The notes beneath the pieces are model-generated. The model was not told the origin of the DNA, did no database searches, and saw nothing but the letters and a program-made list of their open reading frames with translations. From Desulfobacterales bacterium (GTDB lineage Bacteria > Desulfobacterota > Desulfobacteria > Desulfobacterales > JALSRD01): DNA of 64,000 bases. The translations under genes were made by a program, and so were the position numbers. This document shows positions 1 to 64,000 of this stretch, one piece after another. Every line of letters begins with the position of its first letter. Position 1 is the stretch's first letter. The DNA lies in NCBI GenBank assembly GCA_026984935.1, contig JALSRD010000006.1, forward strand, positions 1 to 64,000, in the 5' to 3' direction.

Positions 1-2
1 AA

Positions 3-587
3 GCCCTGGGTATCGGCCAACTTGGTTTCCGTGGCCGTTTTCACTATCATGTTACTTATACACTGGCCAAAGAGGGAGACTACAGCGTTTCCCTCGATAT
101 CGAGCCGCGCCCGGGTGGAATTGCGGCAGATTCATATCCGGCGAACAACCATACCGCTGTCGCCTTTCATGCCAGTCCCCCGCTTCCCGACCTGGTGGTT
201 TGCATGGCTAAGGATGTCCACCTCAAGACGCCGGTAACTTTTGAATTCCCACTAAATGTAAAAAATATCGGCAATGCCCCTTCTGCGGCCACTTCTCTCA
301 GTCTGCACCTGGGAGGGCATGGCATAGTCCACCAATTTGTACCGCCATTGCAACCGGGCCATGAATTTACCGCAATCCGAGCGTACACGTGGTGGAATTC
401 AGGGCAAAATCATTTCAGGCTCTGGGTTGACTGGAACTTGCAGGTCACGGAGCAACATGAAGATAACAACATCCTGCGCGGGAGAATTGTGCATACGCTA
501 CCCACCGAATTCGACGAAACCGGTCTTGTCCCCGGGCCTGCCTGGATGTGTTCGGACAACCCCGCTGCGGCGGCGCCGGTACAGTGA
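3..587 (+). CDS. Partial secreted protein with CARDB-like repeat (3' end only)
   Basis: The reading frame is open from the first bases of the window to a TGA at 585-587, so this is the C-terminal 194 residues of a longer gene. A CARDB-like (cell-adhesion-related, Ig-fold) repeat begins near residue 58 with PLPDLVV, followed by a beta-rich stretch with VKNIGNA, and ends with the typical acidic-Asn signature EQHEDNN. The upstream part also ends in a similar PANNHTAVAF motif, so there are at least two repeats. Two larger proteins with the same repeat type follow on the same strand. Such domains are usually extracellular and adhesive or structural; the specific role is unknown. The start and any signal peptide lie outside the window. 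Confidence 0.7.
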   Translation, partial: ALGIGQLGFRGRFHYHVTYTLAKEGDYSVSLDIEPRPGGIAADSYPANNHTAVAFHASPPLPDLVVCMAKDVHLKTPVTFEFPLNVKNIGNAPSAATSLSLHLGGHGIVHQFVPPLQPGHEFTAIRAYTWWNSGQNHFRLWVDWNLQVTEQHEDNNILRGRIVHTLPTEFDETGLVPGPAWMCSDNPAAAAPVQ

Positions 588-691
588 TGATGGTGGCCAC
601 AGGACCGTACAACTTGAACTTGGCAACAGAGACATGGCATCAGAGGTTACTTTTAAAACGCATCGATGCCTTGGCAAAGGGGAGATAAGCC

Positions 692-2833
692 ATGAAAACA
701 GGATGCTTGGTGGCGCTATGTTTTCTGATTGCCGCCGGAACCGGCTTTGCGGGCGCCGGAAACGCGGCTGCCGTTTCCAAATTTAAGCCGGCCCCGCGGG
801 CCCAGGCCCATCAACCGGCTGCAGCACCCGCAACAACCCACAATATCGGCAAACCGGCTGCTAGGCCCCTTGTCAAGCCGCGGCATATCCGGTTGCTTCC
901 CGATCTTGTTGTGCAAAAGATATGGCTGGATAGAAGCCACATTGCATTCCGGATCAGAAACGCCGGCCGGGGATCCATTCCGGAAAATCAACACCGGCGG
1001 GCAAAGGTGAAAGCGGGCCTAAAAACCTATTCTTTGACCGTTGTTGATCCGAAAGGACTGTTGAAACGACCCGGCCGCTTAGTGGACTATACCACGGATA
1101 TCGTGCCGCTAACCGTGAACAAGGGGCGCAGTGTGGCCGTTACAGTTTCTGTTGACAGCACCAACCAGGTTCATGAGCAAAACGAGGGAAACAACACGAA
1201 AACAACCCGACTGTTCCTCGCACCCCTGGCACACGCGGCCAAAAGGCAGTCGGCCGTTGGCCGGAAGACGGCTTTCGATGTGCATATTTCCGTCGAAAAA
1301 ATCTACCAGCGTGATGGCACCATACATGTGAGGCTGCATAACAGGGGAAAAACCCATTTGACAACGGCACAGCTTCGGAGAATCACCATGCATCTTTGCG
1401 CAGGAATAAAGACCGGTGCCTGGCATATTTCCGACATCGACCGTGGACGGCATCTTTTGCAACCGGGCGGTCGTTTTGATTTTGACACTGGCGTCGCGAT
1501 TTCCAAACCCCAGCGAGTGACGGTTAACCTGACCGGGCTGTCCGGCTTTAAAAAAGGTTTCCGGCCGGCGGCGTCAAAGCGTTTGTCCCCTTCCTGGCGA
1601 AAAGTGGAGAAGCCGCTCCATCGCAGCACTGAAAAAAGTATCGGCTCTAAACATATTCGTGACTTGCCGGTTACACCGACGGGCCCGCGCCTGTTTGGCC
1701 CGGCCGGAAGCCTTGCAAAACACCTGCACCCTGCTGCGACGCCGCCCAACGAATTGCTCTCACTGGATATAAAAATCGAGGACGATGCTTCGGGGAAGCC
1801 CATGGTGGAATATGATGCCATACGCAATAAGATCTGGGTCGATTTCGACTGTGATCCCAGTAAATACAGTGGACCACTGGAGTTTCGCATGATCATACGC
1901 GAACCTGATTCATCGGATATCGTTATGGATAAAACCTGGGTCAGCCCTGACAGCGCTGTCTTAAATACAGGCGTTGCGTTCAACTGGCAAGATGCTTTTC
2001 CTCACAGTACTGTACGTAAGCTGAGGTATGAAATCTGGGTTAATCCCAACCGCAAGATTCTGGAAACCAACTATGACAACAACCGGCGATCCGGGTATCT
2101 GTATCCGGGTGGAGTTCCATTTCTCTATTCTGTAGCATCTCCCTTTCTGCCCGAGTTGGAGGACCGGCCCCGGCCGCAAAGCATTATGCGCAACCGTTAT
2201 TGGGTACATAACGCAATACTGGCAGGAGCATGCTGGTACTACGATCCCGACGATCCGGATACAAATGTGCTGATGGTGGATATGACGCTATGGATCGAAA
2301 ACCCCGCGGCTGAAGACCTGACCGTTCAGGTCGCATTATCATGCGATTCCATGTTTGGTCCTTCCCGGTATAGCTACGATGTGCCGGTTGCAGCCGGTGA
2401 TTTGACTGTCATAACCAAGACGTTGGCAATCAATCTCCAGGATGAAAATTACATCAGGATTCAAATAAATGGGCGCATGGCTTTGGATCTTGCTTTACGC
2501 TTTCCAGGGCTGCCCTATGACCCCACAGCCTCTTTTACTGAGCTGTCTGTCATGCCAAATCAACACTATGCTGGATCTAACGGGGGAATCTTCAATTTTT
2601 CTATCCGTGGCGGGGATTCTCCCTGGCATATCACGAGTGATGATCCGGCCTTTCAGCCCCAACCGGACACCCTGGACGATAATAGCAATTTTTCTCATTT
2701 TTGGGATGGTAATGGTTATTTTTTCCAAGTAATCGTTCCACCGCATTCAACTCCCAAAATGGTTAACTACATCATTAAAGATGCACTCAACCACACCGTT
2801 GCGGCCAGACTCTGGATTTTCCCTTCTCGGTAA
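692..2833 (+). CDS. Secreted CARDB-repeat protein, paralogue 1
   Basis: 713 residues. A signal peptide is visible (MKTG, hydrophobic core, then Ala-rich cleavage region near residue 20-25), so export across the inner membrane is expected. A low-complexity Ala/Pro/Lys linker precedes a CARDB-like domain at about residues 68-170 (LLPDLVVQKIWLD to EQNEGNNTKTTRL). A second related unit lies at about 195-290 (GTIHVRLHNRGKTHL) and a third at about 356-471 ending in ETNYDNNR. The C-terminal 240 residues are beta-rich and not recognised. The ATG at 692 has AAAGGGGAG just upstream. Residues 65-300 align closely by eye with the next gene, so these are tandem duplicates. Probable surface or periplasmic structural protein; ligand unknown. 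Confidence 0.75.
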   Translation: MKTGCLVALCFLIAAGTGFAGAGNAAAVSKFKPAPRAQAHQPAAAPATTHNIGKPAARPLVKPRHIRLLPDLVVQKIWLDRSHIAFRIRNAGRGSIPENQHRRAKVKAGLKTYSLTVVDPKGLLKRPGRLVDYTTDIVPLTVNKGRSVAVTVSVDSTNQVHEQNEGNNTKTTRLFLAPLAHAAKRQSAVGRKTAFDVHISVEKIYQRDGTIHVRLHNRGKTHLTTAQLRRITMHLCAGIKTGAWHISDIDRGRHLLQPGGRFDFDTGVAISKPQRVTVNLTGLSGFKKGFRPAASKRLSPSWRKVEKPLHRSTEKSIGSKHIRDLPVTPTGPRLFGPAGSLAKHLHPAATPPNELLSLDIKIEDDASGKPMVEYDAIRNKIWVDFDCDPSKYSGPLEFRMIIREPDSSDIVMDKTWVSPDSAVLNTGVAFNWQDAFPHSTVRKLRYEIWVNPNRKILETNYDNNRRSGYLYPGGVPFLYSVASPFLPELEDRPRPQSIMRNRYWVHNAILAGACWYYDPDDPDTNVLMVDMTLWIENPAAEDLTVQVALSCDSMFGPSRYSYDVPVAAGDLTVITKTLAINLQDENYIRIQINGRMALDLALRFPGLPYDPTASFTELSVMPNQHYAGSNGGIFNFSIRGGDSPWHITSDDPAFQPQPDTLDDNSNFSHFWDGNGYFFQVIVPPHSTPKMVNYIIKDALNHTVAARLWIFPSR

Positions 2834-3106
2834 CCCGGAGAGAGAGCAGATCCTGAAAAATGGACAGTATAGAAATACCTGAATTCTGGTTGCCGGCAAA
2901 AACCGGCAAGCTGCCTGTAAAATCCATGCGGCGGCCGCAGTGATGCAAAACACGGCATAGCCGCCAGGAAACCGGATCCTCCGAATCTATCCGCCGGGTC
3001 CTGTTGATCCTGTCGAAAAAATGAACCTTTCGGCTCTATGGAAACACCTACGGATAAAGGGCCTGGGGAAAGACATCTGCGGACGGCCTAAAAGGGAGGA
3101 TTTGCC
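2834..3106 (+). other. Intergenic leader between the CARDB paralogues, with small hairpin
   Basis: No gene seen. A perfect 7-bp inverted repeat TTGCCGG/CCGGCAA with a 6-nt loop lies at 2890-2909 but is not followed by a T-run, so it is a weak terminator candidate. The last 20 bases carry GGGAGGAT, the ribosome binding site of the next gene. Confidence 0.3.
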
Positions 3107-5095
3107 ATGAAAAGTAAATGTTTCATCGCGACCTTGCTGGCAGGGGCGGCTATCCTTGGTTTCTGTAATACAGGCGCCGGGGCGCAGTTTTCCGTGCATA
3201 AAAAACCCCTGCACGCTGCAGGGCCTGCGACACACTCCAAAGCGGGCGTAAAAGCGCCATCATCAAAACCACCCCAATTCCGGCCGGAAAAGCCCATAAG
3301 ACTTCTGCCGGACCTGGTCGTCGAAAGGATCTGGCTGAACAGGGGATACATCGCCTTTAGCGTCAAGAACGCCGGCAAGGGGGCCATTCCCGACAGGCAG
3401 CATCAAAACGGCAGGGTGAATGTTACCTACGGCGGGAAAACGCAAACCTGCGCCTTTACCCGGAAAATCAACGGAAACGCACCGGTTGACCCAAAGGGTA
3501 TTCTGAAATCCGCGGGGCGTGCTGTCACCTACACCACAGGCATCAAACCCGGATCTTCCGCTCGCACCATCAGCGTCACCGTTTTTGTGGACAATACCCG
3601 GCAGGTTCTCGAACAAAACGAGCGAAATAACACCAAAACGGTCCGGCTGGCTGTTCCTTGCCTGAGAGTTGCAGCTCAGCAAAGGGGCCAGCAGGCCCGC
3701 AAGGCAGGCGGCGGGCAGTCCGCCCTCCAGCATCCCGCCGCCCTTAACGCCGTATCCTGCAAGCCGTTGCTGTCCATCGCACGGGTGCATCTGCAGCACG
3801 GCACGGTGCATGTGAGGCTGAAAAACCGGGGCAAGACCAATTTGACAAGTACGCAGCTCCGATCGGTCCGACTGCATCTTTCCACGGGGGCAAAGGCCGG
3901 AACATGGTTTCTTGGCGGCATCGGGCACGGGCGGCAGCTGCTGCGTCCCGGCGGCCATTTTGATTTTGACACCGGCATCCGGGTGACCGCCCGGACGGAT
4001 GTCCGCGCCAGTCTGACGGGCGTACGCGGCCGTAGCCTGCGAACCGCGCGCCTTGCCCCGGCACTGCCGTTCAGAAAGCGCAACCGGGCGCCGGTGACCG
4101 GGGGAAAGCCCGCAACGCGTGATTTAAAGATGTCAAGGGTCGGATCATTACAGCACGCACCCGGCACCGGGCCAGGGGGCAATCTGCAAGTGGGTCTGCC
4201 TGATAATCTCAAACCGGCGCCGAAAAAACCGAAATGGAATGTGAAGCCGCAGACACCGCTGCAAAACCCCGCAGGAGGCCTGCAGGTCCGGACGCAACGC
4301 GATGCCTTCGGCGAGAGAAACGACACCGAGGATGCGGCCTACCCCCTCCCCTTTCGCATCAATGGAACCTATCAGGCGGCCTTTCATGACGAGCATGATG
4401 TGGACTGGTACAGCTTCAACATACCAAACCAGGGCCTGGGCAGCTGGGTGCAGATCACGGTGCAGTCCGTAAAACCCGCCCATGTGGAATTCAATGTCGA
4501 CCTTCAGGGCTGGGAAAGTGTAACGTCTACGACCCATGCCCGATTGTGGGCCGCCTTTCAAAAGGGGCTAACGGGATACCTGGGGATTGAACCTGACTAT
4601 GGTCAAATCATCGCCGCCGGGGGCCATTTGGACTACGATATCGTGCTGCAGTCCGGCGTGATCCCGGACGCGAATACAAGCATGGACGACCAAGGTTGGG
4701 AGCATCATCCCTCCGTTGAACTTGAATTGGGCCAACCCAGGCGGGCCTACATGGCCGCGGTAGGCGATGCAGATGGCCATGAAATCGGTGCCTGGGACTG
4801 GTTCATATACCCAGGCTATAAGCGCTGTAGGAATTATTGCGTGCAGCTTTCGCAAAAGGGCTTGATCATTTTGCAGAATCCCGAAGGGGGTTCGTTTCCC
4901 GATGGCGGTGAAACCCGTCATTACTGCCTGAATGATAACAGCGCCCGGGCCGATGAAACGCCGCCGCTGTGGGTTGGCATCGGTTACAAATCATTTTCAG
5001 GATCGGGCGATGTGCCCTCCCGATACAAAAACCCGTACACCATCACCTTGACCGAAGAGGGGCCGGCTTCAAACGTCATAGGCTGTGAGCCGTAA
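3107..5095 (+). CDS. Secreted CARDB-repeat protein with PPC-like C-terminal domain, paralogue 2
   Basis: 662 residues with a clear signal peptide (MKSKCFIATLLAGAAILGF, cleavage near GAGA-Q). Residues 65-181 form a CARDB-like domain (LLPDLVVERIWLN to EQNERNNTKTVRL) and 218-305 a second unit (GTVHVRLKNRGKTNL, ending PGGHFDFDTG), both nearly parallel to the upstream paralogue. The C-terminal third (about 398-662) differs from that paralogue. It contains a stretch like bacterial pre-peptidase C-terminal (PPC) domains, with DEHDVDWYSFNI, an acidic loop and Trp/Tyr that fit a jelly-roll fold. The tandem pair therefore shares N-terminal modules but has swapped C-termini. Function is unknown; an extracellular binding or structural role is inferred. 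The start has GGGAGGAT 10 nt upstream. Confidence 0.75.
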   Translation: MKSKCFIATLLAGAAILGFCNTGAGAQFSVHKKPLHAAGPATHSKAGVKAPSSKPPQFRPEKPIRLLPDLVVERIWLNRGYIAFSVKNAGKGAIPDRQHQNGRVNVTYGGKTQTCAFTRKINGNAPVDPKGILKSAGRAVTYTTGIKPGSSARTISVTVFVDNTRQVLEQNERNNTKTVRLAVPCLRVAAQQRGQQARKAGGGQSALQHPAALNAVSCKPLLSIARVHLQHGTVHVRLKNRGKTNLTSTQLRSVRLHLSTGAKAGTWFLGGIGHGRQLLRPGGHFDFDTGIRVTARTDVRASLTGVRGRSLRTARLAPALPFRKRNRAPVTGGKPATRDLKMSRVGSLQHAPGTGPGGNLQVGLPDNLKPAPKKPKWNVKPQTPLQNPAGGLQVRTQRDAFGERNDTEDAAYPLPFRINGTYQAAFHDEHDVDWYSFNIPNQGLGSWVQITVQSVKPAHVEFNVDLQGWESVTSTTHARLWAAFQKGLTGYLGIEPDYGQIIAAGGHLDYDIVLQSGVIPDANTSMDDQGWEHHPSVELELGQPRRAYMAAVGDADGHEIGAWDWFIYPGYKRCRNYCVQLSQKGLIILQNPEGGSFPDGGETRHYCLNDNSARADETPPLWVGIGYKSFSGSGDVPSRYKNPYTITLTEEGPASNVIGCEP

Positions 5096-5111
5096 GGAGG
5101 CCTCCCGTATT

Positions 5112-5150
5112 TCACAAAATAAGGGATTATGAAAATATCATCATAATCCC
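5112..5150 (-). terminator. Rho-independent-type terminator after tRNA-Gln/gltX
   Basis: A perfect 10-bp inverted repeat (GGGATTATGA at 5123-5132 and TCATAATCCC at 5141-5150) with an 8-nt loop. Read on the minus strand it is followed by TTATTTTG, so it most likely ends the gltX-tRNA transcript. It may also serve the plus-strand CARDB gene. Confidence 0.6.
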
Positions 5151-5163
5151 CTGGATTTGTATC

Positions 5164-5237
5164 TGGCTGAGGGACCAGGATTCGAACCTGGGTTAACGGG
5201 GCCAGAACCCGTCGTCCTGCCGCTAGACGATCCCTCA
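5164..5237 (-). tRNA. tRNA-Gln, anticodon CTG
   Basis: On the minus strand the sequence folds as a standard cloverleaf. The 7-bp acceptor is TGAGGGA/TCCCTCA, followed by the D-arm, an anticodon stem ACGGG/CCCGT with loop TTCTGGC (anticodon CTG, reading CAG), a 4-nt variable loop and the T-arm CCAGG-TTCGAAT-CCTGG. The discriminator G and the 3' CCA are encoded (5164-5167 in complement). It lies 45 bp downstream of gltX on the same strand and may be cotranscribed with it. Confidence 0.93.
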
Positions 5238-5246
5238 GTATGTGGC

Positions 5247-5263
5247 CGGACTTTTTACACGAT
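5247..5263. repeat. Possible solo end of the MITE-like element
   Basis: The string GGACTTTTTACACGATC between gltX and the tRNA resembles the right end of the element at 38459-38652 (CCGACTTTTTACGAG) apart from a 2-nt insertion. It may be a decayed end or chance. Confidence 0.2.
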
Positions 5264-5282
5264 CGCGTCGGCGGCGTCAAGC

Positions 5283-6704
5283 CTATTTTTGGCCGGCGGC
5301 CGCAGCGCGATTCTCGATAAAGGCGATGGCCCGGGCAAGGCGCGGCAGCACGCGCCCGGGGCCCAGCACATCCATGATCTCGAAGATGCCCGGACTGGCG
5401 GTTTTGCCGGTCAGTGCCACGCGCACCGGCTGGGCGATCTTGCCCAGCTTAAAACCCGTGGCGTCCATGACGGTCTTGAAGGCGGCCTCCAGTCCGGGTT
5501 CGCTGAAATCCGCGAGTTGCTGCAGTTCGCCGAGCAGCATGCGCAACGCATCCAGCACCACCGGCCGCAGGAATTTCTTGGCCGCCGCCGGGTCGTAGGC
5601 GATGGTTTCCTGAAAATAGAAGTATGCGTCCCGGGCCATGTCCGCCAGGGTTTTGCTGCGCCGGTTCAGGGTTGCCACGATTTTTTGCAGATCGGGACCG
5701 GCATCGACGTCGTAGCCTTCTTTTACCATAAAAGGGCGCACGCGCTGCGCCAGATCGGCCACGTCGCAGGCCTGGATATGTTCGAAGTTCAGTGCCAGCA
5801 GCTTTTCCGGGTCGAATACGCCCGCCGATTTCCCCAGGTTTTCCAGGTCGAATTTTTCGATGAGCTCCGCCACGCTGAAAAACTCCTGATCGCCGTGTGA
5901 CCAGCCCAGCCGCACCAGGTAGTTGATCAGCGCCTCGGGCAGGTAGCCCATATCGCGGTAGGCCGTGACCGACATGGCGCCGTGGCGCTTGCTCAGGCGT
6001 GTGCGGTCCTGGCCCAGCACCATGGGCACGTGCCCGTAAGTGGGCAGGCTTGCGCCCAGGGCCTGATAGATCAGGATCTGCTTGGGGGTGTTGCTGACGT
6101 GATCATCGCCGCGGATGATGGTGTTCACGCCCATGGTGAGGTCGTCGATGACCACGGCAAAGTTGTAGGTGGGGATGCCGTCGCTGCGCTGGATCACGAA
6201 GTCCCCGATTTCGGCGTTGTCGAAGACAATGCGTCCCCGGACCACATCCATGAGCGCGGTCGTGCCGGCGGCAGGCGTTTTAAACCGTACGACCGCGTCG
6301 GATGACGGCGGCAGACAGCGCTCGCGGCAGGTGCCGTCGTAGCCGACCGGCCGGCCGGCAGCCAGGGCCTGCTTGCGTTTTTCAGCCAGCGTCTCCGGGG
6401 TGCAGGTGCAGTAGTAGGCCTGCCCGGCTTCCAGCAGGCGGCCGATATATTCCCGGTAGATTTCCAGGCGCTGGGTCTGGAAATAGGGCCCCTCATCCCA
6501 GTCGATCCCCAGCCACTCCAGGGCTTCGAAAATGGCATCGATGGATGCCTGACTCGAACGGGCCGCATCGGTGTCTTCTATCCTGAGGATGAAACGGCCC
6601 TGCGTGTGACGGGCGTACAGCCAGTTGAACAATGCCGTACGGGCGCCGCCGACATGCAGGTAGCCCGTGGGGCTGGGCGGGAAACGGGTGATGACAGTGC
6701 TCAT
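5283..6704 (-). CDS. gltX: Glutamyl-tRNA synthetase
   Basis: Attaches glutamate to tRNA(Glu), and in organisms lacking GlnRS also to tRNA(Gln). 473 residues from the ATG at 6704, typical for bacterial GluRS; the frame is open further upstream, but MSTVITRFPPSPTG is the canonical N-terminus and has GGAGAG in front. Class I signatures are seen: the HIGH-like PSPTGYLHVGG at the N-terminus and the KMSKS-like RLSKRHGA near residue 240. A CTC...C-type zinc-binding knuckle (YYCTCTPE, CRERC) is present around residues 100-125. A tRNA-Gln gene follows immediately, which suits a non-discriminating enzyme whose Glu-tRNA(Gln) is amidated by GatCAB, though that cannot be shown from this window. Confidence 0.95.
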   Translation of the reverse strand: MSTVITRFPPSPTGYLHVGGARTALFNWLYARHTQGRFILRIEDTDAARSSQASIDAIFEALEWLGIDWDEGPYFQTQRLEIYREYIGRLLEAGQAYYCTCTPETLAEKRKQALAAGRPVGYDGTCRERCLPPSSDAVVRFKTPAAGTTALMDVVRGRIVFDNAEIGDFVIQRSDGIPTYNFAVVIDDLTMGVNTIIRGDDHVSNTPKQILIYQALGASLPTYGHVPMVLGQDRTRLSKRHGAMSVTAYRDMGYLPEALINYLVRLGWSHGDQEFFSVAELIEKFDLENLGKSAGVFDPEKLLALNFEHIQACDVADLAQRVRPFMVKEGYDVDAGPDLQKIVATLNRRSKTLADMARDAYFYFQETIAYDPAAAKKFLRPVVLDALRMLLGELQQLADFSEPGLEAAFKTVMDATGFKLGKIAQPVRVALTGKTASPGIFEIMDVLGPGRVLPRLARAIAFIENRAAAAGQK

Positions 6705-7117
6705 AATTTTTCTCTCCGGCATAAAAAAGCAGACAAAACAACATGACTTCTTTTCTATCATAAAGAGTCAAACACAAGTCATGTCAAAACTGCCGCACCG
6801 CCATGCCCCCGGCGTGCGCTGGGCCATACCGCAAAAGCATCTTGCTTTTTTAAACCATGCCAGCCACAGTTGGCATACAGCTGATCCGTTAGTTATTGCA
6901 TGTAATATGAAGTGGTTGAATCCATTCTATCCTGGGTTGCGCACCCACAGGAAAGCTTCCATAACACATCATCTGCGGTGGCACAATAGTGGATTTCAGA
7001 AAAGCGACGAAAAGCCTTGACAAGCGGCGCTTTTTAAATTACTTAAGGGCGCAATTGCACGGCAAGCAGTTGATTTGGACAATTATCTTTAGATAACATA
7101 TAGTTAGGAGATTACTA
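6705..7117. promoter_or_regulatory. Divergent intergenic region gltX / rpmF
   Basis: 413 bp without a gene. For the plus strand, TTGACA at 7017-7022 is followed after 17 nt by TACTTA (7040-7045); AT-rich sequence (about 7081-7110) precedes the rpmF ribosome binding site TTAGGAG. For the minus strand, TTGACA (complement of 6782-6787) faces TATGAT (complement of 6757-6762) with a long 19-nt spacer. Nothing else recognisable was seen. Confidence 0.4.
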
Positions 7118-7297
7118 ATGGCGGTTCCCAAACGAAAAACATCCAAGTCAAAGCGCGATATGCGGCGTACTCATAAGAAAACCGCGGCGCCCAATGTCAC
7201 CACTTGCCCGGAATGCGGTGAGGCCAAACTTCCCCACCACGCCTGCCCAAGCTGCGGCATGTACAAGGGCCGCACGGTCATAGAAAGCGAGGAATAA
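7118..7297 (+). CDS. rpmF: 50S ribosomal protein L32
   Basis: 59 residues, the normal length for L32, a small component of the large ribosomal subunit. The N-terminus [17 protein letters not shown] is diagnostic, and the four-Cys zinc ribbon CPECG...CPSCG is complete. The start is preceded by TTAGGAG. In many bacteria rpmF heads the plsX-fabH-fabD-fabG-acpP-fabF cluster. Here it also heads a fatty-acid cluster, but the next gene is an acyl-CoA dehydrogenase. Its stop region (GAGGAATAA) supplies the ribosome binding site for that gene. Confidence 0.96.
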
Positions 7298-7302
7298 ATA
7301 CC

Positions 7303-8976
7303 ATGCAGGCGACACCGAGCGAAGCCGGCCGCGGCGCAACAGGTCTCGATGCCGAATCACGCCAGATGGTGCTGGATATCGTGGCCCAGGTCAGAAAGCG
7401 GCTGCTGACCCGGGAAAAGATACTCGAGTTTGACCGCACAGAGACCTTTCCTGAAAGCATCATCCGCGAACTGCTCAGTCCGGACATCGGTCTGCAGCTG
7501 CTCTTTATCCCTGAAGCTTACGGCGGCATGGGTGGTGGTGCACTGGACTGCTGTGCGGTCACGCGCGCCATGGCCGGGATTTGCCTGGGCATCGGCACCG
7601 CCTTTTTTGCCATTCAGCTGGGAGCGGACCCGCTGCTGGTCGGGGGCACCGAAGAGCAGAAACAGAAATGGCTGGGGGCCATCGCCGAAGGCGGTGCCCT
7701 GGTGGCCTATGCTGTCACCGAGCCCGAGGCGGGCAGCAACCTGGCGGCTTTAAAAACCAGGGCCGAACCGGTCAGCGATTCGTCCGGCAAGATCACGGGA
7801 TACCGGATCAACGGCACCAAGCAGTTTATCTCCACCGGTGGGTACGCCGATTTCATCACCCTGCTGGCCCGTACTCCCGAGGGGCCGTCCTTTTTTGTGG
7901 TTGAAAAGGATGCGCCCGGATTCAAGCAGGGAAAGAGCGAAGAAAAACACGGGATCCGGGCGTCCAACACTTCGCCGCTTTCCTTTTCGGACGTTTTCGT
8001 GCCGGCGGAAAATCTCATCGGCGGCATAGCCGGCCAAGGCCTGAAGCAGGCCAACCAGGTGTTCGGCTATACGCGCCTGATGGTGGCATCCATGGCGCTG
8101 GGAGCCGGGGAAGCGGCTCTGGAGATAGTCGTTCCCTATGCCCGTGAACGGGTGCAGTTTGGTTCGACACTGGCTGAAAAACAGGGCTATACCCACAAAC
8201 TGGTGGTGCCGCACGCCGTGCGGTTGGCGGCGGCGGCGGCACATATCGAAGAGGTCGCCGAACGGCTCGATCGCACCGGCGAAGACCTGCAGGTGGAGGG
8301 CTCCATCGCCAAGCTCTTTACCACCGAAGCGGCCAACAAAGCCGCCGACGATGCCATGCAGGCGCTGGGCGGTTACGGCTATATCCGTGAATTTGAAGTC
8401 GAGAAGATCAAGCGCGACGTCAAGATCACCTGTATCTATGAAGGCACCAGTGAGATCCAGCAGAATATCATCAGCACCTTCCGCTGGAAAAAAACCTGGA
8501 AAACCAAGGGAGGCTTTTACACAGCTTTAGCCGATGAGATGGAGAGCCTGGCCGCCAAAGGGATCGATGCCGGCTGCCGGCGCATCGCCGGCGCCGCCAG
8601 GGCCGTCAACGCAGCGGTCATGCTGGCGCACCGGCACCGCCTCACCCGTCAGCAGATCGTGATGTTCCATCTGGCCGACATGATGACGTATGTCGAAGTG
8701 GGCGCCGCCCTGGCCCGTAGGGCCGGTGCGCAGACAGTGGCCGGCAGCGCCGAATCTGAAAAAACGCGGTGCATGTCGCGCGTTTTTGCCGCTGAGGTTG
8801 CCCAGCTTGTTTGTTTGAATGCCGTCAGGGTGGCCATGGGGCCCGGGATGCTGGCACCGGAAATCACGGCGCAGTTTTTAGCGGACATCGGCTATGAAAA
8901 ACTGCTGACCGCCGGCCGGGCAGTGGTGCAGGACATGGATCGGCTGGCGGATATGCTGTTCGGGAGGCAGACATGA
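7303..8976 (+). CDS. Acyl-CoA dehydrogenase, long form, in the fab cluster
   Basis: FAD-dependent acyl-CoA dehydrogenase family, 557 residues. The first 400 residues carry the usual N-terminal helical, middle beta (AYAVTEPEAGSN, an FAD-contact motif) and C-terminal helical domains. The catalytic base is Glu380 in IYEGTSEIQ. About 150 further helical residues follow, as in VLCAD/ACAD9-type enzymes, including a VEVGAALARRAG helix. The ATG lies 5 nt after rpmF and the stop overlaps fabG by ATGA, so it is embedded in the rpmF-fabG-acpP-fabF operon where plsX, fabH and fabD normally lie. The substrate could be acyl-CoA or acyl-ACP; a role as a flavin enoyl reductase or in fatty-acid remodelling is speculation. 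Family call is firm, role is not. Confidence 0.9.
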   Translation: MQATPSEAGRGATGLDAESRQMVLDIVAQVRKRLLTREKILEFDRTETFPESIIRELLSPDIGLQLLFIPEAYGGMGGGALDCCAVTRAMAGICLGIGTAFFAIQLGADPLLVGGTEEQKQKWLGAIAEGGALVAYAVTEPEAGSNLAALKTRAEPVSDSSGKITGYRINGTKQFISTGGYADFITLLARTPEGPSFFVVEKDAPGFKQGKSEEKHGIRASNTSPLSFSDVFVPAENLIGGIAGQGLKQANQVFGYTRLMVASMALGAGEAALEIVVPYARERVQFGSTLAEKQGYTHKLVVPHAVRLAAAAAHIEEVAERLDRTGEDLQVEGSIAKLFTTEAANKAADDAMQALGGYGYIREFEVEKIKRDVKITCIYEGTSEIQQNIISTFRWKKTWKTKGGFYTALADEMESLAAKGIDAGCRRIAGAARAVNAAVMLAHRHRLTRQQIVMFHLADMMTYVEVGAALARRAGAQTVAGSAESEKTRCMSRVFAAEVAQLVCLNAVRVAMGPGMLAPEITAQFLADIGYEKLLTAGRAVVQDMDRLADMLFGRQT

Positions 8977-9725
8977 GTGCCGCGGCCAAACCGCAGCGCA
9001 CAGTGGTCGTCACCGGCGGTTCGCGCGGTATCGGGCGGGCCGTATGCCTGGCGTTTGCCGACACGCAGACGCACGTTTTTTTCAATTACCATTCGGCCGG
9101 CGGTGCTGCGGATAAAACGCTCAAGATGATTGCCGCGGCCGGCGGGCAGGCCACGGCGCTGCAGGCGGATGTGTCCTCGGAAAGCCAGGTCAGCGCTTTC
9201 TTCAAGCGTGTGCTTGAAAAAAGCGGGCGTGTCGACGTGCTGGTCAACAACGCCGGCGTCACCCGCGATCAACTGCTGGTGCGCATGAAAACAGGCGACT
9301 GGGACACCGTGCTGGATACCAACCTGAAAGGCACCTTCCTCTGTTGCCGGGCGGTGGCCAAAACGATGATGAAGCAGCGCTACGGCCGTATCATCAACCT
9401 GACCTCGGTGGTGGCTTTTAGCGGCAACCCGGGGCAGGCCAACTATGCGGCTTCCAAAGCCGGTATTGCGGGACTCACGCGGGCGGTGGCGAGAGAACTG
9501 GCCTCGCGCGGGATCACCGCCAATGCGGTGGCCCCCGGTTTTGTGGAAACAGATATGACAGCCGGGCTTTCGGAAAACGCCAGGGCTGCCATGGTCGACC
9601 AGATTCCGCTGGGGCGTGTGGGAACACCGGAGGATGTCGCCGCCGCGGTGACATTCCTGGCTTCGGACCAGGCGGCGTATATTACCGGCCAGGTCATACA
9701 TGTCAGCGGTGGTATGTACATGTGA
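8973..9725 (+). CDS. fabG: 3-oxoacyl-[ACP] reductase
   Basis: Short-chain dehydrogenase that reduces 3-oxoacyl-ACP to 3-hydroxyacyl-ACP with NADPH in type II fatty-acid synthesis. 250 residues, family length. The NADP motif [11 protein letters not shown] is at the N-terminus, then NNAGVTRD, and the catalytic Ser-Tyr-Lys set lies in TSVVAFSG and NYAASK (Tyr158, Lys162). The C-terminus has GFVETDMT and ends with [12 protein letters not shown], typical of FabG. It overlaps the preceding acyl-CoA dehydrogenase by 4 nt (ATGA) and is followed 22 nt later by acpP, so translation is coupled and the assignment to fatty-acid synthesis is strong. Confidence 0.94.
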
Positions 9726-9747
9726 AACGCGAAAGGAGAACCAACCC

Positions 9748-9978
9748 ATGTCAGTTGTGGACAAAGTCAAAAAGATCATTGCAGAAAAGCTCAGCGTGGA
9801 TATCGAAGAAGTCGTACCCGAGGCCAGTTTCGTGGATGACCTGGGGGCGGATTCGCTGGACCTGGTCGAATTGATTATGAGTATGGAGGAAGAGTTCGAT
9901 ATCGACATTCCGGACGAGGACGCCGAAAAAATGCTGACCGTAAAGGATGCCATCGAATACACGGAAGCGCATCTGTAA
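9748..9978 (+). CDS. acpP: Acyl carrier protein
   Basis: 76 residues, very acidic, carrying growing acyl chains on a 4'-phosphopantetheine attached to Ser36 in the motif GADSLDLVE. The sequence is full length, ending EYTEAHL. The ATG at 9748 is preceded by AAAGGAGAA at good spacing; an upstream in-frame extension is not plausible for this family. It lies between fabG and fabF. Confidence 0.97.
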
Positions 9979-10047
9979 ATAGCGATGGCCGCATGGCCGC
10001 GATGCTGGCATCAGCATCGCGTGCACATGCGAGAAGAGGAGGAGAAG

Positions 10048-11292
10048 GTGAACAGGCGTGTGGTCATAACCGGCATCGGCCTGGTGACCCCACTGGGAAT
10101 CGGTGCCGCCGAGACCTGGGCGGCGCTGTGCGCGGGAAAGTCCGGCATCGGACCCATCACCCGCTTTAACGCGTCGGCTTACGATACCCAGATTGCAGGG
10201 GAAGTCAAGGAATTCCAGGCGGTTGATTTTCTGCCGCGCAAGGAGGCCCGGCGCACTCCGCGCTTTATCGCCTATGCCGTGGCGGCCGCGCGCATGGCCC
10301 TGGAAGATTCCGGCTTGAAAGTGGACGACCAAAACGCCGACCGCATCGGGGTGATGACCGGCTGTGGTATCGGCGGCCTGTCCGTGCTGGAAAGAAACTA
10401 CAAGGTACTGCTGGAACGGGGCCCCAAACGGGTGAGCCCTTTCCTGATCCCGATGATGATCGGCAATATGGCGCCGGGCATGATTTCCATCCAGCTGGGC
10501 GTGCGGGGACCCAACACGTCCATCGCCACGGCCTGTGCGGCCGGCTCGCACGCCATCGGGGATGCCTTCAAACTGGTCCAGAGCGGCCGGGCGGACGCCA
10601 TGATCACAGGTGGTGTGGAATCGGTGATTACACCGACCTGCATTTCCGGGTTCAACGCCATGAAAGCGCTGTCGACGCGCAACGACGCACCGGAAAAGGC
10701 ATCCCGTCCCTTCGATCGCGATCGTGATGGCTTTGTGGTCGGCGAGGGCAGCGGCATCATGGTGCTCGAGCCGCTGGAAGCCGCCCGCGAACGTGGGGCG
10801 CGGATCTATGCTGAAATCGTCGGCTTCGGTATGAGCGGCGACGGCTACCACATGACGGCACCGGCGCCCAATGGCGATGGGGCCGCCCGCTGCATGCAGG
10901 CCGCACTGGACGATGCACAGGTCCCCTACCGCAGCGTCGGCTATATCAACGCCCATGGCACCTCTACCCAGCTCAACGACCTCTACGAAACGCGGGCCGT
11001 GAAAACGGTGTTCAAAGAGCAGGCGGCCAGGATTCCCATGAGCTCGACCAAGTCGATGACCGGGCACCTGTTGGGCGGTGCCGGAGGCATCGAAACGGTT
11101 TTCACGGCGCTGACGCTCAAAGAAGGAATTATTCCGCCTACCATCAACCTGGACAACCCCGGTGAAGAATGCGACCTGGACTACGTGCCGCACGCGGCGC
11201 GCCGCCTGGCGGTAACCTATGCCATGACCAATTCGTTCGGATTCGGCGGGACCAACGCCTCGCTGCTGCTGAAGGCATACGGAACCACATAG
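10048..11292 (+). CDS. fabF: 3-oxoacyl-[ACP] synthase II
   Basis: Condensing enzyme that elongates acyl-ACP with malonyl-ACP. 414 residues from the GTG at 10048, chosen because GAGGAGGAG lies just upstream and VNRRVVITGIGLVTP matches the family start; an ATG 7 codons upstream is unlikely. The catalytic triad falls exactly at the usual positions: Cys163 (TACAAGSHAIG), His303 (NAHGTSTQLND) and His340 (MTGHLLGG). The C-terminus NSFGFGGTNASLLL is canonical. No fabH, fabD or plsX occurs in the window, so chain initiation must be encoded elsewhere or done differently. Confidence 0.96.
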   Translation: MNRRVVITGIGLVTPLGIGAAETWAALCAGKSGIGPITRFNASAYDTQIAGEVKEFQAVDFLPRKEARRTPRFIAYAVAAARMALEDSGLKVDDQNADRIGVMTGCGIGGLSVLERNYKVLLERGPKRVSPFLIPMMIGNMAPGMISIQLGVRGPNTSIATACAAGSHAIGDAFKLVQSGRADAMITGGVESVITPTCISGFNAMKALSTRNDAPEKASRPFDRDRDGFVVGEGSGIMVLEPLEAARERGARIYAEIVGFGMSGDGYHMTAPAPNGDGAARCMQAALDDAQVPYRSVGYINAHGTSTQLNDLYETRAVKTVFKEQAARIPMSSTKSMTGHLLGGAGGIETVFTALTLKEGIIPPTINLDNPGEECDLDYVPHAARRLAVTYAMTNSFGFGGTNASLLLKAYGTT

Positions 11293-11368
11293 CCCCGATA
11301 GCTGTGCCTGTCCGTGCGGAAGGCCCGTTGCCGCCGCTTGAACACTTTGCCGTACCGGAAAAACGCTT

Positions 11369-11833
11369 ATGACTATCGATCGATCACCCATGATTATCGG
11401 AAGCGATCATGCCGCCTTCGGGCTCAAGGAAACCATCCGGGCCTATGTCGCCGCCAAGGGGATCACCATCGAAGATGCCGGCACCTTCAGCCGGGATTCC
11501 AGTGATTATCCCGATTTTGCCATTAAAGTCGCCCTCCGGGTCTCCCGGGGGGAGTACACCCGCGGTATCCTGATGTGCGGCACGGGCATCGGCATGTCCA
11601 TGGTGGCCAACAAGTTCCCGCACGTGCGGGCGGCGCTGTGCAACGACCTGTTTGCGGCCAAGATGAGCCGTCGGCACAACGATGCCAACATCCTGGTCAT
11701 GGGCGGGCGGGTTGTCGGTGAGGCCCTGGCCTGTGAGATCGTGGATACCTGGCTGGCAGAACCCTTTGAGGGCGGCCGGCATCAGCAGCGCATCGACAAG
11801 TTCGACGGCCTGTCAACCATTGAACTCCCTTGA
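11369..11833 (+). CDS. rpiB: Ribose-5-phosphate isomerase B
   Basis: Interconverts ribose 5-phosphate and ribulose 5-phosphate in the pentose phosphate pathway, supplying precursors for nucleotides and riboflavin. 154 residues, RpiB/LacA fold. Motifs are [11 protein letters not shown] near the N-terminus and the catalytic-cysteine and anion-hole segment [14 protein letters not shown], followed by [17 protein letters not shown]. Its position between fabF and the dCMP deaminase-nrdR-rib block is a common arrangement in related bacteria. Confidence 0.94.
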
Positions 11834-11910
11834 TCGCTGACGGCGGGGGCCGTCCGCGCGGCACATGTGCGCTGACCGTTCTTGCCGCGGAAAGGGGAAA
11901 TGGCCACATA

Positions 11911-12387
11911 ATGGTGAAAGAGACACGCCCCTCGTGGGAAACCTATTTCATGGAAATTGCCCTGCTGGTGGCGCGTCGCTCCACTTGCACGCGGCGTGCC
12001 GTGGGCGCGGTGATCGTCAAGGACAAGCGCGTGCTGGCCACCGGATACAACGGTGCGCCCTCCGGTGTACGGCACTGCGTTGAAACCGGCTGTCTGCGCG
12101 AGCAGCTCAAGGTGCCCTCGGGAGAGCGCCATGAGCTCTGCCGTGGGATTCATGCCGAACAAAACGCCATTATCCAGGCCGCATTCCACGGCGTCTCCAT
12201 CCGGGATGCGGTGCTGTTCTGCACCAATCTGCCCTGCTCGATCTGCTCCAAAATGATCATCAACGCCGGTATCCGGCGTATCATTTACCGTTCCGGGTAC
12301 GCGGACAGCATGTCCGAGGATATGCTGCAGGAGGCCGGTGTCGAGCTTATTCAGATACGCGGCGACGACGGGGGGGAAAAGCGATGA
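11911..12387 (+). CDS. dCMP deaminase (ComEB-like)
   Basis: Zinc-dependent cytidine/deoxycytidylate deaminase converting dCMP to dUMP for dTTP synthesis. 158 residues from the ATG at 11911; a frame extending upstream lacks family similarity. The zinc site is intact: HAEQNAI (His and catalytic Glu) and PCSIC. The GYNGAPSG motif typical of dCMP deaminases is present. The stop codon overlaps the nrdR start (ATGA at 12384), linking it with the ribonucleotide reductase regulator. Confidence 0.92.
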
Positions 12388-12839
12388 AATGTCCGTTTTG
12401 CGGGGAGATCAACAACAAGGTCATCGATTCCAGGCTGAGCAAGGACGGCGATGTCATTCGCCGGCGCCGGGAATGCATCCTGTGCAGCCGACGGTTTACG
12501 ACTTACGAGCACATTGAAGAAATCCCCATTATGATCATTAAAAAGGACGGACGGCGGGAGGTTTTCAGCCGCGAAAAGGTACGTTCCGGCATTCAGCGGG
12601 CCTGTGAAAAACGGGACATCAGCATGAACGTCATCGATGCCATTGTGGACGAACTGGAGCGCGACCTGCGGGAGACCGGGAAAAAAGAAATTCCCTCGCG
12701 TGATATCGGTGAACGCATCATTAACCGGCTGCACGAGCTGGACGATGTGGCCTACGTGCGTTTTGCCTCGGTTTACCGGGAATTTAAAGATGTCAATGAC
12801 TTCGTGTCCGAACTCAAATCGCTGCTGAGCCAGCAGTAG
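12384..12839 (+). CDS. nrdR: Transcriptional repressor NrdR
   Basis: Nucleotide-sensing repressor of ribonucleotide reductase genes. 151 residues, standard length. The N-terminal zinc ribbon MKCPFCG...CILCSRRF is followed by an ATP-cone domain (residues about 48-138) that binds ATP/dATP. It overlaps the dCMP deaminase gene by 4 nt, so dCMP metabolism and dNTP-responsive control are translationally coupled. A strong hairpin with a T-run follows its stop, separating it from ribD. Confidence 0.96.
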
Positions 12840-12862
12840 TGCGAGTTTTTCCCGTCGGCTTC

Positions 12863-12916
12863 GGCACAGGCGCCCAACCCCTTGAAGGGGTCTGCCTCGT
12901 GCCCGGAGCCTTTTTT
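12863..12916 (+). terminator. Terminator-like hairpin after nrdR
   Basis: Nested stems GGCAC/GTGCC, AGGC/GCCT and ACCCC/GGGGT between 12863 and 12903 form a long interrupted hairpin, followed by GGAGCC and a run of six T. It lies between nrdR and ribD and would terminate or attenuate read-through into the riboflavin genes. The conserved FMN-riboswitch core was looked for here and not found. Confidence 0.6.
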
Positions 12917-12974
12917 AATGGTTTGGCCGGCAATCAGTCGATCTGGTGACGCAAGTTTTTTGGAACTAGGAAGC

Positions 12975-14078
12975 ATGGACGATCGTTATTTCATGCGGCG
13001 GGCGCTTTCACTGGCCGCCCGCGGACAGGGTTACGTGGCCCCCAACCCCATGGTCGGGGCCCTGGTGGTCCAGTCCGGGAAGGTGGTCGGGCGGGGGTAC
13101 CATCGCGCTGTCGGCCAGCCCCACGCCGAGGTCGAGGCCCTTGAAGATGCCGGCCCGGCCAGCCGCGGGGCGACGCTGTACGTCACCCTGGAACCGTGCA
13201 ACCACACGGGCCGCACGCCGCCCTGCACGCAAAAAATCCTGCAGGCCGGTATCCGCCGTGTGGTCATGGCCATGCGAGACCCCAACCCGCACGTAGACGG
13301 CGGCGGCACGGATTTTCTGCGCCGGCAGGGCCTCCAGGTGACCTGCGGCGTCTGTGAGGCCCAGGCCCGCCGGTTGAACGAAGTTTTTGTCAAGTATGTC
13401 ACCACCGGACGGCCCTTTGTCATGCTCAAGTGCGCGGCCACGCTGGACGGGCAGATCGCCACGCGCAGCGGTGATGCCCGCTGGATCAGCGGGGAGGCGT
13501 CACGCCGCTACGTGCATGAACTGCGGCATATGGCCGATGCGATTCTGGTGGGTATCGGCACGGTGCTGGCGGACGATCCGAGCCTGACCACCCGTCTCGA
13601 AGGCGGTGTGCACGGCCGCCCCGGGCGGGACCCCCGGCGCATCATTCTGGACACGCACCTTTCCATCCCGGAAACCGCCAGGGTCTTGCGGCAGGCATCG
13701 GATTCTGATACGCTGATAGTTGTGGGACCCGGGGTTAGCGCGGAAAAGCGCGCACGCCTGACGGCCACCGGCGCCGGAATTATCGAAAGCCCGCTGAAGG
13801 ATGGATGGGTGGATCTGCAGGCGCTGATGGAACAGCTCGCCCAGAGGAGCATTACCAGCCTGCTTATCGAGGGCGGCGGCCGCGTCTGCGCCTCGGCCTT
13901 AAAGGCCGGGGTCGTCGATAAAATCTTTTTTTTCTTTGCGCCCAAACTGCTGGGCGGCAGCGATGGGGTGCCCATCTGTCATGGTCCGGGGGTCGCGCTT
14001 ATGCGGGACGCCTTGCCGGTTAAGGATATGACGGTAAAACGTTTCGGCGATGATGTCCTGATCGAGGGCTACCTTTGA
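12975..14078 (+). CDS. ribD: Bifunctional riboflavin deaminase/reductase
   Basis: Second and third steps of riboflavin synthesis: deamination of the diaminopyrimidine and NADPH reduction of the ribosyl group. 367 residues from the ATG at 12975 (AGGAAG upstream; MDDRYFMRRALSLAARG is canonical). Deaminase domain about 1-145 has PHAEVEAL and the zinc motif PCNHTGRTPPC. Reductase domain about 147-367 starts FVMLKCAATLDGQIAT and contains GDARWISG and a GGGRV loop. It heads the ribD-ribE-ribBA-ribH-nusB run. Confidence 0.96.
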   Translation: MDDRYFMRRALSLAARGQGYVAPNPMVGALVVQSGKVVGRGYHRAVGQPHAEVEALEDAGPASRGATLYVTLEPCNHTGRTPPCTQKILQAGIRRVVMAMRDPNPHVDGGGTDFLRRQGLQVTCGVCEAQARRLNEVFVKYVTTGRPFVMLKCAATLDGQIATRSGDARWISGEASRRYVHELRHMADAILVGIGTVLADDPSLTTRLEGGVHGRPGRDPRRIILDTHLSIPETARVLRQASDSDTLIVVGPGVSAEKRARLTATGAGIIESPLKDGWVDLQALMEQLAQRSITSLLIEGGGRVCASALKAGVVDKIFFFFAPKLLGGSDGVPICHGPGVALMRDALPVKDMTVKRFGDDVLIEGYL

Positions 14079-14123
14079 TTCGAATCCGCGCCTGGTCCGG
14101 CGTGCGGCAAACGGTTGAAGTCC

Positions 14124-14783
14124 ATGTTTACGGGAATCATAGAAGGCTTCGGAACGCTGATGCGCCTGCGGCCCGCGGACGGGGGCCTGCGCATGGTCGT
14201 GCGTGCGGATTTTGACCTGGACGGCAGCCGCATCGGAGACAGCATCTGCGTAAACGGCGCCTGCCTGACGGCCGTGGAAATCGCGGGCCGGACCTTTACG
14301 GTGGATGTCTCTCCCGAAACACTGTCGAAGTCGACGTTCAGGCGGGTGGTCGCCGGTGAGATCGTCAACCTGGAACGGGCCTTGCGCATGGGCGGCCGCA
14401 TCGACGGCCACCTGGTATCAGGACACCTGGACGGTACCGGCACCGTGGCCGGCATACAGGCCGCCGGCAACGCGCGCATTTTTCAATTTCGTGCGCCGGA
14501 GGCCATTACGCGCTATATGATTCAAAAGGGTTCCGTGGCGGTTGACGGCATCAGCCTGACCGTCAACGCCGTAAACCGCCTGGATTTTGCCGTCAGTGTC
14601 ATTCCGCACACGGCGCAGGCGACGACGCTGGGACATAAGAAGGCCGGCGACAGCGTCAACCTGGAAGTCGACATGATCGGCAAATACGTCGAACGCTTCA
14701 TGGCGCAATGCGGCCGGGCCACGGCTCAAACGCCGCCGGCCGGCGCCGTCAACCGGGAGTTTCTGGCGCGCCACGGCTTTTGA
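14124..14783 (+). CDS. ribE: Riboflavin synthase alpha subunit
   Basis: Dismutates two 6,7-dimethyl-8-ribityllumazine molecules to riboflavin. 219 residues; the start MFTGIIEGFG is the invariant family N-terminus, which fixes the ATG at 14124. Two internal lumazine-binding repeats are seen: residues 1-97 and 98-195, with matching CVNGACLTAVE and SVAVDGISLTVN motifs. It lies 45 nt after ribD. Confidence 0.96.
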   Translation: MFTGIIEGFGTLMRLRPADGGLRMVVRADFDLDGSRIGDSICVNGACLTAVEIAGRTFTVDVSPETLSKSTFRRVVAGEIVNLERALRMGGRIDGHLVSGHLDGTGTVAGIQAAGNARIFQFRAPEAITRYMIQKGSVAVDGISLTVNAVNRLDFAVSVIPHTAQATTLGHKKAGDSVNLEVDMIGKYVERFMAQCGRATAQTPPAGAVNREFLARHGF

Positions 14784-14871
14784 AGCGGGCAGCACCGCAA
14801 AGCGTGTACGTTTTTAACCGGCGGCTCGAAGCGGCCGTCGTTTTGGGGCAACAGGAGAGTTTTGCAAAATC

Positions 14872-16086
14872 ATGCCAATTATATCCATTGAAGAAGCCAT
14901 CCGGCAGATCAAGTCCGGCCGCATGGTCATTCTGGTCGATGATGAAGACCGCGAAAACGAAGGCGATCTGACCATTGCCGCCCAGTTCGTCACGCCGGAG
15001 GTGATCAATTTCATGGCCAAGTACGGCCGGGGGCTGATCTGCCTGGCCCTGACCGCTGAAAAGGTGGATTCCCTGGCCCTGCCGCCCATGGTGGAGCACA
15101 ACACCTGCCGCTTTTCCACGGGTTTCACGGTGTCCATCGAGGCCCGCAGCGGTGTCACCACCGGTATCTCCGCCGCCGACCGCGCCACCACCATTCAGAC
15201 CGCCATCGCCGATGATGCCAAGCCCGAAGACCTGGTGCGGCCGGGCCACGTGTTCCCGCTGCGGGCGGTCAACGGCGGCGTGACCGTGCGGACCGGCCAG
15301 ACCGAGGGATCGGTGGACCTGGCGCGCCTGGCCGGGCTCAAGCCGGCCGCCGTGATCTGCGAGATCATGGACGAGGACGGCACCATGGCGCGCATGCCCT
15401 CGCTGGAAAAGTTCAGTGAAAAACACGACATCGGCATCTGCACCATCGCCGATCTGATTGCCTACCGCATGCGCACCGAATCGTTTGTGCACCGGATCGT
15501 GGAAACCGTGATTCCCACGGCGCACGCCGGGGAATTCAAAATCATCCTCTACGAAAACGACATGGACAGTTATCAGCACATCGCACTGGTGAAGGGTGCA
15601 ATCGACCCGGATCAGCCGATTCTGGTGCGTGTGCACTCCGAGTGTCTCACCGGTGACATTTTCGGCTCCATGCGCTGCGACTGCGGTGACCAGCTGCATA
15701 CCGCCATGAAGATGATGGATGCAGAAGGAGCCGGTGTGCTGCTCTACATTCGCCAGGAGGGCCGCGGCATCGGTCTGGCCAACAAGCTCAAGGCCTACTG
15801 CCTGCAGGATCAGGGCCTGGACACCGTGGAGGCCAATGTTAAACTGGGCTTCAAGCCGGACATGCGCAACTACGGCATCGGTGCTCAGGTGCTGGTGGAC
15901 CTGGGAGTCAAGAAGATGCGCCTGATCACCAACAACCCCAAGAAAATGGTGGGCCTGCAGGGTTATGGTCTCAGCATCGTGGAACAGGTGCCCATTCAGA
16001 TCGAACCCAATGAGTTCAACCGCTGTTACCTGGAGTGCAAGCAACTCAAGATGGGGCACCTGCTGAATCTGGACGCCAAGCCCTGA
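14872..16086 (+). CDS. ribBA: 3,4-dihydroxy-2-butanone 4-phosphate synthase / GTP cyclohydrolase II
   Basis: Bifunctional enzyme supplying both building blocks of riboflavin. 404 residues. The N-terminal DHBP synthase domain (about 1-205) has the metal and substrate motif [11 protein letters not shown] and [17 protein letters not shown]. The C-terminal GTP cyclohydrolase II domain (about 206-404) has the zinc cysteines in [20 protein letters not shown] and the [14 protein letters not shown] loop. All key residues visible are intact, so both activities are expected. Confidence 0.96.
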
Positions 16087-16133
16087 GACGGCGCTGGGGA
16101 GCGGAAATCGCCAAAATGGAAGGAAAGTCGAAG

Positions 16134-16607
16134 ATGCCCAAAATAATTGAAGGCAAACTGCTGGCCAAAAACAAGCGCTTTGCGGTTATCGCCAGCCGTT
16201 TCAACGATTTTATTACCGAGAAACTGGTCGATGGAGCGTTGGATGCGCTGCTGCGCTCCGGTGCCGCTGAGAAGGACATCGACATTATCAAGGTGCCGGG
16301 AGCTTTTGAGATTCCGCTGGTGGCCAAGAAAGTGGCGCAAACGCACGCCCATCACGCCGTGATCTGCCTGGGGGCCGTCATCCGCGGTGCGACGCCGCAT
16401 TTCGACTACGTCAGCGCCGAAGTTTCCAAGGGCATCGCCGCTGTGGGCCTGGAAGCGGAAGTGCCGGTAATTTTCGGAATTTTAACCACCGACAGCATCG
16501 AACAGGCCATCGAACGCGCTGGTACCAAGTCCGGCAACAAAGGGTGGAGCGCCGCCATCAGCGCCGTGGAGATGGCCAACCTGCTCGAGGTGCTGGAACC
16601 ATCCTGA
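16134..16607 (+). CDS. ribH: 6,7-dimethyl-8-ribityllumazine synthase
   Basis: Condenses the pyrimidine and butanone phosphate products to lumazine; assembles into icosahedral or pentameric shells. 157 residues, family length, from MPKIIEGKL at 16134, with GGAAGGAAAG upstream. Motifs [27 protein letters not shown] and [14 protein letters not shown] are conserved, including the catalytic His in the segment AQTHAHH region. Its stop is 2 nt before nusB. Confidence 0.95.
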
Positions 16608-16609
16608 TC

Positions 16610-17230
16610 ATGGGCAGTCGACGCCAAGCACGGGAGCTGGCCATGCAGGCCTTATTCTATATGGATGCGGACGGCGGCGACTGGCGGGAGGAACTCGCCC
16701 GCTTTCGTGACTGTTTCTGCCCGCACAAAAAAGCGCTGCCCTTTTTTATGCAGCTCGTCGAGGGAGTCGTTGCCGCCCGCACCCGGATCGATCACCTCAT
16801 CGAAGGCTGCTCCAGCAACTGGAAGATCGGGCGCATGTCGGGGGTCGACCGCAATATCATGCGTGTTGCGGTCTACGAACTGCTCTATTGCGGAGATATT
16901 CCATCCAAGGTTTCCATCAACGAGGCCATCGATATCGGCAAGAAATACGGCACCGAAGATTCAGGCGCTTTTATAAACGGCATCCTGGACAGTATCCGGG
17001 CGGCCATGGACAGCGGTCAAATCGACCCTGCGGCCGAGCCGGCCACGCATGAGGACGAGGTCCGGGAAGCCGCCGGGCCAAAGACGCCCCCTGCCGGCGT
17101 AAAAGCCCCGCCAGACGAACCCCGGGCCGCAAGCAGGCCGGACGAAGTGGAAAAACCCGCCGTGCAGCGGTCGGTGGCTCTGTCGCCGAGGATCAGGAAG
17201 CGGCCTGCAAACCGCAATAAGGCGTCCTAA
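16610..17230 (+). CDS. nusB: Transcription antitermination factor NusB with C-terminal extension
   Basis: Binds boxA RNA with NusE/S10 to support rRNA antitermination. Residues 1-140 are the all-helical NusB fold, starting MGSRRQARELAMQALFYMD and containing VDRNIMRVAVYELLY and KVSINEAIDIGKKYG. The remaining 65 residues are a Pro/Ala/Glu/Arg-rich, probably disordered tail ending in basic residues (RIRKRPANRNKAS), absent from standard NusB of about 140 residues. The ATG at 16610 lies 2 nt after the ribH stop, the usual ribH-nusB pairing. Confidence 0.94.
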   Translation: MGSRRQARELAMQALFYMDADGGDWREELARFRDCFCPHKKALPFFMQLVEGVVAARTRIDHLIEGCSSNWKIGRMSGVDRNIMRVAVYELLYCGDIPSKVSINEAIDIGKKYGTEDSGAFINGILDSIRAAMDSGQIDPAAEPATHEDEVREAAGPKTPPAGVKAPPDEPRAASRPDEVEKPAVQRSVALSPRIRKRPANRNKAS

Positions 17231-17260
17231 TTGATTAATCAAAGCAAGGAGAAAAGCATC

Positions 17261-18637
17261 ATGGAAGTCCGTAAAGTTCTGTTGAGCGAAGACGAAATGC
17301 CGCGCCAGTGGTACAATATCCTGGCGGACATCAAGATGAATCCGCCCCTAGGGCCCGATGGGCAGCCGGTTAAACCGGAGATGCTGGCGCCGGTCTTTCC
17401 CATGAACCTCATCGAACAGGAGGTTTCCACCGAACGCTGGATCGACATACCGGAAGGGATTTTGCAGATCCTGAAAATATGGCGCCCCTCTCCCCTGGTA
17501 CGCGCGCTTTTTCTGGAAAAGGCTCTGGATACACCGGCCAGGATTTATTATAAAAACGAAGGCGTCAGCCCCCCCGGAAGCCACAAACCCAACACCGCCG
17601 TTGCCCAGGCCTATTACAACAAAGAGTTCGGCATCAAAAAAATCACCACCGAAACCGGTGCCGGACAGTGGGGCAGCGCCCTGTCTTTTGCCTGCTGCCA
17701 GTTCGGGATCGAATGCAAGGTCTTCATGGTGCGCGTCAGCTTCGACCAGAAACCCTACCGCAAATCCATGATGGAAGCCTGGGGTGGACACTGTGTGGCC
17801 AGCCCTTCCACGGAAACCGAGGCCGGGCGCCAGGCGCTGGCCAAAGATCCCGAGACACCCGGCAGCCTCGGCATCGCTATCAGTGAAGCCATCGAGGCGG
17901 CTGTTTCCGACAAAAGCGGCACCACGCGCTACTCTTTGGGCAGCGTGCTGAACCACGTGCTGCTGCACCAGACCATTATCGGGCTGGAAGCCAAGAAACA
18001 GTTGGAAAAGATCGGTGAATACCCGGATGTGGTCATCGGTTGTGCCGGCGGCGGCAGCAACTTCGCCGGGCTGGCCTTCCCCTTTGTGCTCGACAAGATC
18101 AACGGCCGCGACCTTGAGATTTACCCCGTCGAGCCGGCGGCCTGCCCGACCATGACCCGGGCGCCTTTCGTCTACGATCATGGCGATACGGCCCGCTATA
18201 CGCCGCTGTTGCCCATGCACAGCCTGGGGCATGCCTTTGTGCCGCCGCCTTTTCACGCCGGGGGATTGCGCTATCATGGCATGGCACCAACTGTTAGTCA
18301 GCTGGTCACCGAGGGGATCATCTCACCCAAGGCCGTGCGCCAGCTGGAGGCCTACAAGGCCGGTGTGCAATTCGCCCGTACCGAAGGGGTGATCCCGGCG
18401 CCCGAAACCACCCACGCGCTGGCCTATGTGGCCCAAGAGGCCCGCAAGGCCAAAGAAGAAGGCAGGGAAAAGGTTATCCTGGTCAATTTCAGCGGGCACG
18501 GGCTGCTGGATTTTGCCGGCTACGACAAATATTTCAGCGGCAAGCTGGACAACTATGCACTGTCCGATGAGCAGCTGGCTGAGGCGGAGAGCGCTTTTGC
18601 CGATTTTCCCAAACCCCAGCACTTGAAAAGCCGCTGA
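17261..18637 (+). CDS. trpB: TrpB2-type tryptophan synthase beta chain
   Basis: PLP enzyme joining indole and serine to tryptophan. 458 residues, longer than TrpB1 (about 400) and typical of the TrpB2 branch found in archaea and some anaerobic bacteria. N-terminus [22 protein letters not shown] lysine Lys109 in [15 protein letters not shown], phosphate loop GCAGGGSN. No trpA or other trp gene lies nearby, in line with TrpB2 acting without a tight alpha partner, possibly as an indole-salvage enzyme. The ATG at 17261 is preceded by GCAAGGAG. Confidence 0.93.
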
Positions 18638-18653
18638 AAAGGCGACCGCTGAT

Positions 18654-18932
18654 ATGGATGTAAGCAAAGACAGATACCGCCGGCGCTGCCCGAAGCTCGG
18701 CGGCCCGGTCGCTTTTTCCTACTGCCGGAGCAGCGGAGCGTCGGAACTGCCCTGCCACAAAATCATGGACTGCTGGTGGGAAGTTTTCGACATCCATGCG
18801 TTTTTAAAACTAAACTATGCGCCGGAGCAGCTGCAAGCCTTTGCCCGGCGCAGCATACCGGAACCCAAGATCAGCAGCCTGGTCGACCTGATTGCAAAAG
18901 CCCGGCGCAGCAGCGGAACGGATGACGTCTGA
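18654..18932 (+). CDS. Small Cys-containing conserved-looking hypothetical protein
   Basis: 92 residues, 16 nt after trpB2. The layout CPKLGG-x-VAFSYCR...LPCHKIMDCWWEVFDI has four cysteines and a Trp-Trp pair, suggesting a small metal or Fe-S binding fold. The C-terminal half is helical with no motif. Family not recognised. AAAGGCGA lies upstream of the ATG. Codon use is like its neighbours, and the close spacing suggests cotranscription with trpB2 and the following hydrolase. Confidence 0.6.
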   Translation: MDVSKDRYRRRCPKLGGPVAFSYCRSSGASELPCHKIMDCWWEVFDIHAFLKLNYAPEQLQAFARRSIPEPKISSLVDLIAKARRSSGTDDV

Positions 18933-19005
18933 CCATGCGGGACCCGACCCGCTTTCTCAGGGCGCGGCGGTTCCCGCAGTGCATGAGCCGAAGAGGAGAT
19001 TTCCA

Positions 19006-19632
19006 TTGATCATTAAAAAGTTATCCGTGGGGCCGCTGATGGCCAACTGTTTCATCGTGGGATGCAAAGAAACCGGAGAAGCTGCAGTGATAGACCCGGG
19101 AGGTGAAGCCGACCGGATCCTGATGGCGCTGGCGGAATCCAAACTGACTGTAAAATACATCCTCAATACCCACGGGCACTTCGATCACGTGGGTGCCAAC
19201 GCCCGCCTGAAGCAGGCTACCGGGGCGCAGCTGCTGATCCACCGTTTGGATGCCCCCATGCTGGACCAGGTGCTGGCGGCGGCCTCCACCTTCGGGCTTG
19301 CCGCCGAAAATTCACCTGCTCCCGACCGCACCATAGAAGAGGGCGACACGGTCTCGTTCGGCAGGCTCACGTTCGACGTGATCCACACGCCCGGCCATAC
19401 ACCGGGGGGCGTGTCATTTCACAGTGACGGGCATGTTTTCGTTGGTGACACCCTCTTTGCGGGCTCCATCGGCCGTACGGATTTTCCCGGCGGCGATTAC
19501 GCAACGCTGATCGCCAGCATCCAGCAGAAGCTCTTTCGACTGGACGATGCGGTCACGGTCTACAATGGCCACGGACCGGAAACCACCATCGGCGTTGAGA
19601 AGCGCACCAATCCCTTTGCGCGGATTGTGTAA
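19006..19632 (+). CDS. Metallo-beta-lactamase-fold hydrolase (GloB/YcbL-like)
   Basis: 208 residues. The binuclear metal site is complete: THGHFDH near residue 55, a His in HTPGHTPGG, Asp in GDTLFAGSIGRTDFPGG and a final His in YNGHGPET. This pattern and length fit the glyoxalase II-like YcbL group, hydrolases of thioesters. The start is taken as TTG at 19006 because AAGAGGAGAT lies 6 nt upstream and LIIKKLSVGPLMANC is where family similarity begins; an in-frame ATG at 18922 would add 28 residues without similarity. Substrate not determinable. Confidence 0.88.
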   Translation: MIIKKLSVGPLMANCFIVGCKETGEAAVIDPGGEADRILMALAESKLTVKYILNTHGHFDHVGANARLKQATGAQLLIHRLDAPMLDQVLAAASTFGLAAENSPAPDRTIEEGDTVSFGRLTFDVIHTPGHTPGGVSFHSDGHVFVGDTLFAGSIGRTDFPGGDYATLIASIQQKLFRLDDAVTVYNGHGPETTIGVEKRTNPFARIV

Positions 19633-20125
19633 TGCAAGGCGGCATGTGATTCAGGACGGCTGGTCAACGGCAGCGATCTGTCTGCCTGGTTCGCAAGTCG
19701 GGTTTCAGGTGTCAAAACGGGGGTGCAGGCGCGCGTGCCGGGCTGCCCGGACACGGGAAAAAGGCCAACCGCTGGCAGGGGCGTAATGCACGGTGGTTGC
19801 TTTGCGGTTTGAAATTCGATATTGGCGGAAATCAAACCACGCAGGCCTAATTTCCGGGAAATGTCGAACAATGATCCCGGCACCTGATTGCCAAACGTCA
19901 GCCGCTGAAACCCGACACCCGGCCCACCCTTTCGTTCCCCGTTTCAGCCAAGCGCTAACTTTTTTTAAGCCGACTGCCGGCTTTTCCCGACGCCTGCCGC
20001 GCGGCAGTCCCTCAACGCCCTACAGCGCCCTCGCGCTCCCCATTTCTGCCAGCTACCGACTGGTACGTTGCCGACACCCCGCGTCCATCATAAAGCCGCG
20101 GCTTCGATGCACATCCCCGGCATGG
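19633..20125. other. Intergenic region between convergent hydrolase and mltF
   Basis: 493 bp between convergent genes. Open frames here lack start signals and family similarity. Weak inverted repeats occur (for example AAGCC-GC-GGCTT near 20094-20105, which could end the minus-strand mltF), but no RNA gene or known repeat was recognised. Confidence 0.4.
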
Positions 20126-21532
20126 TCAGGATGGCCGCAGAGGATAGCTGACGTCCCGGTGCCTGAGGATATCGTAGTAGATGCGGATTTTTTTGACGAA
20201 AGCGATGGGCTCGGATCCGCGGCAGTACCCGTAGATGGCATCCTGGAAGTATTTTTGGCGGCTCAGCAAAGGCAGTGTGCGCATCAGTGATTCCCAGCGG
20301 TTGGGGTCGAGGTTCTGTCTGCGGGCCAGGTTGCGGGCGTCCAAGATGTGGCCCTGGCCGATATTGTAGGCGGCCAAGGCAATGTAGAGCCGGGCCGGAT
20401 AGGCGGCCTTGTCGTAGAAAGCATAGAAGTTCATCAGGTGCCGTACGCCGGCCCGGATGTTTTCAGCCGGGTTGAAGATATCGCTTACGCCGAATTTGGC
20501 GGCGGTTTCAGGCATCAGTTGCATGAGGCCCAAGGCGCCGGCTGTACTGACGGCGCGTGGATCGAAATGCGATTCCTGGTAGATCAGGGCGGTCAGCAGG
20601 CGCCAGTCGAGGTTGTAGCGCACGGCGGTTTCCTGGATGATGGCCCGGTAGCGCGGCAGCCGTTCCCGGATGAGGCGGTAAAAGGCGTCGATGTCGGTGG
20701 GATCGTAGAGGTCGACATTGGCATAGTAGCGGTTGTAGATTTTGTCGAAAGTGCCGTTGCCGCGGATGGTGTCGAAAAAGCGGTTGGCTTTTTCAATAAG
20801 CGCGTGTGCTCCCGGATGAAAAGCCCAGCCGAGCACCTGGCGGCCGGAAATGGCCCCGGCGATACGCACTGCGGGATAGTAGCGGCGGTTGAGTTTGGCG
20901 ATGTTGCTGTCGGCAATGGTGGCCTCGATTTTGCCTTCGGCAACCTGCCGGATCAATTCTTCGGTGGGGGTGTCCACGTGCAGCCGTATGCCGACGGCAA
21001 TGCCGTGCTGCCTGAGGATCTCCAGCTGACGCTGGTAGGATGTCCCCGTGCGCACGTCGACGATCCTGCCGGCGAGGTCCGCGGCGGTCTGGATACGGTG
21101 GTTTTTGCGCTGCACGATGATCTGCTGCTGAATCTGCATGTAGCCTTCTGAAAAGCGTATGCGACGTTCTCTATGGGGCGTGATCGTCATGCTGGCAGCG
21201 ATGAAATCGCCCTTCCCACCGAGCAGATCCGGAATCATCTGGTCCCACCTGTGCGCTACGCGCACCTGCAGGGCAACTCCCAGAAAACGGGCAAAAGCCT
21301 TGGCCAGATCGTATTCGAACCCCATCGGCCGGTCCCTGTAAAGGTAGTAGCAGTGTGCGTTGTTGCGTGTAATGACGGTGATTTTACCTGCGCGGTAGAT
21401 GTCCTGCAGGGAGCGGTAAGGCGGTTTTTCGTGGCAGGCGCCGAGGATCAAGGCGGCGGCCAGCAGCAGGCCGCCGACAGCCCATAAAGCCCGGCGGGCA
21501 TGAACGCTATGCGCAGAAAGGGGCTTTTTCAT
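20126..21532 (-). CDS. mltF: Membrane-bound lytic murein transglycosylase F
   Basis: 468 residues from the ATG at 21532. Lipoprotein-type signal: MKKP, hydrophobic core and lipobox LGAC near residue 33. Residues about 45-280 are a solute-binding-protein-like (SBP type 3) regulatory domain. Residues about 300-440 are an SLT lytic transglycosylase domain with catalytic Glu in YQESHFDPRAVS, then GALGLMQLMPETA and AAYNIGQGH. This two-domain layout is that of MltF, which cleaves peptidoglycan with anhydromuramyl formation. It is transcribed alone on the minus strand and divergent from ispG. Confidence 0.93.
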   Translation of the reverse strand: MKKPLSAHSVHARRALWAVGGLLLAAALILGACHEKPPYRSLQDIYRAGKITVITRNNAHCYYLYRDRPMGFEYDLAKAFARFLGVALQVRVAHRWDQMIPDLLGGKGDFIAASMTITPHRERRIRFSEGYMQIQQQIIVQRKNHRIQTAADLAGRIVDVRTGTSYQRQLEILRQHGIAVGIRLHVDTPTEELIRQVAEGKIEATIADSNIAKLNRRYYPAVRIAGAISGRQVLGWAFHPGAHALIEKANRFFDTIRGNGTFDKIYNRYYANVDLYDPTDIDAFYRLIRERLPRYRAIIQETAVRYNLDWRLLTALIYQESHFDPRAVSTAGALGLMQLMPETAAKFGVSDIFNPAENIRAGVRHLMNFYAFYDKAAYPARLYIALAAYNIGQGHILDARNLARRQNLDPNRWESLMRTLPLLSRQKYFQDAIYGYCRGSEPIAFVKKIRIYYDILRHRDVSYPLRPS

Positions 21533-21629
21533 GGGTGCACAGGTACACACCGGGCGCCCGCACCGCCGGCGATCCGGCGCAGCAGGCATCCCGACGGCGG
21601 TTTGCGGGAGTAAACATGCAGTTTTATAT

Positions 21630-21658
21630 TTGAATTTGGTTTCACTTTGCCCTATACT
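21630..21658 (+). promoter_or_regulatory. Sigma-70-type promoter of ispG
   Basis: TTGAAT (21630-21635), 17-nt spacer, TATACT (21653-21658), placed 40 nt before the ispG start. Confidence 0.65.
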
Positions 21659-21697
21659 AGTAATTTTGGGGAAATGCTAAATCTCTAAAGGCCTCTA

Positions 21698-22813
21698 ATG
21701 CAAAACAACATCATACGCAAAGCCACGCGCCAGATCAAGGTCGGAAAGGTGAAGGTCGGTGGGCAGGCGCCCATCGTCGTTCAGTCGATGACCAATACGC
21801 CGACCCAGGATGTGGCTGCAACGGTCCGCCAGATTAAAGATCTGGAGGCCGCCGGCTGCGAAATCGTCCGCGTTGCCGTACCGGACAGCCAGGCGGCGGC
21901 CGCCCTAGCGGCCATCAGGGCGCAAATCACGATTCCGTTGATTGCCGATATCCACTTCGACCATCGCTTGGCCATAGCGGCGGCCGAGGCCGGCGCCGAC
22001 GGCCTGCGCATCAACCCCGGCAACATCGGCAGCCACCGCCGTGTGCAGGCGGTGGTCGACTGTGCCGGCGCACACCGGATTCCCATTCGCATCGGAGTGA
22101 ATTCCGGATCACTGGAAAAGGACATTCTGGCAAAACACGGCGGCGTTACGGCCCAGGCCATGGTGGAAAGCACCCTGCGCAACATCGATCTGGTAAAGTC
22201 CATGGGGTTTGAGGCCATCAAGGTCTCCCTGAAGGCCTCGGACGTGCAGCGTACATTGGCGGCCTACCGGCTGCTGGCTGCAAAAACCGACGTGCCCCTG
22301 CATGTCGGGGTGACCGAGGCCGGCGGGCTTTACGCCGGCATCGTCAAGTCTTCGCTGGGTATCGGGATGCTGCTGGCCGACGGCATCGGCGATACGCTGC
22401 GGGTCTCCCTGACCCGGGACCCGGTCGAGGAAGTGCGTGTGGCCTATGAAATTCTGCGAGCGCTGGATATCCGACACCGTGGGCCGGAGATTATTTCCTG
22501 CCCCACCTGCGGGCGCACGCGCATCGACTTGTTCGATATTGTGGCACGGATCGAACAGGCGCTTTTAAAAAAGACGGTGCCGGTTAAAATCGCCGTTATG
22601 GGTTGTGTGGTCAACGGTCCCGGCGAGGCCCGCGAAGCGGATATCGGCATTGCGGGCGGCGACGGCAAGGGGGTTTTGTTCAAACGCGGCAGAATCGTCA
22701 AATCGTTTCCCCAGAAACAGCTGGTGCGTGTCCTGCTCGAGGCGGTGGAAGATTTTGAACGCGAGGGGGCGGACAGCGCCCAAAAGCATTCCGAAGGCAA
22801 TAAAAATAAATGA
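21698..22813 (+). CDS. ispG: 4-hydroxy-3-methylbut-2-enyl diphosphate synthase (flavodoxin/ferredoxin type)
   Basis: [4Fe-4S] enzyme of the MEP isoprenoid pathway converting methylerythritol cyclodiphosphate to HMBPP. 371 residues, the length of the standard bacterial form without the plant-type insert. N-terminal TIM barrel (QSMTNTPTQDV, ADIHFDHRLA, RINPGNIG) and a C-terminal Fe-S domain with cluster ligands in SCPTCGRT and MGCVVNGPGEA. A good promoter and AAAGG precede it; proS follows 45 nt later. Confidence 0.96.
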   Translation: MQNNIIRKATRQIKVGKVKVGGQAPIVVQSMTNTPTQDVAATVRQIKDLEAAGCEIVRVAVPDSQAAAALAAIRAQITIPLIADIHFDHRLAIAAAEAGADGLRINPGNIGSHRRVQAVVDCAGAHRIPIRIGVNSGSLEKDILAKHGGVTAQAMVESTLRNIDLVKSMGFEAIKVSLKASDVQRTLAAYRLLAAKTDVPLHVGVTEAGGLYAGIVKSSLGIGMLLADGIGDTLRVSLTRDPVEEVRVAYEILRALDIRHRGPEIISCPTCGRTRIDLFDIVARIEQALLKKTVPVKIAVMGCVVNGPGEAREADIGIAGGDGKGVLFKRGRIVKSFPQKQLVRVLLEAVEDFEREGADSAQKHSEGNKNK

Positions 22814-22858
22814 GAAGCGCGCCGGGTGCAAGGCGCTGCAACAGGAAGGAATTGAAAG

Positions 22859-24376
22859 ATGGCAAAACAATCAAAGTCAGCCATTGAACCCACCCGCGAA
22901 CAGGATTACCCGGAGTGGTATCAACAGGTGGTCAGGGCTTCGGACCTGGCTGAAAAATCACCGGTGCGCGGTTGCATGGTGATCAAACCCTGGGGGTATG
23001 CCCTGTGGGAGAACATGGTCCGCATCCTGGACCGCATGTTCAAGGCCACGGGGGTCAAAAACGCCTATTTCCCGCTCTTTATCCCCTTGAGTTTCCTTGA
23101 GAAAGAGGCCCAGCACGTCGAAGGTTTCGCCACCGAGTGCGCGGTGGTTACACATCACCGGCTGGAAAAAAGCCCCGACGGACTGGTTCCGGCCGGAAAA
23201 CTGCAGGAACCGCTGATCGTGCGGCCCACGTCTGAGACCATCATCGGAGATGCCTTTTCAAAGTGGGTCAGCAGCTACCGGGACCTGCCGCTTCTGATCA
23301 ATCAATGGGCCAACGTGGTGCGCTGGGAGATGCGTACGCGCATGTTTCTAAGGACCAGTGAGTTCCTCTGGCAGGAGGGGCACACCGCCCACGCCAGCGA
23401 GGCCGAGGCCGTTGAACGGACACGCCAGATGCTGGATGTATATACCGATTTTGTGGAAAACGAACTGGCCATCCCGGTGATCAAGGGCCGCAAAACGGCG
23501 GCGGAAACCTTTCCGGGGGCTGTGGATACCTTCTGCATCGAGGCCATGATGCAGGACCGCAAGGCCCTGCAGAGCGGGACTTCTCATTTCCTGGGGCAGA
23601 ATTTTGCGCGTGCCTCGGGCATCAAATTTCAATCCCGGGATGAAAAAGAGGCCTATGCCTGGACGACCTCCTGGGGCGTGTCCACGCGCCTGGTGGGCGG
23701 CATCATTATGAGCCACGGTGACGATGACGGCATTATCCTGCCGCCGCGGGTGGCTTCCGCGCATGTCGTACTGCTGCCCATTTTGCGCAAAAATGCGGAT
23801 GCGGCGGCGGTGATGGAGTATACCGGCAAGCTGGCGGATGCCTTGCGCCGGGTGCGCTACCATGGCCGCTTTTTGACGGTTGAAATCGACGACCGGCCTG
23901 TGGGCGGCAGCCGCGGCTGGGACTGGATCAAAAAGGGGATTCCGCTGCGGGTGGAAATCGGGCCGCGCGACATTGCCCAAAATGCCGTTTTCGTCGGCCG
24001 CCGGGACCGCGCCGTAAATGCAAAAACATCGCTGAGCAGGCGGCAGTTCCTGGATACGGTTTGCGAAATTTTGGATGACATTCAGCACAACCTGTTCGAG
24101 CGAGCGCGCGCTTTCAGAAAAAGGCACACACTGCCCGTTGACGACCGGCGCGAGTTTTATGATTTTTTTACGCCCGCCAACCCCGCGCGGCCTGAAATCC
24201 ACGGCGGTTTCGCCCTGTCGCACTGGTGTGGTGCGGCCGACTGCGAAGCCAGGATCAAAGAAGACCTGCGCGTGACGATTCGCTGTATCCCCCTTGAAAA
24301 CCAGGACGCCGCCGGGAACTGTATCTGCTGTGGCAAGCCCTCGCCGCAGCGGGTGGTTTTTGCCAAAGCCTATTAG
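22859..24376 (+). CDS. proS: Prolyl-tRNA synthetase, archaeal/eukaryote-like (type without bacterial insertion domain)
   Basis: Class II synthetase charging tRNA(Pro). 505 residues. N-terminus EQDYPEWYQQVVRASDLAE and class II motifs RPTSETIIGDAFSKW and EFLWQEGHTAHA follow the archaeal/eukaryotic ProRS pattern. There is no INS editing domain of about 180 residues, which the longer bacterial type has. The C-terminal domain carries zinc-type cysteines (WCGAADC...CICCG), also an archaeal-type feature. ATG at 22859 has GGAAGGAA upstream. Confidence 0.95.
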   Translation: MAKQSKSAIEPTREQDYPEWYQQVVRASDLAEKSPVRGCMVIKPWGYALWENMVRILDRMFKATGVKNAYFPLFIPLSFLEKEAQHVEGFATECAVVTHHRLEKSPDGLVPAGKLQEPLIVRPTSETIIGDAFSKWVSSYRDLPLLINQWANVVRWEMRTRMFLRTSEFLWQEGHTAHASEAEAVERTRQMLDVYTDFVENELAIPVIKGRKTAAETFPGAVDTFCIEAMMQDRKALQSGTSHFLGQNFARASGIKFQSRDEKEAYAWTTSWGVSTRLVGGIIMSHGDDDGIILPPRVASAHVVLLPILRKNADAAAVMEYTGKLADALRRVRYHGRFLTVEIDDRPVGGSRGWDWIKKGIPLRVEIGPRDIAQNAVFVGRRDRAVNAKTSLSRRQFLDTVCEILDDIQHNLFERARAFRKRHTLPVDDRREFYDFFTPANPARPEIHGGFALSHWCGAADCEARIKEDLRVTIRCIPLENQDAAGNCICCGKPSPQRVVFAKAY

Positions 24377-24463
24377 ATGATATCCGGGGCGGCGCACGGC
24401 AGCTTTTCGAAGACATACGCTGCAGGCAAACGGCAGGGCGCAGAGGCCGGTTGAAGATATCTG

Positions 24464-26611
24464 ATGATCCGCATCAACGACATCATTGAAAAGGTAGTGG
24501 CACACAACCCGAAGGCCGATGTCGACCTGATCAACCAGGCCTATGTATATTCGGCCCGGGTGCATGCCGGTCAGGTGCGTCTCAGCGGCGAGCCTTACCT
24601 TTCGCATCCGCTGGAGGTTGCCCATATCCTGGCTCAGATGAAGCTCGATACCGTGAGTATCGCCGCCGGACTGCTGCATGACGTGGTTGAGGATACGCAC
24701 GCCACGGAGGTGGAAATCGGCGAGATCTTCGGCTCTGAAGTGCAGCATATCGTTGCCGGTGTCACCAAACTGAGCACATTGACATTCGCCAGTTCGCGTC
24801 AGCGCCAGGCCGAGAGTATCCGCAAGATGCTGTTGGCCATGGCCGACGATATCCGGGTCATTTTGATCAAGCTGGCCGATCGGCTGCACAACATGCGTAC
24901 GCTGCGTTTCCACAGCCAGGAGGGCAAACGCCGGAAAATCGCCCAGGAAACCCTCGACATTTACGCCCCCATCGCTTCGCGGCTCGGTATCTACTGGATC
25001 AAGAGCGAGCTTGAAGACATCTCCTTCATGTACCTGCAGCCGGAAGCCTATGAACGCATCAAAGGACTGGTGGCCAAGGACCGTGAGCAGCGGGAGGCCT
25101 ACATCCAGGAGGTCAAGCAGCTGATCAAGGGAAAGATGGCGGAAAACCATCTGGAATGCAGCGTGACCGGGCGTTACAAGCGTTTTTACAGCATTTACCA
25201 CAAGATGCTCAGCCAGAACCTGGATTTCGAAGAAGTCTATGACATCATTGCCTTTCGGATCATTCTCGACACCATTCCGCAGTGCTACGAGGCCTTGGGT
25301 CACGTGCACGCCATGTGGAAGCCCATCGATTACAAATTTAAAGATTACATCGGGCGGCCCAAGCCCAACATGTACCAGTCCCTGCATACTACGGTGATCG
25401 GTCCCCGGGGTGAACGTGTGGAAATCCAGATCCGCACACACGAAATGGACCGGGTCGCCGAATCCGGAATCGCCGCCCATTGGAGTTACAAAGAGGGCCG
25501 AAGCATCGATGAAACGGCCAGCCAGCGTTTCGCCTGGATTCAGAGCATCGTCGAAAACCAGGAGAACATCCGCGATCCCAATGAATTTCTGGAAAATGTG
25601 CGCATCGACCTCTTCCCGGACGAGGTCTACGTCTTCACGCCCCAGGGCGACATCAAATCCCTGCCCAGGGGGGCCACACCGGTGGATTTTGCCTACCTGA
25701 TCCACACCGAGGTCGGCCACCGGTGCACCGGGGCCAAGGTCAACGGCCGCATGGTGCCGCTGAAGTATGAACTCAAGACCGGTGATATCGTGGAGATTCT
25801 TACCGCCAAAAATCACCATCCCAGCAAAGACTGGATCAAATTCGTCAGGACCGTCAAGGCGCGTTCCAGGATCCGGCAGTGGATCAAAATCCAGGAGCGG
25901 CAGCGCAGCCTGACGCTGGGGCGCGAGATGTGCGAAAAGGCCTTTCAGAAAGAGGGTCTCAGCTTCAATGCCTTTCTGAAATCGGAAAAACTGCCGGAGA
26001 TTGTTCAGAGCCTGGGTTTCAAGAGTGCCGACGACCTGATCGCCAGCGTGGGATACGGCAAGAACACGCCGCTTCAGATCATCCGCAAGTACATGCCCAA
26101 ACCCGGCAGCGCGGATGACGGGAGTTCCATTTTTAACAAACTGATCGGAAAGGTCCGCCGGAAAAAGGCTAGAGACGGCATACTGGTCAAGGGCCTGGAT
26201 GACATCCTGGTAAAGTTCGGAAAATGCTGTCGTCCGGTTCCCGGCGATCCGATTACCGGCTATATCACCCAGGGGTTCGGGGTGACGGTGCACCGCAGCA
26301 GTTGCAAAAATGCGCTGAAGATGAATCCCGAGCGGCAGATCGAGGTGCAGTGGAGCGATGCGGTCACCGACACCTATCCCGTCAAGATCAGGGTCAGTTC
26401 TTACGACCGCATGGGCCTTTTGGCCGACGTCGCCGCCGCCATTGCCAAGCACAACGCCAATATCTTGAATGCCAACACCTCGGTACGCGACAACAAGGTG
26501 GTCGACAGCCAGTTCACCATTGCCGTCAAAGACACGGCGCATCTGAACCAGGTGCTGGCCGAAATCAGGAAGGTCAAGCGGATTCTGGATGTGAAGCGGC
26601 TGGATATCTGA
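24464..26611 (+). CDS. Bifunctional (p)ppGpp synthetase/hydrolase (Rel/SpoT)
   Basis: Stringent-response enzyme that makes and degrades (p)ppGpp. 715 residues with all domains: HD hydrolase about 25-180 with intact HDVVEDT; synthetase about 235-345 with GRYKRFYSIYHKM and YQSLHTTVIG; TGS about 390-450 (DEVYVFTPQGDIKSLPRG); C-terminal ACT about 640-715. Both catalytic halves look intact, and the synthetase loop KFKDYI is basic as in bifunctional Rel/SpoT rather than RelA. It lies 87 nt after proS. Confidence 0.95.
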   Translation: MIRINDIIEKVVAHNPKADVDLINQAYVYSARVHAGQVRLSGEPYLSHPLEVAHILAQMKLDTVSIAAGLLHDVVEDTHATEVEIGEIFGSEVQHIVAGVTKLSTLTFASSRQRQAESIRKMLLAMADDIRVILIKLADRLHNMRTLRFHSQEGKRRKIAQETLDIYAPIASRLGIYWIKSELEDISFMYLQPEAYERIKGLVAKDREQREAYIQEVKQLIKGKMAENHLECSVTGRYKRFYSIYHKMLSQNLDFEEVYDIIAFRIILDTIPQCYEALGHVHAMWKPIDYKFKDYIGRPKPNMYQSLHTTVIGPRGERVEIQIRTHEMDRVAESGIAAHWSYKEGRSIDETASQRFAWIQSIVENQENIRDPNEFLENVRIDLFPDEVYVFTPQGDIKSLPRGATPVDFAYLIHTEVGHRCTGAKVNGRMVPLKYELKTGDIVEILTAKNHHPSKDWIKFVRTVKARSRIRQWIKIQERQRSLTLGREMCEKAFQKEGLSFNAFLKSEKLPEIVQSLGFKSADDLIASVGYGKNTPLQIIRKYMPKPGSADDGSSIFNKLIGKVRRKKARDGILVKGLDDILVKFGKCCRPVPGDPITGYITQGFGVTVHRSSCKNALKMNPERQIEVQWSDAVTDTYPVKIRVSSYDRMGLLADVAAAIAKHNANILNANTSVRDNKVVDSQFTIAVKDTAHLNQVLAEIRKVKRILDVKRLDI

Positions 26612-26796
26612 GGCGCCGGCGGGGGATGCGGACAGGATCAAAGCGCGCAGGCAAAAAAACTGCAAGTCGGGCTGCCGTAAATTGCGTCCGGCCGTATTGG
26701 GAATCCACAACCGGGCGGCGTCTTGGTACGTGTGCACCTGCCGTGCGGGCGTGGCAACGGTAGCGAAAAGGGAGGATCTACGGCGGCGGGAGTCCC

Positions 26797-26988
26797 CTAG
26801 GGCGCTTTGACCACACGGCCGGACTTGATGCAGCTGGTGCAGATCACGATTTTTTTGACCTGCCCGTCGCGCAGCGTCCGAACGCGCTGCAGGTTGGGTT
26901 TAAAGCGGCGTTTGTTTACATTGTGAGCATGACTGACGTTGTTCCCGGTAAGCGGCTTTTTGCCGCAGATTTCACATATTCTGGACAT
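26797..26988 (-). CDS. rpmB: 50S ribosomal protein L28
   Basis: 63 residues, family length. [12 protein letters not shown], then [14 protein letters not shown] and a C-terminal [10 protein letters not shown], giving the zinc-binding four-Cys form of L28. GAGGAGT precedes the ATG. It is convergent with rel/spoT. Confidence 0.95.
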
Positions 26989-27124
26989 GTTGGCGACTCC
27001 TCATCCGAAACACGGAATTTCCCGTATTTTCCGCATATATTCAAAAGGTGGCCTTTTACCGCAATTTTGCGTGTGTGTAAAGCTTTTTCCCCGGGCGGCA
27101 GAGATTTTGTTTTTTTCATGACCC

Positions 27125-27838
27125 CTAGCTCTGGTCGTCCGCCAGCACAGCCTGGCACAGACGGATATACCGCAGGGCTTCATTGTGATAGCCCACATCC
27201 GGGAACTTCGTCAGCACGGTTTTGAAGCGGTGCAACGCGGCGCGGTAATGTTTGGCTTTATAATAGAACTTGCCCACATATACCTCATGTCCGGCAATGC
27301 TTTTCAGGCATTTGCTGATATGCGGTTGCGCCCGGATGGCGTAGACATTGCCCGGGAAACGGCTCGTCAGGCGTCTGAATATCTTTATCGCTTTGCGGGC
27401 AGGTGTCTGATCGCGGTCCACGGTGTCGATTTGCTCGAAATAGCACATGCCCGCCTGATAAATGACATAGGGGATGGCTTCGTTGCGCGGGTGCAGGTTT
27501 TCAAAAGACTGGTAGGCGTACACCGCTTCTTCGTAATTTCCCAGCTTGTAGTTGGCGTCGGCGATTTTCAGCTCGGCAAGCATGGCGTACTTGCTGAAAG
27601 GGTACCAGTCCTTCAAGTGTTCGAAGGCTTTGATGGCATCCTTATAGTTCTTGCTCTTGTAGGCATCCATCCCGTCGCTGGCAAGCTCGGGGGCAGACTT
27701 TTCGATGTCGGGCCGGAACCAGGAACAGCCCGCCAGTCCGAACAGGACTGCGATGACCAAACCGGCGGCGACAGTTGACGCGCATCGCCGTGCGGCTTTT
27801 GGCCGGTCGATAGGGGCAGCTGGCGGTGCAATCGGCAT
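27125..27838 (-). CDS. bamD: Outer-membrane assembly lipoprotein BamD
   Basis: 237 residues from the ATG at 27838 (AAAGGACG upstream). Lipoprotein signal with lipobox GLAGC; the mature part begins CSWFRPD. Residues about 60-230 hold TPR-like helical repeats (YKDAIKAFEHLKDWYPFS, NYEEAVYAYQSFENLHP, HYRAALHRFKTVLTKFP), the YfiO/BamD pattern. The protein helps BamA insert beta-barrels in the outer membrane, so the organism is diderm. The frame continues 51 codons upstream without family similarity. Confidence 0.9.
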   Translation of the reverse strand: MPIAPPAAPIDRPKAARRCASTVAAGLVIAVLFGLAGCSWFRPDIEKSAPELASDGMDAYKSKNYKDAIKAFEHLKDWYPFSKYAMLAELKIADANYKLGNYEEAVYAYQSFENLHPRNEAIPYVIYQAGMCYFEQIDTVDRDQTPARKAIKIFRRLTSRFPGNVYAIRAQPHISKCLKSIAGHEVYVGKFYYKAKHYRAALHRFKTVLTKFPDVGYHNEALRYIRLCQAVLADDQS

Positions 27839-28001
27839 TTGAATTCGTCCTTTCGGTGGCAGGTACCGGAACGCCATCGGAGGGGGCAGCGGTTTTTGCG
27901 GCTCCGGGGAATCATTGCCGGATGTCCGCTTCCCGGGCGGACCGTGTGTCACGGGCGTGCAGTGCGCGCAACCGGTCCCGGATGGTTGCAACCTGCCGAA
28001 A

Positions 28002-28328
28002 TCATAGCAGGTTGTTCAATGTTTCCTCCAATTTTGATTTGGCCACGATTCCAACGATCTGGTCCTGGAGTTTGCCGTCCTTGAATACAATCAGCGTCGG
28101 GATGGCCTTAATGCCGTATTTGCTCGGTGTGACCGGGTTGTCGTCCACATTGCATTTCACGAATTTAACTTTGTCACCAAAGCTGCCGGCCAGATCTTCT
28201 ACCACCGGTCCGATGGCCTTGCAGGGGCCGCACCAGGGCGCCCAGAAATCGACCAGCACCGGCTTGTCGTGCTGCAGAACCTCGGATTCAAAACTGCTGT
28301 CATCAATTTCGACTACATTCTTTGCCAT
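28002..28328 (-). CDS. trxA: Thioredoxin
   Basis: 108 residues, standard size. Active site WCGPC at residues 32-36, cis-Pro in AIPTLIVF. Reduces disulfides of many cytoplasmic proteins. ATG at 28328 has AGAAAGGACG upstream; a longer frame is rejected because it runs through the promoter. Confidence 0.96.
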   Translation of the reverse strand: MAKNVVEIDDSSFESEVLQHDKPVLVDFWAPWCGPCKAIGPVVEDLAGSFGDKVKFVKCNVDDNPVTPSKYGIKAIPTLIVFKDGKLQDQIVGIVAKSKLEETLNNLL

Positions 28329-28371
28329 GGCGGTGCCGTCCTTTCTATGGGAAGTGTAAACAGTAAGTCGG

Positions 28372-28400
28372 ATTATAGTTACCGTCAAAGGGATTGTCAA
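28372..28400 (-). promoter_or_regulatory. Perfect consensus sigma-70 promoter of trxA
   Basis: On the minus strand TTGACA (complement of 28395-28400), exactly 17 nt, TATAAT (complement of 28372-28377), 43 nt upstream of the trxA start. Both hexamers match the consensus completely. Confidence 0.85.
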
Positions 28401-28567
28401 CCTTGCCGGCCGCCGCCGGCCGCATTGATTCGCGGTTTGACATCTCCAGGTGCTTCTGCTATTTAACACACTAAAGATGCTTGTTATTTTGACAGTGTCC
28501 GGACCCTCGCGCGCCTTGAAATGCACAGGGGAATAGTAGTTGCCGGGCGGGAAGGGGGATTCTTTAT

Positions 28568-29380
28568 TTGGCCGCTTCTTTACGTATCGGCGTGCTGCTG
28601 TCTGGCAGCGGGACAAATTTCAGGGCCATTGCCGAGGCCTGCCACAACGGCGCCATTGACGGGCAGGTGGTTTTCGTGGGCTCCGATAATCCGCGAGCGA
28701 AGGGACTGGACTACGGGCGCCGGTGCGGCATTCCGGTGTTTACGGTGGACTACCGGTCTGTGATCCGCCGGGTGTGTGACGGTACGACCCCGACGGGGCC
28801 GTCTGATTTTGTGTTAGATGACGTGCAGGCTAAGCAGTCACTGATGCCTGCGCACAGCGATCCCGGCAAACTGAAAAGCTTTTTGATCTCGCGGGCCGCA
28901 GCCGAGGCGCAGCTGCTGGAAAAGATGGCGGCCTACCCCTTTGACCTGCTGGTATTGGCGGGTTTCATGCGCACCCTGACGCCCTATTTTCTCGACCGGG
29001 TGAATGTCGCGCCCCGACAGCTGCGCGTCATGAACATCCATCCGGCCCTGTTGCCGGCTTTTCCGGGGATCGACGGCTATGGCGACACCTTTCGCTACGG
29101 CTGCAAGGTGGCCGGGTGTACGGTGCATTTCGTGGACTACGGGGAAGATACGGGCCCCATTATCGCCCAGCGCGCCTTTCCAATCCGGGAAACAGACACC
29201 CTGGAATCGATCCGCAAAAGAGGTCTGCAGCTTGAATGGCAGCTGTATCCGGCATGCATCCAGCTGTTTGCCGAGGGCCGGCTGCGTCTTGTAAAGACCC
29301 GTTTGCAACCGCCGGTTGGGCAGCAGACCAGCCGGACGGTTGTCAGAATTGCACCTGACGGACAGACCCAGGCACCGTGA
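28568..29380 (+). CDS. purN: Phosphoribosylglycinamide formyltransferase
   Basis: Transfers formyl from 10-formyl-THF to GAR in purine synthesis. 270 residues from a TTG at 28568 (GGAAGGGGG upstream). N-terminal phosphate loop LLSGSGTNFRAI, catalytic Asn and His in MNIHPALLPAFPG, Asp in GEDTGPI. Compared with typical PurN of about 210 residues there is an insertion of roughly 35-45 residues (about 66-100, between VFTVDYRSV and the helix LISRAAAEAQ) and a C-terminal tail. The core residues are intact, so activity is likely. It overlaps the next gene's start. Confidence 0.88.
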   Translation: MAASLRIGVLLSGSGTNFRAIAEACHNGAIDGQVVFVGSDNPRAKGLDYGRRCGIPVFTVDYRSVIRRVCDGTTPTGPSDFVLDDVQAKQSLMPAHSDPGKLKSFLISRAAAEAQLLEKMAAYPFDLLVLAGFMRTLTPYFLDRVNVAPRQLRVMNIHPALLPAFPGIDGYGDTFRYGCKVAGCTVHFVDYGEDTGPIIAQRAFPIRETDTLESIRKRGLQLEWQLYPACIQLFAEGRLRLVKTRLQPPVGQQTSRTVVRIAPDGQTQAP

Positions 29381-30564
29381 TGGACAAAATACTCATTGTT
29401 GACGACAGTGCCACCATCCGCAAGCTTCTCCTCTTCCATCTGAAAAACGAGCCCTATGTGCTGCTGGAATCCTGCGACGGTCTGCAGGCACTGGATGCCT
29501 GCCTGCGTGAACATCCCGACCTGGTGATCTCCGATATCCAGATGCCGCAACTGGACGGCTATGGTTTGTGCCGTCGGCTCCAGCAGGACCCCCGCACGCA
29601 GGATATCCCGATCATCTTTTTATCCGCCAGGGCCGAGGCGGCGGACAAGATCAAAGGCCTGGAGCTGGGGGCGGTGGACTATATCATCAAACCGTTCGAC
29701 AGGGGCGAAATCCTGGTGCGCATCCGCAACCAGTTGAAAATCCGGCACCTGACCCGCTCGTTGATGGACGCCAACCGTCAGCTCAGGGAGAAACAGCGGC
29801 GTATCGCCGCCGACCTCGAAGCCGCCGCCCAGATTCAAAAGAGCCTCCTGCCCGCAGCGGTGCCCAGATTCTCGCATGTGGGGGTGGCCTGGCGCTTTTT
29901 CCCCTGCGAGCAGGTGGGCGGCGATGTCATCAATATTTTCCAGTTGGATGAAGAGCACCTGTCGGCTTTCGTGCTGGACGTCAGCGGCCATGGGGTGCCG
30001 TCGGCCATGGTTACGGTTTCGGTCTGCCAGGCGCTTTTGTCAAAAAGCGATTCCATTCTGAAACGGCCGATATCTCACGCACCCTTTTACGAGCTGGCGG
30101 CGCCGGCCCAGGTGCTTACACGGCTGGATCAGGAATTTCCCTTTGAGCGTTTCGAGAAGTACTTCACCATGGTTTACCTGGTATTGAATATCCGCAGCGG
30201 GCGGGTGCGGTACTGCAATGCAGCACACCCCAGGCCGGTGCTGCTCCGGGAAGACGGCCGTCTCGAGATGCTGGAGTCCGGCGGAACGGTCATCGGCATG
30301 GGAACGGGTGTGCCCTTTGAAGACAGCGAAGTCTGCCTGCAGTCCGGCGACCGGATTTTTCTGTACACCGACGGGATTGTGGAGTACGCTGATCCGTCGG
30401 GTGAATTTTTCGGCGAAGAACGCTTCTGCCACAGGCTTCAGGAAACCCGTACGATATCGCTGGATGCCGTTTGCGAATCCGTCATCCAGTCCATGACAGC
30501 GCACAGCGGCGAATTTACTCCCCAGGACGACATCACCCTGCTGGCGCTCGAGTTTCAGGGGTGA
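29380..30564 (+). CDS. Response regulator with PP2C-type (SpoIIE/RsbU) phosphatase domain
   Basis: 394 residues. Receiver domain 1-120 with phospho-acceptor Asp52 (LVISDIQMPQLDG) and the Lys in IIKPFD. A helical linker of about 40 residues precedes a SpoIIE-type phosphatase domain (about 175-394) with metal Asp residues in GGDVINI, DVSGHGVPSAMV, TDGIVEY and QDDITLLALE. Such proteins dephosphorylate a STAS anti-anti-sigma factor, and one is encoded 49 nt downstream. The ATG overlaps the purN stop (TGATG). The cognate histidine kinase is not in the window. Confidence 0.92.
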   Translation: MDKILIVDDSATIRKLLLFHLKNEPYVLLESCDGLQALDACLREHPDLVISDIQMPQLDGYGLCRRLQQDPRTQDIPIIFLSARAEAADKIKGLELGAVDYIIKPFDRGEILVRIRNQLKIRHLTRSLMDANRQLREKQRRIAADLEAAAQIQKSLLPAAVPRFSHVGVAWRFFPCEQVGGDVINIFQLDEEHLSAFVLDVSGHGVPSAMVTVSVCQALLSKSDSILKRPISHAPFYELAAPAQVLTRLDQEFPFERFEKYFTMVYLVLNIRSGRVRYCNAAHPRPVLLREDGRLEMLESGGTVIGMGTGVPFEDSEVCLQSGDRIFLYTDGIVEYADPSGEFFGEERFCHRLQETRTISLDAVCESVIQSMTAHSGEFTPQDDITLLALEFQG

Positions 30565-30613
30565 GTTCGGCCGCAGCGTTCAGCATGCACGTCATTCAAA
30601 CAGGAGAGGGCCG

Positions 30614-30961
30614 ATGCAGATCGAAATCGAAAAACAGGACGGCGTCGCCGTCGTCAGGGCGTTGGAAAAACGGATTGACGCCAGTTTGTCCGGTGAATTC
30701 AAGGCCAAACTCTTGGAGGCGATCCGGGAAGGCAACAAACGGATCGTACTTGATATTTCGATGGTGGAATTCATCGACAGCAGCGGGCTGGGGGCGATCA
30801 TTTCCGGCCTCAAAGCCGTGGGGGAAGACGGTAAACTGGTGGTTTCCGGCAGTACGGAAAACGTGCGCTCCATGTTCAGATTGACCCGCATGGACCGCAT
30901 CTTTTCCATATATGACACCGAACAGGAAGCCGTGCATGCTCTGACCGCCGATAACGGATGA
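30614..30961 (+). CDS. Anti-sigma factor antagonist (STAS, RsbV/SpoIIAA-like)
   Basis: 115 residues, one STAS domain. The regulatory serine is Ser57 in FIDSSGLGAI, the position phosphorylated by RsbW/SpoIIAB kinases and dephosphorylated by RsbU/SpoIIE phosphatases. The phosphatase gene lies directly upstream and an RsbW-like kinase 2.5 kb downstream, so this is the middle part of a partner switch. GGAGAG precedes the ATG. Confidence 0.92.
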   Translation: MQIEIEKQDGVAVVRALEKRIDASLSGEFKAKLLEAIREGNKRIVLDISMVEFIDSSGLGAIISGLKAVGEDGKLVVSGSTENVRSMFRLTRMDRIFSIYDTEQEAVHALTADNG

Positions 30962-31008
30962 ATGCGCATACCCGCATGTGCTGCCGGCATGCGTGAGGAA
31001 GTACGTTT

Positions 31009-33468
31009 ATGGGATGTGAAAGCGATAGCCGTCTGCCGGAAACCGCGGATGAATTTAAAAACGCCATCTGCCGGCACCTGAAAGACACCCTGGGCCAATA
31101 CTGGGAGCAGGCTGCGGACAGGGAACTCTTCTGGGCCGGATCGCTGGCGGTGCGCGACATCCTGATCGAGAAGATGCTGCAGACCGAAGCGCGCTACCGC
31201 GATGCCGATGCCAAGCGGCTTTACTACCTTTCCATGGAGTTTTTAATCGGTCGTTCACTGGGGAAAAACCTCTATAATCTTGGGATCCTGGCACCGTTTG
31301 CCGAAGCCCTGCAGGCCCTGGACCGCGATCTGGAGAAAATCCGGGACTGCGAACGCGATGCCGCACTGGGAAACGGCGGGCTGGGCCGGCTGGCGGCCTG
31401 TTTTCTGGACTCGCTGGCAACCATGGATATGCCCGGTTTCGGATACGGCATCAACTACCAGTACGGACTCTTCAAGCAGGAAATCGACAACGGCTACCAG
31501 AAGGAGAAACTGGACAACTGGCTGGTGCACGGCAGCCCCTGGCAGATTGAGCGGCCGGAGCGCGCTTGTATCATACCGATTTACGGGCGAATCGAACATG
31601 CACAGGATGTAAACGGCGCCTACAACCCCATGTGGTTGGACTGGCAGCTCATCATCGGCGTGCCCCATGACATGCTGATTGCCGGCTACGGCGGCCGCAG
31701 TGTCAATTTCCTGCGGCTCTACTCGGCACGTGCATCCGATGAGTTCGACATGCAGATATTCAACCGCGGGGACTATATTCGCGCCGTGGAACGGAAGGTG
31801 GCTTCGGAAACGGTGACCAAAGTGCTGTATCCCGCCGATGACATCGAAGCCGGCCGCGAACTGCGCCTGATCCAGGAGTATTTCTTCGTGGCCTGCGCGC
31901 TGCGCGACATCATGCGGCGCTATACGCAAAAGCATACGACATTTGACCCCTTTACGCACAAGGTGGCCATCCAGCTCAACGACACGCACCCTGCGCTGGC
32001 GATCGCCGAACTGATGCGCATGCTCGTGGATGAACACCAGGTGCCCTGGGAGGAAGCCTGGCGGATCAGCTGCGGGACCTTCGCCTATACCAACCACACC
32101 CTGCTTGCGGAAGCCCTGGAAAAATGGCCCGTCGAACTGTTGGCGCGTGTGCTGCCGCGCCACCTGCAGATCATCTATGAGATCAACCGCCGTTTTCTGG
32201 AACAGGTGGCGCAGAAATGGCCTGCTGATAACCAGCGCCTGCGGCGTCTGTCGCTCATCGAGGAAAGTTCGCCCAAGCAGGTGCGCATGGCACATCTGGC
32301 CATCGTCGGCAGCCATACCGTAAACGGCGTGGCCGCCCTGCACAGCCGGCTGCTTAAGGAAAACCTGTTTCCGGATTTCAATGCCCTGTGGCCGCAAAAG
32401 TTTACCAACAAAACCAACGGCATCACGCCGCGGCGTTGGCTGCTCAAGGCCAATCCGCACCTGTCGCGGCTGATTTCAGCACACATTGGCCGGGGCTGGG
32501 TGCGTGATCTGGAACGTCTGCGCGACCTGGAACCACTGGCCGCGGATGCCGGGTTTCGGGCGGACTTCGAGCGCATCAAGCGCCGCAACAAGGAACACTT
32601 GGCCGCGGTGATATTTGAAACCACGCGTGTGCGTGTGGACCCCGGGTCGCTTTTCGACATCCAGGCCAAACGGATCCATGAGTACAAGCGCCAGCTGCTC
32701 AAGGTGATGAGCATCGTGCAGCGCTACCTGGCCATCGTGGAGCAAAGCCGCCTGCCGCAGGTGGTGCGCACGTTCATTTTTGCGGGCAAGGCCGCGCCCG
32801 GGTACACGGCTGCCAAGCGCATGATCAAACTGATCAACAGCGTGGCACAGACCGTGAACCGGGACCCGCGCGTCAAGGGCCTCCTGAAGGTGGTATTTAT
32901 TCCCGATTACCGGGTTTCACTGGCCGAAAAGATCATTCCGGCCGCCGATCTGAGTGAGCAGATTTCCACGGCCGGCAAGGAAGCCTCGGGCACGGGAAAC
33001 ATGAAATTTGCCTTGAATGGAGCCCTGACGGTGGGGACCCTGGACGGCGCCAACATCGAAATCATGGAAGAGGTGGGGGCCGAGAACATCTTTATCTTCG
33101 GCCTGCGAGCCGAGCAGATCCGGCAGATGCGCGCCCGGGGTACCTACAATCCCTGGGACTACTATTTGGCCGATGAAGATATCCGACAGGTCGTGGACGC
33201 CTTTGCCGGGAAACGCTTCTGTCCTGACGAACCCGGTCTCTTCCGCCCGGTTTTCGACGCGCTTTTGCACCAGGGGGATGTCTATTTTCACCTGGCCGAT
33301 TTCGGCCCCTATATTGAAACCGAGCGTCGCATCGATGACGGTTTTGCCGATAAAGCGGCCTGGACGCGCAAGGCCGTGCTGAATGTCGCGCGCATGGGAA
33401 AATTTTCGTCCGATCGCACGATATCCGAATATGCGCACGACATCTGGAATCTTAAGCCCGTCCAGTAA
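31009..33468 (+). CDS. glgP: Glycogen/starch/alpha-glucan phosphorylase
   Basis: Phosphorolytic release of glucose 1-phosphate from alpha-1,4-glucan. 819 residues, GT35 family length. PLP is bound at Lys666 in GTGNMKFALNGALT; other conserved segments are LGNGGLGRLAACFLDS and QLNDTHPALAIAELMR. GAGGAAG lies upstream of the ATG. It sits between the RsbV-like and RsbW-like genes, so its expression may share their transcript. No other glycogen genes lie in the window. Confidence 0.95.
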   Translation: MGCESDSRLPETADEFKNAICRHLKDTLGQYWEQAADRELFWAGSLAVRDILIEKMLQTEARYRDADAKRLYYLSMEFLIGRSLGKNLYNLGILAPFAEALQALDRDLEKIRDCERDAALGNGGLGRLAACFLDSLATMDMPGFGYGINYQYGLFKQEIDNGYQKEKLDNWLVHGSPWQIERPERACIIPIYGRIEHAQDVNGAYNPMWLDWQLIIGVPHDMLIAGYGGRSVNFLRLYSARASDEFDMQIFNRGDYIRAVERKVASETVTKVLYPADDIEAGRELRLIQEYFFVACALRDIMRRYTQKHTTFDPFTHKVAIQLNDTHPALAIAELMRMLVDEHQVPWEEAWRISCGTFAYTNHTLLAEALEKWPVELLARVLPRHLQIIYEINRRFLEQVAQKWPADNQRLRRLSLIEESSPKQVRMAHLAIVGSHTVNGVAALHSRLLKENLFPDFNALWPQKFTNKTNGITPRRWLLKANPHLSRLISAHIGRGWVRDLERLRDLEPLAADAGFRADFERIKRRNKEHLAAVIFETTRVRVDPGSLFDIQAKRIHEYKRQLLKVMSIVQRYLAIVEQSRLPQVVRTFIFAGKAAPGYTAAKRMIKLINSVAQTVNRDPRVKGLLKVVFIPDYRVSLAEKIIPAADLSEQISTAGKEASGTGNMKFALNGALTVGTLDGANIEIMEEVGAENIFIFGLRAEQIRQMRARGTYNPWDYYLADEDIRQVVDAFAGKRFCPDEPGLFRPVFDALLHQGDVYFHLADFGPYIETERRIDDGFADKAAWTRKAVLNVARMGKFSSDRTISEYAHDIWNLKPVQ

Positions 33469-33488
33469 TGTCGGGAAGATGATATGCA

Positions 33489-33508
33489 GGCCGGCCGTAA
33501 GGCCGGCC
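33489..33508 (+). other. Perfect hairpin in the leader of the RsbW-like gene
   Basis: GGCCGGCC-GTAA-GGCCGGCC, an 8-bp all-GC stem with a tetraloop, between glgP and the next start codon. No T-run follows, so it may act as an RNA stabiliser or translational brake instead of a terminator. Confidence 0.45.
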
Positions 33509-33521
33509 GGGGAAACGTAGC

Positions 33522-34004
33522 GTGGGATTCAAAGCGCATACCAAGACATCTGTGGCGGCAATTGAGCTGAGCGCCGAACTGGAAATTACCAGCCGTGTGG
33601 ATGAAGTGGCCCAGGTGCGGCGCTTTGTCAGGAAGCTCTGCCGGTCACTGCCCGACGGATGCCTGCACCGGGAGCGCATCAGCCAGATCGAGCTGGCCGT
33701 CACCGAGGTGGTGACCAACGTCATCCGGCACGCCTACGAAGGCGCCAGTGACCGCACCATCCACATCGCCGGTCAGGTGCGCGACGGGGTCCTGTCGCTG
33801 ACATTCTACGACCGCGGCAAGCGCTTCGATCCCGCCAGTGTGCCGCCGCCGTGTTTTGACGGTTCCAAAAGCGGCGGATTCGGGGTATATATCATTTCCC
33901 AGATTGCAGACGAGATCGACTACAGCCGCGATGAAACGGGGCGCAACCGGACGTGCCTGAAAATCAGGCTCGGTGACGTGCAGACCGCTTCGCGAAACGG
34001 GTGA
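33522..34004 (+). CDS. Anti-sigma regulatory factor, serine kinase (RsbW/SpoIIAB-like)
   Basis: 160 residues with a GHKL ATPase fold. The N-box is ELAVTEVVTNVIRHAYEG and the G-box DGSKSGGFGVYIISQIADE. Such small stand-alone kinases bind a sigma factor or other target and phosphorylate a STAS antagonist. The GTG start at 33522 is the best available. With the phosphatase and STAS genes on the other side of glgP it completes a partner switch. No sigma factor gene is seen nearby. Confidence 0.9.
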   Translation: MGFKAHTKTSVAAIELSAELEITSRVDEVAQVRRFVRKLCRSLPDGCLHRERISQIELAVTEVVTNVIRHAYEGASDRTIHIAGQVRDGVLSLTFYDRGKRFDPASVPPPCFDGSKSGGFGVYIISQIADEIDYSRDETGRNRTCLKIRLGDVQTASRNG

Positions 34005-34022
34005 AAAGCCGGGGACGTTATC

Positions 34023-35093
34023 ATGGAAAAAGCCTTACGGCCTATGCACCGCCTGCTGGTTACCGGCGGATGCGGTTTCATCGGGACCAACTTTATCCGC
34101 TACCTGCTGCAGGACGCGGATTTCGACGGACAGATCGTCAATGTGGACAAGCTGACCTATGCCGGCAACCCGGAGAACCTCACCGATGTCGCCGCGCAGT
34201 ATCCCCAACGCTATGTCTTTGAACAGGCCGATATATGTGACTCCGAAGCGTTGAAGCGCATTTTCGATCGCTACAGTATCGACAGTATCTGCCATTTTGC
34301 CGCCGAGTCCCACGTGGACCGCTCCATCGTCGCCCCGGACGCCTTCATCCAGACCAACATCGTGGGGACGTTCAATCTGCTCGAGCTGGCACGCGCGTAC
34401 CGCACACGCCTGGTGCTGTTCCATCACGTGAGTACAGACGAGGTCTTCGGCAGCCTCGGGGACCACGGTGCTTTCAGCGAAGACACGGCCTACCGGCCCA
34501 ACAGCCCCTACTCGGCCTCCAAGGCGGCCTCCGACCACCTGGTGCGCGCCTATCACAAGACTTACGGGTTGCCGGTGACCCTGTCCAACTGTTCCAATAA
34601 CTACGGGCCGTACCAGTTCCCGGAAAAGCTGATCCCCTTGATGGTGCTGAATGCGCTGGCCGATCAGCCGTTGCCGGTATACGGGGACGGCCAGAATGTC
34701 CGCGACTGGCTGTACGTCCGGGACCACTGCACCGCCGTCTGGCGGATCATGCAGCGCGGCCGCGCCGGGCAGACTTACAACGTCGGGGGCGGCAGCGAAA
34801 TGCGGAACATCACCGTGGTGGAGATGGTCTGTGATATTCTCGATGAGCTGGTGCCGCCGCAAAACGGCCGCAGCCGCCGCGAACTGATCACCTTTGTTAC
34901 CGACCGGCCGGGCCACGACCGCCGCTATGCCATCGATTTTACACGTATCAGGGAGAAGCTGAACTGGCAGCCCGAAGAGTCTTTCGCATCGGGGCTGCGG
35001 AAAACCATCACGTGGTATCTGGATCAGCGCTGGTGGGTGGAGCGGGTTAAAAGCGGCCAGTACCGGGAGTGGATCAAACAGCAGTATCACTAG
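34023..35093 (+). CDS. rfbB: dTDP-glucose 4,6-dehydratase
   Basis: Extended SDR converting dTDP-glucose to dTDP-4-keto-6-deoxyglucose for deoxysugar/O-antigen synthesis. 356 residues. NAD motif TGGCGFIGTNFIR, the STDEVFG segment typical of RfbB, catalytic Tyr-Lys in PYSASKAASDHLV and NCSNNYGPYQFPEKLIP. Other dTDP-rhamnose genes (rfbA, C, D) are absent from the window, so it is an orphan here. It follows the RsbW-like gene by 18 nt. Confidence 0.95.
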   Translation: MEKALRPMHRLLVTGGCGFIGTNFIRYLLQDADFDGQIVNVDKLTYAGNPENLTDVAAQYPQRYVFEQADICDSEALKRIFDRYSIDSICHFAAESHVDRSIVAPDAFIQTNIVGTFNLLELARAYRTRLVLFHHVSTDEVFGSLGDHGAFSEDTAYRPNSPYSASKAASDHLVRAYHKTYGLPVTLSNCSNNYGPYQFPEKLIPLMVLNALADQPLPVYGDGQNVRDWLYVRDHCTAVWRIMQRGRAGQTYNVGGGSEMRNITVVEMVCDILDELVPPQNGRSRRELITFVTDRPGHDRRYAIDFTRIREKLNWQPEESFASGLRKTITWYLDQRWWVERVKSGQYREWIKQQYH

Positions 35094-35117
35094 CCGCAAG
35101 CTGACCGCCGGGAAGGG

Positions 35118-37172
35118 GTGCCGGCAGCGGCAAATTGCAGCGCGGTAGCGCGATGGGAGTTTGAACGACACGTGGAACAGAACGTCAGGTCATTGCTGCC
35201 TTCCAGAGAGCAGGTCGAAAGTGTACTGGGCCGGCGGGTGAATGAGCTGCCCCCTTTCCCCCTGGTCGCGCTGAAGCTGCTGGAAATCACCCGTGACGAC
35301 CGTAAGTCATCCGCCGATATCGCCAGGGTGGTCGAGGCCGACCCCTCCATCGCCGCCAAGACGCTGCGGATTGTCAATTCGGCGGCATACGGCGCACTGC
35401 GCCAGATCTCCTCCATCAAGCATGCGGTGGTACTGCTGGGGGTGCTTGAGATTCGCGCCATTGCGCTGGCCGTCACGTTGTTTGAAAATATCGTGCGGCC
35501 CGGACACGGTGCTGCATTTGACCGTGTTTTTTTCTGGAAGCACTCGATCTGCATGGCGGCGCTTTGCCGGGCCATGGCCCAGGAACTGCGCTTTCCGGAT
35601 CCCGAGGAAGCTTACGTCGCCGGTTTGCTGCATGACATCGGCAAGGTGATTATCGATTCCTATGGCAAGGTGCGCTACGGTGCCTTCATTGCCGCCGCCC
35701 AAGATCACAACGGCGCTCTGGTCGATCAGGAGGACCGCCTGATCGGCCTGCGCCACGACGATGCCGGCGCCTATTTCTGTGATGCCTGGCAGATGCCCGA
35801 ACGCCTGGTGCGCGCTATTTTGCTGCACCACCGGCGTTTCGGCCATCTCAAGCTCAACCAGGAAGATGCCACGCTGGTATCCGTGGTGGCGCTGTCCGAT
35901 TTTATCACCTGGAACCAGGGTGTCGGGTCGGTCAACACGCCGCGCCAGCCAGTGCTGAGCCCGGAAGTGGCCTCCCACGTACGGCTGGATCAGCTGGATC
36001 TTCAGAGCCTGATGGCCCGTATGGACCGGGAAATGCGGAGTACGGCGGATTATTACGGTTTCGGCTTCCCGTCTTCGGAAAACTTCCGTGAGAGTCTGCT
36101 GCGGGCCAACATCGACCTGGGCCAGAAAAACGCACGCTATTTTCAGCTGCACGGGAACCTGAAAAAGGAGCTGGAGACCTTTTCACGCCTCAAAGAGAGT
36201 ATCACCCGGCCGCATCGCAGCCTGGACCCCAAAGCCATTTTATCCGGCACCCTGGAAACCATTCAGCAGAGTTTTGACTTCGACCGTGTTTTTGCCATGA
36301 AAGTGGACCCGGTCCACCGCCACCTGACGATCGTCCAGGCAATGGACCGCACGAACCTGGATGTCGATCTGGAGCGCCTGCGGATACGGCTGGATTCGTC
36401 CGCCAGCGGATTTATCGACTGCCTGCGCAGCCACGTCCCCATATTGATCAGCGGCCGTACACCGGACGAGGTCCGGGCGCTGGAGTCGTTAAAAGTCACT
36501 GAGCTGGGGGTGGTTCCCGTTGCCAGCAACAATAAGATCGTCGGTATTATCGGTGTGGACAATGCGGCTTCACAGGATCCGCTGCAGCTGTCCGACCTGT
36601 CCGCCGTGGCCATCGTCACCAACGAACTGGGTATTGCGCTGGCAAACGCCAAAACCGTCGAGGAGATCAAAACCCGCGCCAGTCGCGACGGGCTGACCAA
36701 CGTGTACAACCGGGCATCCATCGACACCTTTCTTAAGGAGGCCTTCAAGGCTGCGCAAAGCGGTGAAACCCGCCTGTCGCTGGCCATGATCGACGTGGAC
36801 CATTTCAAGCGTTTCAATGACAGCTTCGGCCACCTGGCCGGGGACAGCATTCTCAAGCTGGTGGCCGGGACGCTGACTAAATTTTCGCGATCCACCCAGA
36901 TCGTGGGACGCTACGGCGGCGAGGAGTTTTTGTGCGTGTTAAACGGCACCGATCTCGAGGCGGCGCTCAATTACGGCGAACGCATGCGCCGCAAAGTAGA
37001 GGATCTGGGCCATCTGCTGATCAAACGCTTTCCGGGTTACCAACTGAGCATCAGTGTGGGTGTGGCGGCCTACGAACCCGAAGTTAAAAGCCCCGCAGCG
37101 CTGATTGACCGCGCCGACCGTGCCATGTATCAGGCCAAACAGGGTGGGCGTAACCGGGTGATGCAGGCCTGA
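35118..37172 (+). CDS. HDOD-GAF-GGDEF signalling protein
   Basis: 684 residues if GTG 35118 is used; GTG 35172 is an alternative, and neither has a clear ribosome binding site. HDOD domain about 45-240 (LLGVLEIRAIALAVTLFE, LLHDIGKVIIDSYGK). A GAF-like region about 375-510 precedes a GGDEF domain about 520-680 with DGLTNVYNRASI, DHFKRFNDSFGHLAGD and the active-site loop GGEEF, so diguanylate cyclase activity is expected. No RxxD inhibitory site is evident just before the loop. The HDOD-GGDEF fusion is a known architecture in Deltaproteobacteria; partners are unknown. Confidence 0.88.
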   Translation: MPAAANCSAVARWEFERHVEQNVRSLLPSREQVESVLGRRVNELPPFPLVALKLLEITRDDRKSSADIARVVEADPSIAAKTLRIVNSAAYGALRQISSIKHAVVLLGVLEIRAIALAVTLFENIVRPGHGAAFDRVFFWKHSICMAALCRAMAQELRFPDPEEAYVAGLLHDIGKVIIDSYGKVRYGAFIAAAQDHNGALVDQEDRLIGLRHDDAGAYFCDAWQMPERLVRAILLHHRRFGHLKLNQEDATLVSVVALSDFITWNQGVGSVNTPRQPVLSPEVASHVRLDQLDLQSLMARMDREMRSTADYYGFGFPSSENFRESLLRANIDLGQKNARYFQLHGNLKKELETFSRLKESITRPHRSLDPKAILSGTLETIQQSFDFDRVFAMKVDPVHRHLTIVQAMDRTNLDVDLERLRIRLDSSASGFIDCLRSHVPILISGRTPDEVRALESLKVTELGVVPVASNNKIVGIIGVDNAASQDPLQLSDLSAVAIVTNELGIALANAKTVEEIKTRASRDGLTNVYNRASIDTFLKEAFKAAQSGETRLSLAMIDVDHFKRFNDSFGHLAGDSILKLVAGTLTKFSRSTQIVGRYGGEEFLCVLNGTDLEAALNYGERMRRKVEDLGHLLIKRFPGYQLSISVGVAAYEPEVKSPAALIDRADRAMYQAKQGGRNRVMQA

Positions 37173-37206
37173 TGTGCTGCCGGCGGATTGCCCCGGCACA
37201 GCATTT
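37171..37206. terminator. Hairpin between convergent genes
   Basis: TGCTG-CCGG and CCGG-(CA)-CAGCA flank a 9-nt loop and are followed by TTTTC. A weak terminator for the HDOD-GGDEF gene. Confidence 0.35.
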
Positions 37207-37246
37207 TCAGCTGTAATTTGGCAGGATTTGAAGCACCCGGGAAGGC

Positions 37247-38416
37247 TCAGAGCAGCTTGACGATCAACGGAATGGCCACGAAGGTTCCCAGCGAACTGCC
37301 GATGTTGGTGAAAACGACCACCAGCAGGATGCGCGTAACGTTGTTTTTCCAGAACCCGCGCACCGAGAGGATATCTTCCGGCAGCCTTTCGAAATCCCGG
37401 ACTTTGGGGCGGCGCGAAAAGGCCTCGACAAGCCCCGACACCCAACCTGCGGCGATCATGGGGTTCAGCGATGTGAGCGGCGCCGCCACCACCGACGAGA
37501 GAATCGTCAGCGGATGCGCCAGGGCGATCACGGCGCCCAGCCCGGCCAGCGCCCCGTTGGCCACCACCCACCAGACCAGCATGTGCGTGCCGGTGTGGGA
37601 TCCGCCCCAGAAAAAACCCAGGCCGAAAAGGGTCAAAATGGCCAGTGGAATGGCCCATTTCAGGACATGCAGCAGTTTGCCGGGCGGCGGTACGCGCTCC
37701 AGATCGTCCACATTCACGGGTGTTTCCCAATATTTGGCGATGCCGGGCACATGGCCGGCGCCCACAACTGCAACCACCCGTTGGCCGGGTGCTGTGCGGA
37801 TTTTATACGCCAGGTAGCGGTCCCTTTCATCGATCAGGATCTTTTTGAGCTGTGGCATGGACTGGCCCACTTCGGCCAGGATGGATTCGAGCATATCCTG
37901 CTCTTTCATCTTTTCCACGTCTTCGGCCTCGATGTCATTTACCTCGGTAAAGGACAAGAGCAGCTGAAAGAGGAGCTTGATTTTCTGCGTGAAACGCATG
38001 CTGCGCCAGGTGCGTGAGAGGGTCACCCGGATGTCGCGGTCGGCCAGGTGAATATGGGCGCCGATGGCCTGGCCGCTTTCAATGGCCGCCAGCATTTCTT
38101 CACCGGGCTTGACATCCAGTTTTTTGGCGATGCGTTTCTGAAACGAGGCCAGCAGCAGATTGGACAGGAGCAGAAAAGCCTTTTTCTCCTTGATGACCTT
38201 GATGATGTCGGTTTCCTGCCAGGTTTTCTGCTGCAAAATGGCCTCGTACCGTGACGGACACAGCTCCACGCAGACCGTATCCGGCTTTTCGGCATCGATG
38301 AGCGACTTGACCAGCGTCACGCTTTCGCGCGATACGTGGGCCGTGCCGATCAGAATCACCTGCTGCCCGGCGGGAGTCTTCAGGCGGGTCACATTGCGGT
38401 TGTCTGTTGCACACAT
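37247..38416 (-). CDS. TraB/PrgY family membrane protein
   Basis: 389 residues. The first 230 residues form a TraB/GumN-type domain with the two GxxH motifs IGTAHVS (near residue 25) and VGAGHVPG, plus a conserved Glu and Arg in VCVELCPSRY. This fold is thought to be a metalloprotease-like or pheromone-shutdown protein. The C-terminal third has three or four membrane segments (WAIPLAILTLFGLGFF, MLVWWVVANGALAGLG, ILLVVVFTNIGSSLG). ATG at 38416 chosen over upstream extension, which reads through a mobile-element-like sequence. Function in bacteria is unknown. Confidence 0.85.
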   Translation of the reverse strand: MCATDNRNVTRLKTPAGQQVILIGTAHVSRESVTLVKSLIDAEKPDTVCVELCPSRYEAILQQKTWQETDIIKVIKEKKAFLLLSNLLLASFQKRIAKKLDVKPGEEMLAAIESGQAIGAHIHLADRDIRVTLSRTWRSMRFTQKIKLLFQLLLSFTEVNDIEAEDVEKMKEQDMLESILAEVGQSMPQLKKILIDERDRYLAYKIRTAPGQRVVAVVGAGHVPGIAKYWETPVNVDDLERVPPPGKLLHVLKWAIPLAILTLFGLGFFWGGSHTGTHMLVWWVVANGALAGLGAVIALAHPLTILSSVVAAPLTSLNPMIAAGWVSGLVEAFSRRPKVRDFERLPEDILSVRGFWKNNVTRILLVVVFTNIGSSLGTFVAIPLIVKLL

Positions 38417-38765
38417 TCGGTATATACTCTCTTTAAAATTCGGGTAAACCCAATTGATGATTTCGTAAAAGTTCGGACTTTTCGCCTGCGCAGGCCTTTT
38501 CGGGGGCTGTGCAGCCAGCCGCGTACCGAATTCCGGGAACGGCGTCGTTACGCTCCTCAAAACAGCTTGGGATGGTTGACGCGCAACGATGCGCAGCGCT
38601 TTGCGACAAAAAGCCCTGAAATCCGCTCGAAACCGACTTTTTACGAGCCTGTCAATTGATATGGACCATAAATTACGGTGGTAGCCCGGTGAACCTATTA
38701 TACCCCGGCCTTCAATGCAACCCAAATCGCGGCTGCCGGCAGCCGCTGCGTCCGGGAGGTGTCCC
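38417..38765. other. Intergenic region between traB-like and cbbQ-like genes
   Basis: 349 bp with no gene; most of it is the MITE-like element described separately. The last 15 bases hold GGGAGGTG, the ribosome binding site of the downstream ATPase. Confidence 0.6.
38451..38660. mobile_element. MITE-like element with 8-bp target duplication
   Basis: The octamer CAATTGAT occurs at 38451-38458 and 38653-38660. Directly inside are imperfect inverted ends: TTCGTAAAAGTTCGG at 38462-38476 and CCGACTTTTTACGAG at 38633-38647. The 194-bp interior between the duplications has no coding potential with a start signal. Size, direct repeats and inverted ends fit a non-autonomous transposable element. The mobilising transposase is not in the window. 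Confidence 0.55.
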
Positions 38766-39587
38766 ATGACAGGCGGCGCATCCCCTGCGCTGCCCGGCGG
38801 TAACTTCATTATCGCCGCGGAACCCTACTATCTTGAGACCGGTGATGAGGTGCGCACGTTCCGGGCGGCCGCGGCCGCCCGGCTGCCGGTGATGCTCAAG
38901 GGCCCTACGGGTTGCGGCAAGACCCGTTTCGTCGAATACATGGCCTATCAGCTGAAGCGCCCGCTGATCACGGTGGCCTGCCACGAGGACCTGTTTGCCT
39001 CGGACCTGATTGGACGCTACCTGCTGAAAGATGACGAAACCGTGTGGATGGACGGCCCTCTGACCCAGGCCGTACGCATGGGCGCCATCTGCTATCTCGA
39101 CGAAATCGTGGAGGCCCGCAAGGACACGACGGTGGTCATCCACCCGCTGACCGACAGCCGCCGCTGCCTGAACATCGACAAGAAGGGCGAGGTGCTGCGG
39201 GCGCACCCTGATTTTTTGATGGTTATCTCTTACAATCCCGGCTACCAGTCGGTTTTAAAGGACCTGAAGCAGAGTACACGCCAGCGCTTTGTGGCGCTGC
39301 AGTTCGACTATCCCGGGCCTTCCCAGGAAGCGGAAATCGTGGCCCGCGAAAGCGGAATCGACACGGGTATTGCCAGGCGCCTGGTGACCCTGGCCGCCAG
39401 GATCCGCAACGTCCGCGAACAGGGCCTCGCCGAAGGCGTGAGCACACGGCTGTTGATCTACGCGGCCCTGCTGGTCAAAGACGGAATTCCCGTGTCGCGT
39501 GCCTGCCGCACGGCGCTATGCCTGCCCATTACCGATGATGCGCGCCTTCAGGAAACCCTCGACGATCTGGTCTCGGACCTGTTTTGA
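38766..39587 (+). CDS. CbbQ/NirQ/NorQ-type AAA+ ATPase
   Basis: 273 residues from the ATG at 38766 (GGGAGGTG upstream; an ATG 17 codons earlier lacks a site). Walker A GPTGCGKT, Walker B AICYLDEI, sensor region VISYNPGYQ and the C-terminal CbbQ-type domain. Family members act as MoxR-type activators together with a VWA protein (CbbO/NorD). No VWA gene lies beside it; the next gene is a hypothetical protein. The client is unknown. Confidence 0.88.
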
Positions 39588-39671
39588 GAAACGGCCGCAT
39601 GTCTGCCACACGGCAGCCCGGAAAGGATCGCGGCTGCCGGCGTGCCGGGATCCATCGCAGAAAGAACCGCC

Positions 39672-40145
39672 ATGCTGATTTTCGATGATGTGTATGCCTG
39701 GGAAGGATGGGGCGGCGCCTTGCAGCTGCAGGCCGGCCGCTGCCGTTTGCGGATTTTTGATCTGCGCAAGGGGCCTTCCAAAAAAGTGGTGCTTTTCAAG
39801 CCTGTGATCGCACTGGTTTCCGAACTGCCGTCCGAAGCCGGCAAGAAAAAGAACTTTCTCTCCCTGCGCAGCTGCATCGGGCACATTGCCACGCGTGTCA
39901 GCGAGGAGTTCTCGCTGGATCCCCAGCGCACCATGTGGGTGGAGTACTATCCGGCGCGGCATTACGGGCCGAACAATGAAAAATGCATTCCCGAGCGCTT
40001 CGACCGGGTGCGGTTCAGATGGCGGGACGGCAAGGCGCTGCAGCCCGCCTGGGAGCCGCTGGAAGGGCCGCTGCGCGACATGCTGCGCCAGCTGCAGACC
40101 ACCGGCCGGCTATCCAACAAACCCAATAACCCAATAACCCAATAA
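39672..40145 (+). CDS. Hypothetical protein ending inside an octamer repeat
   Basis: 157 residues from MLIFDDVYAWEGWGG; the internal region has RTMWVEYYPARHYG and EKCIPERFDRVRF. No domain recognised. The last nine residues (NKPNNPITQ) and the stop codon are encoded by the CCCAATAA tandem repeat, so the true ancestral C-terminus may have been altered. It follows the CbbQ-like gene by 84 nt on the same strand and may be its partner, but that is only positional. Confidence 0.6.
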   Translation: MLIFDDVYAWEGWGGALQLQAGRCRLRIFDLRKGPSKKVVLFKPVIALVSELPSEAGKKKNFLSLRSCIGHIATRVSEEFSLDPQRTMWVEYYPARHYGPNNEKCIPERFDRVRFRWRDGKALQPAWEPLEGPLRDMLRQLQTTGRLSNKPNNPITQ

Positions 40146-40169
40146 CCCAATAACCCAATAACCCAATAA
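40122..40169. repeat. Tandem octamer repeat, six copies of CCCAATAA
   Basis: Six perfect copies of an 8-bp unit, followed by CCCGG. The unit is not a multiple of three and puts TAA in every frame in turn. It lies between two convergent genes. Confidence 0.95.
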
Positions 40170-40191
40170 CCCGGCCCGCCGGAACGGACTT

Positions 40192-40710
40192 CTAAAGTGA
40201 GGCACCGTCTTTCCTGACCCGGTAAACGGCGTGAATCAGGCCGTCGTCCAGCTGTTTCACGTGTGCCAGGCGCAGCGGCATCTCCAACTCAGCGGAAAAC
40301 AGTGAAAGCCCCCGGCCGAAAACCAGCGGCGCGATGGTGAGGCGGATTTCATCGATCAGGTGGGCGCGCGCAAACAGTGTATTGATGGTCGCTCCGCCGG
40401 CCAGCACCGCTTGGTGATAGCCCTGTTTTTCAAGATCAGCGAGCAGATTCCGCGGCGCCTGGTTCGTGAAAACCAGGTTTTCCCATTGGGAGCGCCGGGC
40501 GGTATTGCGTGTCATGACGATGTTTTTGCGCCCCGGCAGGGGCTTTCCAATGGTGTCGAAGGTTTTGGAACCCATGATCAGCACCCCGCTTTTGCGGGTG
40601 ACTTCGACAAACAGTTTCTTGTCCGCGCGCCCGGTCCAGTCAGGAAAGTGCGCGGCATCGCGCGCGATCTTGCCGTCCGCTGTGACGGCCATCAGCAGAA
40701 TCAGTTTCAT
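40192..40710 (-). CDS. Dihydrofolate-reductase-fold NAD(P)H reductase (RibD C-terminal type)
   Basis: 172 residues. N-terminus MKLILLMAVTADGKIAR and GVLIMGSKTFDTIGKPLPGR match the DHFR/RibD-C superfamily, with VLAGGATINTLF as the cofactor loop. It is not a classical FolA. It lies 30 nt downstream of the glycyl radical enzyme on the same strand with AAAGG upstream of its ATG, so it is probably the third gene of that operon. One possibility is reduction of the enzyme's imine product; the generic alternative is an unrelated pterin or flavin reductase. Confidence 0.82.
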   Translation of the reverse strand: MKLILLMAVTADGKIARDAAHFPDWTGRADKKLFVEVTRKSGVLIMGSKTFDTIGKPLPGRKNIVMTRNTARRSQWENLVFTNQAPRNLLADLEKQGYHQAVLAGGATINTLFARAHLIDEIRLTIAPLVFGRGLSLFSAELEMPLRLAHVKQLDDGLIHAVYRVRKDGASL

Positions 40711-40740
40711 GGGCAACCTTTAGCTTTCGTTAGCTTGCGT

Positions 40741-43104
40741 TCAAAATCCCCCGTGGGCCGTGCGCCGGATGATCTCTTCCTGCAGTTCACGGGTCAGATC
40801 CACGAAGTAGTCGCTGTAGCCGGCCACGCGCACGATAAGGTCACGATATTTTTCAGGCTGTTTTTGCGCGGCCCTCAGTGTGCGCGCATCCACCACGTTG
40901 AACTGGATGTGGTGGCCGTCCAGGCTGAAATACCCCCGTACCAGCTGGGCCAGTTTGGTGATGCCGGTTTCGTCCTTCAGAACGTCCGGCATGAATTTCT
41001 GGTTCAACAATGTGCCGCCCGTGCGCAAATGATCGATTTTGGCGGCGGATTTGAGCACGGCCGTGGGGCCGTGGGTATCGGCGCCCTGGACCGGCGAGAC
41101 GCCCTCCGAAAGGGGTTCGCCGGCCAGGCGGCCGTCGGGCATGGCACCCAGCATGGCGCCGAAGTAAACGTGCACCGTGGTGGGCAGCAGGTTGATGCGA
41201 TGGACACCGCCGCGGGCGTCCGGGCGCCCGTTGACGGCATCGTGGTAGGCCGCGAAAACCCGCGTCATGATCCGGTCGGGGTAGTCGTCGTCGTTGCCGT
41301 ACTTGGGGGTTTTTGTCAGCAACTGCCGCCGCAGCGCCGCGTGGCCTTCGAAATTGGCATTTAAAGCCCGCATGAGCTGCGGCAGGTCCAGGCGGCGGCG
41401 GTCGAATACGTGGTAGCGGATGGCCGTCAGCGCGTCGGTGATGCTGCCCAGGCCGACGCCCTGGATGTAGGTGGTGTTGTAGCGTGCGCCGCCGTCGTTG
41501 TAATCGCGGCCCTTTCGGATACAGTCGTCGATGAGCAGCGAGAGAAAAGGCACCGGCAGATACTTGGCGTGCATGCGCGCAATGATGTTGTTGCCGCGGA
41601 TTTTGATGTCGACAAAGTGCCTGAGCTGCCGCTGGAAAGCGTCAAACAGGTCGTCGAATGACTTGAAATCTTCGATCCCGCCGGTTTGGGGCCCCAGTCG
41701 GCGGCCGGAAAGGGGGTCGATCCCGTTGTGGAGGGTGATTTCGAGCACCTTGGGCAGGTTGAAATACCCGCTCAGCGTGTAGCTTTCCCTGCCGAATGCG
41801 CCGCTTTCCACGCATCCGCTGGCACCGCCGCAGCGGGCGTCTTCAATGGTTTTGCCCTGGCGCAGGAGTTCCTGCACGATGGCGTCGCTGTTAAAGACGG
41901 ACGGCTGCCCGAAGCCGGTTTTTACGATTCGCAGGGCCCTTTTCAGAAACCGGTCCGGGGTTTTCTTGCTGATCTGCACCATGGCGCTGGGCTGCAGCAG
42001 GCGCATTTCCGCCACCACGTCCAGGATCAGGTCACTGACTGCGTTGACCGCATCGGAGCCGTCCTTTTTCAGGCCGCCCAGGTTGATGAGTGCAAAATCG
42101 ACGTAGGTGTTGCTCTCTTTGGCGGTGATGCCCACCTTGGGCGGCGCCGGATGGTTGTTAAACTTGATCCACAGGGCCTGCAGCAGCTCCCGCGCGGTTT
42201 CACGGCTCAAGGTGCCGGCATCGATTTCGCGCCGGTAAAAAGGGTATAAGTGCTGGTCCAGGCGGCCGGGGTTAAAGGCGTCCCAGGGGTTGGATTCGAT
42301 GATCACGCCCAGGTGCAGGAACCAGTAGCCCTGCAGCGCTTCCCAGAAAGTGCGTGGCGCGTATGCCGGCACATGCTCGCAGATGCGGGCCATCTGCACA
42401 AGTTCACGCCTGCGCGCGGCATCGATTTCAGATGCGGCCAGCGCGGCCAGTTTGCGGGCGTGGCGCCGGGCATAGGCGATGACGGCGGCGGCGGCGATTT
42501 CCATGGCGTGCAGCTCCGCACGTTTGTCCAGCGCCAGGGGGTCGTTGAAAAAATCCAGTTTGCGGATGCGGCGGCGGATCTGCCGGATCAGATCCTGCAG
42601 GCCCATCTGGAACATTTTTTCGCCCAACACCGTGTGGCCGGGGGCGCGCTGCTCCAAAAATTCCGTAAAGACACCGGCGCTGTAGGCCTTTTTCCAAGCG
42701 GCCGGAAGCTCTGCGAACAGCCGTTCGCGCAGGGACTTGCCGCGCCAGAAGGGGATGATTGTCTCACGGTAGGCCGTTCGCGTTTCCCTGTCCACGGCAA
42801 AGGGGGTCTTTTCGCGGCTGTCCAGGACATCCAGGTCCTGCAGGCGGTGCAGGCAGATTTCCGGATAAGTGGGCACGGCATGGGGGGCCGGGCCGCGTTC
42901 GCCCACAATCAGCTCCCCGTCTTCGATGCAGATCGACTTGTTTGCCAGCATGTAAGCCAAAATCCGGGCCCGCGCAACGGGGACCGACAGCCCGTCCAGT
43001 TTCCCGCTTTGCCATGCACGCGTCAGCAGAAGGGCCCGTTCGGCCGAAACATGGGGCCGGGCCTCCAGGCTCTTTTGTCTCAGGTGGCCGATTCTGGCAT
43101 TCAT
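40741..43104 (-). CDS. hypD: Glycyl radical enzyme, trans-4-hydroxy-L-proline dehydratase type
   Basis: 787 residues, the length of HypD. The glycyl radical site is Gly762 in VRVAGYSDYF near the C-terminus, and the active-site thiyl pair is Cys431-Val-Glu433 in GGASGCVESGAFG. Segments such as NDGELIVGERG-like IEDGELIVGERG, FTEFLEQRAPGHTV, QISKKTPDRFLKRA, GGARYNTTYIQGVGLG and KTPKYGNDDDYPD match HypD as I remember it better than choline, glycerol, isethionate or benzylsuccinate enzymes. HypD dehydrates trans-4-hydroxyproline to pyrroline-5-carboxylate under strict anaerobiosis. The activase is encoded 1 nt upstream. Substrate assignment is by recalled similarity. Confidence 0.82.
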   Translation of the reverse strand: MNARIGHLRQKSLEARPHVSAERALLLTRAWQSGKLDGLSVPVARARILAYMLANKSICIEDGELIVGERGPAPHAVPTYPEICLHRLQDLDVLDSREKTPFAVDRETRTAYRETIIPFWRGKSLRERLFAELPAAWKKAYSAGVFTEFLEQRAPGHTVLGEKMFQMGLQDLIRQIRRRIRKLDFFNDPLALDKRAELHAMEIAAAAVIAYARRHARKLAALAASEIDAARRRELVQMARICEHVPAYAPRTFWEALQGYWFLHLGVIIESNPWDAFNPGRLDQHLYPFYRREIDAGTLSRETARELLQALWIKFNNHPAPPKVGITAKESNTYVDFALINLGGLKKDGSDAVNAVSDLILDVVAEMRLLQPSAMVQISKKTPDRFLKRALRIVKTGFGQPSVFNSDAIVQELLRQGKTIEDARCGGASGCVESGAFGRESYTLSGYFNLPKVLEITLHNGIDPLSGRRLGPQTGGIEDFKSFDDLFDAFQRQLRHFVDIKIRGNNIIARMHAKYLPVPFLSLLIDDCIRKGRDYNDGGARYNTTYIQGVGLGSITDALTAIRYHVFDRRRLDLPQLMRALNANFEGHAALRRQLLTKTPKYGNDDDYPDRIMTRVFAAYHDAVNGRPDARGGVHRINLLPTTVHVYFGAMLGAMPDGRLAGEPLSEGVSPVQGADTHGPTAVLKSAAKIDHLRTGGTLLNQKFMPDVLKDETGITKLAQLVRGYFSLDGHHIQFNVVDARTLRAAQKQPEKYRDLIVRVAGYSDYFVDLTRELQEEIIRRTAHGGF

Positions 43105-43105
43105 G

Positions 43106-43933
43106 TCAACCTCCCACCGTGACGTTGAATCCTGCGGTGCGAAAAAATTCTTGCATGCGTGAGACGGCCGTTTGCGGAGGCGGTTTCAGCCGGGCCGTTT
43201 TATGGGCCCGGGCCAGGCGCTGGTACTTGCCCTCGGCCGTGGAGTGAAACGGCAGAATGTCCACCTGTCGGATGCCGCCCAGCTGCTGCAGAAAGCGGCG
43301 TACCTTGGCCGGGTTGTCCCGCCGGTCGGTGATGCCGGGAATCAGCGCAAAGCGGATGATCAGCGGGCGGCCTCTGCGTGCCAGTGTTTGTAAATTTTCC
43401 AGAACAGGGCGGTTCGATACCCCCGTATAGCGTATATGCAGGTCTTCGTCCATGAGTTTGAGGTCGAACAGAAACAGGTCGGTTTTGGCGGCGATGCGCT
43501 CGATCACCCCGGCCGGCGCATAGCCGCAGGTATCGACGGTCGTGTGGATGTCTCGCTGCCGGCAGGCGGAGAGCAGTGCTTCCAGAAAGCGGGGCTGCAG
43601 CAGCGGCTCGCCGCCGGAAAAGGTGACGCCGCCACCGGAGGCGTCGTAAAAGATAACATCGTTTTCGATTTCGCGGACCAGTGCAGCGACGGAGGTATGC
43701 CGGCCGATGGTGCACGAAGGGGTCGCACGGCTGTCCGCTGTGCCGGCCGCCTCGATGCAGGGCTGCTGCCCTTCGGGATTGTGGCACCACCAGCATCGCA
43801 GCGGGCAGCCCTTGAAAAATACCGTGGTGCGGATGCCCGGGCCGTCATGGATGGCATAGCGTTTGATTCGGAAAATGGTGCCGATGGATCCCAAGCCTGC
43901 GGCGTCCGGGGCCGATATTCGGGTTGGATACAT
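43106..43933 (-). CDS. Glycyl radical enzyme activating protein, short form (radical SAM)
   Basis: 275 residues from the ATG at 43933 (GGAGAG upstream). Uses SAM and a [4Fe-4S] cluster to install the glycyl radical. The radical SAM motif is GCPLRCWWCHNPEG, preceded by YAIHDGPGIRTTVFFKG; GGGVTFSGGEPLLQ and the D-x-K helix (FLFDLKLMD) follow. Activases of dehydratase-type enzymes normally carry an inserted 8-Cys ferredoxin-like domain after CHNPE. Here only about 36 residues with two Cys occupy that site, so the auxiliary clusters are absent, as in PflA. First gene of the operon. Confidence 0.9.
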   Translation of the reverse strand: MYPTRISAPDAAGLGSIGTIFRIKRYAIHDGPGIRTTVFFKGCPLRCWWCHNPEGQQPCIEAAGTADSRATPSCTIGRHTSVAALVREIENDVIFYDASGGGVTFSGGEPLLQPRFLEALLSACRQRDIHTTVDTCGYAPAGVIERIAAKTDLFLFDLKLMDEDLHIRYTGVSNRPVLENLQTLARRGRPLIIRFALIPGITDRRDNPAKVRRFLQQLGGIRQVDILPFHSTAEGKYQRLARAHKTARLKPPPQTAVSRMQEFFRTAGFNVTVGG

Positions 43934-44003
43934 GTTGGTGCGCTCTCCGGAAATCAACCGCCGGCAGCTGGCCGATGGATTGGGAGTTTGCATATATCCC
44001 AAT

Positions 44004-44032
44004 TAAAATAGAGCTTTTTTAGGGATTTGTCA
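44004..44032 (-). promoter_or_regulatory. Promoter of the glycyl radical operon
   Basis: On the minus strand TTGACA (complement of 44027-44032), 17 nt, TATTTT (complement of 44004-44009), about 70 nt upstream of the activase start. Confidence 0.6.
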
Positions 44033-44054
44033 AATTTTTTGCGTTTTTTAAACC

Positions 44055-44083
44055 TTGACAGCAAGACCCCTTTTCTATATACG
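44055..44083 (+). promoter_or_regulatory. Promoter of the liv operon, back-to-back with the glycyl radical promoter
   Basis: TTGACA at 44055-44060, 17 nt, TATACG at 44078-44083 (or TATATA with 15 nt), 80 nt before livG. The two -35 boxes are only 22 nt apart, so a single regulator could control both operons. Confidence 0.6.
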
Positions 44084-44163
44084 GAGCACCACATTGTCAA
44101 ACCGATGGCCCCGGCTGATGGGTAATGCCGCCGAAGAGGAAAGGGTTTTCTTAACGGGTTATA

Positions 44164-44937
44164 ATGGCTCATCTTGCACTGAAAAATGTATCCAAGAGTT
44201 TTGGCGGCCTTCTGGCGGTAGACAGCCTGGACCTGGAGCTGCCGGCCGGCAAGATCCTGAGTCTGATCGGGCCCAACGGGGCCGGCAAGACGACGGTTTT
44301 CAACATGATTACGGGAGTCTATCCTCCGACACGCGGGAAAATCATTTACGACGGAAAGACCCTCAACCGCCTGAAGAGCAGCCGTATTGTCGCGCGCGGA
44401 ATCGCGCGCACCTTTCAGAACATCCGGTTGTTTAAATCCATGACAGTCCTGGAAAACGTGGAAGTCGGCATGCACTGCCGCACGAAAAGCGGTGCCGTCA
44501 GGGCACTTCTGCGGACGCCCTTTACCTTGCGTGAAGAGCGCGCCATCGAGAATAAGGCATTGGAAATACTGGAATTTTTCAGTCTGCGGCGTTACAGCAA
44601 CGAATACGCCTCCAATCTGCCCTACGGTGACCAGCGGCGTCTGGAGATTGCACGCGCCATGGCCGCCGAGCCCCGCCTGCTGCTGCTCGACGAGCCGGCC
44701 GCCGGCATGAACCCCAGTGAAACCGCCGAACTGATGCAGCTGATCCTGAAACTGCGCGATACCGGGATCACCATTTTACTGGTGGAACATGATATGAAAC
44801 TGGTCATGGGAATTTCCGAGATCGTCAGCGTGCTGGACCATGGACAAAAGATTGCCGAAGGATTGCCCGCAGAAATCCAGAAAAACGAAAAAGTGATCGA
44901 AGCCTACCTCGGCAGCGGACGCAAAAAGAAAAAGTAA
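44164..44937 (+). CDS. livG: Liv-type amino-acid ABC transporter ATP-binding protein
   Basis: 257 residues. Walker [10 protein letters not shown], the LivG-type long insert after the Walker A helix, ABC signature in [16 protein letters not shown], Walker [14 protein letters not shown]. Powers uptake through LivHM. It is the first gene of a livG-livJ-livH-livM-livF set, an unusual but complete order. Its ribosome binding site is weak. Confidence 0.93.
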
Positions 44938-45009
44938 AACCGCAGCCCGGCAGTCCATGGTGTGAGTGCCGGGGGAAACGACAACCCACCAAATGAGAAG
45001 GAGGGAAGT

Positions 45010-46134
45010 ATGAAAAAAATTGCGATTGTCATCATGTGCGTGGCGCTGATCGCCGGCTTCCACGGCATGGCTGCCGCCAAGACCCTGAAAATCGGGACCC
45101 TCAGCCCCCTCACCGGCCCCTATGCCCAGGACGGCACGGACATCAAACAGGGTGTTCTGACCGCCGTTAAAGTGTTCGGCAAGCTGCCCGGATTTGACAA
45201 AGTGGAGGTTCTTCCCGGCGACTCGGCCTGTGACGGTGGCAAGGCCACCATGGCCGCCAACAAGCTGATCAACAGCGGTGTGCAGGTAGTAGTGGGCGCC
45301 TACTGCTCATCGGCCACCGAGCCGGCCCAGATTCCGCTGATGGACGCCAAGATCATCATGATCACACCGGCCTCCACCAACGAACGGCTGACGCAGAAAG
45401 GTTACAAGTACTTTTTCCGCATGCCGCCCAGAGACGATGTGCAGGCCTGGTCCACGGTACAGTTCCTGGAGAAGAAGCTCAAGGCCAAAACCCTGGCGCT
45501 GATCGACGACAAGCAGACTTACACGGCCGGCCTGACTGCCAACATCACCAAGTTCGCCAAGAAAGACAACATGATCAAGATCGTGGCGCATGAATTCATC
45601 ACCCCCGGCGACAGTGACTTTACCGCCGTGCTCACCAAGCTCAAGCGCCTGAATCCGGACGCCATTTACATGGGCGTGTACCAGCCGGAGGGTTCCAAGA
45701 TGATCCGCCAAGCCCGCAAGCTGGACATGAAGTCGACCTTCATCAGCGAAGACGCGGTCTATCATCCCAAGTTCCTGGAAGTGGGTGGCAAGGCGGCCGA
45801 GGGGGTTTACCTGACGTTTGCCAAGGCGCCGGATTCTCCCGAGCGCCGCGCCTTTGAAAAAACCTACAAGAAGATGTGGAACGCCAAGAGCATCGGTTCC
45901 TACGCCTATTATGCCTATGATGCCGGCATGATGACGCTCGCGGCCATCAAAAAAGCAGGCACCGCGGATCCCGACCAACTGGAAAAAACCATTCGCGAAA
46001 ACACCTGGCCGGGCATCACCGGCAAGATCAAGTTTGACAGCAAGGGCGACCGCAAACTGGCACACATTATCTGGGTAGTGAAAAACAACAAGTTCGTGCC
46101 CTACTGGAATCCGATTACCGGAAAAGACCTGTAA
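45010..46134 (+). CDS. livJ: Branched-chain-amino-acid-type substrate-binding protein
   Basis: 374 residues with signal peptide MKKIAIVIMCVALIAGFHG and cleavage after AAA. Two-lobed periplasmic binding fold of the Leu/Ile/Val family (GTLSPLTGPYAQDG, YCSSATEPAQIP, TPASTNERLTQKGY). The start at 45010 has GAAGGAGGGAAG upstream. The ligand could be branched-chain or other hydrophobic amino acids, or proline/hydroxyproline given the divergent operon. Confidence 0.92.
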   Translation: MKKIAIVIMCVALIAGFHGMAAAKTLKIGTLSPLTGPYAQDGTDIKQGVLTAVKVFGKLPGFDKVEVLPGDSACDGGKATMAANKLINSGVQVVVGAYCSSATEPAQIPLMDAKIIMITPASTNERLTQKGYKYFFRMPPRDDVQAWSTVQFLEKKLKAKTLALIDDKQTYTAGLTANITKFAKKDNMIKIVAHEFITPGDSDFTAVLTKLKRLNPDAIYMGVYQPEGSKMIRQARKLDMKSTFISEDAVYHPKFLEVGGKAAEGVYLTFAKAPDSPERRAFEKTYKKMWNAKSIGSYAYYAYDAGMMTLAAIKKAGTADPDQLEKTIRENTWPGITGKIKFDSKGDRKLAHIIWVVKNNKFVPYWNPITGKDL

Positions 46135-46251
46135 CAGTAAGAAAATAGGACATCCGGCCGGTTACCATCGGCCGGATGTACATTAACGGCTGGGGAGGTT
46201 TGGCGCTGTTTTCGAAAAGCAGCGGAAGCGGTTCCACGGAGATTTTGTTGC

Positions 46252-47172
46252 ATGACTTCAACCGGTTTCATCCTGCAGCAGCTGGTAAACGCCCTGTTTC
46301 TGGGCAGCATCTATGCCCTGATTGCACTGGGGTATACGATGGTTTACGGCATCATCGAACTGATCAACTTCGCCCATGGCGAGCTTTTTACCGCCGGTGC
46401 GTTCATCGGCCTGATCGTACTTTCCGCGCTGCAGTCCGTCGGCTGGGTGGACAGCCACTTCATCCTCACCATGGTGATTGTGTTCGCCATGGCCATGGCG
46501 TATGTGGCCGTTTTGGGGGTGGCCCTCGAGCACGTGGCCTATCGGCCGCTGCGGGATGCCTCGCGCCTGGCCGCGATTCTGAGCGCCCTGGGGATGTCCA
46601 TCTTCCTGTCCAACGGCATGATGCTCAGCCAGGGCGTATCGGACCGCGCCTATCCATCCATCTTCGGCGCCGAGGGCATCACCGTCATGGGCGCCAAGAT
46701 CACCAACGGCCAGATCTTCATCATTCTGCTGGCGGTGGCCCTGATGGTCGCCCTGCAGCTCTTTGTCCACCGCACGCGCCTGGGCAAGGCCATGCGGGCC
46801 ACGGCCCAGAACCGCACCATGTCGCGCATGCTGGGCATCAACATCGACCAGACCATCCGCATCACTTTCATCATCGGGCCGGCCTTGGGGGCCGCGGCCG
46901 GTGTGATGGTGGGCCTCTACTACGGGGCCGTGCGGTTCGACATGGGGTTTATCTTCATGATCAAAGCCTTCGCCGCCGCCATCCTGGGCGGTATCGGCTC
47001 TATCCCGGGAGCCATGATCGGCGGGCTGATCATCGGCGGTGTCGAAGTGCTGTGGGCCGCTTTCCTGCCCAGCGCCTGGAAAGATGTGACCACCTTTACC
47101 CTCTTGATTCTGGTGCTGTATTTCAAACCCAGCGGACTCTGGGGACAGGGTGATGTCGAGGTGCGGGTGTAA
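46252..47172 (+). CDS. livH: Liv-type ABC transporter permease
   Basis: 306 residues, about eight membrane helices. N-terminus FILQQLVNALFLGSIYALIALG, NFAHGELFTAGAF and the C-terminal GGIGSIPGAMIGGLIIG loop are typical of LivH. GGAG lies 10 nt before the ATG. The stop overlaps livM by one base. Confidence 0.94.
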   Translation: MTSTGFILQQLVNALFLGSIYALIALGYTMVYGIIELINFAHGELFTAGAFIGLIVLSALQSVGWVDSHFILTMVIVFAMAMAYVAVLGVALEHVAYRPLRDASRLAAILSALGMSIFLSNGMMLSQGVSDRAYPSIFGAEGITVMGAKITNGQIFIILLAVALMVALQLFVHRTRLGKAMRATAQNRTMSRMLGINIDQTIRITFIIGPALGAAAGVMVGLYYGAVRFDMGFIFMIKAFAAAILGGIGSIPGAMIGGLIIGGVEVLWAAFLPSAWKDVTTFTLLILVLYFKPSGLWGQGDVEVRV

Positions 47173-48404
47173 TGATACGTCAAGAAATCAAGAAACTGGC
47201 GGTTTACTCCGTTTTTCTGGCTATTCTGATTCTTCCCATGGTGGGCTTCCGGACGACGCATTTTGAGGCCGGGCGCGCCTTTAAAGTGCTGGGCCTTTTT
47301 ATTGCCATCCTGGTGGCCAATTTTGTTGCCAAAGTCGTGCGCAGCCGGCGGGGGGAAGATCAGCTGCAGAAAGTATCGCTGGGCGACCGCATCAGCCTGC
47401 GTTTTGCCGAAATCCCTAAGATCTACACGCTCGGCCTGCTGGTGGCCGTTGCCGCCGTTTTTCCCCTGCTGGCGGACAACTATATGATTGATGTGGGCAT
47501 CACCTGCCTGATTTATGTGACCCTCGGTCTGGGGCTCAACATCGTGGTGGGGCTCTGCGGCCTGCTGGATCTGGGCTATATCGCCTTTTACGCGGTGGGG
47601 GCCTACACCTACGCACTGCTCAATCTCAGGTTCGGTGTCTCTTTCTGGGCGGCGCTGCCGGCGGGTGTGCTGATGGGCATGTTCCTGGGCTGCGTCATCG
47701 GCTATCCGACCTTGAAGATGCGCGGTGATTACCTGGCCATCGTCACCATGGGGTTCGGCGAAATCATCCGCCTGGTGCTGAACAACTGGGATAAGCTGAC
47801 CGCCGGACCCAACGGTCTGTTCGGCATGCAAAAGCCGACGCTTTATTACCCTGGATTTCATGACGGCGGGCTGCACTTGTCGGTCTACTCCATTAAAACC
47901 CTGCCGGCGTTGTACTACATGATTCTGATCATCGCCCTGCTGACACTGGTCGGGATCCGGCGCCTGAATGATTCGCGCATCGGTCGCGCCTGGGTGGCCG
48001 TGCGCGAAGACGAGACGGCCGCCGAGCTTTCGGGCGTGCCCACCACCTGGCTCAAGCTGCTGGCCTACGCGCTGGGAGCGGGATTCGCCGCCGTGGCCGG
48101 GGCGTTTTTTGCGGCCAAGCTCAGCTATGTCAACCCGAACTTCTTCATTTTCATGGAATCGTGCATCGTGCTGTGTATCGTGGTGCTGGGCGGTTCCGGA
48201 AGCATCCCCGGTGTTATCGTGGCCGGTTTTATCCTCATCGCGGTGCCGGAAATTTTCCGGGAGCTGCAGAACTACCGCATGCTGGCCTTCGGCGCCATCA
48301 TGGCCATCATGATGGTTCTGAAACCCGACGGGCTGATTCCCGCGCGCCGTCGCCGGGTGCAGATGGCAGAGCGGCGCCAGCTGGCAGGGGAGAGCAATGA
48401 ATAA
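47172..48404 (+). CDS. livM: Liv-type ABC transporter permease
   Basis: 410 residues. An N-terminal extension of about 90 residues with an extra hydrophobic segment precedes the core (LIYVTLGLGLNIVVGLCGLLDLG, GDYLAIVTMGFGEIIRL, ALGAGFAAVAGAFFA, GGSGSIPGVIVAGF). Pairs with LivH. Starts in TAATG with livH and overlaps livF by 8 nt. Confidence 0.94.
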   Translation: MIRQEIKKLAVYSVFLAILILPMVGFRTTHFEAGRAFKVLGLFIAILVANFVAKVVRSRRGEDQLQKVSLGDRISLRFAEIPKIYTLGLLVAVAAVFPLLADNYMIDVGITCLIYVTLGLGLNIVVGLCGLLDLGYIAFYAVGAYTYALLNLRFGVSFWAALPAGVLMGMFLGCVIGYPTLKMRGDYLAIVTMGFGEIIRLVLNNWDKLTAGPNGLFGMQKPTLYYPGFHDGGLHLSVYSIKTLPALYYMILIIALLTLVGIRRLNDSRIGRAWVAVREDETAAELSGVPTTWLKLLAYALGAGFAAVAGAFFAAKLSYVNPNFFIFMESCIVLCIVVLGGSGSIPGVIVAGFILIAVPEIFRELQNYRMLAFGAIMAIMMVLKPDGLIPARRRRVQMAERRQLAGESNE

Positions 48405-49116
48405 GGCGGACGTTCTGGTTCTGAAAAATGTCCACACCTACTATGGCAACATTCACGCCCTCAAGGGTATCGACCTGGCGGTGCCGAAAGGCGGCATTGC
48501 CTGCCTGATCGGCGCCAACGGGGCCGGCAAATCCACCACGCTGATGACCGTGTCCGGTGTGCTGCGTCCCAGGCAGGGTGAGGTTTTTTTCGAAGGCCGT
48601 CCGATCCACGGGACAACCCCCGAGAAGGTGGCCGCCCTGGGAATCGCCCAGAGCCCGGAAGGCCGCCAGATATTTCCCCGCATGTCGGTGCTCGAAAATC
48701 TCGAGATGGGGGCTTTCCTGCGCCGCGACCGGGAGGGCATTCAAAAGGACCTGGAGTGGGTGTACAGCCTGTTCCCGATACTGCAGGACCGCAGAAACCA
48801 GCTGGGCGGCACCCTGAGCGGCGGAGAACAGCAGATGCTGGCCATTGGACGGGCGCTGATGAGCCGGCCCTCGCTGCTGCTGCTGGACGAACCCTCGCTG
48901 GGACTGGCACCCAAAATCGTCGAAACCATTTTCGAGACGATTTTAGAGATCAACAAGCGCGGCACCTCCATTTTCCTGGTCGAGCAGAACGCCCAGATGG
49001 CGCTGAGCATCGCTGAAATCGGTTACGTCATGGAAACCGGCACCATTGTTCTGACCGATCGGGCGGATGCACTGCTGGAAAACGAGCAGGTCAAAAAAGC
49101 CTACCTCGGAGAGTGA
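48397..49116 (+). CDS. livF: Liv-type ABC transporter ATP-binding protein
   Basis: 239 residues. Walker A GANGAGKST, signature LSGGEQQMLAIGRAL, Walker B LLLLDEPSLGLAP, all standard for LivF. Completes the transporter encoded by the five genes from 44164. Confidence 0.95.
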   Translation: MNKADVLVLKNVHTYYGNIHALKGIDLAVPKGGIACLIGANGAGKSTTLMTVSGVLRPRQGEVFFEGRPIHGTTPEKVAALGIAQSPEGRQIFPRMSVLENLEMGAFLRRDREGIQKDLEWVYSLFPILQDRRNQLGGTLSGGEQQMLAIGRALMSRPSLLLLDEPSLGLAPKIVETIFETILEINKRGTSIFLVEQNAQMALSIAEIGYVMETGTIVLTDRADALLENEQVKKAYLGE

Positions 49117-49305
49117 CCGCTGCCGCAGCACCCGGCCGCTGCTTTTAGCGTACCGCACCCTTCCCCCACGACCTTTGAGGCCGGGCGGCGCCTGTTCCCG
49201 CAATTGCAAATTTCTCCTTGAAATGGTGGCGTTCAGTCCCTATCTTGGTTGCAGCCGGCGGAAAAACACGGCCGTTTGCCGTGCCGGCCCGCCAAGGAGG
49301 GGAAG

Positions 49306-49830
49306 ATGCCCGGACAGGCACTGATCATCGTCGACATGCTCAATGATTTTGTCGATCCCGCAGGAGCGCTTTACTGCGGCCCGAGCGCGCGCAAAATCAT
49401 CGGCTTTATTCAGGCCCGGCTGGCCGACTGCCGGCGCAGTGACTGTGTCGTGATTTATCTGCAGGATGCCCACGATGAAGACGACGCTGAATTCAAAAAA
49501 TTCCCCAAACACTGCCTGGCACATTCATGGGGCAGCCGGATTATCCCTGAACTTGAGCCCGAACCTCATGAAAAGGTGATTCCCAAAAAACGCTATTCCG
49601 GATTTTACGGGACCGACCTGGCCGCAACACTAGTTGCGGCGGCGGTTTCCGAAGTTGAGGTGGTGGGTGTCTGTACGTCCATTTGCGTCATGGACACGGT
49701 AGGCGGGCTGGCCAACCGCGACTACAAGGTGCGCGTGCCAGTGGCCGGTGTGGCCGATTTCGATGCCCGCATGCATACTTTTTCACTGCAGCGCATGAAA
49801 CAGATCTATGGAGCGGATATCGTTACATGA
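49306..49830 (+). CDS. pncA: Nicotinamidase-like cysteine hydrolase
   Basis: 174 residues from the ATG at 49306 (AAGGAGGGG upstream). Isochorismatase-like fold with the Asp-Lys-Cys triad: Asp10 in IIVDMLNDF, Lys in IPKKRYSGF and Cys in GVCTSICVMDT. Converts nicotinamide to nicotinate. The assignment is strengthened by the overlapping nicotinate phosphoribosyltransferase gene (ATGA), giving a two-gene NAD salvage unit. Confidence 0.87.
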   Translation: MPGQALIIVDMLNDFVDPAGALYCGPSARKIIGFIQARLADCRRSDCVVIYLQDAHDEDDAEFKKFPKHCLAHSWGSRIIPELEPEPHEKVIPKKRYSGFYGTDLAATLVAAAVSEVEVVGVCTSICVMDTVGGLANRDYKVRVPVAGVADFDARMHTFSLQRMKQIYGADIVT

Positions 49831-51152
49831 CGCCATTTAAACGCATCGGGCCGCTTTTCACCGACCTGTACGAGCTGACCATGGCCGCCGGTTACCACCG
49901 CAACGGGATCTTTGAGCCGGCCACCTTTTCACTCTTTATTCGCGATCACCACCGGCAACGGGCCTTTTATCTGGCCGCCGGCCTCGAAGACGTGCTGCAG
50001 GAGCTGGCCGACTTTCGTTTTTCTCCCGAAGAGATCGATTACCTCAGAGAAACCGGTCTGTTTCAAACGGATTTCATCGACTATATCCGCCAGCTGCATT
50101 TCAGCGGCGATGTATACGCCATGCCCGAGGGCACGGTTTTCTTTCCCGAGGAGCCGCTTGTCGAGATCGATGCGCCCATCGTGGAGGCCCAGCTGCTGGA
50201 GACCTACCTGCTCAACACCATCGGCTTCCAGACCCTGATCGCCTCCAAGGCTGCAAGATGTGTGCAGGCAGCACGCGGAAAAGCACTGATCGACTTTTCA
50301 CTGCGGCGCACCCAGGGCCAGGATGCCGGATTGAAAGTCGCGCGTAGCAGCTACATGGCGGGCTTTGCCGGCACCAGCAACGTACTGGCCGGTAAACTGT
50401 ACAAAATCCCCATCTCAGGGACCATGGCGCATTCGTTCGTGACCGCTTTTGACACCGAGCTGGCGGCTTTCGAAGCCTATGCAGATGCCTTTCCGGACAG
50501 TTGTGTTTTGCTGATCGACACCTACGACACGCTGCAGGGTGCCCGCCATGCCGTCACCGTCGGCCGCCGACTGGCGCAAAAGGGCCATTTGTTGAAGGGC
50601 GTACGCCTCGACAGCGGTGACATAGTGGCTTTGAGCCGCGAGGTGCGCCGTATTCTGGATGCCGGCGGCTTGCCGGATGTAAAAATTTTCGCCAGCAGCG
50701 GGTTCGACGAGTTTTCCATCACCCGAGCACTTGAAAAGGGTGCCTGCATCGATGCTTTTGGAGTGGGCACCAAAATGGGTGTTTCGGCGGATGCCCCCTA
50801 CCTCGATATCGTTTATAAAATGGTCCATTTCAACGGCCGCGGGGTGCGCAAGCTGAGTCCAGGCAAGGCCACACGAGCCGGGCGCAAGCAGGTCTACCGC
50901 CGTCTGGATGGCCGGGAGCGCTACCTTGAAGACACCGTCGCCCTGCGTGAAGAGAGACTCCACGGGATGCAGCCGCTCCTGGAAAAAGTGATGCAGTCCG
51001 GCCAAATCCTGCAACCCATTGCGTCGCTTGACGACCTGCGCCGGCGGGCGGCATCCAATCTGGACGCCCTGGATCCGGTGTACAAAACACCATCGGCCCA
51101 CAATGGCTATCCGGTTTCCATGAGCCGCCGCCTGCTGGAGATTCAGGGATAG
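49827..51152 (+). CDS. pncB: Nicotinate phosphoribosyltransferase
   Basis: Converts nicotinate and PRPP to nicotinate mononucleotide with ATP. 441 residues, family length. LFTDLYELTMAAGY at the N-terminus, FSLRRTQG and the phosphorylated His in GTMAHSFVTAFD are conserved, as is GVRLDSGDIVALS. Starts within the pncA stop (ATGA). Confidence 0.93.
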   Translation: MTPFKRIGPLFTDLYELTMAAGYHRNGIFEPATFSLFIRDHHRQRAFYLAAGLEDVLQELADFRFSPEEIDYLRETGLFQTDFIDYIRQLHFSGDVYAMPEGTVFFPEEPLVEIDAPIVEAQLLETYLLNTIGFQTLIASKAARCVQAARGKALIDFSLRRTQGQDAGLKVARSSYMAGFAGTSNVLAGKLYKIPISGTMAHSFVTAFDTELAAFEAYADAFPDSCVLLIDTYDTLQGARHAVTVGRRLAQKGHLLKGVRLDSGDIVALSREVRRILDAGGLPDVKIFASSGFDEFSITRALEKGACIDAFGVGTKMGVSADAPYLDIVYKMVHFNGRGVRKLSPGKATRAGRKQVYRRLDGRERYLEDTVALREERLHGMQPLLEKVMQSGQILQPIASLDDLRRRAASNLDALDPVYKTPSAHNGYPVSMSRRLLEIQG

Positions 51153-51306
51153 CAGCCAAGGCCGTTTATTTCCTTCCGATACGCCCGGCATTTCCGGCCG
51201 GCGGGATACGCTTTGCGATGGGCCGGAGCGGCGGGGCGTCAGGTCGGCGCGCACCCTTCATCCGTCAAATGCAATTGGCCACCGCACACCATAAACCGCA
51301 GCCGGT

Positions 51307-51335
51307 TTGATATTTTTGTACGATTCTGATAGAAA
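51307..51335 (+). promoter_or_regulatory. Promoter of the TPR/coiled-coil/ATPase operon
   Basis: TTGATA (51307-51312), 17 nt, TAGAAA (51330-51335), 52 nt before the TPR gene start. Confidence 0.45.
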
Positions 51336-51387
51336 ACGGCATTAGCGATGCAATGGAGTATCAATCCAGGATGGGAGGCATAAAAAC

Positions 51388-53667
51388 ATGGGCCGACCGA
51401 AAGCCATCTTTCTTTTGTTTGTCGTCGTTTCCCTTCTCGCCACCAGCTGCTCTTCGGATGAGGAGAAAAGGGTCTCATACCTCAAGAAGGGGCAGCAGTA
51501 TTTCCAGAAGGGGGAGTATAAGAGTGCAGTGCTGGAGTTCAAAAATGCCATTCAGATTGACCCGCAGTATGCGGATGCCTATGCCGGCCTGGCCGAAACT
51601 TTTCTCAAACTGGGCAATGCCCGGGGTGCTTTCCAGGCGTATTCCCAGCTGGCCAAGCTAAAACCCCAGGATGTCGATGCGCAACTCAAACTGGCCACTT
51701 TTTACATGCTGGGCAGAAAACTGGATGAGGCCAAAAAACGGGTGGACCTGGTGCTGGCCAAACAGCCGGACAACATCGAGGCCCTCTACCTGCTCGCCGG
51801 AATCCAGAGCCTGGGGAAAAACCTGTACGCATCGGCCTCGGTTTTCAGGAAGATCATCGACCTTGACAGCAAGCAGACGCGCGCCTACCTGGGACTGGCC
51901 CGGGTGCTGATGCGGCAGGGCAAGCTCCAGGAGGCCGAGAAAAACCTGAAGCAGGCCATTTCCCTGAAACCGGACGACATCCAAGCCCATCTGGCGCTGT
52001 TTGGCTTTTACGTCAGCACGAAAGCTTTTGCGAACGCTGAAAGAGAGATTCGGCAGACGATTGCGGCCCATCCTGAAAATGTCGACCTCTACCTGGTTCT
52101 GGGTAATTTTTACTTTCGCCGGAAAAAACCGGCGGCCGCTGAAAAAGCCTATCTGACGGCTGTGGATAAGGGGGCCAAGACGGTCAAACCCTATATGGTG
52201 GCAGCGGGATTTTACGAAGCCAGCCATCAAAAAGACAAGGCCCTGGCCATGTACCGCAAGGCCCTGGCGCTTGAGCCCGCAAACGTGCGGATTAAAAATA
52301 CCATTGCACGGCATTACTTCCGAAACCGTGAAATGGCGCCGGCCACCAGGATCGTCGACGAGATTCTGAAAAAGCGCCCCAATTATTTCCCGACCCGCAT
52401 GCTGAAAGGCGAAATTGCCGTTGTTCAGAAAAAATTTGACGCGGCCATCGAAATTTTCAACCAACTGATCAAGGAAGAACCCAATTCCTCCCGGGCGTAT
52501 TATTTCAAAGGGGTCGCCTACCTCGGCAAGCACCAGATACGGCTTGCCAAAAACGCCCTGGCCAAGGCCATTGAGCTCAACCCCGACCATGCCAAGGCCC
52601 GGCTGCTGATGGCCGATATTTATCTGCGGGAACATGATTTCGAACTGGCGGCCAAAGCATGCCGTAAGATCCTGGAAAAATTTCCGCATATTTACCGTGC
52701 GCAGCTGATTCTGGGCGATGCACTCATGTACCAGAAAAAAGTCGGACAGGCCGCGCAGGTGTTCGAGCGTTTGATCAAAGAAAAACCGGACAATCCCGCA
52801 GGCTATTACCGATTGGGGCGCCTGCAGCAGATCGAGAAAAAATACGATCTGGCTCTCAAGAGCTTTGAAAAAGCGCTTTCGCTGAACCCCCGGCTCATGG
52901 ATGTTTTCAGCAGCGTTGTGCTGCTGCAGGCTTCGCGTGGAAAATTCGAAGATGCCCTTGAGCGTTGCGACCGTCAGCTGGCGGTCGTCAAGAATTCATC
53001 GGCGGCCAAAGCCATTGTCTACACGCTCAAGGGGAGTCTCTTTCTGGCCAGGCACCAAAGAGATGCGGCGGAGGAAAATTTTAAAAAAGCCATCGCTGTC
53101 AATCCCAATTACCTGCGGCCTTATTACCTCCTGGCGAGAATCTACCTGGCTGAAAAGAAACAGGACCAGGCGATTTCACAGTACGCAGCGGTACTGGCCA
53201 AAAACCCGAAACAGGTGGCCCCCCATATGCTGTTGGGGACCATCTATGACATGCAGAAGCGCTTCGGCCTGTCCGAGAAGCACTACCGGCAGGCCCTGGA
53301 GCTCAATCCCGATTTTGCACCGGCGGCCAACAATCTGGCCTTTCTGCTGGCCCAGAAGAACGAGAAGATTGAAGAGGCCCTCGAGCTGGCCCAGAGGGCC
53401 AAGGAGAAACTGCCGGAAGATCCCAGCATCATGGACACCCTGGGGTGGGTCTATTACAAAAAAGGGCTATATGACAGCGCCATCGACGAATTTAAAGACA
53501 GCCTGGAGAAACTTCCTGAAAACCCGACGGTCAGGTATCATCTCGGTCTGGCGTATTACAAGAAAGGGCAAAAGGCAAAGGCCAGAACCGAGCTTCAAAA
53601 AGCACTGCACCTCGACAGAAATTTTGACGGCGCTGATGAAGCCCGCAAAATACTCGCCGCCCTGTAG
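51388..53667 (+). CDS. TPR-repeat lipoprotein (PrsT-like)
   Basis: 759 residues. Lipoprotein signal with lipobox LLATSC, so the mature protein starts CSSDEEKRV and is anchored in the envelope. The rest is a continuous array of about 20 TPR units (for example YKSAVLEFKNAIQIDPQYAD and YDLALKSFEKALSLNP). Layout and size resemble the PEP-CTERM-system TPR lipoprotein PrsT, but no exosortase lies in the window. It likely scaffolds an exopolysaccharide or secretion complex with the two following genes. Confidence 0.85.
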   Translation: MGRPKAIFLLFVVVSLLATSCSSDEEKRVSYLKKGQQYFQKGEYKSAVLEFKNAIQIDPQYADAYAGLAETFLKLGNARGAFQAYSQLAKLKPQDVDAQLKLATFYMLGRKLDEAKKRVDLVLAKQPDNIEALYLLAGIQSLGKNLYASASVFRKIIDLDSKQTRAYLGLARVLMRQGKLQEAEKNLKQAISLKPDDIQAHLALFGFYVSTKAFANAEREIRQTIAAHPENVDLYLVLGNFYFRRKKPAAAEKAYLTAVDKGAKTVKPYMVAAGFYEASHQKDKALAMYRKALALEPANVRIKNTIARHYFRNREMAPATRIVDEILKKRPNYFPTRMLKGEIAVVQKKFDAAIEIFNQLIKEEPNSSRAYYFKGVAYLGKHQIRLAKNALAKAIELNPDHAKARLLMADIYLREHDFELAAKACRKILEKFPHIYRAQLILGDALMYQKKVGQAAQVFERLIKEKPDNPAGYYRLGRLQQIEKKYDLALKSFEKALSLNPRLMDVFSSVVLLQASRGKFEDALERCDRQLAVVKNSSAAKAIVYTLKGSLFLARHQRDAAEENFKKAIAVNPNYLRPYYLLARIYLAEKKQDQAISQYAAVLAKNPKQVAPHMLLGTIYDMQKRFGLSEKHYRQALELNPDFAPAANNLAFLLAQKNEKIEEALELAQRAKEKLPEDPSIMDTLGWVYYKKGLYDSAIDEFKDSLEKLPENPTVRYHLGLAYYKKGQKAKARTELQKALHLDRNFDGADEARKILAAL

Positions 53668-53722
53668 CGCGTGAGATACCGGACGGCTGAAGCCCAGGAA
53701 AAGAGGACCGCTCGGGTGCGAG

Positions 53723-54871
53723 ATGAAATATTTGTCGTTTAAAATTCTGCTGAGCTGTATCCTGCTGCCCCCGCTGCTCTATGTTTTTTCGGTGCAGGGA
53801 CTGGAAACCTGGTTGCAGCGCAAGTATACACGCGAAGTCGAGCAGGCCTGCACCGGCGATACCGCCCCGCTGTTTAGCGGCAATCTGCGCCTGAGAGACG
53901 CGGTCAGCGCTAATATCGACCGCTTTCTGCGCAACCGGCGGCTCACGGCATGGGGCGTCCGGATCGGTGTGACGGTAACGACCGCGGGCGGGCTGCTGCT
54001 CTACCCGCCGGTCATCGAGGAGCCGCATGCGCCGCTGGTCTCAGACCCCATGAAAATCGCCGCTGAAAACTACCGCCTGATGCAGGCGGGCCTGCGGGTG
54101 AAGGTACAGGTGACACTGGCGTACAATACGCTGCTGACCAACGCCATTTTGGCCTTTTATATCCTCTTCTTCGGGCTGCTGCTCTATGTTTACTACCGCA
54201 AGGGCGCCCACCGTGTCCGGCAGGAGGCACTCGAAAAAAATCGCGAAATCGAACGCCTGAAGTCCTACGAGGAAAAGCGCAGCCGGGGGTTGAAAACCCT
54301 GCAGACCGAGCGTCAGCGGCTGTCAGCGGAACTGGAAGGGCTACGCCGGAAAGTAGAGCGGGAAAAAAACCGCGCCAGTCGCAACGAGGACCAGATGATC
54401 GAGGAAATCGTCGCGCTGGAAAAGAAAATTGCGGAAAACATTGCGCTGCAGAACACCCAACAGCGTGAAATCGAGAGCCTGACGGCAAAAATCCAGAGCT
54501 ATGAAAAGCGCCGCAAACGCGGGGGAAAACATAAAGCCAAGGCCTCCGATGCGGCGGCCAGACGCTTCAAGGCGCTCTATAAAAATCTGACCATCGGGCG
54601 GCGTGCAGTGGAAGGGTTTGCGGAACTCACCGATGATATGCAGATCAAAGCCGAGGAGATTATCCATCAGCTGAACGAGGAACCGGACAGCGTTCCCATC
54701 AAACGCAAGGTGTTTGGCAAAAAGGGCATGGGAACCTTTTTTGAGGTGCTTTTTGCCTATAACGGCCGGCTGTATTTCCGGAAAGGCAAGGACCAGGGAG
54801 TGGAAATACTGGCCATTGGCACCAAGAACTCACAGGCCCGGGATTTGGAATTTTTGCGCAACGTGCCGTGA
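53723..54871 (+). CDS. Membrane protein with long coiled coil, function unknown
   Basis: 382 residues. An N-terminal membrane segment (ILLSCILLPPLLYVFSV), a domain of about 110 residues probably in the periplasm, a second membrane segment at about 133-155 (TLLTNAILAFYILFFGLLLY), then about 120 residues of charged coiled coil (EALEKNREIERLKSYEEKR onward) and a globular C-terminus with a basic patch. No family recognised. With two membrane segments the coiled coil would be cytoplasmic, where it could meet the ATPase encoded next. The ATPase gene starts at or within 20 nt of this stop. Confidence 0.7.
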   Translation: MKYLSFKILLSCILLPPLLYVFSVQGLETWLQRKYTREVEQACTGDTAPLFSGNLRLRDAVSANIDRFLRNRRLTAWGVRIGVTVTTAGGLLLYPPVIEEPHAPLVSDPMKIAAENYRLMQAGLRVKVQVTLAYNTLLTNAILAFYILFFGLLLYVYYRKGAHRVRQEALEKNREIERLKSYEEKRSRGLKTLQTERQRLSAELEGLRRKVEREKNRASRNEDQMIEEIVALEKKIAENIALQNTQQREIESLTAKIQSYEKRRKRGGKHKAKASDAAARRFKALYKNLTIGRRAVEGFAELTDDMQIKAEEIIHQLNEEPDSVPIKRKVFGKKGMGTFFEVLFAYNGRLYFRKGKDQGVEILAIGTKNSQARDLEFLRNVP

Positions 54872-54891
54872 TCTACGGCCGGCGACATGTC

Positions 54892-56763
54892 ATGTACTGC
54901 AAATACTATCAACTCAAAGAAAAACCCTTCCAGATTACCACGGACCCCAAGTTCCTGTGGCTGGGGGAAAAGCACAAAGAAGCCTTGTCCATACTCAAGT
55001 ACGGCATCCTGGACAACAAGTGGTTTCTGCTTTTGACCGGTGATGTGGGAACCGGCAAAACCACCCTGATCAATGCCCTTTTGAGAAGCCTCGATGAACG
55101 GGTGATCGTGGCCGCAGTCCCCGATCCCGGTCTGGAAGAACTCGACCTGTTCAATTTCATCGCCGATGCTTTTCATATGGACAGGATCTTTTCCTCCAAG
55201 GGCGAGTTCCTGATCCATTTCAAGCGTTTCCTGAATGCCGCCCATGACAGCCATAAAAAAGTCCTGCTGATCATCGACGAGGCCCAACAGCTCACGCAGC
55301 AGCGTTTGGAAACCATTCGCCTGCTCTCCAACATTGAAAGACAAGAAACCAAGCTGATCAACATCTTTTTTGTCGGTCAGAACGAGTTTAACGACATTCT
55401 GCGCCGTACGGAAAACCGGGCGCTGCGCCAGCGGATTACCATCAACTACAACATCGCGCCTCTCGCGCCAGCGGAAACGGCGGCCTATATTGCTCACCGG
55501 CTGAAAGTCGCCCAGGCGGCAAAATCCATGTTTACCCCCGAAGCCGTTCGCCGCATTGCCATCCATTCCGGGGGGTATCCCCGCCTGATTAACGTCCTGT
55601 GTGACTATGCGCTGGTAACCGGATACGTCAAGGGCATCCATCAGATTGGCCCCGACATTATATCCGAATGTGCCCGGGAGCTGAAAATTCCGGGTCGCAG
55701 TCCGGCTCCACAACAAGCACTCCCGGACGCACCTGCGCCGACTCCGCGTCCACAATCCGGCCCGTCGCCTTCGGGCCGACGGCCGCCGGCATCCGCCCCG
55801 GTGCCGTCTGCTGCCGCACATGCAGCCGTGATGCCTGCAAAAGCGGGGCACCCCGCCTGGCTGTGGGGCCTGCTGGGCATCTTGCTGGCCGCCGGCGTAC
55901 TCCTTATGGGATATTATCTGGGATGGCGCCTGCCAAACCAAAAAGCGCCGATGATTGCCAAGGCCCCTGCCGTACGGACCCCAAAAACCGCTGCAACCGG
56001 CGAAATGCAGGTGTCCACGCAGCTGCCCGAAGTCCATCCGCCCGTGGCGGCGGTTCCTGCAGCCCAGCGGGGCGCTGCCGCCACCCATCTGGAAGGCAGC
56101 CAGGCGACGGGCGGCGGCGGACGTGAGAGCGGGCAAACGCCTTCTGCGAACAGAGAAAATCCGGCCGGCAGTACAAGCGCTGGCCGGCGGGCGGCCACTT
56201 CTGCTGAGCCCGCCGGTTCGAATGCAGCGGCGGGCATGCCAGGGGGGCAGGAAATTTCACGCAACCAGCCTGCTGACAGCGGCGGGCAGCGCAGTGCGCC
56301 GCCCCGGGCGCAATCTGCAACGCCCGTGGGCCCGGTTTTACACAGGGATGCTGCTCTTGCGGTGGACACGGATCTGGAAAAGCGTATTCAGGAACTTGCG
56401 CGCAGAAAAAAAATGGTCGTGTACTTTGGATACGACTCCAACGCGATGAAAGACACGACGCTCAGATCGCTGGATACGCTTTCGGCGTTTATGCAGCGCT
56501 ACCCGCGGGCAGAGATCACCATCAGGGGCTACACGGATTCATCAGGGGTATACAGTTACAATCAAAAGCTGTCTGAATTCAGGGCCAACATGGTCAAAAG
56601 CTATCTGGTGGGCAAGGGCACAGATCCAGCCAGGATCAAAACCCGCGGCCTCGGGCCGGCAAATCCGGTGCAGTCCAATCAGTCCGAAAAAACCCGCAGA
56701 TTCAACCGCCGTGTAGAAATCGAGATTTTTTTTACCCCCCGCCACAAGGCGACAGCCGGGTGA
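54892..56763 (+). CDS. ExeA-like AAA ATPase fused to periplasmic OmpA domain
   Basis: 623 residues from ATG 54892; a GTG at 54868 overlapping the previous stop is possible. Cytoplasmic ATPase about 1-270 begins YCKYYQLKEKPFQITTDP, with Walker A GDVGTGKTT and Walker B VLLIIDEAQQ, as in ExeA and exosortase-associated ATPases. A Pro/Ala linker precedes one membrane helix (about 321-344, LWGLLGILLAAGVLLMGYYL). A 150-residue Ala/Pro/Ser linker leads to a C-terminal OmpA-type peptidoglycan-binding domain (about 503-616, with RGYTDSSG and NRRVEIE). ExeA proteins carry a different wall-binding domain, so this fusion is uncommon. Confidence 0.85.
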   Translation: MYCKYYQLKEKPFQITTDPKFLWLGEKHKEALSILKYGILDNKWFLLLTGDVGTGKTTLINALLRSLDERVIVAAVPDPGLEELDLFNFIADAFHMDRIFSSKGEFLIHFKRFLNAAHDSHKKVLLIIDEAQQLTQQRLETIRLLSNIERQETKLINIFFVGQNEFNDILRRTENRALRQRITINYNIAPLAPAETAAYIAHRLKVAQAAKSMFTPEAVRRIAIHSGGYPRLINVLCDYALVTGYVKGIHQIGPDIISECARELKIPGRSPAPQQALPDAPAPTPRPQSGPSPSGRRPPASAPVPSAAAHAAVMPAKAGHPAWLWGLLGILLAAGVLLMGYYLGWRLPNQKAPMIAKAPAVRTPKTAATGEMQVSTQLPEVHPPVAAVPAAQRGAAATHLEGSQATGGGGRESGQTPSANRENPAGSTSAGRRAATSAEPAGSNAAAGMPGGQEISRNQPADSGGQRSAPPRAQSATPVGPVLHRDAALAVDTDLEKRIQELARRKKMVVYFGYDSNAMKDTTLRSLDTLSAFMQRYPRAEITIRGYTDSSGVYSYNQKLSEFRANMVKSYLVGKGTDPARIKTRGLGPANPVQSNQSEKTRRFNRRVEIEIFFTPRHKATAG

Positions 56764-56803
56764 GGCAACCGGCCGCGTCTCCTGCGGCAGCATCTTGCAG
56801 CGG

Positions 56804-57352
56804 TTAGGCCGCGACGCTTTCCTGTACCAGCGCCATGCCCAGCTTGAGCGCCTTGCGATTGATGTCGAGAAATCCGGAGGGGATGCGCCGGGTCAGCACC
56901 TTTTCGACGGATGTTTCCGAGATGAGTTCCGTCAGGCCCAGCACCGCGCCCAGCATACAGATGTTAAAAACGATCGGCTTGCCGATCTCTTCCAGTACAC
57001 GGACGTACATGGGGAGTTCAATCTGGCGGGCATCGACTTTACGTTCGGTTTTCACGAAACGGGTGTCGGTGAGCAGCAGCCCTCCCGGACGGATGATGGG
57101 ATAGAATTTGTTGTAGGCGGTCTGGGTCAGGCAGATCAGCACGTTGGGCTGAAAAACCTTGGGAAAGTATATTTCGGAGTCGGAGATAATGACATCCGAA
57201 CGTGTCGCCCCGCCGCGGGCTTCGGGGCCGTATGTCTGCGACTGTACGGCGTTCAGGTTTTCATACAGCACAGCGGCCTCGGCCAGGATAATGGAGGCGG
57301 TGATGACTCCCTGACCGCCGGAGCCCGAGAATACGATTCGGCACCGTTCCAT
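56804..57352 (-). CDS. korC: 2-oxoacid:ferredoxin oxidoreductase gamma subunit
   Basis: 182 residues. GSGGQGVITASIILAEAA and QTYGPEARGGATRSDVIIS are diagnostic of the gamma subunit. Last gene of korDABC; the start lies 2 nt after the korB stop. The complex interconverts a 2-oxoacid (2-oxoglutarate likely) with acyl-CoA and CO2, using ferredoxin. Confidence 0.93.
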   Translation of the reverse strand: MERCRIVFSGSGGQGVITASIILAEAAVLYENLNAVQSQTYGPEARGGATRSDVIISDSEIYFPKVFQPNVLICLTQTAYNKFYPIIRPGGLLLTDTRFVKTERKVDARQIELPMYVRVLEEIGKPIVFNICMLGAVLGLTELISETSVEKVLTRRIPSGFLDINRKALKLGMALVQESVAA

Positions 57353-57354
57353 GG

Positions 57355-58158
57355 CTAATTCCCTTTCATCGCTTTTTCGATGACGTCGTCGTACGCGCTG
57401 CAGTATTCCGTCGTCTCCTTCTGTACGAAGATGCCGCGTTCGATCAGTTCAGGATGTTCACGCTTGGCTTTGGAGCCGATGGGCGTGGTGATTTTTTTAA
57501 AGCGCTCCACCATGTCCACGGCGCTTCCCAGGCGGTTTTTGCGCCCGAAATAGGTGGGGCACTGGGACATGACCTCCACCACCGAAAACCCTTCGTGGAG
57601 GATGGCCGCCTTGAGCAGATCGGTGATCTGGCGCGCATGATAGGTGGTCGTACGGGCCACAAAGGTTGCGCCCGCCGCCGAGGCCAGATCCACCACGTCG
57701 AAGTCGCTGTCGATGTTGCTGTAAGGCGCGGTGGTGGCCAGGATGCCCTGACCTGAGAGCGGTGAATACTGGCCGCCGGTCATGCCGTAGATGCGGTTGT
57801 TCATAACCACGGCCGTCAAATCGATGTTGCGCCGGGCGGCGTGGATAAAATGGTTGCCGCCGATGGCCAGGGCATCCCCGTCGCCCATGGGGACGATCAC
57901 GTTGAGCTCCGGGCGGCTCAGCTTGACGCCGGTGGCAAAGGCCAGCGCGCGCCCGTGCAGCGTGTGCAGGCTGTGAAAATCAACATAGCCGGATATGCGC
58001 GAAGAGCAGCCGATGCCGGATACCATCACGATTTCGTTTTTACTCAGGCCCAGTGCGTCGATGGCCCGCAGCATGCTGTTCAAGACGATGCCGTGTCCAC
58101 AGCCGGGGCACCACATGTGCGGGAAAAACCGCTCCCTGATGTAATCCTTGACCGCCAT
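57355..58158 (-). CDS. korB: 2-oxoacid:ferredoxin oxidoreductase beta subunit (TPP-binding)
   Basis: 267 residues. WCPGCGHGIV near the N-terminus, ISGIG-like SGIGCSSR, and the TPP/Mg motif GDGDALAIGGNHFIHAARRN with VMNNRIYGMTGGQ. Two nt after korA. The substrate within the KGOR/VOR/PFOR group cannot be set from sequence alone; the gene set without a fused format resembles 2-oxoglutarate oxidoreductase. Confidence 0.93.
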   Translation of the reverse strand: MAVKDYIRERFFPHMWCPGCGHGIVLNSMLRAIDALGLSKNEIVMVSGIGCSSRISGYVDFHSLHTLHGRALAFATGVKLSRPELNVIVPMGDGDALAIGGNHFIHAARRNIDLTAVVMNNRIYGMTGGQYSPLSGQGILATTAPYSNIDSDFDVVDLASAAGATFVARTTTYHARQITDLLKAAILHEGFSVVEVMSQCPTYFGRKNRLGSAVDMVERFKKITTPIGSKAKREHPELIERGIFVQKETTEYCSAYDDVIEKAMKGN

Positions 58159-58160
58159 GT

Positions 58161-59309
58161 CTATACACCCTTTCCCTCGATGATGCGCAGCGTATTACGG
58201 ATGTCGGCATCCGTGATGAAAACACCGTCGACACGGTTTGCCAGAACCACCCGGTCCGGTTTTTCCACGGCCCGTTTGACCTCGAGGACGATCTGGCCCA
58301 TGTTCATTTCCACGACCAGAACGAAGCGTGCGCGGGCGCATTTTTCCCGGACCAGGTCGTAGGGGAAGGGCCACAGGGTCTGGAGTTCGAGCAGCCCCAG
58401 GCGTTCGCCTTTTTTGCGCTGGCTCTTAACCACATGCAGCGCCGAACGCGCAGCCGATCCGTAGGAGATGAATATGTTGTCAGCATCTTCCAGGTGGTAT
58501 TCCTTATATCTGGCGATGTGGTTGACGTTGTTGTGGATCTTATCCACCAGGTGCCGGATCAGGCCGTGTACAATGGGGGGGCTGTCCGATGGAAAGCCCC
58601 ACATGTCGTGGTACAGGCCGGTAACATTATAGCGGTGAATGCCGCCGAAATCCGCCATGGGCAGCCGGCCGTCCTCACGCGGCAGATAGGGATGAAAATC
58701 AACGCCGCCCTTTACCGCCGTGCGCAACCGTTCGACCAGCGGAATTTCCCCCTTTTCCGGCAGCACCAGGCGCTCGCGCATGTGCCCGATGCCTTCGTCA
58801 AAGAGCAGGATAACCGGCGTGCGATAGGTTTCGGCCAAGTTGAAGGCCTCTACCGTGATCTGGAAGAGGTCCTGGTGGCTGGAGGCCGTCATGGCAATGA
58901 TGGCGTGGTCTCCGTGGGTCCCCCAGCGGGCCTGGTAAACATCTCCCTGGCTACCGTGGGTCGGCAGGCCGGTGGATGGGCCGCCCCGCTGAACGTTGAC
59001 GATTACACAGGGGATTTCCGCCATGATGGCGTATCCCAGCCCTTCCTGCATCAGCGAAAATCCGGGACCGCTGGTGGCGGTCATCACCTTGTGCCCGGTC
59101 AGAGAGGCCCCGATGATGGCACAGATCGACGCGATTTCATCTTCCATCTGGATGAACTTGCCACCCTTGCGGGGCAGGCGCTGTGACAGCAGTTCGGCGA
59201 TTTCGGTCGAAGGAGTGATCGGGTAGCCGGCAAAAAAATCCAGTCCGGCGTAAATCGCCGCTTCGACGCACGCTTCATTCCCCTGCACAAATTTTATCTG
59301 TTTAGCCAT
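58161..59309 (-). CDS. korA: 2-oxoacid:ferredoxin oxidoreductase alpha subunit
   Basis: 382 residues from the ATG at 59309 (MAKQIKFVQGNEACVEAAIY). FFAGYPITPSTEI, GPGFSLMQEGLGYA and QRGGPSTGLPTHGSQGD are canonical. Follows the ferredoxin gene by 4 nt. Confidence 0.94.
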   Translation of the reverse strand: MAKQIKFVQGNEACVEAAIYAGLDFFAGYPITPSTEIAELLSQRLPRKGGKFIQMEDEIASICAIIGASLTGHKVMTATSGPGFSLMQEGLGYAIMAEIPCVIVNVQRGGPSTGLPTHGSQGDVYQARWGTHGDHAIIAMTASSHQDLFQITVEAFNLAETYRTPVILLFDEGIGHMRERLVLPEKGEIPLVERLRTAVKGGVDFHPYLPREDGRLPMADFGGIHRYNVTGLYHDMWGFPSDSPPIVHGLIRHLVDKIHNNVNHIARYKEYHLEDADNIFISYGSAARSALHVVKSQRKKGERLGLLELQTLWPFPYDLVREKCARARFVLVVEMNMGQIVLEVKRAVEKPDRVVLANRVDGVFITDADIRNTLRIIEGKGV

Positions 59310-59313
59310 GGTT

Positions 59314-59523
59314 TCACTCTGTTTGGGTTTCCACTTCGATTGCAAGATCGGGGCAGCGCAGCTCACACTGCAGGCAGCAGATACAATCCTGGGCTCTTGC
59401 CACGGTCACCTTGTCCTCGGAATCGAGTTCAAGGACATTGGTGGGGCAAAAGTGGACGCAGATGCCGCAGCCCTTGCACCACTCGCGAATGATATGGTGT
59501 GCTTTCAGTTTTGGTTTGGCCAT
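59314..59523 (-). CDS. korD: 2x[4Fe-4S] ferredoxin subunit of the 2-oxoacid oxidoreductase
   Basis: 69 residues with two complete clusters: CKGCGICVHFCP and CICCLQCELRCP. First gene of korDABC, with GGGAGGAAG before the ATG; it passes electrons from the TPP enzyme to soluble ferredoxin. Confidence 0.93.
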   Translation of the reverse strand: MAKPKLKAHHIIREWCKGCGICVHFCPTNVLELDSEDKVTVARAQDCICCLQCELRCPDLAIEVETQTE

Positions 59524-59562
59524 GCAATCTTCCTCCCAACATCCGGGGTATCATGCATTCAG

Positions 59563-59591
59563 GCTTTATTGGCTTTGATATTGAAAGTCAA
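59563..59591 (-). promoter_or_regulatory. Putative promoter of korDABC
   Basis: Minus strand TTGACT (complement of 59586-59591), 17 nt, TAAAGC (complement of 59563-59568), 40 nt before korD. The -10 match is poor. Confidence 0.4.
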
Positions 59592-59705
59592 GGGAATTCG
59601 GGGACCTTGCTTTGGAACATCCCCCGGCGGATCGGCCGGGCTTTGACAAGCCGCCGGGGCTCTGGCATAGTCGGGTGCAGGCGGCTGTACCCGCCTGGGG
59701 AAGCG

Positions 59706-60725
59706 ATGAGCGGAGGACATGTGAAAAAAGGCTGGCCGGTTCTGTTGTTGGCGCTTGCCGTGCTCCTGGGGCTCGGCGTTTACCTCAAGGTCCAGGTGCA
59801 TGCCTTTCTGGCACGCCCCTGCGGCAGGCGGAATGTGGAAAAAGTGGTTGATGTCAAGCCGGGCCAGAGCCTGCGGGCCCTGCTGGACGCCCTGCACGCC
59901 GACGGTATCGTCGACAGTCCGTTCCGTTTACGCCTGCTGGCGCGCATCGCCGGCTACGACCGCCGCATCCAGGCCGGTGAGTACCGCCTGTCGGCGGCCA
60001 TGCGGCCCCGGGAGCTGCTCGATACCCTGGCCCGCGGGAAAGTGCTGCGCCACAAACTGACCATTCCCGAGGGCTACACGCAATACCAGATTGCGCGGGC
60101 CTTTGAAAAGAGCGGGATCGGATCGGCCGCGGCATTTCTGAAAGCCGCCGCGGACAAGGCGCTATTGAAACGTTTGGGCATCGATGCCCCCACAGCGGAA
60201 GGCTACCTGTTTCCGGACACTTATTTTTTTGAAAAGGGAGTTGCACCGCGAACGGCCGTTGAAACCATGATCGCGCGTTTCTGGGAAACTTTCGATACCC
60301 GCTGGAGGGCGCGCGCCGGAGCCATGGGACTCGGGGTGCACCAGGTGGTCATCCTGGCGTCGATGATCGAGAAGGAAACCGCCGACCCCGACGAACGGCC
60401 GCTGATCGCATCGGTTTTTTACAACCGGATGAAACGGCACATGCGCCTGGAGAGCGACCCCACGGTCATCTACGGCATCCGGGATTTTAACGGCAACCTG
60501 ACGCGCAAGGACCTGGACACCCCCACGCCTTACAATACCTACCGCCGCAGGGGGCTGCCGGCCGGGCCCATCGCCAACCCGGGGGCGGCGGCTCTAAAGG
60601 CCGCCTTGTACCCGGCTGACACGCGCTTTTTGTACTTTGTCGCCAGGCGCGACGGTACCCACCAGTTTTCCGCCAGCCTGGAGGCCCACCGACGGGCGGT
60701 CAGGAAGTACCAGCGGCGGCGTTAG
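59706..60725 (+). CDS. mltG: Endolytic murein transglycosylase MltG
   Basis: 339 residues from ATG 59706; a GTG at 59721 with GGAGG close upstream is an equally reasonable start. One N-terminal membrane anchor (LLLALAVLLGLGVYLKV), a LysM-like region (VKPGQSLRALLDALHADGI), and the YceG catalytic domain with Glu in ASMIEKETADPDERP, VFYNRM, and the closing GLPAGPIANPG. Cleaves nascent glycan strands and so sets their length. Confidence 0.93.
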   Translation: MSGGHVKKGWPVLLLALAVLLGLGVYLKVQVHAFLARPCGRRNVEKVVDVKPGQSLRALLDALHADGIVDSPFRLRLLARIAGYDRRIQAGEYRLSAAMRPRELLDTLARGKVLRHKLTIPEGYTQYQIARAFEKSGIGSAAAFLKAAADKALLKRLGIDAPTAEGYLFPDTYFFEKGVAPRTAVETMIARFWETFDTRWRARAGAMGLGVHQVVILASMIEKETADPDERPLIASVFYNRMKRHMRLESDPTVIYGIRDFNGNLTRKDLDTPTPYNTYRRRGLPAGPIANPGAAALKAALYPADTRFLYFVARRDGTHQFSASLEAHRRAVRKYQRRR

Positions 60726-60757
60726 GGCCTGCCGCTGCATTGGGCGTGAACCGCAGA

Positions 60758-61261
60758 TCAGGTTTTCTTTTTGTGCTTTTTGCGGCGCAGCTTCTGCTTG
60801 ATTTCCAGCTGGTATTTGCTGACAGCCTGATAGGAAAAAAAATAGCCGGCAATGGCCAGGGGCAGGCCCAGAACGACACCGCCCACAATCATCATGGTCA
60901 GCACGTGGGGTGTTCTCTGAAGCAGCGCCCAGAGCGTAGAAGTGTCAAGGTAAGGCGGGGGCGTATTTATTTTGGAAAAGCCGCAGATTTTGGCGCCGGT
61001 AAGGTAGGTGATGCTGTAGAGCACCGGCGCCGTCAGGGGGTTGGAAATCCAGACGGCGGCGGCGGCTGAAATCTTGTTGGCCTTAAAGAGCGTGGCAAAA
61101 AAGACGGCGATCAGCATCTGAAACCCCATGAAAGGTGTCATTCCCACAAAGAGCCCCAGAGCGAAACCCAGCGCAATTTCACGTGGGTGGCCGTGGATTT
61201 TGAGAAAGCGTTCGTAGGCGTCTTTCAGCGATTTGGGCCGTTCGAAACGGGGGAGCGCCAT
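60758..61261 (-). CDS. DUF2062 membrane protein
   Basis: 167 residues from MALPRFERPK. Three or four hydrophobic segments with the DUF2062 pattern: HPREIALGFALGLFVGMTPF, then AAAAVWISNPLTAPVLYS and a last segment MMIVGGVVLGLPLAIAGYFF, and a very basic C-terminus (RRKKHKKKT). Function of the family is not established. Convergent with mltG. Confidence 0.88.
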   Translation of the reverse strand: MALPRFERPKSLKDAYERFLKIHGHPREIALGFALGLFVGMTPFMGFQMLIAVFFATLFKANKISAAAAVWISNPLTAPVLYSITYLTGAKICGFSKINTPPPYLDTSTLWALLQRTPHVLTMMIVGGVVLGLPLAIAGYFFSYQAVSKYQLEIKQKLRRKKHKKKT

Positions 61262-61457
61262 ACGGTTCTTACCATGCTGGCAGTTCGTAGCTGCACAATA
61301 CGTAAAAGCGCATCGCGGCGGGGCAACCGCACGCGGCATGCGCCGGATCCGGGATCAATTGCACACAAAACGCTTCTATTAGCAGATTGGCGTAAATTTT
61401 CAACCGTGGAATAAGGCCGGCCGCCATTGGGCAGAGTATTGCCCTGCAGAAACAAGG

Positions 61458-62402
61458 TCATGCATCCGGCGGCTGGGCTTGGCGGTCGATTTCAGCCAGC
61501 AGGGCGGTGATGCGGCCGCGGGCCTTCAGGTCTGCAAGCCAGTCACCGGGAATGGCCGCCGGGCCCAGGTAGGCCCCCAGCACCATGCCGGTCATCAGCC
61601 CCCGCGCCGACGAATCCCCCCCGGCCATGACGTTTTCAATCAGGGCTGCGCGCAGATCATTTTCGTACTTGGCAATCAGGTGGATGGTGGCTGGAAAAGA
61701 GGCCTCGATTTCACACATCTGGCCGAATTCGATGATGGTTTTGCGCGTGTCGTCGGCAATGCTGTCCAGCCCCTGATTGACCCATTCCGCTATCGGCGCA
61801 TTTTCGTAAGGCCGTCCGGCAGCCGTCCGGATCGCCGCCACCGGCGATTCGCCGCCGAGGACCGATATCGCGACGTGCGCGAAAAACAGCGCACTGGCAA
61901 TGGTGACGGGGTGGTTGTGGGTCATGATCGTCTGGCGGCGGGCGGCGTCCAGAAAACGGTCCGGGTCGTTGCGGTAAAGGTAGCCCAAAGGGGCGATACG
62001 GGCCGCACCGCCCAGGTCCGTGGCACCGGTTTCCTCCGAATCGGCACCGGCTTCCAGGGGAGCTTTGCCGGCGGCGAAGTTTTCCAGTGTGGCGGTGGTG
62101 GATTTGTCGATGTAGCCGTCGTAGTCTTTGAAAAAACGGCGCCAGGCGGCGGCGAAATCATCAATGTCGAATTGCCCCCTGCGAGCCACAGATTCCAACA
62201 GCACCAGCGTCTGATCGCCGTAATGGGTGAATTCACCGCGCTCCTTTGTCGGATGCCAGGATTTGACGATGGGTTTGAGCAGCTTTTCCACGCGGCCGAC
62301 CTTGCGGTCGATGACATTGGTGTTGTATATCCAGTGCGCCCCCAGGGCCAGCGAATCGGCGGCAAAAGATGCCATAACCATTGCCTGCGCATTGTCTTTC
62401 AT
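61458..62402 (-). CDS. ADP-ribosylglycohydrolase family protein (J1-crystallin-like)
   Basis: 314 residues, AAGGAGG before the ATG. Family layout: ASFAADSLALGAHWIYN at the N-terminus and GGDSSARGLMTGMVLGAYLG near the C-terminus. Metal-site acidic residues are altered compared with DraG/ARH3: the usual SDDT is GDQT and the usual GDADT-like loop is GGDSSAR. The protein may therefore bind metal differently or be inactive, as in J1 crystallins. Transcribed alone. Confidence 0.83.
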   Translation of the reverse strand: MKDNAQAMVMASFAADSLALGAHWIYNTNVIDRKVGRVEKLLKPIVKSWHPTKERGEFTHYGDQTLVLLESVARRGQFDIDDFAAAWRRFFKDYDGYIDKSTTATLENFAAGKAPLEAGADSEETGATDLGGAARIAPLGYLYRNDPDRFLDAARRQTIMTHNHPVTIASALFFAHVAISVLGGESPVAAIRTAAGRPYENAPIAEWVNQGLDSIADDTRKTIIEFGQMCEIEASFPATIHLIAKYENDLRAALIENVMAGGDSSARGLMTGMVLGAYLGPAAIPGDWLADLKARGRITALLAEIDRQAQPPDA

Positions 62403-62657
62403 TGCAGCCTCCTTGACGGTTTCAGAGTAAAAAACCGGAACGTCCGGTCGTGGCGAAAAGCATACCATGCAATGTAATACCGATGTTTTTGCATGGCAAG
62501 CACGATTCCGAAGCGGCGCGTATGGCGCCATCTCCTCTGGACACAGCGGCGGGCGGGGTGGTAGAGAATTGTCGACTGCAGTCAGGATCATCGCACGGTG
62601 TAGCGTGTGTCAGGTTGCAAAGAGCGCCCAAATCCTGCAGAAAAGGAGGAAAAGGCC

Positions 62658-63065
62658 ATGCGTGTATTGTTCTGGTACTGCAACCGGTTTGCCTGGAAGC
62701 CCACCCTTCAGACCCTGGAAGATGCGCCCGTGGCCCGTGCGGCGGTATATGAAAAGGTGGTGGTGGCATTTGTCCACGTTGAACCGGGTGACACGCAAAA
62801 GGGGAGTGCCGCCGAAACCAAACTGGTCAAAAACGCCAAGTGGCTGGCCCGCAAGTGGGGCATCCGCCAGGTGGTGCTGCACTCTTTTTCACACCTGGCC
62901 ACAGAAAAAGCCGATCCGGCCGCAGCCAGAAACCTCATCGAAAACGCCTGTGCGAGGCTTGCGCAGGCCGGCTATGAAACCGTGCAGACACCGTACGGTT
63001 TTTTCAATGACCTGGAAATCAAGGCTCCCGGGCAGCCGCTGGCGAGGATTTTTAAAAAGTTTTAA
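62658..63065 (+). CDS. Stand-alone archaeal-type threonyl-tRNA synthetase editing domain
   Basis: 135 residues, AAAGGAGGAAAAG before the ATG. The pattern MRVLFWYCNRFAW, VVVAFVHVEPGD, a helix with NAKWLARKWGIRQVVLHSF, AHLSSE-like SHLATEKADP and PYGFFNDLEIKAPGQPLA follows the N-terminal editing domain of archaeal ThrRS, a D-aminoacyl-tRNA deacylase-like fold that removes serine from tRNA(Thr). No catalytic synthetase domain is attached. It could act as a free trans-editing factor. Confidence 0.8.
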   Translation: MRVLFWYCNRFAWKPTLQTLEDAPVARAAVYEKVVVAFVHVEPGDTQKGSAAETKLVKNAKWLARKWGIRQVVLHSFSHLATEKADPAAARNLIENACARLAQAGYETVQTPYGFFNDLEIKAPGQPLARIFKKF

Positions 63066-63173
63066 CCCGGCACCATCCTGTGCGGCCGGCGTTTTGAATG
63101 CAATTGGCCTGCGCATGCACAGCCGGGATTTCATGCGGACCGGCTGTGCCGTCGGCCCATGTGCGCCCGGGCA

Positions 63174-63998
63174 TCAAAGAAAGACGCCGAAATGATCCCG
63201 CAGGCGATCCTCGAATGCCTCGATAGAGAAACGGTGTTCCTGGGTGCCGGTCTCTTCCACGGCAAAGCTGGCGCAGCAGGCGCCCATGCAGGCGGACTCG
63301 AGCAGGGATTTTTCCCGGGCAAGACCGGCCAGCAGGCCGGCGCGGTAGGCATCGCCGGCGCCGGTGGGGTCGGCCACGCGGCGCGGTTTCCCGGTGCCGA
63401 TGGTATGCACCCCGCTTCCGCTGTGCAGCACCGAACCGTCTTGGCCGCGGGTGATAATGAGGGCGGTCGTGCGCTGCAGCAGCGCATCTTCGTCGAGACC
63501 GGTTTTTTGCTGGATCATCCCGAGTTCATAGGCGTTGCAGATCAGCAGCCGCGCACCGTCGGTCAGCTCCCTCAGATGCCCGGCGCTGAGAATCGGAATG
63601 GCCTGGCCGGGATCGAAGATATGGGCAATGGCGTGTTTTTTGTAGTAGCGGCTGCAGGCCAGCATGTCGTCCAGGTTGCCCGGCGAGACGATGGCCAGGG
63701 TATCTGCATCCGGGGGGGGCGCGAAGGCACATCCGGCGGCAACCTGCATGGCGCCCGCGTTGAAGGCCGTGATCTGGTTGTTGTTGCGGTCGGTGACGAT
63801 GTAGGCACAGGCGGTGGGTTCTTCCGGCACCTGGCGGATGCCTTCCAGCGGCAGGCCGAGATCGTCCAGCCGCCGGCGGTAACGCTCGAAATCGGTGCCC
63901 GCGGACGCCACGATCAGGGGCTTTCTGCCCAGCAGCGCCAGGTTGTAGGCGATGTTTCCGGCGGTCCCGCCGAAGCGTTCGCGCACACCCTTGACGGG
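63174..63998 (-). CDS. PfkB-family carbohydrate/nucleoside kinase (5' end outside window)
   Basis: The frame is open to the window edge, giving 274 residues; the true N-terminus, about 20-30 residues, is missing. ERFGGTAGNIAYNLALLG is the substrate-side PfkB signature, and DPTGAGDAYRAGLLAG holds the catalytic Asp and anion hole. The GTAGNIAY variant and NNNQITAFNAGAM resemble adenosine-kinase-like members, but sugars cannot be excluded. Confidence 0.88.
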   Translation of the reverse strand, partial: PVKGVRERFGGTAGNIAYNLALLGRKPLIVASAGTDFERYRRRLDDLGLPLEGIRQVPEEPTACAYIVTDRNNNQITAFNAGAMQVAAGCAFAPPPDADTLAIVSPGNLDDMLACSRYYKKHAIAHIFDPGQAIPILSAGHLRELTDGARLLICNAYELGMIQQKTGLDEDALLQRTTALIITRGQDGSVLHSGSGVHTIGTGKPRRVADPTGAGDAYRAGLLAGLAREKSLLESACMGACCASFAVEETGTQEHRFSIEAFEDRLRDHFGVFL

Positions 63999-64000
63999 AA

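What the first reader, a model, noticed from the sequence alone, without database searches (positions are those of the whole stretch)
51388..56763. Possible trans-envelope complex: TPR lipoprotein, coiled-coil membrane protein, ATPase-OmpA fusion
Three consecutive genes encode an envelope-anchored TPR scaffold, an inner-membrane protein with a predicted cytoplasmic coiled coil, and an ExeA-type ATPase joined by a membrane helix to a peptidoglycan-binding OmpA domain. Together they could link cytoplasmic ATP hydrolysis to cell-wall-anchored assembly of a secretion or polysaccharide export device. No exosortase or secretin is in the window.
Basis: partly seen in the sequence, partly recalled or inferred. 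Interest (0 to 1): 0.6.

Follow-up and report, generated by a model that had tools for sequence, protein, structure and literature searches.

The report
Exosortase-linked envelope module with RelE-fold protein
Three neighbouring genes in a Desulfobacterales-type bacterium encode an outer-membrane scaffold, a new inner-membrane protein and a cell-wall-anchored ATPase that travel with the machinery for surface proteins and slime sugars, and the new protein ends in a domain predicted to be shaped like the RNA-cutting RelE toxin.

Summary
The three ORFs are real and at the stated place. Gene 1 passes the NCBIfam PrsT cut-off (exosortase/PEP-CTERM TPR lipoprotein). Gene 3 is a TIGR03015/ExeA-like AAA ATPase (below cut-off) joined by one membrane helix to an OmpA domain. 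Gene 2 matches no informative Pfam or NCBIfam family, yet is found in 114 of 291 genomes of the order.

PrsT lies directly upstream of gene 2 in 50 of 66 loci examined; the ATPase lies directly downstream in at least 27 of 114 genomes. Gene 2 co-occurs with exosortase (72/114 against 47/177 genomes) and in several genomes lies in or beside exosortase/EPS/PEP-CTERM clusters. The window's own genome has an exosortase, PEP-CTERM proteins and two secretins on other contigs.

New point: the best-conserved part of gene 2 is its C-terminal 97 residues, predicted (pLDDT 90) to have the RelE/YoeB toxin fold, at the tip of a long cytoplasmic coiled coil. Thirteen of its residues are invariant in 72 proteins, including R349, which aligns with RelE R61.

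The trans-envelope idea is supported by context. Complex formation, RNase activity and a secretion role are untested.

The parts
51388..53667 (+). Gene 1: PrsT-type TPR lipoprotein, 759 aa
   Evidence: TIGR02917 406.5 bits, cut-off 312.2; TPR Pfam models
51388..51450 (+). Predicted lipoprotein signal ending at Cys21 (LLATSC)
   Evidence: Sequence; lipobox-like motif also in homologues
53723..54871 (+). Gene 2: inner-membrane protein with periplasmic domain, coiled coil and RelE-fold tip, 382 aa
   Evidence: Conserved family of 114/291 genomes; model with pLDDT 82
53801..54127 (+). Gene 2 residues 27-135: predicted periplasmic domain between two membrane helices
   Evidence: Hydropathy, model secondary structure
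54215..54574 (+). Gene 2 residues 165-284: coiled coil
   Evidence: Hydrophobic period 3.5-3.55 over 72 proteins; one helix 137-285 in the model
54578..54868 (+). Gene 2 residues 286-382: predicted RelE/ParE-fold domain
   Evidence: Domain model pLDDT 90, pTM 0.83; Foldseek and VIA-align matches; conservation
54892..56763 (+). Gene 3: AAA ATPase - membrane helix - OmpA fusion, 623 aa from ATG (GTG possible at 54868)
   Evidence: TIGR03015 250.7 bits; PF13401 and PF00691; start judged from homologues
54892..55692 (+). Gene 3 AAA/TIGR03015-like ATPase domain
55855..55911 (+). Gene 3 membrane helix
   Evidence: Hydropathy 2.06 at residues 322-340
56422..56709 (+). Gene 3 OmpA domain (PF00691)
   Evidence: E 1.9e-17

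Best explanation
The trio is a lineage-specific envelope module of the exosortase/PEP-CTERM/exopolysaccharide system of Desulfobacterales and relatives. PrsT is a lipid-anchored TPR scaffold in the periplasm. Gene 2 spans the inner membrane, with a periplasmic domain and a long cytoplasmic coiled coil tipped by a RelE-fold domain. The ATPase is held to peptidoglycan by its OmpA domain, as ExeA is by its own peptidoglycan-binding domain, and uses ATP to organise the site where surface proteins or polysaccharide are handled. Shown: gene content, conserved order, genomic association. Predicted: topology and RelE fold. Inferred: that the proteins form one complex, that gene 2 contacts PrsT, and that the ATPase remodels an assembly site.
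For: PrsT is itself an exosortase-system family (PMC1569441). PrsT is directly upstream of gene 2 in 50 of 66 loci and an ATPase directly downstream in 27 (24 called OmpA-fused there, plus L110 by Pfam); 10 of 12 independently fetched named loci have PrsT directly upstream. Gene 2 and exosortase: 72/114 vs 47/177 genomes, odds ratio 4.7, p 7e-10; gene 2 and the ATPase family: odds ratio 4.2, p 1e-8. In 6 of 10 single-contig genomes gene 2 and an exosortase lie within 120 kb (simulated p 2e-5). L062 holds exosortase, PrsT, gene 2, TIGR03790 and PEP-CTERM genes within about 12 kb; L058-L060 hold exosortase, EpsI, EPS export, tyrosine kinase, chain-length, ATPase-OmpA and gene 2 in one run. The own genome has an exosortase and PEP-CTERM proteins.
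Against: The association statistics are not corrected for relatedness. Forty-two gene-2 genomes have no exosortase hit, including the sister species G053 that has all three genes. In the window's genome the trio is not next to the exosortase. The ATPase is adjacent in only about a quarter of gene-2 genomes, and a tree needs about 11 changes for adjacency. There is no interaction evidence.
Confidence: 0.6

Rival explanations
1. Gene 2 is a membrane-tethered RelE-type RNase or ribosome-binding regulator: an envelope signal passes down the coiled coil and switches the RelE-like domain, which acts on mRNA or ribosomes and so tunes synthesis of surface components.
For: RelE-family fold. The C-terminal domain is the most conserved part (65% mean column identity against 44-45%), net charge about +4 on average, with Y286, K287, E311, E312, R328, K329, E341, G348, R349, Y351, G366, K368 and Q371 invariant in 72 proteins. 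The hhalign register puts R349 opposite the conserved YR of RelE-type toxins and IGTKN opposite IGKRN; RelE R61 and R81 matter for cleavage (PMC2807027).
Against: Sequence match to RelE profiles is insignificant (hhalign probability 0.2%; no ParE/RelE hit). RelE Y87 falls at D374 in a hand alignment. A shared fold does not show a function. No antitoxin-like partner was seen, though none was searched for systematically.
Confidence: 0.18
2. The ATPase-OmpA with gene 2 is an ExeAB-like assembly factor for a secretin (type II secretion or pilus) rather than part of the exosortase/EPS system.
For: ExeA-type ATPase with membrane helix and peptidoglycan-binding type domain; ExeAB with peptidoglycan assembles secretin ExeD (PMC4098917). 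PrsT-gene 2 is divergent from a GspA-GspB pair in L014, L016 and L017. The genome has two secretins.
Against: The genome already has a separate GspA-like ATPase beside a GspB-like gene. No secretin gene was noticed in the loci read, though not searched by HMM. Neighbourhoods point to EPS/exosortase genes.
Confidence: 0.12
3. PrsT-gene 2 is a stable gene pair of unrelated envelope function (for example a general stress or cell-wall scaffold), and its link with exosortase merely reflects lineages rich in both.
For: 42 of 114 genomes with gene 2 lack an exosortase hit; tests ignore relatedness.
Against: Direct clustering with exosortase, EPS and PEP-CTERM genes in several lineages.
Confidence: 0.2

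Closest known systems
XrtA/PEP-CTERM (exosortase) system with PrsT (TIGR02917) and its associated ATPase (TIGR03015)
   Same: PrsT over cut-off; TIGR03015-like ATPase; neighbouring EPS, EpsI, PEP-CTERM and exosortase genes in relatives
   Different: ATPase below the family cut-off and fused to OmpA; extra gene 2; no PrsK over the threshold in this genome; exosortase on another contig
GspA-GspB / ExeA-ExeB secretin assembly factors
   Same: Cytoplasmic AAA ATPase, single membrane helix, periplasmic peptidoglycan-binding type domain
   Different: OmpA instead of PG_binding_1; partner is gene 2, not GspB; a separate GspA/GspB-like pair exists in the genome
RelE/YoeB/HigB/ParE toxin superfamily
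   Same: Predicted fold of gene 2 residues 286-382; R349 and K368 at or near RelE R61 and R81 positions
   Different: C-terminal part of a membrane coiled-coil protein; no significant sequence match; no antitoxin seen; RelE Y87 not kept

Membership tests
PrsT (TIGR02917) | Model score over the curated cut-off | tested here: met
   406.5 bits, cut-off 312.2
PrsT (TIGR02917) | TPR protein with lipoprotein signal | tested here: met
   TPR Pfam hits; signal with Cys21, LLATSC, a slightly unusual lipobox
PrsK/PrsR/PrsT regulatory set (PMC1569441) | PrsK (TIGR02916) in the same genome | tested here: not met
   No match at E <= 1e-80 in the own genome; 27 of 291 genomes have one. PrsR was not searched. 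So not filed as that regulatory set
XrtA-associated ATPase (TIGR03015) | Model score over the curated cut-off | tested here: not met
   250.7 bits, cut-off 324.5; a relative, not filed as a member
GspA/ExeA | AAA ATPase with C-terminal PG_binding_1 domain | tested here: not met
   OmpA PF00691 instead; GspA of L016 does have PF01471
GspA/ExeA | Partner GspB/ExeB encoded alongside | tested here: not met
   Neighbour is gene 2; GspB-like gene lies next to the C78 ATPase
RelE/ParE superfamily (gene 2, residues 286-382) | RelE-type fold | tested here: met
   On predicted models only: Foldseek probability 1.00, TM to target up to 0.72; VIA Z 9.3-9.9
RelE/ParE superfamily (gene 2, residues 286-382) | Sequence profile match | tested here: not met
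   No ParE/RelE Pfam hit; one of 12 members has Gp49 PF05973 at E 0.08; hhalign probability 0.2%. So filed as fold-like, not as a member
RelE/ParE superfamily (gene 2, residues 286-382) | Catalytic residues (RelE R61, R81, Y87) | tested here: inconclusive
   R349 by hhalign register and K368 by hand alignment, both invariant, at R61 and R81; Y87 falls at D374; no coordinates to check
RelE/ParE superfamily (gene 2, residues 286-382) | RNase activity or ribosome binding | not testable with these tools
   Needs biochemistry
Exosortase/PEP-CTERM system | Exosortase and PEP-CTERM substrates in the same genome | tested here: met
   PF09721 at 2.7e-44; five TIGR02595 hits, four clear
Exosortase/PEP-CTERM system | Genes clustered with exosortase/EPS genes | tested here: inconclusive
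   Different contigs in this draft genome (C6 and the end of C35); clustered in L058-L060 and L062

The most novel reading that the evidence does not exclude
Gene 2 is an envelope-sensing, membrane-anchored RelE-type ribonuclease or ribosome-binding switch that couples the state of the surface-protein/exopolysaccharide machinery to translation: a toxin fold domesticated in a housekeeping envelope system.
Probability: 0.18. Interest if true: 0.85.

Novelty: new variant of a known kind. Interest (0 to 1): 0.55.

Why it matters
The roles of the TPR lipoprotein and the ATPase in exosortase systems are not settled in the sources read here. A conserved third partner, plus an ATPase carrying a peptidoglycan-binding type domain, gives a concrete and testable picture of an envelope machine. 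If the RelE-like domain is active, it would be a toxin fold fixed in one architecture and wired to the cell surface instead of to an antitoxin.

Tried and rejected
Gene 2 as an SMC-type protein: the weak NCBIfam hits (E 1e-4 to 2e-3) lie mostly in the coil, and PDB sequence hits are generic coiled coils. Profile comparison with seven RelE/ParE proteins was insignificant, though in the expected register. The domain was not found outside gene 2: the clear hits in 165 order genomes and 247 phylum genomes lie in frames of gene-2 size; one borderline hit (G117, E 0.0045) was not followed. Gene 2 as a replacement that excludes PrsK: no signal (10 of 27 PrsK genomes have gene 2, p 1). Promoter and terminator scans were near chance. 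The periplasmic domain of gene 2 was barely tested for fold. Literature searches on exosortase with Desulfobacter, and with ATPase plus TPR, gave nothing useful; a search on RelE fold with membrane gave nothing on point.

Full report
Observation. Gene 1 (759 aa) is a TPR lipoprotein that passes the NCBIfam cut-off for PrsT, the TPR protein of exosortase/PEP-CTERM systems (406.5 bits against 312.2). Gene 2 (382 aa) has no Pfam match and only weak coiled-coil NCBIfam matches. Gene 3 is an AAA ATPase related to TIGR03015 (250.7 bits, below the 324.5 cut-off) with one membrane helix and a C-terminal OmpA domain. The ATG at 54892 fits its homologues better than the GTG at 54868.

Genome context. 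The genome is a 3.9-Mb draft in 112 contigs, 99% complete. Named loci with gene 2 are mostly Desulfobacterales. The genome holds one exosortase at the end of contig C35 (over the cut-off of the general exosortase model TIGR02602, best single model XrtC but below its cut-off), five PEP-CTERM hits, four of them clear, and two secretins: one among type II secretion genes and one beside a PilM-like gene, as read from the ORFs. Two other ATPases of this kind exist: one on C78 next to a GspB-like gene and one on C32 with no peptidoglycan-binding domain detected.

Conservation. Twelve named loci encode gene 2; PrsT is directly upstream in ten and on the opposite strand nearby in two. In 291 genomes of the order, 114 have gene 2; outside the order it is rare (6 genomes of other orders in a draw of 395 from the phylum). 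Among 66 loci examined (one contig is present twice, as L011 and L130), PrsT is directly upstream on the same strand in 50, an ATPase is directly downstream in 27, and all three stand in order in 12. Many of these loci were picked because the ATPase was adjacent, so the fairer figure is at least 27 of 114 genomes, counted by hand plus L110. The ATPase-TM-OmpA fusion is found in 25 proteins by one method and in L110 by Pfam; one locus (L106) has a PilZ domain and no membrane helix instead. On a tree of 72 gene-2 proteins, ATPase adjacency needs 11 changes against 21.9 in shuffles: inherited, but repeatedly lost or gained.

Link to exosortase and EPS. Gene 2 and exosortase co-occur (72 of 114 against 47 of 177; p 7e-10), as do gene 2 and the ATPase family (78 of 114 against 60 of 177; p 1e-8); neither test corrects for relatedness. 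In ten single-contig genomes, six have gene 2 within about 110 kb of an exosortase (simulated p 2e-5 for a 120-kb limit; distances taken by hand). L058-L060 hold exosortase, EpsI, an outer-membrane protein, polysaccharide export, tyrosine kinase, chain-length protein, a CAAX-type protease, ATPase-OmpA and gene 2 in one run; L062 has exosortase, PrsT, gene 2, a TIGR03790 protein and three PEP-CTERM candidates within about 12 kb. Against an obligate link: 42 gene-2 genomes lack an exosortase hit, among them the sister species G053, which has all three genes.

Gene 2. Two membrane helices flank a domain of about 110 residues; then comes one long helix with a heptad-like period (3.5-3.55). The last 97 residues are predicted as strand-helix-helix-strands-helix with pLDDT 90 and pTM 0.83. 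Foldseek and VIA-align put RelE, YoeB, YafQ, HigB and ParE toxins at the top with both the full and the domain model. Z 9.9 at rmsd 2.0 over 78 residues is above, but not far above, the 7-8 that the tool calls common; what persuades is that nearly every top row is of this one superfamily in both programs. The domain is the best-conserved part, with thirteen residues invariant in 72 proteins. By the hhalign register R349 lies opposite the conserved YR of RelE-type toxins, that is RelE R61; K368 lies at R81 by hand alignment. RelE R61, R81 and Y87 matter for cleavage (PMC2807027), and Y87 falls at D374. The profile comparison itself is not significant. So the fold is likely and the activity open. 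The domain was not found in any other architecture.

Mechanism. Best reading: PrsT is a periplasmic scaffold, gene 2 an inner-membrane partner reaching into the cytoplasm, and the ATPase an ExeA-like organiser held to peptidoglycan; together they serve the site where EPS and PEP-CTERM proteins are handled. ExeA, with ExeB and peptidoglycan, is needed to assemble the ExeD secretin (PMC4098917); this is the analogy, not a membership claim. Complex formation, the direction of signalling and the step that uses ATP are inferred.

Novelty. The kind of system is known (PMC1569441). The ATPase-OmpA form and gene 2 with its RelE-like tip are not named in the libraries searched, and no paper describing them turned up in a limited search. 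I rate it a new variant of a known kind.

Noticed in passing
L106:4187-5530: The ATPase next to gene 2 carries a PilZ (c-di-GMP-binding type) domain and no membrane helix in place of TM-OmpA.
   Followed up: partly
L058, L060, L061, L062, L068, L108, L115, L116, L128: TIGR03790 family proteins of unknown function recur in the neighbourhood of gene 2.
   Followed up: no
L014, L016, L017: PrsT-gene 2 is transcribed away from a GspA-GspB pair.
   Followed up: partly
L023:4940-6790 (contig C32 of the own genome): A third ATPase of the family, with a Pro/Ala-rich tail and no peptidoglycan-binding domain found.
   Followed up: partly
L065; window 44164-58158: The sister genome G053 keeps the trio between branched-chain amino-acid transport type genes and a 2-oxoacid oxidoreductase type gene, as in the window.
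   Followed up: partly
window 692-2833 and 3107-5095: Two long secreted-looking proteins share an 'IRLLPDLVV' motif and may be paralogous surface proteins.
   Followed up: no
L021:5639-7888: A second, diverged TPR protein sits between the PrsT gene and gene 2.
   Followed up: no
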